DNA of 36,809 nucleotides from an uncultured Prevotellaceae bacterium (lineage in GTDB: Bacteria; Bacteroidota; Bacteroidia; Bacteroidales; Bacteroidaceae), in assembly GCA_902799905.1 (NCBI GenBank), contig CADCCB010000002.1, forward strand, positions 1-36,809. Direction: 5' to 3'. Each line of letters starts with the position of its first letter. The first letter of the stretch is position 1. Below are positions 1 through 36,809 of this stretch, one piece after another. The notes under the pieces are model-generated. The model saw only the letters and a program-made list of their open reading frames with translations, ran no database searches and was not told the DNA's origin. The position numbers and the translations under genes were made by a program.

Positions 1-48
1 ACACTCTTCTTTTGTCGCCTCTGCCCGTTTTCAGGGCGAAAGCGGATG

Positions 49-79
49 CAAAGGTACGACTTTTTTCCGAACCACCAAA
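49..79 (-). promoter_or_regulatory. Bacteroidota-type promoter reading out of the left edge
   Basis: On the minus strand there is TTTG (76-79), a 19-base spacer and TACCTTTG (49-56), a perfect match to the Bacteroidota housekeeping promoter (TTTG-N19/21-TAnnTTTG). It points leftward, so its gene starts beyond position 1. The rest of 1-164 shows no convincing gene; the short plus-strand reading frame there resembles no family I know. Confidence 0.7.
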
Positions 80-164
80 ACTTTTTGAGATTATTTTTAT
101 ATTTTGGGGTAAACTTTTTCAAAGATTTGACATAAATCAAAGAACAAGGAACCTTTACACCTTA

Positions 165-953
165 TTATATATAAGTGGAGAGCAACTTTTCTTCCCTTTC
201 TCTGACATCCTGAATGAAACGCTGGTAGGTATCACTTTCAGGATGGAAAGGACGATGGGCTAAAGCCTCCTTGATGGGTTTCCACTCGGAAAGGAACTGC
301 TTGGCACGTTCACTGAAACAAGTTTCCACCAATCGCTCCCAAATATATTCCACCGCCTGAGATGACGGATGGAGCATATCCGGTTGATAGAAACGATAGT
401 CGCGCAGTTCGTCGAGTACAATCTCATAGGCAGGGAAATAAAAGACCGAAGCATACTTCTTGGTCATCTGATCAGCAGCCATTAACAAGACAGACTTTGA
501 CAACTGACTGCCATGAAAGCCGTACTTGGCATAACGTATAGGACTAACTGTCAAGACTACATGGACATCAGCCCTGCGTTCACGTAGGATTTCTACGGCC
601 TGCAACAGACTATCAACACACTGTTCGACAGAGAGTTGCTCTTCCTGAAACAAGTTCTGGGGACGTTTCTGACAATTGTCCACAATCTCGCCTGTCTCCT
701 TAAGGCGATACACATGGTTGGTGCCTAATGTCAAGAAGGCTATGCGAGGAGAGGCTTCACAACGCTGAATGGTATGGAGAACAGAGACAGGATTGTACAT
801 CACGCCATCGGGATTGACAATTACGGGGAAGCGCTCCTCGGCAAAACGCCGTCCAATACTATCAGCAAAACACGAGCCCACAAACAGCAACTGCTCCAGT
901 GGCTCTATCCTGAACTCAGGTTTTTCCAACGTGACAATAGTCCTAAACTCCAT
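165..953 (-). CDS. GSCFA domain protein (SGNH-hydrolase-like)
   Basis: A 262-residue protein with the family signature VGSCFADSIG (GSCFA at residues 26-30), followed by LTLGTNHVY near 75-82 and DMLHPS at 192-197. The Ser/Cys near the N-terminus plus a late Asp-x-x-His resembles the catalytic layout of SGNH esterases/lipases, the fold GSCFA proteins are thought to adopt. The biochemical role of the family is not established. No signal peptide is seen, so it is probably cytoplasmic. The start lies only 3 bases after the fkp stop, so it is almost certainly co-transcribed with fkp. A role in acyl modification of a fucose-containing glycan is only a guess from that linkage. Confidence 0.9.
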   Translation of the reverse strand: MEFRTIVTLEKPEFRIEPLEQLLFVGSCFADSIGRRFAEERFPVIVNPDGVMYNPVSVLHTIQRCEASPRIAFLTLGTNHVYRLKETGEIVDNCQKRPQNLFQEEQLSVEQCVDSLLQAVEILRERRADVHVVLTVSPIRYAKYGFHGSQLSKSVLLMAADQMTKKYASVFYFPAYEIVLDELRDYRFYQPDMLHPSSQAVEYIWERLVETCFSERAKQFLSEWKPIKEALAHRPFHPESDTYQRFIQDVREREEKLLSTYI

Positions 954-956
954 AGC

Positions 957-3647
957 CTAACTCCTGCTGATTTGCATGCCCGTTGGTGACAAGCCCATCT
1001 CCACGAAACGAGCATTGGCATTAGGACGGTTCTCGGCCAGAATCTGTCGAATACGCGCTGCTGCCTCCGGATCCTTGGCAATCATATAGAGATAGCCACC
1101 ACCGCCAGCACCCGGCAACTTGTAGCCTAAACAAAGATCATCAACAAGATCGCTCAACTGGCGAACAGCCACAGGATTCGTCCCACTATCCAACAACTGG
1201 TTCTGTTCCCATGTCTTACGCACCAGACGACCCATCAAGACAAAATCCTGCCGCTGGATGGCGTCATACATTTCCATGGCATGCTCCTTCATCTGCCGCA
1301 ACAATAACAACTGGTCGCGGCTGTTCAGAAACATACGCCGAACTATTTCAGCCAGTATCTGCTTAGCAGTCCTGGTGATACCAGTATAATACAAGAGGTG
1401 ACAAGACCGATATTCAGGCTGTGTAAAGACATCGGTAGGCAGCCATCTGGCAAGAGGAGCCTGTTCGAATCCCGGATTTGTCTGTAAGAGTTTCACACCT
1501 CCCAACACACCCCCAAACTGATCCTGCCAGCCACCGCCGGTAGTCAGCAGTTGCTCAAGCACTAAGGTGCGGCGTCCTATCTCATTCTTATCCCATGCAA
1601 GCGAGCAGAAGTCGCTGATTCCGCCCAGCACCGTCGAAGCCAGAATTGAACTGGTTCCGAGACCGCTGCCTGCAGGAATGGCCGAGAGCAATGTGAGTTC
1701 GATACCGCACCCGAACGCCTCAAGTTGTTGCCGGAGCGACGCATAGCGGTTGGCAGAGAACTGCGGTGCAAAACCAGCCAACGCCAATGCAGCCTTCGGG
1801 ATAGAGAATGGTGATCCAACCTTAGCAAACTGCATGAGTTCCTCGAAGGTCTCCACCACCTCTGTAGCCCCCAGGTCGATGCTTCGGAGCGTGATACGCG
1901 GTTCACGACAAGGTTTGATGTATGCCTGCAAAGGAGGCTGTCCGTTGAGTTCGATGGCCAGGTTGACCACGTTTCCGCCCTCTAGAAGACAATAAGGCGG
2001 TGTATCAGTCCATCCACCGGCAATATCGATACGCACAGGACTGCGCGACCACACAATCTGATCTTGATAGGCAGCACAGCGCGGTGTCTGTAGTTGACTC
2101 AACACTTGCTGGGTCAGGCCCTGGCGCAAGAGTCCAAAGGCCGTATCGCCATCCCCTCGGAACATCGCATCATGGATGCGTGTCATCAACGGAGCATCAT
2201 CGGACAGCGGTTCCGGCAGTGGTATCTGATGTTCCCGAAAAGCACGGGAGGCATCGTCCAAATCCAATTGATAGAACACACTATGTTCCCAGTTGTCAGC
2301 CAAAGCCGACCAGTTCTTACAACGGAAAGCCTCACGCTGTTTGAAAAGCCTCTTCAGGTTGGCCCGCGAAGAAATCTCTTCTGCGCTTAGTAAGAGTGAA
2401 GCACGTGAAGAATGGAGATAGGCCTCTATCTCATCGTATCGCAACACAGGGAACTGCTTGCGCTGCTGCTCAGCCCCATCAAAACGGTCGTCAATATGGT
2501 AAGAACGAACGACATACTGTTCCTCCTCTATGGGTACGATATCGATACATTGTCCAGGAGACAGGGATATATTCCAATCGTTCTCAGGAATGCCGGTCAA
2601 GACATGGCGACTGGTCAGCGACCAACGATGTCCGATGAAACTATTCTCAATCCACACATCCTTATTCTCTGGGCATAAGGTGACCTGCACCAAGGCATTC
2701 TGAACGAAGATAGAAGGATGAGGTTTGCGATCGTGATGCATGATCTGCCGCTGGTCACTCACTACATTCTGCAGTTTTTCCGTCGAGGAAATCATCTCGG
2801 AAGAGGTTCCGAAATGGTAGAACTCACCGCCTGCCAATGGCACAACAGCCACACTGAGTTGGTGCAATTCCTGATCTTCCAACACAGGAGATGTTCCCAA
2901 CGTGCGCCCAAAGTCGGAATACAAGTCATAGAACTTGAGCGAGCCATCAGCATCATGACTTCTCTCTTTCAGAAGACGCACGGCTCGGTCACTGAGCAGC
3001 CACACCCCGATATCAGTCAAATAGTAATGCTGTTTCTGCAACTCATGCAACTGCTCCACACTTGGTTTCTGAAGCATCTGCTTCAGCACCTGAGGTGTGC
3101 GCCGGTCTGATACAAAGACACCATGATTCTTAGCCACGCTGGCATCCAGCCATAGCCCATAGCATACCACATCGGCATCAGGTATAGGCCCCAGAGGCTG
3201 TGTAGTTCTGACAAGCACATCGCCACTGACAATCATTGTATTGATATTCCTCGGTGCCAGTTGCATCATGTGTTCATATAGTGGCAGTTGCAGAGATAGC
3301 AGGTCCTGAGCCAACCGCTGTCCCCGTTCCCAACGGAAGACAGGGATTGGGGTCAATATCTTTCCCGAAGGGGCATAAGCCGGCAACCTGCGACTTTGTC
3401 CTCCCGCATGAATCAGAATGCGCTTTTCTCCTGACAGCCACTCATCGAACGGAGCCGTTCCTGCCTCGGCGCGCCATGCCTGTTCAAGCAGCCACGTCGA
3501 GCCTCCTCCACTGCCCACACGATGCCCCTCCGGATCGCAGGTACAGAAATATTCCTTTGGCGACAATCCCGTTATCTGATGAAAGACCGTTTGCCCCGCA
3601 TCATCAGTCGTCACCAAATTAGGGGGCAGAGATAATAGTTTTTTCAT
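957..3647 (-). CDS. fkp: Bifunctional L-fucokinase / L-fucose-1-phosphate guanylyltransferase
   Basis: An 896-residue two-domain enzyme, slightly shorter than the roughly 950-residue Fkp of Bacteroides fragilis. The N-terminal half carries the pyrophosphorylase loop HAGGQSRRLPAYAPSGK (residues 80-96), which joins fucose-1-phosphate and GTP to give GDP-fucose. The C-terminal third is a GHMP kinase, with RIDIAGGWTDTPPY near 540-560, the ATP loop PAGSGLGTSS near 658-667 and the GAGGGGYLY motif near 846-854; it phosphorylates L-fucose. Together they form the salvage route from free fucose to GDP-fucose for capsule and glycoprotein fucosylation. The start is supported by a TATCTTTG box just upstream. 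It is divergent from a fucose symporter gene and followed by a GSCFA gene 3 bases downstream. Confidence 0.95.
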   Translation of the reverse strand: MKKLLSLPPNLVTTDDAGQTVFHQITGLSPKEYFCTCDPEGHRVGSGGGSTWLLEQAWRAEAGTAPFDEWLSGEKRILIHAGGQSRRLPAYAPSGKILTPIPVFRWERGQRLAQDLLSLQLPLYEHMMQLAPRNINTMIVSGDVLVRTTQPLGPIPDADVVCYGLWLDASVAKNHGVFVSDRRTPQVLKQMLQKPSVEQLHELQKQHYYLTDIGVWLLSDRAVRLLKERSHDADGSLKFYDLYSDFGRTLGTSPVLEDQELHQLSVAVVPLAGGEFYHFGTSSEMISSTEKLQNVVSDQRQIMHHDRKPHPSIFVQNALVQVTLCPENKDVWIENSFIGHRWSLTSRHVLTGIPENDWNISLSPGQCIDIVPIEEEQYVVRSYHIDDRFDGAEQQRKQFPVLRYDEIEAYLHSSRASLLLSAEEISSRANLKRLFKQREAFRCKNWSALADNWEHSVFYQLDLDDASRAFREHQIPLPEPLSDDAPLMTRIHDAMFRGDGDTAFGLLRQGLTQQVLSQLQTPRCAAYQDQIVWSRSPVRIDIAGGWTDTPPYCLLEGGNVVNLAIELNGQPPLQAYIKPCREPRITLRSIDLGATEVVETFEELMQFAKVGSPFSIPKAALALAGFAPQFSANRYASLRQQLEAFGCGIELTLLSAIPAGSGLGTSSILASTVLGGISDFCSLAWDKNEIGRRTLVLEQLLTTGGGWQDQFGGVLGGVKLLQTNPGFEQAPLARWLPTDVFTQPEYRSCHLLYYTGITRTAKQILAEIVRRMFLNSRDQLLLLRQMKEHAMEMYDAIQRQDFVLMGRLVRKTWEQNQLLDSGTNPVAVRQLSDLVDDLCLGYKLPGAGGGGYLYMIAKDPEAAARIRQILAENRPNANARFVEMGLSPTGMQISRS

Positions 3648-3668
3648 GTGTCATTGCTTTTCTGACTG

Positions 3669-3676
3669 CAAAGATA
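3669..3676 (-). promoter_or_regulatory. -7 box of the fkp promoter
   Basis: TATCTTTG on the minus strand, 21 bases before the fkp ATG. I see no TTTG at the right distance upstream, so only the -7 element supports it. Confidence 0.55.
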
Positions 3677-3719
3677 ACAAAAAACAAGTGAAACATCATG
3701 ATTTCTAAGAAAAATATCG

Positions 3720-3727
3720 TAATTTTG
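3720..3727 (+). promoter_or_regulatory. -7 box of the fucP promoter
   Basis: TAATTTTG on the plus strand, 37 bases before the symporter ATG. The -33 element is weak or absent. With the fkp box it fills the 117-bp divergent intergenic region. Confidence 0.5.
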
Positions 3728-3764
3728 CCGCGAATTTGACTGAAGACCGATAAAACAACAAGAG

Positions 3765-5099
3765 ATGAAAGTAAATATTCTGACCAAAGACGGTGTAAAC
3801 TATCTGTTACCATTCATTCTTATCACATCATGCTTCGCATTGTGGGGCTTTGCCAACGACATGACCGGTCCGATAGTAAAAGCCTTCTCCAAGATTTTCC
3901 GCATGAGCGTCACAGAAGGTGCCCTGGTACAAGTAGCCTTCTATCTGGGCTACTTTGCCATGGCATTCCCAGCAGCAAAGTTCATCCAACGCTACTCATT
4001 CAAAGCAGGTGTCATGGTGGGGCTGTCCCTCTTTGCCATTGGTTCGTTCCTCTTCTTTCCTGCCAAACTACTGGGATTCTACTACCCCTTCCTGCTGGCC
4101 TATTTCATTCTGACCTGTGGACTATCGTTTCTGGAGACCAGTTGTAATCCGTACATCTATTGTATGGGAAGTGAAGAGACCGGCACCAGACGCCTCAACC
4201 TAGCCCAGGCTTTCAATCCCATTGGAGCACTGATGGGCATGTATGTGGCCATGGAGTTCGTTCAGGCCAGGATGAGCGGGATGACGACTGAACAGCGCAT
4301 GAGACTGCCCGAGGTACAGTTTAATACCTTAAAGGACAACGATTTGGAGGTTTTAATCGGTCCTTATCTAGGATTGGGCATTGTATGTCTGCTGCTGCTG
4401 ACACTTCTTTTCATCCGAAAGATGCCGAAGGCTGGCGAAACGGGTGCCACCAAGCCCCTTAAGATAGCCATGAGCGAACTCATCCGCATCAAGAACTATC
4501 GCGAGGGTGTGCTAGCCCAGTTCTTCTATGTTGGTGCCCAAGTGACCTGTTGGACATTTATCATACAATATGGCACTCGTGTCTTCATGGAAGAAGGCAT
4601 GGAAGAAAAAGCAGCCGAAATCCTCTCGCAGAAATACAACATCGCTGCCATGGTATTCTTTACCGTCAGCCGTTTCATCTGCACATGGTTCCTCAAATAC
4701 ATTTCACCGGGACGTCTGTTGTCCATTCTCGGCATCATGGGTGCCTGCTTCATTGCCGGAGCCATCGTGTTTACCGACCGCAATGGCGTCTACTGCCTGG
4801 TGGCTGTCTCAGCCTGCATGTCGCTGATGTTCCCCACCATCTATGGTATTGCATTGCGTGGTGTGGGCGACAATGTGAAGTTTGCCAGTGCCGGCCTCAT
4901 CATGTCCATCCTAGGAGGATCAGTGTTCCCGCCCCTTCAGGCACTTATCATCGACTCCGACATTGAACTCTTCGGTCTGTCATCGACCAACCTGTCATTC
5001 ATAGTCCCCTTCATCAGTTTCATCGTCATCATCATCTATGGCCACCGGGCGTATGTACGCCACTACCTGTTAAAGCCAGGAACAAAGAACTATACATGA
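3765..5099 (+). CDS. fucP: L-fucose:H+ symporter, MFS (FucP family)
   Basis: A 444-residue major facilitator with about 12 hydrophobic segments. The FHS-family motifs are present: an acidic residue in the first helix (FANDMTGP, near 29-36) and FLETSCNPYIY in the fourth helix region (near 123-133). These correspond to the proton and fucose coupling Asp and Glu of E. coli FucP. It would bring L-fucose across the inner membrane. Its divergent neighbour is fkp, and no fucose isomerase, fuculokinase or aldolase gene lies nearby, so import here seems directed to GDP-fucose salvage rather than catabolism. Related FHS members carry glucose, galactose or N-acetylglucosamine; the context favours fucose. 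Confidence 0.87.
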   Translation: MKVNILTKDGVNYLLPFILITSCFALWGFANDMTGPIVKAFSKIFRMSVTEGALVQVAFYLGYFAMAFPAAKFIQRYSFKAGVMVGLSLFAIGSFLFFPAKLLGFYYPFLLAYFILTCGLSFLETSCNPYIYCMGSEETGTRRLNLAQAFNPIGALMGMYVAMEFVQARMSGMTTEQRMRLPEVQFNTLKDNDLEVLIGPYLGLGIVCLLLLTLLFIRKMPKAGETGATKPLKIAMSELIRIKNYREGVLAQFFYVGAQVTCWTFIIQYGTRVFMEEGMEEKAAEILSQKYNIAAMVFFTVSRFICTWFLKYISPGRLLSILGIMGACFIAGAIVFTDRNGVYCLVAVSACMSLMFPTIYGIALRGVGDNVKFASAGLIMSILGGSVFPPLQALIIDSDIELFGLSSTNLSFIVPFISFIVIIIYGHRAYVRHYLLKPGTKNYT

Positions 5100-5104
5100 T
5101 ATCA

Positions 5105-5144
5105 TGTAAACGCCGTGGAAACCTTTGTCTCCACGGCGTTCACA
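5105..5144. terminator. Convergent hairpin between fucP and the acidic-protein gene
   Basis: A perfect 11-bp stem (AACGCCGTGGA at 5109-5119, TCCACGGCGTT at 5130-5140) with a 10-base loop, extended by four outer pairs across one mismatch. It lies between two converging genes and could end transcription both ways. Neither side has a clear T-run, so it may rely on the stem or on processing. Confidence 0.6.
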
Positions 5145-5166
5145 TCATAATAGGGAATATCTTTAA

Positions 5167-5487
5167 TCAGGCATTCTCTTCCTGAAAATCGAGGTCAGCC
5201 TCAACGACGAAGCGCACTTCTGAGGAATCCAGAGCCGACAGGCCTTCACTCTTTGCCTGACTGCAGAGATAGTCGGCCACCTTCTCTATATCAACATCCA
5301 CCTCATCGTCATCAGTCTCCAGGATACCACTCTCAAAGAAATAGTCAGCAATGGTATCGAACATCCACCCCAGTTGTTCGTCAGAGTATTTCTCTTTCAG
5401 GTCTGAAGGCAGTTGCTCACGAACAAACTGGATTTCCCGACGGGTCTCTTCCTCATCCATGAGGAACTCTTCATCAATATTTGCCAT
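5167..5487 (-). CDS. Small acidic conserved hypothetical protein downstream of trxA
   Basis: A 106-residue, strongly acidic protein rich in Asp and Glu (for example ETDDDEVDVDIE near 56-67). It has no signal peptide, membrane segment or cysteine cluster. I do not recognise a characterised family. Its ATG overlaps the trxA stop by one base (TGATG), indicating translational coupling, so it is likely produced together with thioredoxin in the cytoplasm. It might be a thioredoxin client or an unrelated passenger; the sequence does not decide. Confidence 0.75.
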   Translation of the reverse strand: MANIDEEFLMDEEETRREIQFVREQLPSDLKEKYSDEQLGWMFDTIADYFFESGILETDDDEVDVDIEKVADYLCSQAKSEGLSALDSSEVRFVVEADLDFQEENA

Positions 5488-5801
5488 CAGAGTAAGGCAT
5501 CAAATTTCTCCTCGAACTTCTGCTTCGACTGGGCACCTACCATTTTGTCGACCACCTCACCATTCTTAAAGAAAAGGATGGTTGGGATATTGCGGATGCC
5601 GAATTCAGCAGCCAAGTCCTCTTCCTCCTCCACATCACACTTGCCGACAATAATATCATTGCCATACTTCTCTGCCAACTCTGAGATGATAGGACCTACC
5701 ATACGACAGGGACCACACCATGTTGCCCAGAAATCTACTACCAGAGGTTTCGAACCATTCTTCAAACCCTCAAAGTTCTCACTTGTTACTTGTACTTCCA
5801 T
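5487..5801 (-). CDS. trxA: Thioredoxin
   Basis: A 104-residue single-domain thioredoxin with the canonical active site WATWCGPCRM (near 26-35), the cis-proline region IRNIPTILFFKNG (near 70-82) and normal family length. It lacks a signal peptide, so it is the cytoplasmic dithiol reductant that recycles oxidised proteins, fed by thioredoxin reductase (not in this window). It lies 78 bases downstream of dnaE on the same strand and overlaps the small acidic gene by one base. Confidence 0.96.
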   Translation of the reverse strand: MEVQVTSENFEGLKNGSKPLVVDFWATWCGPCRMVGPIISELAEKYGNDIIVGKCDVEEEEDLAAEFGIRNIPTILFFKNGEVVDKMVGAQSKQKFEEKFDALL

Positions 5802-5853
5802 AATTTCAATTTTCGATTTGACAATATACGATTAATTCACTATTTACCTATTT

Positions 5854-5874
5854 GATGGCAAAACGCATGCCATC
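5854..5874 (-). terminator. Weak hairpin between dnaE and trxA
   Basis: GATGGCA (5854-5860) pairs with TGCCATC (5868-5874) around a 7-base loop, just after the dnaE stop. No T-run follows on the minus strand, so it may be a weak or processing signal rather than a true terminator. Confidence 0.3.
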
Positions 5875-5879
5875 TGTCT

Positions 5880-8800
5880 TTAATTGATTTTATAATCGAT
5901 GGCGGGATGCTGCTCAATGAAATCAATCAATGTATGCCGCACATCTACCATTTTTTCCTTCGACCGTAGGAGCACATGATGCTTACCTGTAGAATCGCGC
6001 AACTGGAAGAAGAGTTTCGTCTTTCCCGGACTCTCATCGATCAGTTCGCCCAGTTCAGCCACTATCTGGTCATTCAGCAGGTCGGTTGTGAGCGAGATGG
6101 TGATACGGTCGATGGCTTTATCCTTCACTGTTTGCAGGTATTCTACGCCAGTCACCCTGAACCCTAGCACATCACTATTCTGGAAACGCGGCTTTACCTG
6201 TCCTGTAACATAGACCGATGCTCCTTCCGTGAACATACCGCTCATCTTACCCCAGTCCTCACCGAACAACGCTAATTCGCCCGAACCTTCAAAATCCTCA
6301 ATGGTCACAAAGCCACAGGGGTTGCCGCGCTTATCGAAACGCGTGCGGATAGCCGTCACGATGCCCGCCAGAATGACGGGTTCACGATCCTTCAACACAG
6401 ACACGTCTGCCAAATCGGCACATTTGGTATTACAGAGATTCTCCAACACGATGCGAAACTCGTCCAACGGATGGGCAGAAAGGTAGATACCCACCAAGTC
6501 GCGTTCCTTGTTCAGACGCTCTATGTCGCTCCACCGCACATCCGTCTTGGGTACGGGCGGCGTGGCTATCTCCACATCGTCAAAAGCACCGAAGAGTGAA
6601 GTCGTGGCCTGCTGCTTGGCCGTCTGATAATTCTGGCCGTAGCGCACCAAGGTGTCGAGGAACATCTCTCCCTTGCCGTTCTCTGCAAAAAATGCCTCAC
6701 GACGTATGCCGAAAGAGTCGAAACCGCCACTCAACGCCAAAGACTCGAAAGCCTTTCGGTTGACACTGGCAAACGAGACGCGCTGGGCAAAATCAAAGAC
6801 GCTCTTATAGGGACCGTTCTTACTACGTTCATCAATGATGGCCTGCGCGGCTCCATCGCCTAGTCCCTTGATGGCTGCCAGTCCGAAACGTATCTCGCCT
6901 TTCTGGTTAACACCGAACTTCTGATACGACTCATTGACATCGGGGCCAAGGGTAGCAATACCCATCTGCTTGCATTCGTCCATCAACTTGGTGATTTCCG
7001 TAATCTGGTCACGTCGGCGACTCATGATAGCAGCCATGAACTCTGCCGGATAGTTGGCCTTGAGATAAGCCGTCTGATAGGCTACCCAGGAATAGCAGGC
7101 AGCATGAGACTTATTGAAGGCATAACTGGCGAACTTCTCCCAGTCACTCCAGATTCCCTCCAATATCTTGGGATCATGACCATTGCTCTTACCGCCCTCA
7201 ATGAACTTAGGCTTCATGGCATCGACGATATCCTTTTTCTTCTTACCCATCGCCTTACGCAAAGCATCACTCTCACCTCGCGTGAAGTTAGCCAGTTGTC
7301 GAGACAACAACATCACCTGCTCCTGGTACACCGTAATTCCATAGGTATCTTTCAGGTATTTCTCCATACAGTCAATGGGATAGGTGATCGGCTCCAGTCC
7401 GTTCTTACGCTTGATGAAATCAGGGATATAGTCCATAGGTCCCGGACGATAGAGGGCATTCATGGCTATCAAATCCTCAAATACCGTGGGATGCAGTTCA
7501 CGCAGATATTTCTGCATGCCGCTGGATTCAAACTGGAAGGTTCCAATCGTACGTCCCTGCTGATAGAGTTCATAAGTCTTGGGATCATCAATGGGGATAT
7601 GGTCCAAGTCAACGTCTATGCCACGCGTCAACTTGATGTTTGCACAGGCCTCCTTTAACTCAGAGAGCGTCTTCAGTCCCAAGAAGTCCATTTTGATCAG
7701 GCCTGTCGATTCAATCACGTGACCGTCATATTGCGTACAGTTGGTTTTTGTATCCTTAAAGTCAGGATCGTCGGCCGTCGACACTGGAACCCAGTCGCTG
7801 ATAGGGTCGCGACAAATGATAAAGCCACAGGCATGGATGCCAGTACCTCGCACCGTGCCTTCCAGCATCTTGGCATATTTGATGGTGTTAGCCAGAGCAG
7901 GATCTGACGAAGCCTCAGCCTCCTGCAATTCCCTGACGGCCTTGATAGCATTCACGAGATTCATCTTGGGTGTCTTACCATCAACATCCGGCAGACGGTC
8001 CGGAATGGCCTTGCAAAGCGCATTACTAATGGCCAGCGGCACTTTCTCCACACGGGCCACATCCTTAATGGAGTTCTTCGTTGCCATCGAGGCATAGGTG
8101 ATGATATGGGCACAGTTCTCGTGGCCATACTTGTCCTCCACCCATTTCAGCACCTTACCACGACCGTCATCATCGAAGTCGGTATCAATATCAGGAAGTG
8201 AGATACGGTCTGGATTCAGGAAACGCTCAAACAGCAAGTCATACTTCAGTGGGTCAATCTTTGTGATACCCAGACAGTAAGCCACCACGCTACCGGCAGC
8301 AGAGCCACGTCCGGGTCCCACCCATACGTCGAGTTCGTCGCGGGCTGAATTAATAAAGTCCTGCACAATCAGGAAGTAGCCAGGGAAGCCCATGGTCTTC
8401 ATGATATGCAACTCAAAGCGCACACGCTCATCGACCTCCTGTGGTATCGGTTCGCCATAGCGTTCCCTTGCGCCCTTGTAAGCCAGTTCTGCCAAATAGT
8501 CGGCTTCAAACTTTATTCGATACAGTTTGTCATAGCCTCCCAACTTCTTGATTTTCTTCTCGCCGTCCTCCTTGGGGAGTGGATTTTTGCCGTTTTCATC
8601 GGTAGTAAACTCTCTGAACAGGTCTTCCTCTGAGAACTTCTGGCGCCATTGCTCCTCCGTACCGAACGACTCAGGAATGGGGAAGAAAGGCATAATGGGA
8701 TCATGGTCGAGACTATATATCTCCACCTTATCTAGAATCTCAAGCGTGTTCGATAGTGCCTCAGGCACATCGCTGAAGATGGCGTTCATCTCCGCCTTCG

Positions 8801-9602
8801 TCTTGAACCATTCCTGCTTGGAATACAACATACGGGTAGGGTCGTCCAGATCCTTGCCCGTCGACAAGCAGAGCAGGTGATCATGAGCCTCGGCATTCTC
8901 TTTCTCTACAAAATGCACATCGTTAGTGCAGACAAGTTTGATACCATACTCACGCGCCAGTTCAATCAGCACTCTGTTTGCCTGCTGCTGCAGGGGGAAT
9001 GTCTCACGGTTGGCCCGTACAATAGGATCAGTCACTTCATGACGCTGCAACTCCAAATAATAGTCATCGCCAAAGACACGGTGATACCATTCCACAGCCT
9101 CACGGGCTCCCGCCATATCACCATTGAGAATCTTCTTGGGCACCTCGCCAGCAATACAGGCCGAACAGACGATCAAGCCCTCGTGGTATTTCTCCAAATC
9201 TTCGCGATCCGTACGAGGGCGCATATAGTAGCCGTCAATCCATGAGTTAGACACTATCTTTATCAGGTTTTTATAGCCTGTGTAGTTCTTGGCCAGCACA
9301 ATCAAGTGATAGCCGCTTTGGTCTTCCTTGCCACGGCGGAGGGTCTTGGAGCCGTAACGCGATACATACATCTCACAACCAAAGATAGGTTTGAAAGGTT
9401 CCAGACCCTCTTTCTTTCGGCCTTTATTCACCCCCATCACGATGTCGTGAAACTCCTTGATACCAAACATGTCGCCGTGATCAGTGATGGCCAAGCCTCG
9501 CATGCCGTCAGCAATGGCCTTGTCCACCAGGTTTTTTATCTTCGACTGACCGTCAAGGATTGAATAGTATGTATGAACGTGTAAATGTATGAAATCTTCC
9601 AT
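5880..9602 (-). CDS. dnaE: DNA polymerase III alpha subunit
   Basis: A 1,240-residue replicative polymerase of the DnaE type. The PHP domain opens with FIHLHVHTYYSILDG (near 4-18) and ITDHGDMFG. The palm has GPGRGSAAGSVVAYCLGIT followed by PDIDTDFDDDGRG with catalytic Asp residues, and a fingers region rich in Lys (KAMGKKKKDIV). The C-terminal part contains an OB-fold (REPVILAGIVTAIRTRFDKRG). It copies chromosomal DNA within the polymerase III holoenzyme. The start is supported by a perfect promoter immediately upstream. It is divergent from psd. Confidence 0.97.
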   Translation of the reverse strand: MEDFIHLHVHTYYSILDGQSKIKNLVDKAIADGMRGLAITDHGDMFGIKEFHDIVMGVNKGRKKEGLEPFKPIFGCEMYVSRYGSKTLRRGKEDQSGYHLIVLAKNYTGYKNLIKIVSNSWIDGYYMRPRTDREDLEKYHEGLIVCSACIAGEVPKKILNGDMAGAREAVEWYHRVFGDDYYLELQRHEVTDPIVRANRETFPLQQQANRVLIELAREYGIKLVCTNDVHFVEKENAEAHDHLLCLSTGKDLDDPTRMLYSKQEWFKTKAEMNAIFSDVPEALSNTLEILDKVEIYSLDHDPIMPFFPIPESFGTEEQWRQKFSEEDLFREFTTDENGKNPLPKEDGEKKIKKLGGYDKLYRIKFEADYLAELAYKGARERYGEPIPQEVDERVRFELHIMKTMGFPGYFLIVQDFINSARDELDVWVGPGRGSAAGSVVAYCLGITKIDPLKYDLLFERFLNPDRISLPDIDTDFDDDGRGKVLKWVEDKYGHENCAHIITYASMATKNSIKDVARVEKVPLAISNALCKAIPDRLPDVDGKTPKMNLVNAIKAVRELQEAEASSDPALANTIKYAKMLEGTVRGTGIHACGFIICRDPISDWVPVSTADDPDFKDTKTNCTQYDGHVIESTGLIKMDFLGLKTLSELKEACANIKLTRGIDVDLDHIPIDDPKTYELYQQGRTIGTFQFESSGMQKYLRELHPTVFEDLIAMNALYRPGPMDYIPDFIKRKNGLEPITYPIDCMEKYLKDTYGITVYQEQVMLLSRQLANFTRGESDALRKAMGKKKKDIVDAMKPKFIEGGKSNGHDPKILEGIWSDWEKFASYAFNKSHAACYSWVAYQTAYLKANYPAEFMAAIMSRRRDQITEITKLMDECKQMGIATLGPDVNESYQKFGVNQKGEIRFGLAAIKGLGDGAAQAIIDERSKNGPYKSVFDFAQRVSFASVNRKAFESLALSGGFDSFGIRREAFFAENGKGEMFLDTLVRYGQNYQTAKQQATTSLFGAFDDVEIATPPVPKTDVRWSDIERLNKERDLVGIYLSAHPLDEFRIVLENLCNTKCADLADVSVLKDREPVILAGIVTAIRTRFDKRGNPCGFVTIEDFEGSGELALFGEDWGKMSGMFTEGASVYVTGQVKPRFQNSDVLGFRVTGVEYLQTVKDKAIDRITISLTTDLLNDQIVAELGELIDESPGKTKLFFQLRDSTGKHHVLLRSKEKMVDVRHTLIDFIEQHPAIDYKIN

Positions 9603-9622
9603 TTAGTTACAATTTTGGTGTC

Positions 9623-9654
9623 CAAAGTTACGCTGAAAAGTTGATATTGCCAAA
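9623..9654 (-). promoter_or_regulatory. dnaE promoter
   Basis: Minus strand: TTTG (9651-9654), 20-base spacer, TAACTTTG (9623-9630). It is a perfect Bacteroidota promoter and sits 20 bases before the dnaE ATG. Confidence 0.8.
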
Positions 9655-9670
9655 AGAATCGTAGAAAAAG

Positions 9671-9701
9671 TTTGTTAATTGACAAAAAAGCATTACCTTT
9701 G
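9671..9701 (+). promoter_or_regulatory. psd promoter
   Basis: Plus strand: TTTG (9671-9674), 19-base spacer, TACCTTTG (9694-9701). It lies 23 bases before the psd ATG and drives psd-pssA and probably the downstream small gene. Confidence 0.8.
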
Positions 9702-9724
9702 CACCGGAATTTCCAAGACTAACC

Positions 9725-10414
9725 ATGGGAGAAAGAATTAAGAAACTAAAAAAAATCAGGATCCATCGTGAGGGTACTGACGAGTTGCTTTATAGCCTCT
9801 TCATCATTATTGCTATTGCAGTAGTACTCTGGCGCTCCTTCGATACACCTATACCTTTTATCATCTTTGTCGGCATAATAGGTGCCGCATGGCTGATGAT
9901 GCTTAACTTCTATCGCTGTCCCATTCGCTATTTCAATGGCGACACAGAGAAGACCGTCGTCGCACCTGCCGACGGTAAGATCGTTGTGATTGAGGAGACC
10001 GATGAAGACGAATACTTTCACGACCGCAGGTTGATGATCAGCATCTTCATGAGCCCCCTCAATGTTCATGCCAACTGGTTCCCCGTTGACGGCAAGGTTA
10101 AGTTTGTCAAGCACTTTGACGGCAACTACCACAAGGCATGGCTACCAAAGGCCAGTGAAGAGAACGAGCATGCCGACATCATGATAGAGACCCCTGACGG
10201 ACAGAGCGTGCTGGTCAGACAGATTGCCGGCGCCCTGGCTCGCCGTATCGTGACCTATGCGAAAGAAGAAGAAGACTGCTATATCGACGAGCACCTCGGA
10301 TTCATCAAGTTGGGTTCACGCGTCGACGTCTATCTGCCACTTGGCTCTAAGCCCTGCGTCAAGATGAAACAGCCCACCACTGGTGACCAGACAGTCATTG
10401 CTAAACTGGTATAA
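9725..10414 (+). CDS. psd: Phosphatidylserine decarboxylase
   Basis: A 229-residue membrane-associated proenzyme of the short (archaeal-like, PSD-A) type. It has two N-terminal hydrophobic segments (about 21-37 and 44-61), the conserved [13 protein letters not shown] (78-90), the [16 protein letters not shown] block (108-123) and a late [10 protein letters not shown] (196-205). Gly197-Ser198 is the expected self-cleavage site, where Ser becomes the pyruvoyl cofactor. It converts phosphatidylserine to phosphatidylethanolamine at the inner membrane. The phosphatidylserine synthase that feeds it is the next gene, 43 bases downstream. Confidence 0.95.
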
Positions 10415-10457
10415 GGGAAAAACGAATAGTGAAAAGTGAATAATTTGCTACCGCCCA

Positions 10458-11177
10458 ATGATTAAGAAGCATATCCCCAATACCATCACGTGCTGTAACC
10501 TGATTGCTGGTTGCATTGCTACCTATTGGGCTTTCCAGGGGAAATACGAATGGGCTTTGCTGTTTATTGTCATTGGTGCTGTCTTCGATTTCTTCGACGG
10601 CATGACTGCCCGTCTGTTGCATGTCAGCTCACCCATTGGCAAGGAACTTGACTCATTGGCCGACGACATCACCTTTGGCTTTGCGCCATCGGCTATTATT
10701 TTCAGTTGGCTATGTGGCTATCATTTTCATGAACTGCCCTCCCTTATTGCTTTCATCATGCCATTCACGGCATTCATCATGGCAGCCTTTTCTGCGCTAC
10801 GTCTGGCGAAGTTCAATCTGGATGAGCGTCAGGCTATGGGATTCATTGGACTCCCTACACCTGCCAATGCCCTTTTCTGGGGAGCACTCATCGTAGGAAC
10901 AGGCGATTTCCTGACCACATCACCTTATTATGTATATAGTGTCATTGCCGCTGTCTTCGTATTCAGTTATCTACTGATAGCCGAGATTCCCATGTTCGCT
11001 TTGAAGTTCAAGTCCTGGGGCTGGCGCGGCAATGAAGTGAAGTATATCTTCCTTCTTACCTGCATCCCACTCCTAGTGCTTCCGCTTATCCTCTTCCAGA
11101 GCATCAGCGGCCTTGCTGGCATCATCGCCTGGTATGTTATCCTCTCAGTGTTCACCCAACGGAAAGGCGACAAATAA
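10458..11177 (+). CDS. pssA: CDP-diacylglycerol--serine O-phosphatidyltransferase
   Basis: A 239-residue integral membrane enzyme of the CDP-alcohol phosphatidyltransferase family. The complete signature D-G-x2-A-R-x8-G-x3-D-x3-D is visible as DGMTARLLHV through GKELDSLAD (near 37-59), followed by about six hydrophobic segments. It makes phosphatidylserine from CDP-diacylglycerol and serine, the substrate of the upstream Psd. Together they form the phosphatidylethanolamine branch. The next gene starts 3 bases after the stop. Confidence 0.95.
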   Translation: MIKKHIPNTITCCNLIAGCIATYWAFQGKYEWALLFIVIGAVFDFFDGMTARLLHVSSPIGKELDSLADDITFGFAPSAIIFSWLCGYHFHELPSLIAFIMPFTAFIMAAFSALRLAKFNLDERQAMGFIGLPTPANALFWGALIVGTGDFLTTSPYYVYSVIAAVFVFSYLLIAEIPMFALKFKSWGWRGNEVKYIFLLTCIPLLVLPLILFQSISGLAGIIAWYVILSVFTQRKGDK

Positions 11178-11180
11178 TCT

Positions 11181-11549
11181 ATGGACATATTGTTGGGGAT
11201 TTTCATCGGCATATTGGTCATCGGTGCCATTGTCATCCTGGTGGTCTTCTACTATCTGCGTAAAGGATTTCGTTTCGTAAAGCGGATGGTCAGGGGCGAG
11301 ATGACAGACGAAGAGTTTGAACGACTGTCAAAGAAACACCACCGCAGAAATGACGGTCCGTCGTTTGACAAAGACTATTTCAAAGGGACCAACAGACAAC
11401 AATCCCAGCAGCATCAGCAGTCCAGTCAACGCCGGACTACCAGGACTGCAGAGGGCTTCACCATTGTTGACCGGCGCGACCCCAATAAGGCCAGCAAAAA
11501 AATATTCGCCCCAGACGAGGGCGAATATGTAGAGTTCACAGAGGAGTGA
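11181..11549 (+). CDS. Small membrane-anchored protein (DUF4834-like)
   Basis: A 122-residue protein with one N-terminal membrane helix (about 4-26), a basic stretch (RKGFRFVKRMVRGEM) and a hydrophilic, Gln/Arg-rich disordered tail ending in acidic residues. It resembles the small DUF4834 proteins of Bacteroidales; function unknown. The 3-base gap to pssA suggests the same transcript and possibly a membrane-related role. Confidence 0.75.
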   Translation: MDILLGIFIGILVIGAIVILVVFYYLRKGFRFVKRMVRGEMTDEEFERLSKKHHRRNDGPSFDKDYFKGTNRQQSQQHQQSSQRRTTRTAEGFTIVDRRDPNKASKKIFAPDEGEYVEFTEE

Positions 11550-11563
11550 TGTGGCTGCTGTCT

Positions 11564-11600
11564 GTTGGCAACTGCTAAAAGCCAATTGCAAACTGCCAAC
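11564..11600. terminator. Possible weak convergent terminator
   Basis: GTTGGCA (11564-11570) and TGCCAAC (11594-11600) can pair around a long loop, between the end of the small membrane protein gene and the end of pyrH. There is no T-run. It may equally be a degenerate intergenic repeat. Confidence 0.25.
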
Positions 11601-11602
11601 TA

Positions 11603-12313
11603 CTAATTATGCACCAGTGTACCTATTTCCTCTCCTGCCATCACTTTCTTCAAGTTTCCTACGATGTCCATGTTAAAGACATAGATAGGCAGATTGTTAT
11701 CCTGACACATGCATATAGCCGTGAGGTCCATCACCTTCAGGCCTCGTGCCAGTACCTCTTTATAAGTAATATCTGTGAACTTGACTGCAGTAGGGTCTTT
11801 CTCTGGATCTGCCGTATAGATACCATCCACACGTGTTCCCTTCAGCATCACGTCGGCCTCGATTTCTATACCTCGAAGCGAGGAGCCTGTATCAGTTGTA
11901 AAGTAAGGCGAGCCAGTTCCTGCCGAGAAGATGCACACCTGCCCCTGCTCCATAGCCTCAATGGCTTTCCACTTGGTATAAAACTCTCCGATAGGCTCCA
12001 TGCGGATGGCCGTAAGCACCTTGTTCTTCACGCCAACAGCACCCAGTGCCGACGAGAGTGCCAATGAGTTAATGACCGTGGCGCACATACCCATCTGGTC
12101 GCCCTTCACACGGTCAAAGCCCTTTTGACTGCCACTCAATCCACGGAAGATATTTCCGCCACCGATGACGATGCCAATCTGGACACCCATCTCACTCACC
12201 TCTTTAATCTGCTGAGCATAGTCGCTCAAACGCTCAGGGTCGATACCGTAGCCCTGTTTCCCCATCAGGCTCTCGCCCGACAACTTCAATAGAATTCTCT
12301 TAAATCGTGCCAT
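11603..12313 (-). CDS. pyrH: Uridylate kinase (UMP kinase)
   Basis: A 236-residue amino-acid kinase family enzyme of normal length. It shows KLSGESLMGKQGYGID (near 9-24), the nucleotide-binding GGGNIFRG (near 51-58), GTGSPYFTTDTGSSLRG (near 131-147) and DGIYTADPEKDP (near 163-174). It phosphorylates UMP to UDP with ATP in the cytoplasm and is essential for pyrimidine nucleotide supply. It lies 80 bases downstream of birA on the same strand with no clear promoter of its own, so it may be co-transcribed with birA. Confidence 0.96.
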   Translation of the reverse strand: MARFKRILLKLSGESLMGKQGYGIDPERLSDYAQQIKEVSEMGVQIGIVIGGGNIFRGLSGSQKGFDRVKGDQMGMCATVINSLALSSALGAVGVKNKVLTAIRMEPIGEFYTKWKAIEAMEQGQVCIFSAGTGSPYFTTDTGSSLRGIEIEADVMLKGTRVDGIYTADPEKDPTAVKFTDITYKEVLARGLKVMDLTAICMCQDNNLPIYVFNMDIVGNLKKVMAGEEIGTLVHN

Positions 12314-12332
12314 AGTTTTTTTTCGTTATTAC

Positions 12333-12388
12333 GTTTAATCGTGTAATCGTTTAATCGATTTATCGTGATGTCGTTACATCGTTATTTC
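12333..12388. repeat. Short degenerate TAATCG/ATCGTT repeat between birA and pyrH
   Basis: Within about 55 bp the motif TAATCG or ATCGTT recurs about seven times with 8-10 base spacing (AATCGTGTAATCGTTTAATCG and onward). It gives a low-complexity tract just upstream of pyrH. No hairpin or promoter box was found in it. Confidence 0.5.
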
Positions 12389-12393
12389 GAGGC

Positions 12394-13119
12394 TTAAATC
12401 ACGAACTGCACCTCTTTGAAGGCATAGCGGCGTACCTGTCCGTTCTCGTCACAGAGCACCAGATGACCATCATCCTCAACATCTGTCATCTCGGCCTGAA
12501 ACACTCCGTCCTTATCGACATAGGAATGGAATCCGTTTCTGCGATACAGATGCTGTCGATATTCACTTCCTATGACAGTTGTGTCCCAATGCTCAAGGAT
12601 GTCTGCAAACTCCTGTAATACCCGGTTAAGCACATGTCCGCGGTCGAACTCGCAACAGCCATCCACCTGCACCATAGAGAGTGGATTGGGCGCATCACTA
12701 TGAAACGGTCGCTGGTTGACATTCAGACCAACGCCCAATATGCAATCCTTGATACTGTTTCCCTGCAAACGGTTCTCTATCAGGATGCCACAGACTTTCC
12801 CGTCATTCACATAGACATCATTTGGCCATTTCACCTCACTTCGCGGGAAGAGGTAGAAGTCCAAGGTACGACGAACAGCATTCGATATCGCCATCGACAG
12901 GAAGAACTGCTCACCGGCCCTCACCCACTGGGGATGAATCAGCAGGGAGAACAGCAGGTTTTTCCCTCGCTCCGACTCCCAGGTGTTGGTGCCACAGCCA
13001 CGTCCTGCTGTTTGGTAATCGGCCCAGACCACGACGGTTTCGTCTGCCTGACTGTCATGCTCCTTCAGCCACCGATTGGTAGAGTCTGTCTCGTCAATAT
13101 GTACAACCTTGAAATTCAT
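12394..13119 (-). CDS. birA: Biotin--[acetyl-CoA-carboxylase] ligase
   Basis: A 241-residue monofunctional biotin protein ligase. It shows DETDSTNRWLKE near the N-terminus, the biotin/ATP loop GRGCGTNTWES, and KWPNDVYVNDGKVCGILIE (the KWPND lysine motif). It has no DNA-binding domain, so it attaches biotin to carboxylase carrier domains without repressing. I chose the ATG at 13119, not the upstream one at 13206, because the family begins with this segment and a TATCTTTG box lies between the two; the longer N-terminus would contain the promoter. The box ends only 4 bases before the ATG, so the transcript may be almost leaderless. Confidence 0.93.
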   Translation of the reverse strand: MNFKVVHIDETDSTNRWLKEHDSQADETVVVWADYQTAGRGCGTNTWESERGKNLLFSLLIHPQWVRAGEQFFLSMAISNAVRRTLDFYLFPRSEVKWPNDVYVNDGKVCGILIENRLQGNSIKDCILGVGLNVNQRPFHSDAPNPLSMVQVDGCCEFDRGHVLNRVLQEFADILEHWDTTVIGSEYRQHLYRRNGFHSYVDKDGVFQAEMTDVEDDGHLVLCDENGQVRRYAFKEVQFVI

Positions 13120-13123
13120 TCTG

Positions 13124-13131
13124 CAAAGATA
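13124..13131 (-). promoter_or_regulatory. -7 box of birA
   Basis: TATCTTTG on the minus strand, 4 bases before the birA ATG. This places the transcription start at or very near the initiator codon. No -33 TTTG is seen. Confidence 0.55.
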
Positions 13132-13176
13132 AACAAAAATATCGGGAAAAGAGAAATTCTTCTCGGTTTTTCTTCG

Positions 13177-13184
13177 TATCTTTG
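13177..13184 (+). promoter_or_regulatory. -7 box of the M64 peptidase gene
   Basis: TATCTTTG on the plus strand, 28 bases before the ATG at 13213. It is one half of the divergent birA/M64 promoter region and has no clear -33. Confidence 0.5.
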
Positions 13185-13212
13185 CACCGAAAAGAAAAGA
13201 CAGCAATCATCA

Positions 13213-14874
13213 ATGGGCAACAAAACACTTACCGCTATACTGATTCTGCTCGTCATGCTGCTGGCAGCATGCAACAAGGAAGACAGTGTGAACATCTCCG
13301 TCACATCAACGACGACAGACATCCTATATCCTGTGGTCAACCAGAAAACAGAGGTGACATTCAACGTGTCGGCTGACTGGAAGGCATCGTGCAATGCCAA
13401 TTGGCTGAACATTTCACCCACAGAGGGCAAGGCTGGCAACAATACCATCACGGTGACCACCACACAGACCAACCGCACGAAAAGTGCGCGCAGTGCCATA
13501 GTAACCATATCGGCAGGTGATTCACAGACGAGTGTGACCATACGCCAAAGCGGCGAATATGGTCTTTTCGACAAGAAGGAATACCATGTGGATGCCGAAG
13601 GAGGAACGCTGTCACTACCTTTTTCCACCAATGTGGACATCAAGAAACTGTCGATGGTCTATAACCCGTCACTCGACTGGATTGAGTGGGCCGCAGAGAG
13701 CCGCGCCTCCTCCAATGAATGGAGAGGACAATCCCACGATCTCATCATCAAGCCGAACACAGGCAAGGATCCCAGAACGACCATCTACATACTGGCGATG
13801 GTGACCGATGGCGACAACTGGATAGGGCTCGACACCTGCTATGTACAGCAGGCCGGTCTCAGTTCCGGCTATGTATCGACCGACTTCTCTCAGGACGGCA
13901 AGATCACTGTGATGCAGCGAGCCTCACAGGGAAAAGGCATCCCTGTGGTACTGATGGGCGACGGCTTTGCTGACCGTGACATTGCCGACGGGACCTACCA
14001 GACCATCATGGAGAAAACCATGGAGAACCTGTTCAGCGAAGAACCGATAAAATCATTGCGTGACTATTTCACCATCTACAGTGTGAAGGCGGTATCGAAG
14101 AACGACAATGTGGGAGAGGGCTATTCCACGGTGTTCAGTTGTGTGCCTGATCCCCAGACATCAGGCATCAATGCCGATGCTGGAATGGTGATGAACTATG
14201 TCAGGAAGGTGGAGGGCATCGACTCTCTGAACACGCTGGCTGTAGTCATCCTCAACACCAATATCCATAAAGGCGTGACCTATCTCTACAGGAACCAGAA
14301 GACAAACAAGCCCCTACAGTTCGCCATCGCTTTCTGTCCTGTCATTGAGAGCCTCAATAGCGAATTGTTCCGCACCGTGCTGGTACATGAGGCGATTGGC
14401 CATGGTCTGGGTAAACTGGCCGACGAGTATGGCTATAAGGAGAATGGTTCACCAACAACTGAGGAAACCGAGGAACTGAAAACCTATCATACCTACAACT
14501 GGCTAAAGAATGTAGATGCCACCAACGACGAGGAGAATGTAGACTGGCATGCGTTCATCAACGACCAGAGGTTCGCTTCCGAGGACATCGGGGTCTATGA
14601 AGGAGGCTACACCTATACGCTGGGCATCTATCGACCGACCACGGAGAGTATGATGAACAGCAACAGCAGTCCGTTCAATGCACCAAGCCGTAAGGCCCTC
14701 TACGACCGCGTGAGACAATTGGGCGAAGGGCTGTCAGCATCTGCACACGAAGAGTTCGCAGCCTTCGACGAACTCCATAAGCCACAACAGTGGTCATACA
14801 CACTGAGCAGAGGATTCGGCATGCTTCCTCCCCCTCACTTCGCCCAGCCTGTGATGATGTATTACGACAAGTAG
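13213..14874 (+). CDS. BACON-domain lipoprotein with M64 (IgA peptidase-like) metallopeptidase domain
   Basis: A 553-residue surface lipoprotein. The signal peptide ends in a lipobox (LLAAC, Cys20). A BACON domain follows (about 26-113, with ADWKASCNANWLNISPTEGKAG) and a second BACON-like segment covers about 120-215. The C-terminal half is an M64 peptidase, with VVLMGDGFADRD (245-256) and the zinc site HEAIGHGLGKLADEY (392-406): His392, Glu393, His396 and a downstream Asp404. M64 enzymes include an IgA1 peptidase of Clostridium ramosum; here the substrate is unknown. A longer reading frame open from 12634 is not the start, because it runs antisense through birA and past the promoter. Confidence 0.9.
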   Translation: MGNKTLTAILILLVMLLAACNKEDSVNISVTSTTTDILYPVVNQKTEVTFNVSADWKASCNANWLNISPTEGKAGNNTITVTTTQTNRTKSARSAIVTISAGDSQTSVTIRQSGEYGLFDKKEYHVDAEGGTLSLPFSTNVDIKKLSMVYNPSLDWIEWAAESRASSNEWRGQSHDLIIKPNTGKDPRTTIYILAMVTDGDNWIGLDTCYVQQAGLSSGYVSTDFSQDGKITVMQRASQGKGIPVVLMGDGFADRDIADGTYQTIMEKTMENLFSEEPIKSLRDYFTIYSVKAVSKNDNVGEGYSTVFSCVPDPQTSGINADAGMVMNYVRKVEGIDSLNTLAVVILNTNIHKGVTYLYRNQKTNKPLQFAIAFCPVIESLNSELFRTVLVHEAIGHGLGKLADEYGYKENGSPTTEETEELKTYHTYNWLKNVDATNDEENVDWHAFINDQRFASEDIGVYEGGYTYTLGIYRPTTESMMNSNSSPFNAPSRKALYDRVRQLGEGLSASAHEEFAAFDELHKPQQWSYTLSRGFGMLPPPHFAQPVMMYYDK

Positions 14875-14887
14875 TCCTCTTTATACG

Positions 14888-15331
14888 ATGGAACAGGAGA
14901 ATAAAGACGAAAAGTATATGCGCATGGCGCTGGCCGAGGCACAGAAAGCCTGCAACAAGGGTGAGATACCCATTGGGGCCGTCGTTGTATGCCAAGACCG
15001 TATTATCGCCCGTGCCTACAACCTGACAGAGACCCTCACCGACGTGACTGCTCACGCTGAGATGCAGGCCATCACGATGGCAGCAAACGAACTCGGTGGC
15101 AAGTATCTGACTGGTTGCACGCTTTATGTCACCGTGGAGCCCTGCCCCATGTGTGCCGGAGCCATCGGCTGGGCCCAGGTACCCCGTATCGTCTATGGTG
15201 CGCCCGACCCCAAACGAGGTTTCCGCGAGTATGCCCCACACGTTCTTCACCCTAAGGCAGAATGCATAGGCGGCATCCTTGAAGAAGAATGCCGCCAGTT
15301 GATGCAGGATTTTTTTCGTGAGAAGCGATAG
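14888..15331 (+). CDS. tadA: tRNA-specific adenosine deaminase
   Basis: A 147-residue deaminase with the zinc site HAEMQAI (His56, catalytic Glu58) and PCPMCAGAI (Cys86, Cys89). It converts A34 to inosine in tRNA-Arg(ACG). It starts 13 bases after the M64 stop. The gene has been disturbed at its end: the last 47 bases before the poly-T (15269-15315) are repeated exactly 1,320 bp downstream. The present protein ends DFFREKR, while the downstream repeat would give DFFKSKR. The protein is therefore complete, but its final residues appear to have been replaced by sequence from an inserted element. Confidence 0.95.
   Translation: MEQENKDEKYMRMALAEAQKACNKGEIPIGAVVVCQDRIIARAYNLTETLTDVTAHAEMQAITMAANELGGKYLTGCTLYVTVEPCPMCAGAIGWAQVPRIVYGAPDPKRGFREYAPHVLHPKAECIGGILEEECRQLMQDFFREKR
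15269..15315 (+). repeat. 47-bp direct repeat, copy 1 (inside tadA 3' end)
   Basis: Identical to 16589-16635. It begins at GGCGGCATCC and ends in the T-run of GATGCAGGATTTTTT. The first 28 bases form an imperfect hairpin: GGCGGCAT (15269-15276) pairs with ATGCCGCC (15289-15296), with three further pairs across one mismatch and a GAAG loop. Confidence 0.95.
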
Positions 15332-15347
15332 AACAACTTTCTCATGT

Positions 15348-16487
15348 TTAGAACATCGTAGCCATCCATTCCGATAGGAAGAAATCCTGGATACGAAAGC
15401 AGTTGTCTGACTGGGTGATCAAGTCATTCTTCAACAACAGTTTGATTGCCGATTGTACGGAACTGGCTGAAGTAAGATTATACTTCTTTATAAACTTCGC
15501 TGCTGTTATATTCTTTGCGATGCCCTCCTTGGCAATCGCTTGCATGACGACTTTCTGTTTTGGCGAAATCCTTGATAGGATATCTTTATATGTGTTTTCT
15601 TGCGACATGATGACGTTGTGTCGAGCCTCGGTTACCATGTCAATAGTGCATTTGCCATTTGGCGGTGTCAAAGCAAACAGTTCGTTCATCAGCATCTGAA
15701 CAAACCACGTGTAGCCATCGTACAAATTCCAAACAGTCTCTATGGCTTGCCGTTCTATTTGCTTATTACTCTCCTGAAACAAAACAGTAGCAAAGTCTGA
15801 ATAACTCTGAATAGGTATGGCTTCCAATGACATGTTGACGGCGCTCTGATAGAAAGGTTTTGAAGGAGAGGCAAACATGTTACTCATCATGTGACGTTTA
15901 CTTCCAGAGAATATAAACTGTGCACGGTGACACATCTGTATCTTAGTGCGTAGGAGAGCCTCCATGTTTTTCTCAGCATATTCGCTGATTTGCTGAAACT
16001 CGTCTATGGCAATGATGCAAGGCTTGTCGGCCTCTTCAATATAAGTGAATATCTCGTCAAGGGTTGTCTGTGGCACTAAGATATCGCCTAAGCCCAGGTC
16101 AAATGTAGGGGTGCCGGTCATCGGGTCTAACTTGAATCCCACACGGAACGATGCTATTGTCTGGAAGAACTTCTCTTTCCATACTGTAGTCTTTGGCTTC
16201 AGTTGCTCGTAGATCTCCTTGCCAAGTGTATAGACAAATTCGGCAAGAGACGTAGTAGCATAGATATCGACAAAGAATACGTGATAATTCTCTTTGATGT
16301 CTTGTTGGTTGAAGAAATGATGGATTAGTCCGGTCTTACCAAGACGACGAGGCGAAATCAATGCGACATCCCTGCCGTTAACTATCTGTTTACGCAGGAA
16401 TGCAGTTTCTTCCACCCTGTCGCAAAAGTATTTGTCGGAGAGGTATTTGCCGACAACAAACGGATTGTTAATTTCGATTTCCTTCAT
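15348..16487 (-). CDS. AAA ATPase (archaeal-type ATPase / DUF234-like family)
   Basis: A 379-residue P-loop ATPase. It opens with NNPFVVGKYL and a conserved FCDRVEE (about 21-27). The Walker A variant is SPRRLGKTGL (45-54) and the Walker B is IIAIDEFQQI (158-167), with a sensor-like Arg/Ser block (FSGSKRHMM). It ends in a winged-helix domain (about 310-375). Such single-gene ATPases are often multicopy in Bacteroidales; their function is unclear. I start it at 16487, not at the upstream ATG (16559), because a TATATTTG promoter box sits between them and because the family starts near KEIEINNPFV. It is convergent with tadA and is the only gene in the inserted segment. Confidence 0.85.
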   Translation of the reverse strand: MKEIEINNPFVVGKYLSDKYFCDRVEETAFLRKQIVNGRDVALISPRRLGKTGLIHHFFNQQDIKENYHVFFVDIYATTSLAEFVYTLGKEIYEQLKPKTTVWKEKFFQTIASFRVGFKLDPMTGTPTFDLGLGDILVPQTTLDEIFTYIEEADKPCIIAIDEFQQISEYAEKNMEALLRTKIQMCHRAQFIFSGSKRHMMSNMFASPSKPFYQSAVNMSLEAIPIQSYSDFATVLFQESNKQIERQAIETVWNLYDGYTWFVQMLMNELFALTPPNGKCTIDMVTEARHNVIMSQENTYKDILSRISPKQKVVMQAIAKEGIAKNITAAKFIKKYNLTSASSVQSAIKLLLKNDLITQSDNCFRIQDFFLSEWMATMF

Positions 16488-16506
16488 GACTTCTATAATT
16501 TTATTG

Positions 16507-16514
16507 CAAATATA
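16507..16514 (-). promoter_or_regulatory. -7 box of the cassette ATPase
   Basis: TATATTTG on the minus strand, 19 bases before the ATG at 16487. The inserted segment thus carries its own promoter. The -33 element is poor. Confidence 0.55.
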
Positions 16515-16588
16515 ATAATTATAGTTCGAATAAAAGAAAACGCTTCGTTTATTTTGCATGATTTAACTTTAGTCCTATACAAACTACT

Positions 16589-16651
16589 GGCGGCATCCTT
16601 GAAGAAGAATGCCGCCAGTTGATGCAGGATTTTTTCAAATCCAAAAGATAA
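16589..16651 (+). pseudogene. tadA: Displaced tadA tail with repeat copy 2
   Basis: Bases 16589-16635 repeat 15269-15315 exactly. In the tadA frame the segment reads GGILEEECRQ then LMQDFFKSKR and stops with TAA at 16649-16651. It has no start and is not expressed as a gene. It is most simply the original tadA C-terminus, pushed 1,320 bp away by the inserted ATPase cassette. Its stop is 3 bases from the stop of the convergent C10 protease gene. Confidence 0.8.
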
Positions 16652-16654
16652 TTC

Positions 16655-18289
16655 TTAACGAGCCACTACCTTACGTCCTTTCTGGATGTAGATGCCCTTG
16701 CGGGGACTATCTATCTTGCGGCCTTGCAGGTCGTAGAAAGGCGTGTTGTCAGGAGCCGCGATACTACTGGCAGTTTCTATGCCAGATGTTTCCGCTGCCT
16801 TGACAATCAGTGTGTTGTCGGCATTCTTCGTTAGAATGTATTCATTATGGTTGCCTCCCGGATAGCAGATGAATTGCGAGGTCTTGTCTTGTATGGCTTT
16901 TGAAGCAAGGAACACCCTATACGTGCCTGCAGGCAATGGCAGGAGGTCTGTTATCGAGATATTGCTAAAGTTGCTTGCATAATAACCCACTCCACCATCT
17001 ATAGGAGTGAGGTGATTTGCCTTGTCACTTGTATCAAAGAATGCGTGGAAGTACACTTCGTTACCATTATCATCCAGGAAGGCCAACCCAACCTTCCCAT
17101 AGAATGTCAAGTGGCTGACCTGCCAAATGATACCTCCTGGTGATGATAGGGTAAGTCCATTGACTTCATTGGCTATCAAGTTATCCTCAACACTGATGAC
17201 CCAGCAGGAGCGATAGACGGCATCAGCGGCTGGTGTAGGATTGCAGCGCAGATTCGTGATGATGGACTGTTCTGCATTGAAATGCATTGTCGAAGATTCT
17301 CCCAGAATTCCTGTGGGGTTCAAGTCTGCCAGATTGTAATAACCATCAGCCTGTCCGTTCCAGCCCCAATTAACATGGACATATCCATTCGCATCCATTC
17401 CGTCAATAATGAAAGCATGACCGCCGCTTGACAGGTCAAGACCGCACATCAGTACAGGCCGACCAGCCTTCAGTTCACTAAGAATGATGTTCATCCACTC
17501 TGCATCATTCTGGCAATAGTCACGCATCACACATTCCATGGCAAGCGAGTCAAATTGGAAAATATGTGAAAAGCCGTTGGCTGCCTCGTATGCCGTTGTA
17601 CCACTGCCGCCACTAGAGAAATTCATGTGCGAGGAAACTCCAGCATCGAACATCAATTGGCTGATGGCATCCTTTTCCTCATCGGAGAGGAACCAGGCAC
17701 TGGCATAGGAATTCTTCATCAAATCCCATCTGTAGGTACTATTGACTTCCACTAACTGCCTGTATGAGTTTTCACCCATCGTGTAATAGCCCATACCGTG
17801 ACCTTGTGCAGGATACTGATAGAAGTTGAGTATCTGTGACATCGCTGTTGCCACACAGCCAGTAGGTGCCTTGGAATTGTTCACTACTGGACTTTTTTCG
17901 TTGAAGGGCGAGTCCTGTCCCCATGTGGTTTTCAGCATTGGTGCCACCACTTCCGGCACGAAGCCTTCAACATCCTGACTTTGCCCATTCAGGGAGAGCG
18001 AGGCATTGATTGTTGACAACCACCATTTCATTCCACAGGGCATGTTGTCCTTGTTATAGGGCGATGAAGAATAGGCCAGAACAGGTGCATGGCTATCCAT
18101 TTTGCTGATAATGGCAAAGCCTTTTGGGTTGCCATAGACACAATAGCCTTCCGACTCGTCCAGCAATTCTACTTCTTGCTGCATGATGGCGGTTTGGGCG
18201 ATACGGCACATTTCTGCTCTTTTCCTTGGTTTGGCTGACACCGACAGGCTTACTGTCAGTAGGAAGAGGAGTAAGGTCGTTTTATTCAT
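16655..18289 (-). CDS. C10 family cysteine protease (streptopain-like), left operon
   Basis: A 544-residue secreted papain-like protease. It has a signal peptide (about 1-19), a Spi/propeptide-like region (about 25-120), catalytic Cys145 in APTGCVATAMSQ, His291 in SSGGHAFIIDG and the VNWGWNG block (306-312). A long beta-rich region follows. The C-terminus reads FYDLQGRKI then GIYIQKGRKVVAR, the short tail common on exported Prevotella proteins that resembles a type IX secretion signal. Family members include SpeB, interpain A and the Bacteroides fragilis Bfp proteases. It is the last gene of the left SusC/SusD operon, but a strong hairpin separates it from the preceding gene and no promoter box is seen, so expression probably depends on readthrough. 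Confidence 0.93.
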   Translation of the reverse strand: MNKTTLLLFLLTVSLSVSAKPRKRAEMCRIAQTAIMQQEVELLDESEGYCVYGNPKGFAIISKMDSHAPVLAYSSSPYNKDNMPCGMKWWLSTINASLSLNGQSQDVEGFVPEVVAPMLKTTWGQDSPFNEKSPVVNNSKAPTGCVATAMSQILNFYQYPAQGHGMGYYTMGENSYRQLVEVNSTYRWDLMKNSYASAWFLSDEEKDAISQLMFDAGVSSHMNFSSGGSGTTAYEAANGFSHIFQFDSLAMECVMRDYCQNDAEWMNIILSELKAGRPVLMCGLDLSSGGHAFIIDGMDANGYVHVNWGWNGQADGYYNLADLNPTGILGESSTMHFNAEQSIITNLRCNPTPAADAVYRSCWVISVEDNLIANEVNGLTLSSPGGIIWQVSHLTFYGKVGLAFLDDNGNEVYFHAFFDTSDKANHLTPIDGGVGYYASNFSNISITDLLPLPAGTYRVFLASKAIQDKTSQFICYPGGNHNEYILTKNADNTLIVKAAETSGIETASSIAAPDNTPFYDLQGRKIDSPRKGIYIQKGRKVVAR

Positions 18290-18310
18290 GGTGAATAAGT
18301 TTGATTAATC

Positions 18311-18346
18311 GAAAAAGAGCGCACAACACGATCATTGTGCGCTCTC
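18311..18346 (-). terminator. Strong intrinsic terminator inside the left operon
   Basis: Perfect 11-bp stem (18316-18326 with 18335-18345), 8-base loop, followed on the minus strand by TTTTT. It lies after the lipoprotein gene and before the C10 protease gene, where it would attenuate protease expression. The right operon has no counterpart. Confidence 0.85.
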
Positions 18347-18363
18347 GTTGTTAGACAATCTTA

Positions 18364-19224
18364 TTATTTCTGTCCAGGCCATCCAGTTGTCCACTGGAAG
18401 GCAAATGAGAAGCCGGTGTAGTAACCTTCGCCGTTATCCAGACCCAGCATAGATGCCTGATAGACATTGCCGTTGCACTGGAGTATGCAATAACTACCTT
18501 CATATTTCTTCACCCAGCAGAAGTCATACTGGTCGGCAGAACATACGATATCATCACCATTAGCAACAAGGTTGATGGTGTAATCGTTATTGAGTGTGAA
18601 TTGGATGCCAGTATCGGTTGTGAATCCATTACCACCCTTTCCATAGACAGCAATAAACGGCTGAACAATACGATATAGGTTAGTGCCCTCAGCATGCTGG
18701 ATGGGTACATCCTTGGCTGCCTTGCCATTCTCAGAGAAGGTGTAGTCAACGAATGTGCAAGAACCTCCAGAGAGCCAGTTGTAGTCAGAGTGAATCTTGA
18801 TGACGATAGAGTCATTCTGCGTGTTCGTGATAGTATCACGTCCAGCAACTTCAGCCTCACTCAGTTTCAGTGTGTAGGTGTAGTCAACACCCTTGGCCAG
18901 GTTGTCAGCCTTCACGTTGATGATGGCAACGCCCTGTCCTGCCTCAAACTTCACGGCACCATTGGCATCGTTGGTGAAGATACCCTCTTCACTAGCCTTA
19001 GTTGTAAAGTTGGCAGTATACTCATTAGCAACCACGGAACGTACAATACGTACGGGAATCACGATAGAAGTCTCCGCTGTAGTGACAGTGGACGGAGCAC
19101 TTGTCTCGAAAGATACGTTCTGGCCCATGGGTGAATAGGTGACACCCTCTACGTCGGTGTTGCAGGAAGTCATCACTCCCAGCATGGCGACTGCCAGACC
19201 TAATAGAATCTTGTTTATTTTCAT
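18364..19224 (-). CDS. Surface lipoprotein, third gene of the left SusC/SusD operon
   Basis: A 286-residue lipoprotein with a lipobox (GVMTSC, Cys21). The first half reads like an immunoglobulin-type or Calx-beta-like domain (FETSAPSTVTTAETSIVIPVRI through YTYTLKLSEAEV). The second half is a compact domain rich in Gly, Tyr and Trp. Position after SusD suggests a SusE/F-like ligand-binding role. Because a protease follows, an inhibitor or substrate-presenting role is also possible. No enzyme motif is seen, and I do not recognise a named family. Confidence 0.85.
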   Translation of the reverse strand: MKINKILLGLAVAMLGVMTSCNTDVEGVTYSPMGQNVSFETSAPSTVTTAETSIVIPVRIVRSVVANEYTANFTTKASEEGIFTNDANGAVKFEAGQGVAIINVKADNLAKGVDYTYTLKLSEAEVAGRDTITNTQNDSIVIKIHSDYNWLSGGSCTFVDYTFSENGKAAKDVPIQHAEGTNLYRIVQPFIAVYGKGGNGFTTDTGIQFTLNNDYTINLVANGDDIVCSADQYDFCWVKKYEGSYCILQCNGNVYQASMLGLDNGEGYYTGFSFAFQWTTGWPGQK

Positions 19225-19257
19225 AATGTATGTATTCTTTAATTTGGAAAGTGATGA

Positions 19258-20838
19258 TTACTTGTCTTCAATCGGGTTCTGATCTGTGTCCTCGCTCATG
19301 TTCTCGTTACCGTCGAACTCCTTCTTAGGAATGGTGAGCACCCACATGTAGTTCTCGGGATCATCGCTAGGACGATTGGTCAGCAAGATGTCGGGGTTGT
19401 CAGGCCAACCCTGATCGGTGGTGCGGCGGAAGCCCTGCTTCAGACGGCGAATATCAAATACGCGACCGTATTCACCCCAGAGTTCGATACGACGCTGGTC
19501 GATGATAGCCTCACGCAGCGAACCAGTGCGGTCGCTGGTCAGAGCGCCCAGTGCAGTGCCTGTCTTAGCACAGTTGTAACTAGCATCGCGGGTCTTAACC
19601 AACGTGTTCAGGTACTGCTGAGCCTTGGTATCGTTACCCAGCATACACTCAGCCTCGGCAGCAGCCAGATACATCTCCTCAATACGCATCCACACATAGT
19701 CACCCTCCCAAGTAGACAGTGACTTGAAGTGGAACTTGTGCTGCTGGTAGCCACCATCGCCATTATTGGCATCATTGGGATCCCACCAGCAACGACGTGT
19801 GTCAGATGCACTCATCAGGTTGTAGGTGTGCTTGTTGATCTGCTTGTTGGCACGGTTGTAGCCGGCATAGAGAGAAGCGGTTACGTCCATGTGAGCAAAG
19901 AGAGAAGCATACATACCAGCCTGGTCAGGGATAATCGTAGCACCCCACATCACGTTGCCGAACGAGCAAGTGTTGATGAAGTTCGACTGGTTCATGGCAT
20001 ACTTGCTGGCATCGACAGGCTGGATGGTGTACTTACCCAGATCGATAGCCTTCTCGGCAGCCTGAGCAGCAGTAGCCCAGTCTTCCTGAGTGAGGGCGAT
20101 ACGGGCCTGAATACCCAGAGCAACAGGATAGGTCACATAACTCTTGTCATTAGTATCCAGCGATGTCTTCTGGCTTTCCTCCAGATAGGCTACGCCCTTC
20201 TTGATGTCTTCGTTAATCAGGTCATAGACTTCCTTGACAGTAGCACGGGGATGACCCTTGGTATTTGCCGATGTGGGCTCCGTATAGATAGGAACGCAAG
20301 GCTCGTTCTCGTGACCTTTGTAGGTACGGGCGAAGCATTGAGCCAGCATGAAGTAACTATAGGCACGGATGGAGTAAGCCTGACCAAGCACATACTTCTT
20401 GTCAACGTCAGCGGGGTCGAGACCAGCCTCCATGGCAATCAGATAGTTCACGTTGGCAATGTAAGTGAAGTAGGCATACCAGAGGTCGTAACTACGCCAT
20501 GCACCACTGGTGTAGGCATCCTTCACATCGTAGGTGGCATCGAACCAGAACCAGCCCGAACCCATTTTCGACATGATGCAGTCATCGCCCATCACATCAG
20601 CCATCAACGCATAGGCTGAAAGGCCGAAACACTGGTGGGTGTTACCCGTTGTAGACCAGCCAGAGGTGTACATCGAACGATAGAGACCATTGAGCGAAAT
20701 CATGGCAGCATCGTTGCTTTCGGTCATTGTCGTACCCGAAACAGCCGTGGTAGGCGATGTCTCAAGTTGATCCTCGCTGCAAGAAGTGGTCAGAGCCAAC
20801 GCAGCGAAACCCATGAAAATATATTTTAGACTTTTCAT
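19258..20838 (-). CDS. SusD/RagB-family outer membrane lipoprotein, left operon
   Basis: A 526-residue lipoprotein with lipobox LTTSC (Cys20) and the SusD helical framework: NVNYLIAMEAGLDP, YVLGQAYSIRAYSYFMLAQCFAR (TPR-like) and a C-terminal LREAIIDQRRIELWGEYGRVFDIRRLK, a hallmark of the family. It forms the lid of the SusC transporter and captures substrate at the cell surface. It lies 17 bases downstream of susC. The paired protease suggests peptides as substrate, as for RagAB of Porphyromonas gingivalis; this is an inference. Confidence 0.95.
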   Translation of the reverse strand: MKSLKYIFMGFAALALTTSCSEDQLETSPTTAVSGTTMTESNDAAMISLNGLYRSMYTSGWSTTGNTHQCFGLSAYALMADVMGDDCIMSKMGSGWFWFDATYDVKDAYTSGAWRSYDLWYAYFTYIANVNYLIAMEAGLDPADVDKKYVLGQAYSIRAYSYFMLAQCFARTYKGHENEPCVPIYTEPTSANTKGHPRATVKEVYDLINEDIKKGVAYLEESQKTSLDTNDKSYVTYPVALGIQARIALTQEDWATAAQAAEKAIDLGKYTIQPVDASKYAMNQSNFINTCSFGNVMWGATIIPDQAGMYASLFAHMDVTASLYAGYNRANKQINKHTYNLMSASDTRRCWWDPNDANNGDGGYQQHKFHFKSLSTWEGDYVWMRIEEMYLAAAEAECMLGNDTKAQQYLNTLVKTRDASYNCAKTGTALGALTSDRTGSLREAIIDQRRIELWGEYGRVFDIRRLKQGFRRTTDQGWPDNPDILLTNRPSDDPENYMWVLTIPKKEFDGNENMSEDTDQNPIEDK

Positions 20839-20854
20839 TGTTTATATCCTTTCT

Positions 20855-23800
20855 TTAGAAGTTAATATCAAGACCAAGTGAGAACGTCTTGTTGGGAGCG
20901 TAGCGGTAGTTGGTACCACCAGAGAAGTTGTACTGGGGATCCATACCCTTCATGTGAGAGAAGAGGGCCACGTTGTCGAATGAAGCATAAGCGCGAACTT
21001 TGTTCATATAAGCCTTCCTTGTGAGGTTAGCAGGCAGTGTGTAGCCCAGAGTGATATTCTTGATGGCGAAGTAAGAAGCATTCACCAGGAAGTTATCAGT
21101 CAGCGTGCGGCTATAGTTCAACTGAGCACGTGGAATATCGGTGATATCACCAGGCTGACGCCAACGACGATCCATGTTTGTTGACCATGTGTTATAAGCA
21201 TAGGTGTTGGTCATCGAAGAATAGTACATTGAGTCATAAATCTTACCACCGATAGAGTAGGTCGTCATGATGCTCAGGTCGATGCAACGGAACAACTGCA
21301 GGTCGGTAGAGATGCTGCCATAGAGGTCAGGAGTACGCTTGCCAGCGAAGTAGCGGTGGCTGGAAGCAACGGAATAACTGTCGGTGATATATTCACCACC
21401 AGGTGTACGGCCAATCTCCTCGCCAGTTGTCTCATCGTAAACGGGAACGTAGCAGTTGCCTTCGTCATCCATGTGATCGTAAGCCCAGTAGAGTTGCGCA
21501 CCCGTCTGAGGATCCACACCAGCACTCTTGGCTACATAGAAAGTATGAATGTCAAATCCTTCCTTGATGATCTGCGAGCCGTTTATAATCTGGTTTGACT
21601 CATCGGTCAACTTGAGCACCTTGTTCTTCATAGCGGTGCCCATCCAACTCATGTTCCAGACAACGTCCTTGGTCTTCAGGATGGTGCCGCTCAGCATGAA
21701 CTCCCAGCCCCAGTTACGCATGTTACCCACGTTGGCATCATAGCCAGTGAAACCAGTAGACAGAGCCATCGGGTAGTTCAGAAGCATATCGGTAGTCTTC
21801 TTGCTGAAGAACTCAATGCCGAAGCGCAGACGGCTGTCAAACACAGAACCATCAAGACCGATGTTCAACATGCCGCTCTTTTCCCATGTCAGATCCTTGT
21901 TCTCAAGTGTGCTCACGAAGCCACCGATGTTGTTACCGTTAGGATAGGCCAGTGAGTAGAGGTTCTGCCATGCATAGTATGTGGTCAGGTTCTCGTTACC
22001 GTTCTCACCGTAAGAAATCTTGAAGTTCAGGTTGCTCAGCCAGGTGAGGGGCTTCATGAACTCCTCGGCAGAGACACGCCAGTTACCACCAACCGACCAG
22101 AAGGTACCCCAGCGGTTGTCCTTATGGAAGCGTGAAGAACCGTCGGTACGAATAGATGCATCGAAGTAGTACTTGTCATCGAAGTTATAGTTCACACGAC
22201 CCAGCCATGACTCGATATCGTGCTCATAAGAGTAAGAGTCGGCATCATAGATAGAAGCACCGGGACGCAGTTCATCGATACCATCAACGATGTTGGTCTT
22301 ACCAGCCGACAGATAGTTGTAAGTGTACTGATAGAACTCGTGAGCAGCCAGGGCGCCAACATTGTGCTTGCCAAACTGGCGGTTCCAAGTCAACTGCTGG
22401 TTGAAGGTGTAACTCTGCGTGCGCTTATCCTCCTTACCAATCATACCACCGGCATTCTTCTGGTTGCCGTGGAACTTGTTCTTCGTCTGAGTCTCGTTAC
22501 GCTGACGATAGTCGCCACCGAAGTTCAGCGTCAGTTTCAAGCCCTGAGCCCATCCCATCTTAGCATCGTCAGAACCGAAGGTCAAGTAGGTACGAACGCT
22601 GGCATTGTCAGTTGTATAGTAAGTACGGTCGAGTGTCAAGTCGCCCAGAGGGTTGAAGTCAGCAGCCGTAGGACGTCCGTCCTCACCATAGTCAGGCTGA
22701 CGGTTGCCGTAGTTATCCAGCACGTCATTACCGTTGATGTCCTTACGATAGAGTTGGTAGATAGGTGCCATGAACTGCGAGGTGTACCAGGGGTTCGAAG
22801 TACCTGTATCGTTGAAATCGGTATAGTCAGTCTTTGTGTGAGCCAAACTTGTGCTCAGGCCAGCCTTGAACCAGTCGGTAATCTGGGTGTCCACATTGGT
22901 ACGAGCGTTGTAACGCTGGAAACCAGTGTTCATCAGAATACCCTTCTCATCGGTATAACCCAACGACATCAAGTAAGTGGTACGGTCGGTACCGCCGTTC
23001 ACAGAAAGTTGGTGATCATGGCGCAGGGCACCCTTGTTGTAGGTTCCGTCGAGCCAATCCTCGTTCCAAGCCGACTCAGCATCAGCACGAACCAGACCAG
23101 TAGCAGGATCGATCAACTGATCCCAAGTATAGTTCTTGAAGGGGTTGTACATCTCACCACCGAAAGTAGTAGACAACTGCTGGCGAGCCACGGCACATGC
23201 CTCGTCGTAACTCAGGCCGTTGCCGAACTGCTGGTTGTTGCGCAGAGCCTCATAGGTGATCTGTACGAATTCCTTCTGGTCTACGGTCTCATAGCGAGGC
23301 AGTGCACGCCAAGACCAACCCACAGTGTTGTGCAAGGTTACCTGCAGGTTACCTTCCTTACCCTTCTTGGTAGTGATGATGACCACACCGTTGGCAGCAC
23401 GGGCACCATACAGAGCCGATGCAGAAGCATCCTTCAGCACGGTCATGGACTCGATGTCCTGAGGACTGATGGTGTTCAGAGCACCGTTGTAAGGAATACC
23501 GTCAACCACATAGAGGGGGTCGTTGTAGGCATTGATAGAACCGAAGCCACGCACAATGATGCTGGCATCGCTACCAGGCTGACCACCACCAGAGGTCACT
23601 GTCACACCAGCCACCTGGCCGTCGAGGGCTTTGGTAACGGTAGAAACAGGGCGCGAGTCAAGTTTGTCACTGCTGATAGCAGCGGCAGAACCAGTGAACG
23701 ATGACTTCTTGGCTGTACCATAAGCCACCACAATCACCTCGTCAAGAGCCTTGTTGTTGCTGGTCAACAAGATGCGCATGTTAGGACGGGCACTCACTTC

Positions 23801-24043
23801 CAGAGGCTCCATACCCACATAAGTAATACGCAGCGTGTTCTTACCAGCCGGACAGGTCAGCGAGAACTGACCATTAGCGTTAGTTGCAGTACCGACATTG
23901 GTTCCTACGACCATCACGGTAGCACCGATAACGGGCTGACCGTCGTCCTGAGACACCACGGTACCATTGACTTTTGTCTGGGCCATCGCACCTCCCACGA
24001 ACAGGAAGAGGACTGCCAACAATGTCATGAGTCTTTTTTCCAT
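20855..24043 (-). CDS. SusC/RagA-family TonB-dependent transporter, left operon
   Basis: A 1,062-residue outer membrane transporter. It has a signal peptide (about 1-21, cut before QTKVNG), a carboxypeptidase-regulatory-like domain (about 23-100), a TonB-interacting stretch DEVIVVAYGT, the plug (PGSDASIIVRGFGSINAY; VLKDASASALYGARAANGVVIITT) and a beta-barrel ending in FSLGLDINF with the C-terminal Phe expected for barrel assembly. The first 130 coding bases are nearly identical to the right susC (26868), and the protein similarity continues to about residue 115. The only full promoter in the region reads into this gene. Confidence 0.96.
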   Translation of the reverse strand: MEKRLMTLLAVLFLFVGGAMAQTKVNGTVVSQDDGQPVIGATVMVVGTNVGTATNANGQFSLTCPAGKNTLRITYVGMEPLEVSARPNMRILLTSNNKALDEVIVVAYGTAKKSSFTGSAAAISSDKLDSRPVSTVTKALDGQVAGVTVTSGGGQPGSDASIIVRGFGSINAYNDPLYVVDGIPYNGALNTISPQDIESMTVLKDASASALYGARAANGVVIITTKKGKEGNLQVTLHNTVGWSWRALPRYETVDQKEFVQITYEALRNNQQFGNGLSYDEACAVARQQLSTTFGGEMYNPFKNYTWDQLIDPATGLVRADAESAWNEDWLDGTYNKGALRHDHQLSVNGGTDRTTYLMSLGYTDEKGILMNTGFQRYNARTNVDTQITDWFKAGLSTSLAHTKTDYTDFNDTGTSNPWYTSQFMAPIYQLYRKDINGNDVLDNYGNRQPDYGEDGRPTAADFNPLGDLTLDRTYYTTDNASVRTYLTFGSDDAKMGWAQGLKLTLNFGGDYRQRNETQTKNKFHGNQKNAGGMIGKEDKRTQSYTFNQQLTWNRQFGKHNVGALAAHEFYQYTYNYLSAGKTNIVDGIDELRPGASIYDADSYSYEHDIESWLGRVNYNFDDKYYFDASIRTDGSSRFHKDNRWGTFWSVGGNWRVSAEEFMKPLTWLSNLNFKISYGENGNENLTTYYAWQNLYSLAYPNGNNIGGFVSTLENKDLTWEKSGMLNIGLDGSVFDSRLRFGIEFFSKKTTDMLLNYPMALSTGFTGYDANVGNMRNWGWEFMLSGTILKTKDVVWNMSWMGTAMKNKVLKLTDESNQIINGSQIIKEGFDIHTFYVAKSAGVDPQTGAQLYWAYDHMDDEGNCYVPVYDETTGEEIGRTPGGEYITDSYSVASSHRYFAGKRTPDLYGSISTDLQLFRCIDLSIMTTYSIGGKIYDSMYYSSMTNTYAYNTWSTNMDRRWRQPGDITDIPRAQLNYSRTLTDNFLVNASYFAIKNITLGYTLPANLTRKAYMNKVRAYASFDNVALFSHMKGMDPQYNFSGGTNYRYAPNKTFSLGLDINF

Positions 24044-24202
24044 AAATCTCTCTCGTTTTTTTGGTTTATAATGTTTAATATTTAGTGTTTGTATTATCTT
24101 CCTTTGTCTTGTGGCTAACTAATATATATGTACACGTACATTATTATATAAGTCCAACATACTTTGCTCACTCTTTGCAAACCTCCCGCCCGGAGGTGTG
24201 CA
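23916..24202. repeat. Left arm of the long inverted repeat
   Basis: Pairs in inverted orientation with 26711-26995. It covers the first 128 coding bases of the left susC, its leader and the upstream region. By hand alignment there are about 8 substitutions and 2 single-base indels over about 285 bp. The outermost 43 bp (24160-24202) are perfectly matched, and the match stops abruptly at 24202. Confidence 0.9.
24128..24141. promoter_or_regulatory. Palindrome in the left repeat arm
   Basis: ATGTAC-AC-GTACAT, a perfect 6-bp inverted repeat with a 2-base centre, present in both arms (right copy 26772-26785). It is a candidate recombinase or regulator site. Confidence 0.4.
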
Positions 24203-24240
24203 GAGGGCACAGCGAGGGAGGGGCAATTTGTTACAGAGTG

Positions 24241-24272
24241 CAAAAGTAATTAATAGTTTTTAAAAAACCAAA
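24241..24272 (-). promoter_or_regulatory. Promoter of the left susC operon, just inside the invertible segment
   Basis: Minus strand: TTTG (24269-24272), exactly 20 bases, TACTTTTG (24241-24248). It lies 39 bases inside the left repeat boundary and about 200 bases before the susC ATG, giving a long leader that runs through the whole repeat arm. The interval 24044-24380 otherwise holds only the repeat arm and AT-rich sequence. No equally good promoter lies at the same place on the right. Confidence 0.75.
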
Positions 24273-24380
24273 TATTTTTTTTAAAAAGTTAGTTTTTATG
24301 CGCAAAATGTACCAAATTCAATAAAAAAGGGCTAAAAAGAGTGAAAATTGCCATGAGTTTCGTTTGTATACTATCATCTG

Positions 24381-25334
24381 TCACCTACTACCCTTTTCAA
24401 TCATTGTAATGACGGTATGATTGGCCGTTTCCACCCGTTGGTCGTTTATCTCGCGGATATAGGTCAGAGTAATCTGTGTGTTAGTGTGACCAAGAGCCTT
24501 CGATATGACAGGCAAGTCTATATTTGCATTGTAAGCCGCACTTGCCCACGAATGGCGTACTACATAACTTGTCAGGTTCTGACTGATAGATGCTAAACGG
24601 GCCAGACGATGCAGTGCACGATTGTATCGACCAAGTATCACGTTGTATTCATGTGAAGTTCCATTTTGCAACAAGGGGAACACATAGCCTGCCTTGGTTT
24701 TATCACTATGTCGCTGAATGATGTCCAACATGGGCTGTTCGATAGTAATCTGTACCCGTTGACCCGTTTTGTGTCGATAGTAGACTATATGGCCATTGAC
24801 TATCTGTTGTTTTCGCAAGTGGGCCACATCCACAAAGGGCATACCCATCGCATAGAAACAGAATATGAATACATCACGAGCCAATTCGAGGAAACTATTG
24901 CTGGGCAGTTGCAAGGTTTTTATTCTACTTATGGCTTCCGGTGGAATCGATCTTTTTTCTGTTTTCGCGCTCCCCGTGTAGACTTTAGCGAACATTTTCT
25001 TCGTGTCCCCGTTGATGCCGGCAAATAGCGACCGCAACGACCGCATATAGCAAGAAATGGTATTTAGGCAGATATTCCGTCTTTTCAGCCAACGCTCGAA
25101 ACCGCCAAGCAGGTTGGCAGAGAGTTCACTCGCGGGCAAATCACGTTTTAAAAATTTACTGAGGGCACGTATGGCAGTGGCATAATTGCTCATTGTGCTG
25201 GAACTACGATAGGCTGACACCTGATTGTACTGCTGCCACAGGATTTCCAGCAAGGATTCAGTAGCGTTGAATCGTCTCTGATTAGAGGGATTTGTTGATT
25301 GGTGGTCGATAATGACGTTGATATTAATGTTCAT
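24381..25334 (-). CDS. Tyrosine recombinase within the invertible segment (DNA invertase candidate)
   Basis: A 317-residue integrase of the Bacteroidales type. It has an N-terminal SAM-like core-binding domain (about 30-115) and a catalytic domain with the Lys hairpin RHKTGQR (187-193), the Arg box SYVVRHSWASA (256-266, Arg260), LGHTNTQ (His283) and the nucleophile Tyr292 in TLTYIRE. The position of the first catalytic Arg reads YAMGMPFVDVAHL (161-173), where relatives I recall have YTRGM; IntDOT of CTnDOT also lacks the canonical Arg I. I took the ATG at 25334; 25340 and 25418 are alternatives. Its place between divergent susC genes with inverted repeats strongly suggests a SusC/SusD invertase. 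Confidence 0.88.
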   Translation of the reverse strand: MNININVIIDHQSTNPSNQRRFNATESLLEILWQQYNQVSAYRSSSTMSNYATAIRALSKFLKRDLPASELSANLLGGFERWLKRRNICLNTISCYMRSLRSLFAGINGDTKKMFAKVYTGSAKTEKRSIPPEAISRIKTLQLPSNSFLELARDVFIFCFYAMGMPFVDVAHLRKQQIVNGHIVYYRHKTGQRVQITIEQPMLDIIQRHSDKTKAGYVFPLLQNGTSHEYNVILGRYNRALHRLARLASISQNLTSYVVRHSWASAAYNANIDLPVISKALGHTNTQITLTYIREINDQRVETANHTVITMIEKGSR

Positions 25335-25410
25335 AAGCATATGTTGATTTAGAATAAAAACATATGAAAAGTCACGTATAGACAGGCATTTCGCAAAGCC
25401 ACACATACAC

Positions 25411-25430
25411 TGCCACACGCGGGCGTGGCA
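25411..25430. repeat. Small palindrome upstream of the recombinase gene
   Basis: TGCCACACGCGGGCGTGGCA contains CACGC-GG-GCGTG. There is no T-run on either side. It might be an operator of the recombinase promoter region. The interval 25335-25638 otherwise holds a terminator and a degenerate 21-bp repeat and no convincing gene. Confidence 0.35.
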
Positions 25431-25483
25431 TTCTACTAGGTTAAAAGACTTGCACCCACCCCAGGCGCCCTACGCACCCAAAA

Positions 25484-25546
25484 TCATGAAAATAGCACCG
25501 CGAGTTATAAAAATATCTCCGTATGCCATAAAAATCGGGCTCTTCG
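25484..25546. repeat. Degenerate 21-bp repeat, about three units
   Basis: Read on the minus strand, three units of the form GGnGATATTTTTAT plus about 7 bases follow one another (ATTTTTATGGCATAC, ATTTTTATAACTCGC, ATTTTCATGATTTTG). They overlap the terminator of the nuclease gene. They could be binding sites or remnants; similarity is imperfect. Confidence 0.35.
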
Positions 25547-25560
25547 CGATGTGAGCCCGA
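25529..25560 (-). terminator. Intrinsic terminator of the Rpn nuclease gene
   Basis: TCGGGCTC (25535-25542) pairs perfectly with GAGCCCGA (25553-25560) around a 10-base loop, followed on the minus strand by TTTTTAT. It isolates the nuclease gene from the recombinase gene downstream. Confidence 0.8.
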
Positions 25561-25638
25561 CAATATTTTTTACAAAGTACGCTCAAATTTGTCAAAATGA
25601 AAATCGGAGAAAGCCGAAAATGCATTTTTTGCGTTTCC

Positions 25639-26556
25639 TCAAAGAGCAGCAATCCTCTCCGGTTCAAGCCCTGTGGCCTTGGCAATATCGGCATTGACCA
25701 TGCCCATCTGTTTCAGTGATCGGGCAATAGTAAGTTTTTCTTCTTCACGACCTTCTTCGCGACCTTCTTCACGACCCTCCTCAATGCCCTCTTCTCGGCC
25801 TTCTGCACGACCCTCTTCCCTGCCCTCAATGCGTGCCGTGGCTATATTGTCTTTCAGAATGACAACATTATCCAAGTGACGATAATAAGATTGTAGTTCC
25901 GCCTTGCTCATGCGGGTTATTCGCAGGGCTTCTCGCGCTTCCTGTAAACCAGGGGCATCGGCATCCTCAGGGATGTCACCCGTATTGAGCGAATATATCC
26001 ATTGCTCAAGCGGAACCTTCGACCAGCGGTTGAAATCATTGACCTTCAGAATGAAGTATTCCGGATAGAGGTCACTGACAGCATCTGCCTTGAACTTCTG
26101 CTGCTGGAAAGGCGACAGTGACAACACTTCACCATTGTGGATGCCGCGGAATTCTGTTTTGCCATGATACACAAAGTCGGTGCCATTGCCCAAATTGAAA
26201 TAGACTATGTTGATGCTGTACACCTTACGGATGTTCTCATAGCCCTGTCCGCGATTGATATACTCCGTAACCAGTTTTGACGTGCCAAAAAGCATACGCT
26301 GGAAATAGGCAAACTCGGTCTCGTTCTGAATCTCTATCAAATAAAGTTCACCACGCTCACCCTCGGCCAGCAAGTCTACACGGTTCTGCTTGTCACTGGC
26401 GTCTTCTTGGTTGCTCTCGCTTTCCAGCAACTTCTTGATTGTAATTTTCTGACCCAGCAGAGTGGTTACCAATCCTGCAAGGACTCCATAGTTCGCCTTG
26501 TTGCGGAGCAACTTCTTCATGGCCCAGTCAAACCGCACGAATTGTTCTTTTTCCAT
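25639..26556 (-). CDS. Rpn family recombination-promoting nuclease / PD-(D/E)XK putative transposase
   Basis: A 305-residue protein. The nuclease core shows VDLLAEGERGELYLIEIQ, with Asp61, Glu75 and Gln77 as the D-ExQ form of the PD-(D/E)XK site. It begins FVRFDWAMKKLLRNKANY, typical of the PDDEXK_2 group. Residues 243-274 are a run of EGREEGR repeats, also common in this group, and the end is a helical MVNADIAKATGL motif. Rpn proteins are RecA-independent recombination or anti-phage-associated nucleases. I use the ATG at 26556 (26559 is equivalent) because a perfect promoter lies 21 bases upstream; the longer frame to 26715 would contain that promoter. It sits within the invertible segment. 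Confidence 0.88.
   Translation of the reverse strand: MEKEQFVRFDWAMKKLLRNKANYGVLAGLVTTLLGQKITIKKLLESESNQEDASDKQNRVDLLAEGERGELYLIEIQNETEFAYFQRMLFGTSKLVTEYINRGQGYENIRKVYSINIVYFNLGNGTDFVYHGKTEFRGIHNGEVLSLSPFQQQKFKADAVSDLYPEYFILKVNDFNRWSKVPLEQWIYSLNTGDIPEDADAPGLQEAREALRITRMSKAELQSYYRHLDNVVILKDNIATARIEGREEGRAEGREEGIEEGREEGREEGREEEKLTIARSLKQMGMVNADIAKATGLEPERIAAL
25738..25835. repeat. 12-bp-type tandem repeat encoding EGREEGR
   Basis: Near-identical units of CTTCTTCGCGAC / CTTCTTCACGAC type repeat across the 3' part of the nuclease gene. They encode residues 243-274. Copy number could vary by slippage without shifting the frame. Confidence 0.7.
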
Positions 26557-26565
26557 CATCGCCAA

Positions 26566-26573
26566 TACTTTTG
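26566..26573 (+). promoter_or_regulatory. Possible plus-strand -7 box toward the right operon
   Basis: TACTTTTG on the plus strand, with only ATTG at 26541-26544 as an imperfect -33 partner. It overlaps the nuclease promoter on the other strand and would give a leader of about 290 bases to the right susC. It may be chance; if real it would give basal right-operon expression. Confidence 0.25.
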
Positions 26574-26576
26574 GTG

Positions 26577-26608
26577 CAAATGTAGCACTTTTTTCGGACA
26601 ATCCCAAA
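26577..26608 (-). promoter_or_regulatory. Promoter of the Rpn nuclease gene
   Basis: Minus strand: TTTG (26605-26608), 20-base spacer, TACATTTG (26577-26584). A perfect match, 21 bases before the start at 26556. It also fixes the nuclease start codon. Confidence 0.8.
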
Positions 26609-26662
26609 AAAATCGAAAGGAAAAGTACAGAAAAAGATGAACGAAGCCTTCGGCCCAACAAA

Positions 26663-26692
26663 CAGGGTGCGCAGGGTGCGCCAGGTGCAGGC
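26663..26692. repeat. Short tandem repeat near the right arm
   Basis: CAGGGTGCG occurs twice in direct tandem (26663-26671, 26672-26680), followed by a degenerate third unit (CAGGTGCAGG). It lies 18 bases inside the right repeat boundary, so it could be an accessory binding site. It has no clear counterpart at the left boundary. Confidence 0.5.
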
Positions 26693-26710
26693 CTTTTCTG
26701 TAACATATAT

Positions 26711-26995
26711 TGCACACCTCCGGGCGGGAGGTTTGCAAAGAGTGAGCAAAGTAAGTTGGACTTATATAATAATGTACGTGTACATATTTATTTATTAGCC
26801 ACAAACAAAGGAAGATAATACAAACACTAATTTTTAAACATTATAAACCAAAAAACGAGAGAGATTTATGGAAAAAAGACTCATGACATTGTTGGCAGTC
26901 CTCTTCCTGTTCGTGGGAGGTGCGATGGCCCAGACAAAAGTCAGTGGTACCGTGGTGTCTCAGGACGACGGACAGCCCGTTATCGGTGCTACCGT
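26711..26995. repeat. Right arm of the long inverted repeat
   Basis: Inverted copy of 23916-24202. The first 43 bases (26711-26753) match perfectly, then one mismatch, then 33 more perfect bases. It covers the leader of the right susC and 128 coding bases. The interval 26560-26867 holds this arm, the nuclease promoter and the short tandem repeat. Confidence 0.9.
26772..26785. promoter_or_regulatory. Palindrome in the right repeat arm
   Basis: ATGTAC-GT-GTACAT, counterpart of 24128-24141. Confidence 0.4.
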
Positions 26996-29900
26996 CAAAG
27001 TGGTAGGCGCTGAAGTCGGTGCAGTAACAAATGCTAACGGTCAGTTCTCGCTGACCTGTCCAGCAGGCAAGAACATGCTTCGCATCACTTATGTGGGTAT
27101 GGAGCCTCTGGAGGTAAGTGCCCGTCCTAACATGCGCATCCTGCTGACTAGCGATCAGAAGGCCCTTGACGAGGTAATCGTTGTGGCCTACGGTACGCAG
27201 AAGAAATCATCGTTCACGGGTACTGCTGGTACGATGAAATCTGACAAAATCGAGAAGTTGCAAGTGTCCAACCTGTCAAAGGCCCTTGAGGGTGCTGTGG
27301 CTGGTGTGCAGATTGCCTCTGCTTCTGGTACTCCTGGTTCTGGTGCAAGCATTATCGTGCGTGGTATCGGTTCTATCAGCAGTTCTCAGAGCCCGCTGAT
27401 TGTTGTCGATGGTGTGCCTTATGAGGGATCGCTGAACTCAATCAACTCACAGGACATCGAGTCCATGACCGTGTTGAAGGATGCTGCTGCAAACTCTATG
27501 TATGGTGCCCGTGGTGCCAATGGTGTAATCATTATTACAACCAAGGGAGCCAAGTCTGGCAAGGCTAAGGTGAACTTCGAAGGCCGCTGGGGTTTCAACA
27601 CCCGTGCCGTGCCCAACTATGACATCATCACTGACCCAGGTGAGTACTACGAGATGTTCTATGAGGCCTATCGTAACAACCTCTCTGGAACGATGGGAGA
27701 GGCTGCTGCTGCCCAGTATGCTGCAGCCCACATGATTGACGAACAGTTGAAATACAATGCCTATCAGGGTGTAGCCGATGACCAACTGATTAACCCTCTG
27801 ACTGGAAAATTGAATCCCGCGGCAACGACTTTGAAATGGGGTGACGACTGGACTAAGGATCCTTTCCGCAGTTCTTTGCGCCACGAGTACAACGTTAATG
27901 TCAGCGGTGGCGACGACAAGACGCAGGCTTACGTTTCTGCCGGCTATCTAGGTGACAAGGGCTATATGCCTGGTTCCGACTTCGACCGTTTCTCGGTTCG
28001 TGGTAAGGTAGACCAAAAACTGGGTCAGTATGTGAAGGTGGGTGCCAACCTGTCGTATGCTCGCACCAATCAGCAGCAATTTACCACCAACCCCACTGGC
28101 TATAGCAACTATTCGAACATTTTCATGTTCTCACAGATGATTGCTCCTATCTATCCTATTTATCTTTATAAAGAGAATGCTCAAACTGGTAACTGGGAGC
28201 GATGGCTCGACGCCAACGGTAACACACAGTATGACTGGGGTACAGAGTATGCACGTCCTTACGGTTCGGAGCAGAACCCACTGGCTGCTGCCAACCAGAA
28301 CATCAACGAGATTATCCGTGACAACTTCAGTTCACGTGGCTATTTTGAGGTGAACTTCCTGAAGGACTTCAAGTTTACGGCTAATGTGGCCTACGATGTA
28401 TTCAACACTATGCAGACCCGTTTCATGACTCCTGTTGGCGGTGATGCCAAGAACGTGGGTGGTCGTGGCTATAAGAATACAAGCCGCTACGAGGCTCTGA
28501 ACGTGAACCAGATTCTGGATTGGAACCACGAGTTCGGTGAGCACAGCGTTCACTTGATGGCTGTTCATGAGAACAAGACTGACCGTAACAACTACCTGTA
28601 TGGTCAGATGACGGGCTTCGCTGACTACACGAATCCTGAGTTTACCAATGCAGCCCTCTATCAGGACTTAACTTCTTACCAGTATGAATATGCTCTTGAG
28701 GGCTACCTGTTTAAGGGTGAATATGATTACGATGACACTTACTATCTGAATGCCAGCATTCGTCGCGACGGTTCTTCTCGCTTCCACAAGGATAACCGTT
28801 GGGGTACGTTCTGGGCTATCGGTGGCGCTTGGCGTGTTGACAAGGAGCAGTTCATGCAGAACGTCAAGGTTATCAACTCACTGAAGATTAAGGCAAGTTA
28901 TGGTACACAGGGTAACGATAATATCGACTCGGACTATATGAATGCCTATTCTGATATGTATGGTGTAGGTCGTCTGGCCGGTGGCGCAGCAGCGTTCTCA
29001 AAGTATTTCCGTGGCAATACTGACCTGACATGGGAGAAGCAGTCGATGTTCAACGTAGGCTTTGAAATGGGTCTGCTGAAGCGCATCAACATCAACTTCG
29101 ACTTCTTCGTGAAGAATAACAAAGATATGCTGTTCGCCAGCCCGCTGGCTCAGTCGGAGGGTGCCCCCTCTTGGATCTACAGAAACGAGGTTGACATGCG
29201 CAACACTGGTTTCGAAGTGGAGATTTCTGCAGACATTATCAAGACGAATGACCTGCGTTGGACGGCTGCACTGAACTTTGCACACTACAAGAACAAACTG
29301 ACCAGACTTCCTGTTTCGAAACCCGAAGAGAAGTATCCTTCTGGATTTGAGCGTGGCAGTTACTGGTGGAAACTCGGTAGCAGCATCTATAACTGGAGCG
29401 GCTATGAGTATGTTGGCGTTGACCCGACTAACGGTAAACCCCAGTACAACAAGTACACTTATGAATATGACGACAACGGCATCGTGAAGGTGGATGGCGA
29501 CGGCAATCCTATCGTAAAGAGCGTCGAGATTGTCAACACTTCTTCCGAGGCTACGGTTGTTAATCTGAATAAGAGCGCTATCCCCGACCTGACAGGTGGT
29601 TTCTCGACCAGTGTTGAGTATCGCGGCTTCGATCTGTCTATTCAGACAGCCTTCCAACTGGGTGGCTATGTGCGTGACAGTTATTATGCTTCGCTCATGA
29701 ATTCTGGTGACCATGGTCAGAACTTCCATAAGGATATGTTCAACCGCTGGACACCCGCTAACACCAACACCAATATTCCACGCCTCCAGGCCAGCAGCCA
29801 GGATGCCTCTATCTACAGCACTTCAGATTTCTTCCTGACCAAGGCCAACTACTTCAATCTGAAGAACGTGACGCTGGGCTATACCCTGCCTGCTAATCTG

Positions 29901-30068
29901 ACCAACAGGATTGGCATCGACCGTCTGCGTGTGTACATTTCAGGCGACAACATCTGGCTCGCTTCAAAGCGTAAGGGTCTTGACCCCCGCCAGAGTTTCA
30001 GCGGTGCAACCGATTTTGTATATAGCGCACTGAGTGCATACTCTGCAGGTGTGAATATCTCATTCTAA
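26868..30068 (+). CDS. SusC/RagA-family TonB-dependent transporter, right operon
   Basis: A 1,066-residue outer membrane transporter with the same build as its left partner: signal peptide to about residue 21, carboxypeptidase-regulatory-like domain (23-100), DEVIVVAYGT, plug (SGASIIVRGIGSISSS; VLKDAAANSMYGARGANGVIIITT) and a barrel ending AYSAGVNISF. The N-terminal 115 residues are nearly the same as in the left protein, while the barrel differs widely, so the two probably bind different ligands. With the segment in its present orientation no strong promoter reads into it, so it may be the silent partner. Confidence 0.96.
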   Translation: MEKRLMTLLAVLFLFVGGAMAQTKVSGTVVSQDDGQPVIGATVKVVGAEVGAVTNANGQFSLTCPAGKNMLRITYVGMEPLEVSARPNMRILLTSDQKALDEVIVVAYGTQKKSSFTGTAGTMKSDKIEKLQVSNLSKALEGAVAGVQIASASGTPGSGASIIVRGIGSISSSQSPLIVVDGVPYEGSLNSINSQDIESMTVLKDAAANSMYGARGANGVIIITTKGAKSGKAKVNFEGRWGFNTRAVPNYDIITDPGEYYEMFYEAYRNNLSGTMGEAAAAQYAAAHMIDEQLKYNAYQGVADDQLINPLTGKLNPAATTLKWGDDWTKDPFRSSLRHEYNVNVSGGDDKTQAYVSAGYLGDKGYMPGSDFDRFSVRGKVDQKLGQYVKVGANLSYARTNQQQFTTNPTGYSNYSNIFMFSQMIAPIYPIYLYKENAQTGNWERWLDANGNTQYDWGTEYARPYGSEQNPLAAANQNINEIIRDNFSSRGYFEVNFLKDFKFTANVAYDVFNTMQTRFMTPVGGDAKNVGGRGYKNTSRYEALNVNQILDWNHEFGEHSVHLMAVHENKTDRNNYLYGQMTGFADYTNPEFTNAALYQDLTSYQYEYALEGYLFKGEYDYDDTYYLNASIRRDGSSRFHKDNRWGTFWAIGGAWRVDKEQFMQNVKVINSLKIKASYGTQGNDNIDSDYMNAYSDMYGVGRLAGGAAAFSKYFRGNTDLTWEKQSMFNVGFEMGLLKRININFDFFVKNNKDMLFASPLAQSEGAPSWIYRNEVDMRNTGFEVEISADIIKTNDLRWTAALNFAHYKNKLTRLPVSKPEEKYPSGFERGSYWWKLGSSIYNWSGYEYVGVDPTNGKPQYNKYTYEYDDNGIVKVDGDGNPIVKSVEIVNTSSEATVVNLNKSAIPDLTGGFSTSVEYRGFDLSIQTAFQLGGYVRDSYYASLMNSGDHGQNFHKDMFNRWTPANTNTNIPRLQASSQDASIYSTSDFFLTKANYFNLKNVTLGYTLPANLTNRIGIDRLRVYISGDNIWLASKRKGLDPRQSFSGATDFVYSALSAYSAGVNISF

Positions 30069-30098
30069 TTATAACAACAAGTAATAACATCCAAGAAT

Positions 30099-31610
30099 AT
30101 GAAAATATTTAAATATATGTCAATGGGACTGCTGACACTGGCACTGGCCTCATGCAGCAGTGATTATCTGGACAGAGAGGACTTGCGTGGTTTGGATGCT
30201 GAGGCCGCTGCTACTGCAGCCGGTAACAATCCTGACGTGTTCCTCAATGGTATCTGGTCGCACTTGGTAGATATGTATGGAACTCAGCACGACACATTCA
30301 ACTTCATGGCTACTCTCCATGCTTGCGACATGGGTACTGAGGATATCGCCATGGGTGCTGAGCACTGGTTCAACTTTGACTATCAGGTTGACAACCGTAT
30401 GTACAACTATCGTCGTGTAAACGTGGGTTGGAGTACATTCTATACCACTATTTCTAAGGCTAATGAGGTTATCGGCCTCTATCCTAAAGGACCATCGACT
30501 GATGGTGAGAAGGCTCTGGTGGGCCAGGCACTTGCCATGCGTGGATTCTCATACTATTATCTGATTCAGTTGTTCCGTAACTATATGAATGCTGACGGTA
30601 CGGTTAACATGGCTCAGAAGGGTCTGCCTCTGATTCTTACATCTGTTGATGTGGCTGACGAAGCAGAGCGTACAAAACTGAAGGGTGCTAATACTGTTGC
30701 CCGTGTATTCGAACAGATTGAGAAAGACCTTACTGAGGCTGTCAAACTTCTGGAGGAGGCAAATTATAAACGTCCTTCTAAGAACTATGTTGATGCCCAT
30801 GTTGCCTACGGACTTCTTGCCCGTTACTACCTGATGGCCCAGAAGTGGTCGGAGGCAGCAACAGCGGCCAACAAGGCACGCAGTGGAAAATTTTACGAGG
30901 GTGACGCAGGCTATGAGCCTATGGGCAATGCCGGTCTTCATGATGGCTTCTATAATGTTGAGAATGCAGAGTGGATGTGGGGCTTCGACCATTCTACAGA
31001 AACTACTACTGTTTATGCATCGTTCTTCTCAATGATTTCCAACTTGGCTCCTGGCTATGCAGGTCTTGGCTATGCTCCCCGTCTGATTGACGCTCGTCTG
31101 TACAGTCAGATTCCTGATGACGACTATCGTAAGAGCCTGTTTAATGGTCCTGCTGGCGACAAGAGTCAGCCTACCGATGCCGCTCAGTTACCTTATGCAA
31201 ACATCAAGTTTGGTAACGATGGCAACTGGACAATGGACTATATGTATATGCGTGCTGCCGAGATGTATCTTATCGAGGCTGAGGCTTTGGTTCGTCAGGG
31301 CAATGCCAGTCAGGGTGCTAAGGTTCTGGGTGAGTTGATGAAGTATCGTCAGCCAAGTTGGAACGAGGCTACTACAACTGTTGATGAAATCCTCTTCCAG
31401 CGTCGTATAGAACTCTGGGGTGAAGGTTTCCGCTGGTTCGACATGAAGCGTAACAACCTCGGTATCGATCGTACATACGAAGGCAACAACCACCTGCCAG
31501 GTGACTATCAACTTACTATTCCTGGACAGGATGTTCGCTGGACTTACCAGATTCCGCGTACTGAGATGCAGGAGAACGACCAGTTGACAGATGATGATCA
31601 GAACCCATAA
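30099..31610 (+). CDS. SusD/RagB-family outer membrane lipoprotein, right operon
   Basis: A 503-residue lipoprotein (lipobox LALASC, Cys19). SusD features are KANEVIGLYPKGP, ALVGQALAMRGFSYYYLIQLFRNY and the late DEILFQRRIELWGEGFRWFDMKRNNL. It starts 30 bases after the right susC and forms its substrate-capturing lid. It is clearly diverged from the left SusD, consistent with a different ligand. Confidence 0.95.
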   Translation: MKIFKYMSMGLLTLALASCSSDYLDREDLRGLDAEAAATAAGNNPDVFLNGIWSHLVDMYGTQHDTFNFMATLHACDMGTEDIAMGAEHWFNFDYQVDNRMYNYRRVNVGWSTFYTTISKANEVIGLYPKGPSTDGEKALVGQALAMRGFSYYYLIQLFRNYMNADGTVNMAQKGLPLILTSVDVADEAERTKLKGANTVARVFEQIEKDLTEAVKLLEEANYKRPSKNYVDAHVAYGLLARYYLMAQKWSEAATAANKARSGKFYEGDAGYEPMGNAGLHDGFYNVENAEWMWGFDHSTETTTVYASFFSMISNLAPGYAGLGYAPRLIDARLYSQIPDDDYRKSLFNGPAGDKSQPTDAAQLPYANIKFGNDGNWTMDYMYMRAAEMYLIEAEALVRQGNASQGAKVLGELMKYRQPSWNEATTTVDEILFQRRIELWGEGFRWFDMKRNNLGIDRTYEGNNHLPGDYQLTIPGQDVRWTYQIPRTEMQENDQLTDDDQNP

Positions 31611-31637
31611 TAAAATAATGTATAGGAGATTTAGAAT

Positions 31638-32549
31638 ATGAAGAATATATTTAAATTGATGATTCCGTGTCTGGCTGTCGTTTTCTCTCTATTCAGTTGT
31701 AACGACACAATGGACGATAAGGCTGCCATTGATGCACAGTATGAAAAGCCATCTGCAGCATCTGTCACTTTGGCATCTGCTACTGCTGTGGATTTCCAGA
31801 CTATTAACGCCACAGGAACTGTGAGTGGTCTGGAGTTGAATGTGGTTTGCCCAAAGTGCGGCTATAGCGCAACTACTGTTCCTGAGAAATGTCCAAATTG
31901 TGGAACGGGCGACAGTCTGTTTGTTGAAGTAAGTAACATTGCTGAATTTGGTATCCAGATTTCTAAGTTACAGGATTTCGCAAGTGAGGTTACTACCTTT
32001 ATTGCAGACTTTGAATCACTTTCCTTCGATATCACAGCATCTGGCTTAGAAGAACTTACAACTTATTATGTACGTTCTTATGTTGTTACATCTACAGCCG
32101 GCACTCTTGTTTCTGATGTTAAGACTGTTACCACACCTAAGGCTCCAATATTCCCAATTGATGGCGAATATATAGCAACAGAGTGGGATTACAACCAGGA
32201 TACAGGTGAGTGGGAGAATGCCGGTCAGTATGAGATGGCAATCTCTGTCGACCCAGAAGATCCAACAATCCTGAACATTACTAACATCTGGGATGGCGGA
32301 TTGACCGTTCAGGGTCAGTATGATGCTACTAAGGGTATTGTTACGGTTCCTAACTTGCAGGTTATCTATGTTCACGCTACATATGGTAACGTATGGATCC
32401 GTGGTGTGAACTCTGCAGTAACAGCATACACATCTGCAGTTCAGTTCCAGTTCACGGCTCTTGGTGGTAAGATGCAGTCAACTCCTATGGGTGCTATTTG
32501 TGCTGCAGGCTCATTTGGTTTCTTCTATCTGACAATGGAGCATAAGTAA
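31638..32549 (+). CDS. Surface lipoprotein with a zinc-ribbon-like four-cysteine motif
   Basis: A 303-residue lipoprotein (lipobox SLFSC, Cys21). Residues 71-88 have the arrangement C-x2-C-x10-C-x2-C (CPKCGYS, then CPNCG), identical in form to a rubredoxin/zinc-ribbon knuckle pair. It is embedded in what looks like a fibronectin-type or immunoglobulin-like domain (about 42-168, with ELTTYYVRSYV). The C-terminal domain (about 175-303) resembles the ligand-binding ends of SusE-like proteins. The last base of its stop codon is the first base of the protease start (TAATG), so the two are translationally coupled. No known family was recognised. Confidence 0.87.
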   Translation: MKNIFKLMIPCLAVVFSLFSCNDTMDDKAAIDAQYEKPSAASVTLASATAVDFQTINATGTVSGLELNVVCPKCGYSATTVPEKCPNCGTGDSLFVEVSNIAEFGIQISKLQDFASEVTTFIADFESLSFDITASGLEELTTYYVRSYVVTSTAGTLVSDVKTVTTPKAPIFPIDGEYIATEWDYNQDTGEWENAGQYEMAISVDPEDPTILNITNIWDGGLTVQGQYDATKGIVTVPNLQVIYVHATYGNVWIRGVNSAVTAYTSAVQFQFTALGGKMQSTPMGAICAAGSFGFFYLTMEHK

Positions 32550-34210
32550 TGAATAAACGAAGGATTCTATTGATATCCTCTCTCTGCCTTTTATTGGGCA
32601 GTAACACATCTCTCGCCGGTGACCGCACCGAGCGAGAGATGCTGTCTATTGCTCAGTCACAATTGGCAAAGAGGGCGAAAACGCGTTCGGCACAATCAGT
32701 CAGAAAGTTGGCTGAAGAACGGTGCTATACTGTGTATGGCAGCGATACTAAGGGATTTGTTATCGTGAGCCGTGATGACAGTTTTACTCCGGTTATCGGC
32801 TATTCTGATACAAAGTTTGATGCCAACAGTCTGCCTTGCGGCATGCGGTGGTGGCTTGAAACTATCAGCGAGCAGATGGAGGCTAAGACATCAGCATCGT
32901 TTATGGAATCATCTAATTCTATAAGAAGGGCTGCCAGTTTTAGTCCTACACCATTCTTCTGCAAGACGGAGTGGAATCAGGGTGATCCTTACAATTTCTA
33001 TGCTCCCGAGTTTAACGGCTCTCATGCCCCAACTGGTTGTGTTGCTACTGCCATGTCGCAGATTATGAAGTTCTTCACTTATCCCGCCAAGGGAAAAGGT
33101 CAGGGCTATTATACCATTGAGGGCAATTCTTCGCGTGTTACAGAGAATATTACCGGAGTATATGAGTGGGACAAGATGCAGGACAAATATTCTAATTTCG
33201 GGCTTACCGATGATGTTCGTATTCCTGTTGCCCGATTGATGAAGGATGCTGGACTTGCTACCCATATGACCTATGGTTCTAATGGCAGTGGCGCCTACTC
33301 TGTAGAAGCCGCCAGAGGTTTCGCATACAATTTCGGTTATGATTCATTGGCAATGCATTGCTTCTATCGTCAGTACTTCGATGAAGAGGCCTGGATGCAG
33401 TGTATCTATGATGAGTTGGGCAAAGGACGTCCTATATTGTATACTGGAGTGTCTGGTTCCGGAGGCCATGCCTTTGTGTTTGACGGTATCGATGAGGACG
33501 GAAAGATTCATGTAAATTGGGGATGGGGCGGTAGTTGTAATGGCTATTACGACTTTGCTGACCTTAACCCTGTAGATGCACAAGGCAAAGCGACAAGCGA
33601 TCATTACAATTCAGAACAGTCAATGGTGTTTGGCTTCAAGTGTCAGGAACAGCCTGATGAGGGGGAGAAATACCAGTCGTTATGGTGTGCTCATAAGCCA
33701 TATGAACTTTCTGTTGACGGAAAGATTATTTTTGTAGAATGTAACTCCTTATATAATTACCATTTCCTGTGGTTTTATGGCGATATAGGTTTATATTTTG
33801 AGAATATGGATGGAGATGCTGAAAAGAACACTTTTTACTCTTTGTATCAAACGGATGGAATGGCAACATTCTTTGGCTTGAGCAGTCTGAACACTTCTAA
33901 ATTCTTCAATAAGGTCAAACCAGGAAAATATCATGTTTATTTAGCATCAAAGGCAATTAATGAAGATGCCTGTCAGTATGTGAGATGTAATGGCGGCGCT
34001 GTCTATTATGAACTTACCATCGGTGAAGGCGGTACTACATCACTGTCGGAGCAGAAGATAAAGAAGGACATCAGTCTTGCCGTTGAGAAAATCACCTCTA
34101 ATGTCCGCAACTTTAACCGCATCTACGACCTCCAGGGCCGCAGTTATAGTTCTTCAGACAACATGCCAAAAGGTATTTATATCATTGGTGGCAAGAAGGT
34201 GGTGAAATAA
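32549..34210 (+). CDS. C10 family cysteine protease (streptopain-like), right operon
   Basis: A 553-residue secreted protease. It has a signal peptide to about residue 23, a propeptide region (about 25-135), catalytic Cys164 in APTGCVATAMSQ, His307 in GSGGHAFVFDG and VNWGWGG (322-328). The C-terminal tail reads IYDLQGRSY then GIYIIGGKKVVK, as in the left protease. It would be made as a zymogen and cleave host or dietary proteins outside the cell. Its start overlaps the lipoprotein stop by one base, so expression follows that of the right SusC/SusD operon directly, unlike the left protease, which lies behind a terminator. Confidence 0.93.
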   Translation: MNKRRILLISSLCLLLGSNTSLAGDRTEREMLSIAQSQLAKRAKTRSAQSVRKLAEERCYTVYGSDTKGFVIVSRDDSFTPVIGYSDTKFDANSLPCGMRWWLETISEQMEAKTSASFMESSNSIRRAASFSPTPFFCKTEWNQGDPYNFYAPEFNGSHAPTGCVATAMSQIMKFFTYPAKGKGQGYYTIEGNSSRVTENITGVYEWDKMQDKYSNFGLTDDVRIPVARLMKDAGLATHMTYGSNGSGAYSVEAARGFAYNFGYDSLAMHCFYRQYFDEEAWMQCIYDELGKGRPILYTGVSGSGGHAFVFDGIDEDGKIHVNWGWGGSCNGYYDFADLNPVDAQGKATSDHYNSEQSMVFGFKCQEQPDEGEKYQSLWCAHKPYELSVDGKIIFVECNSLYNYHFLWFYGDIGLYFENMDGDAEKNTFYSLYQTDGMATFFGLSSLNTSKFFNKVKPGKYHVYLASKAINEDACQYVRCNGGAVYYELTIGEGGTTSLSEQKIKKDISLAVEKITSNVRNFNRIYDLQGRSYSSSDNMPKGIYIIGGKKVVK

Positions 34211-34221
34211 CCTGCTACGTA

Positions 34222-35772
34222 ATGATGAAAAGATTCATACCATTCATACCTTGGCTAGGAGCCTTGTTGCTCCTAGCCTTTGTCTTGCTGTCATATGAGT
34301 CTGACCTGCTATGGAAGGTGCAGCAACGTAACTTATTTCTTGATACCTCAATGTTCTTCCACGATAGGATGCTGGTGGCAGGAGGCTTCTTGTCATACGT
34401 CAGTTGTTACTTCACGCAGTTCTTCTTCTATCCGTGGATTGGGGTGCTCTTGCTATGCGGATGGTGGCTACTGCTGATATGGCTCACTAAGCGTGCTTTC
34501 CGGATAGCCGACAACTGGGCAGTCTTGGCATTGGTTCCTGTTGCTATTCTGATCATTGCCAACATGCATTTGGGCTACTGGCATTATTTCATGAAACTAC
34601 AGGGGTATTTCTATGTGGCTACCATTGGCACCACAGTTGCTGTCGCCCTGATGTGGGCTTTCCGTGTGCTGCCTCAGAAACTGTGGCTTCGTATGGTATG
34701 GCTAATGATGACGACAGTTGTTGCATATCCTCTTTTGGGAACATACGGATTAATGCCTGTCTTGCTGATGGGAATATGGATCTGGCGTTTATCCGATAAC
34801 CGAAAAGAGAATCTGATAATTTCTATAGTGGCACTGCTTTGCATCATTGCCATCCCACTGATTTATTATCGCTATGTTTATTACCAGACAAGAATCGACT
34901 TAATTTGGACTACCTCACTACCAACCTTTAATATCATAAAGGCATACCCGCTAAATTATATCCCTTATTATATTTTAGGTGCCTTTTACTTGCTGATGAC
35001 TGTCTTTTACCAGACATCTCTGTCTGCAAAGTGGCAGAAATCTTATTTCCGATGGGGATGCCAAACCTTACTGGTTGCCGCTCTCGTTGCTGGGGTATGG
35101 CACTATTGGTATAAGGACAGCAACTTCCACCATGAACTCGCTATGCAGCACTGTATTGAAAAGACCGACTGGGAGGGCGTGCTGGCAGAAGGACGGAAGC
35201 AAGGCGATGAAGAGCCAACGCGCAGCATCTGCCTGATGCATCATCTTGCAGTCGCACGATTAGGGAACTTTGAACAGTTGCTGAACTTCCCCAAAGGCGA
35301 CAAGAAGTCAAACACAGAACTTCCTTTAAACATGGTGTACCATGTCACAGGACGTCTTCTATACTACCAATATGGCCTCTTGAACGACTGCCATCGCCTT
35401 TGTATGGAGGATGGGGTGGAGTATGGCTGGAATGTGGAACTGCTAAAGTATATGGCTCGCTGTTCACTGCTCAGTGGGGAGATGCAAGCAGCCCAAAAGA
35501 CACTCCGTTTACTTAGTCACACACACTATTACGGATTATGGTCTGATGCGATGCAGAAGATGATTGACAATCCTGGACAGATTGCCGAAACACGCGAGAT
35601 GGGACCTATCTCTCACATGAAACAGTATAGCAACACGATAAACGGAAATGCAGGCAATGTTGAAAGCCACATCATGTCGGCACTCGAGCGTCAGGACTCC
35701 GACGACGCCTATTTCATGAACATGAAAACAGCATTCAAGAACACTTACTTTTATTTTTACTACCTCAATTAA
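34222..35772 (+). CDS. Polytopic membrane protein (DUF6057-like)
   Basis: A 516-residue protein. The N-terminal 300 residues hold about ten membrane helices, including segments rich in Trp and Tyr (LGYWHYFMKLQGYFYV). The C-terminal 200 residues are soluble and look like TPR-type helical repeats (LLKYMARCSLLSGEMQAAQKTLRLL). It resembles Bacteroidales DUF6057 proteins, which have no known activity. It starts 12 bases after the right protease gene, so it could be transcribed with that operon, and is followed 9 bases later by a lipoprotein gene. The end (FKNTYFYFYYLN) is abrupt; some relatives may be longer, so a C-terminal truncation is possible. Confidence 0.8.
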   Translation: MMKRFIPFIPWLGALLLLAFVLLSYESDLLWKVQQRNLFLDTSMFFHDRMLVAGGFLSYVSCYFTQFFFYPWIGVLLLCGWWLLLIWLTKRAFRIADNWAVLALVPVAILIIANMHLGYWHYFMKLQGYFYVATIGTTVAVALMWAFRVLPQKLWLRMVWLMMTTVVAYPLLGTYGLMPVLLMGIWIWRLSDNRKENLIISIVALLCIIAIPLIYYRYVYYQTRIDLIWTTSLPTFNIIKAYPLNYIPYYILGAFYLLMTVFYQTSLSAKWQKSYFRWGCQTLLVAALVAGVWHYWYKDSNFHHELAMQHCIEKTDWEGVLAEGRKQGDEEPTRSICLMHHLAVARLGNFEQLLNFPKGDKKSNTELPLNMVYHVTGRLLYYQYGLLNDCHRLCMEDGVEYGWNVELLKYMARCSLLSGEMQAAQKTLRLLSHTHYYGLWSDAMQKMIDNPGQIAETREMGPISHMKQYSNTINGNAGNVESHIMSALERQDSDDAYFMNMKTAFKNTYFYFYYLN

Positions 35773-35781
35773 CTCTGCTTC

Positions 35782-36809
35782 ATGAAAAATCCAATTGCCA
35801 TCATTGTTCTTACATTTCTGTTTTGCGCCTGTAGTGAGCAACTGCCGTCAGAATTCACGCAGTCTGATGCATTGCCACATATCTACCCAGACTACATCGA
35901 TGTAACAGTTCCTGTAAACATCGCCCCGCTGACCTTCCAGATGGACGACAAGTCGGAAGAAATGGCCGTAAGATATTCCTTTGGCAGTGAGGAAATCATT
36001 TGTAGAGGTAAGCAGGCAATACCGTCTATCGCCGATTGGAAACATCTTGCTTCTGTTGCTCAGGGTAAGGCTATACAGGTTGAGACTTATGCGTGTAAGG
36101 GCGGATTGTGGACGCGATTTAAACCATTCAATATCTTTGTGTCGACAGATTCCATCGACCTATATATCAGTTATCGCCTTATCCACCCTTCGTATGTAAG
36201 TTACGAGGAACTCACTATCTGTCAGCGCTGTCTGGAGAACTATGACGAAAGTGTCATCTACGATAACATGCTCTGTGGGGATGATATCAACGGACAGTGT
36301 ATCAACTGTCACAGTTTCCAGCAGTATAATTCAGACAGGATGCAGTTCCACGCCCGTCAGAACAACGGTGGAACATTAATCGCCTATGATGGAAATATCC
36401 GGAAAATCAACATGAGCAGTGACTCCATCCTTTCTGCTGCTGTTTATCCAGCCTGGCATCCGCAACTGCCATTAATCGCCTATTCCACCAACATGACTCA
36501 TCAGATATTCCACCTGACGGACTCAAATAAGATTGAGGTGTTTGACACGGAAAGCGACTTGATAGCCTATGACCTTGAAAAGAATGAAGTAACTAATATT
36601 GAGAATAATCCCAATGAACTTGAGGTATTCCCCTTCTGGGCTCCTGACGGCAAGAGTATCTATTATTGCAGTGCCCATTTCGAGTATAGTGATACTACGA
36701 CAAGTAAATATAAGTTGAAGGAATTCATCCGTAATTATAATTCGATAAAATATAACATCTTTCGTAAAAGTTTTAATCCTGCAACAAAGCAGTTCGGACA
36801 AAGTGAACT
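35782..36809 (+). CDS. Lipoprotein with CxxCH motif and TolB-like propeller repeats (partial, cut by window end)
   Basis: Open to the window end; 342 residues are visible from the ATG at 35782. It has a short signal peptide with a lipobox (LFCAC, near residue 17). A domain of about 150 residues follows, then a Cys-rich stretch with CQRC, C and CINCHSF. CINCH fits the heme c attachment motif CxxCH. After it come repeats such as YPAWHPQLPLIAYSTN and FPFWAPDGKSIYYCSA, typical of PD40/TolB-like beta-propellers. It could be a cell-surface cytochrome-like or glycan-related protein. It is 9 bases downstream of the DUF6057-like gene. The 3' end is not in the window. Confidence 0.8.
   Translation, partial: MKNPIAIIVLTFLFCACSEQLPSEFTQSDALPHIYPDYIDVTVPVNIAPLTFQMDDKSEEMAVRYSFGSEEIICRGKQAIPSIADWKHLASVAQGKAIQVETYACKGGLWTRFKPFNIFVSTDSIDLYISYRLIHPSYVSYEELTICQRCLENYDESVIYDNMLCGDDINGQCINCHSFQQYNSDRMQFHARQNNGGTLIAYDGNIRKINMSSDSILSAAVYPAWHPQLPLIAYSTNMTHQIFHLTDSNKIEVFDTESDLIAYDLEKNEVTNIENNPNELEVFPFWAPDGKSIYYCSAHFEYSDTTTSKYKLKEFIRNYNSIKYNIFRKSFNPATKQFGQSE

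Follow-up and report, generated by a model that had tools for sequence, protein, structure and literature searches.

Candidate recombinase-carrying promoter switch between two divergent susC operons in an uncultured Prevotellaceae bacterium

In Salmonella, the serine recombinase Hin works on an invertible segment that bears both the recombinase gene and a promoter and that drives one operon, and in Campylobacter fetus (sapA) a single promoter moves, by a RecA-dependent inversion, between two divergent genes for surface proteins whose 5' ends are homologous, the inverted segment carrying secretion genes. The locus described here shares with the Hin system the placement of recombinase and promoter on the segment itself, but its recombinase is of the tyrosine type and an operon lies on each side; what sets it apart from sapA is a dedicated recombinase together with a short site.

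In Bacteroides fragilis, Tsr0667 is associated with shufflon-type SusC/SusD inversions in three clusters and nine other regions (Nakayama-Imaohji 2009, as described in PMC4747536 and PMC11852207). Compared by description, Tsr0667 and our locus have in common an inversion by a tyrosine recombinase that changes, or in our case would change, which SusC/SusD genes are expressed, but the former consists of multiple inversions, whereas the latter would be one segment with its own recombinase between two operons. The short promoter invertons of the Bacteroidales lie beside tyrosine invertases and consist of 17-bp-type palindromes with a promoter between them; the 6+5+6 layout of our site is also that of a Parabacteroides consensus, GCTACTYRGNRAGTAGC, whereas these invertons have GTTAC-type palindromes instead of ACCTCY, are gene-free and turn one operon ON or OFF (PMC12118408). 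Unlike the short invertons, our segment should in either orientation be ON for one of two operons. SusC/SusD inversion, promoter invertons and GTTAC palindromes are treated in PMC4747536, PMC11852207, PMC12632263, PMC10939037, PMC12118408, and PMC8748976, and SusC/SusD inversion is as such already known; the literature searched, which largely excluded subscription papers, yielded no account of a selector that carries its own recombinase and lies between two SusC operons, and within that literature such a selector is apparently new. At least one inverton survey discarded invertible regions containing or overlapping coding sequence, so that recombinase-carrying switches would have been dropped there (PMC8748976). 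For the present locus we favor, at a probability of roughly 0.85, a two-sided, recombinase-carrying phase switch in which one promoter would serve two opposite operons.

Organization of the locus

The genome comprises 3.42 Mb in 89 contigs and is 92% complete; the window, by which we mean the whole stretch of 36,809 nucleotides analysed, lies on contig C2. Two susC-susD operons diverge from either side of a 2.8-kb centre, and their leaders form inverted arms: the left arm (23916..24202, minus strand, 287 bp) covers the susC leader and the first ~128 coding bases, and aligns with a right arm of 285 bp (26711..26995, plus strand). The arms are identical in 277 of 285 aligned columns, with 2 gap positions (97%), and their innermost 43 bp (24160-24202 and 26711-26753) are the same throughout. 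Exact inverted identity runs for at least 69 bp, where the search stretch ended, whereas 30 mononucleotide shuffles gave no match longer than 18 bp (counting stopped at 59). The alignment thereby bears out the sequence-only reading, which had described mirrored susC leaders and 5' ends as inverted repeats of about 285 bp; the 5'-terminal 128 coding bases, included in that description, are near-identical between the two susC genes but differ at 2 positions.

Both operons have the gene order SusC, SusD, a protein of ~290-300 aa, and a C10 protease. On the minus strand, the left operon consists of susC (20855..24043) and susD (19258..20838), a 286-aa protein with a lipoprotein-like start, as judged by eye (18364..19224), and a C10 cysteine protease with a Spi inhibitor domain (16655..18289); its plus-strand counterpart on the right consists of susC (26868..30068) and susD (30099..31610), a 303-aa protein with a similar start, also by eye (31638..32549), and a C10 cysteine protease with a Spi inhibitor domain (32549..34210). 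Over whole proteins, left and right are 43% identical for SusC, 29% for SusD, and 37% for the C10 protease; BLASTP between the two ~290-300-aa proteins gave no match. Past the left operon lie genes for a BACON-domain M64 peptidase (12634-14874) and a cytidine-deaminase-like protein (14888-15331).

A left-facing promoter of the Bacteroidetes type, TTTGG...TACTTTTG, matches the consensus at 24241..24272 (minus strand; -33 TTTG, -7 TACTTTTG). One perfect promoter just inside the left arm had been claimed from the sequence; it is present, but two further promoter-like matches to the consensus lie between the arms. One reads leftward (26577..26607, minus strand) and is probably the nuclease gene's own; the other reads rightward at the nuclease start (26542..26573, plus strand), which counts against one-sidedness, but lies 142 bp inside the right site, outside the 16-77 bp placement seen in relatives, and is probably fortuitous, judged by position alone. 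Within the 92% complete genome, the left leader sequence matches only the two arms. The best reading of the locus as drawn is that the left operon would be ON and the right OFF.

Domain matches corroborate the tyrosine recombinase and the nuclease gene proposed to lie between the arms. The recombinase, presumably the invertase (24381..25418, minus strand), has an open reading frame with Phage_integrase (4.8e-14) and Phage_int_SAM_5 (8e-12) domains. At the positions that align with the Lys, second Arg, last His, and Tyr of the Xer catalytic set, the residues are kept in 62 of 62 relatives; against switch activity, the position of the first catalytic Arg of XerA is Pro in 61 of the 62. Some Bacteroidetes recombinases, such as IntDOT, also do without the first catalytic Arg. 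The nuclease frame (25639..26715, minus strand) matches PDDEXK_2/Rpn at 5.7e-22 and TIGR01784 at 6.1e-21; its true start is likely near 26559, given the promoter-like match and the start of the domain.

Candidate crossover site and its recurrence

A 17-bp palindrome, ACCTCC-GGGCG-GGAGGT, lies in the left arm (24181..24197, minus strand) and, inverted, in the right (26716..26732, plus strand), both copies within the perfect inner part of the arms. It belongs to a site class common to related loci and is likely the crossover site, which the sequence-only reading had left unnamed. A flip of 24203-26710 had been envisaged; the comparative loci support an inversion, but its exchange point is better placed in the palindromes. 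In the mechanism that we propose, the tyrosine recombinase would act on the two inverted palindromes, one in each susC leader, and would invert the ~2.55-kb segment between them, which holds the recombinase, the nuclease, and, close to one of its ends, a single promoter. In either orientation the promoter would come to lie 43 bp behind one of the sites, so that the operon on that side would be transcribed through its near-identical leader and the other would be silent; as the leaders are near-identical, either operon would be read in the same way. The arms, the sites, the promoter match, the gene content, the recurrence of the arrangement, its one-sided promoters, and the opposite orientations in related species are observed; we infer that the recombinase cuts the 17-bp sites, that the window locus is flipping now, and that only one operon is transcribed at a time, and the biological role considered below is likewise inferred.

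Loci with related recombinases were collected for comparison, 64 in all, namely the window, 49 places in the genus (E <= 1e-60 in 398 genomes; 51 places in 47 genomes minus the window and one duplicate), one at E 3e-47, and 13 further places from 399 genomes of the family. As classified by script, the recombinase lies between two divergent susC genes in 28 of the 64 (24 with a flanking inverted site pair and 4 without), beside one susC in 5, and beside none in 31; of these 31, 17 have a short inverton of 166-389 bp with the same site class, resembling the Bacteroidales invertons, and no site was found in the other 14. Because several of the recombinases are close to contig ends, the counts for one susC, none, and no site may be too high. 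Within the 24, the pair of L101 is weak, the sites of L122 and L126 are variants, the pair of L090 was set by hand, and L090/L109 and L117/L118 are close kin. In L101 and L107 the common leader stretches are 28 and 25 bp and the site is half-decayed. The recombinase frames of L089 and L091 are interrupted by a stop, so that some switches may be decaying.

In 21 of the 64 loci, an exact inverted pair of RYCTCY-N5-RGAGRY lies no more than 4.5 kb from the recombinase; five control motifs with this shape each gave 0/64, and none of 20 rounds of mononucleotide shuffling produced a pair. The 5-bp core is mostly locus-specific, yet identical between both sites of one pair, as suits site-specific recombination. 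The organism's own genome, at 92% completeness, holds four sites of the class RCCTCY-N5-RGAGGY, against three for a control pattern, among which the window's two are the only pair; no further paired target regions of this class were found there, in contrast to the several regions described for Tsr0667. Two single sites were considered as remote targets and set aside: that on C11 lies inside an ORF and has no partner of the same class, and that on C12, a lone site-like palindrome (G000:C12:18980-18996, L158), has no such partner in the genome and is at chance level by the control count. Beside related recombinases in genome G371, copies of CCAGGG-TGTTG-CCCTGG occur in both orientations (L139:1285-1734 and L138:5940-6070); L139 has four, one of them mismatched, and could be a multi-site inverton.

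On a recombinase tree that included 23 of the 24 two-susC loci, these recombinases are clustered but do not form one clade, and the idea of a single clade of two-susC switches was rejected (12 label changes, against a shuffled mean of 18.9). A scan of viral contigs yielded no relatives of the recombinase; that of genome contigs yielded three distant ones with best segments of 37-42% identity, two of them from Xylanibacter caecicola, and by script none of the three had a SusC match. The nearest recombinase relative (55% identity; L100:8193-10057) adjoins a convergent Rpn nuclease; this locus lacks a divergent susC pair, and a susC at 13712-16153 points towards the recombinase.

The arms raise the question of whether most inversion is driven by RecA-type homologous recombination between the 285-bp repeats, with the recombinase in a minor part, in the manner of the C. 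fetus sapA switch, as their length and 97% identity would allow. In 23 pooled two-susC loci (a few starts were miscalled by the script), identical residues of the paired SusC proteins share the same codon at a frequency of 0.83 over codons 0-39, dropping to 0.51-0.60 in bins past codon 120, and in the window pair at 35 of 36 and then 21 of 33 residues; this excess at the 5' ends is suggestive of additional homogenisation of the arms through recombination. We nevertheless consider RecA-driven inversion unlikely, since a defined 17-bp palindrome, its core short and asymmetric, recurs within arms of otherwise different sequence, and the same palindrome flanks the 17 short invertons beside related recombinases.

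Promoter side and orientation in related loci

In 23 of the 24 two-susC loci with a site pair, an outward TAnnTTTG box lies inside exactly one of the two sites (searched 10-80 bp inside the site, observed at 16-77 bp); none has it at both and one, L101, at neither. Among 440 control windows of equal width, placed deeper in the segments, 15 contain TAnnTTTG. All 23 promoters have TTTG or TTCG at the -33 place, as judged by eye, and 20 of the 23 are on the 3' side of the recombinase. Against one-sidedness, the right susC of L122 has an extra promoter match outside its own site.

The switch might be real in the family and yet locked or decayed in the window, with the left operon always on. The window locus is known in a single orientation, and its -7 box, at 43 bp inside the left site, falls outside the commonest distance of 25-36 bp (19 of 23); with no mismatch in either site or in the innermost 43 bp of the arms, and with an open recombinase frame, we hold a locked locus to be quite improbable.

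Opposite orientations are found between related species, and the two-sided switch would account for them by inversion of the segment. In L113 and L127, both operons are swapped relative to the 5' and 3' ends of the recombinase: the matched operons are 87% and 84% identical over 3.3 kb, compared with 69-70% for unmatched combinations, alignment breaks off no more than about 30 bp from the sites, and homology stops ~5-6 kb out on both sides. The segments themselves are just 75% identical over 1,065 aligned columns, so the segment may instead have been replaced in the other orientation. In L117 and L118, with segments 95% identical, a 91% identical operon lies at opposite ends; the sites mark the break, and the two loci differ in their partner operon. 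L090 and L109 have the same orientation, with a 95% identical segment, one operon at 99%, and the other at background DNA similarity. Among 13 flank pairs (>= 70% identity over 2.5 kb), which are not independent of one another, 7 have the promoter on opposite sides and 6 on the same side; a freely flipping switch, with a contribution from operon exchange, would leave such a pattern.

The sequence-only reading had held that a flip would carry one promoter from the left operon to the right, a claim supported both by the one-sided boxes in 23 of 24 loci and by the operons found at opposite ends in relatives. The absence of any inverted orientation from related genomes, which it had named as evidence to the contrary, was examined in part, and opposite orientations between related species are what was found.

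The nuclease is probably cargo, because few segments hold another ORF of >= 90 aa (5 of 24, the window included; none in 19 of 24). Large ORFs elsewhere are those of L115:5744-7801 (685 aa), L113:8565-9833 (422 aa), and L091:7015-8145 (376 aa), and as these differ, the cargo varies. A DNA search of 200 genus genomes with the 2.75-kb centre matched 92, in pieces and mostly in the nuclease gene, and did not find the whole locus. It could therefore be argued from these scattered nuclease copies, and from the mirrored leaders that an operon duplication would yield, that a mobile recombinase-nuclease element inserted by chance between duplicated operons and never flips, but this is very improbable given that the SusC proteins are 43% identical against 97% for the arms, that the arrangement recurs with one-sided promoters and mostly without another ORF, and that opposite orientations exist between species.

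Implications for surface uptake

SusC/SusD complexes are surface-exposed and decide what the bacterium imports. The two operons of the window resemble peptide or protein uptake modules, to judge from their gene content; of 46 flanks, 12 gave a C10 protease match, and 5 of 23 loci had such a match on each side. Because the operon sets are parallel, a population would show alternative surface modules of uptake plus protease, and the alternation could serve diet, immune avoidance, or phage avoidance. More tentatively, and with somewhat less than an even chance, the locus may be a self-contained selector module, widespread in the genus, that is also a point of operon exchange through its homologous leaders, so that one flank could be exchanged without loss of the switch or the operon opposite, a reading drawn from L090/L109 and L117/L118, in which the segment and one operon are shared and the other operon differs. 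Further copies are easy to locate by the 17-bp site and the promoter spacing, and a selector of the either/or kind, as opposed to an ON/OFF promoter, would be a simple and testable bet-hedging circuit.
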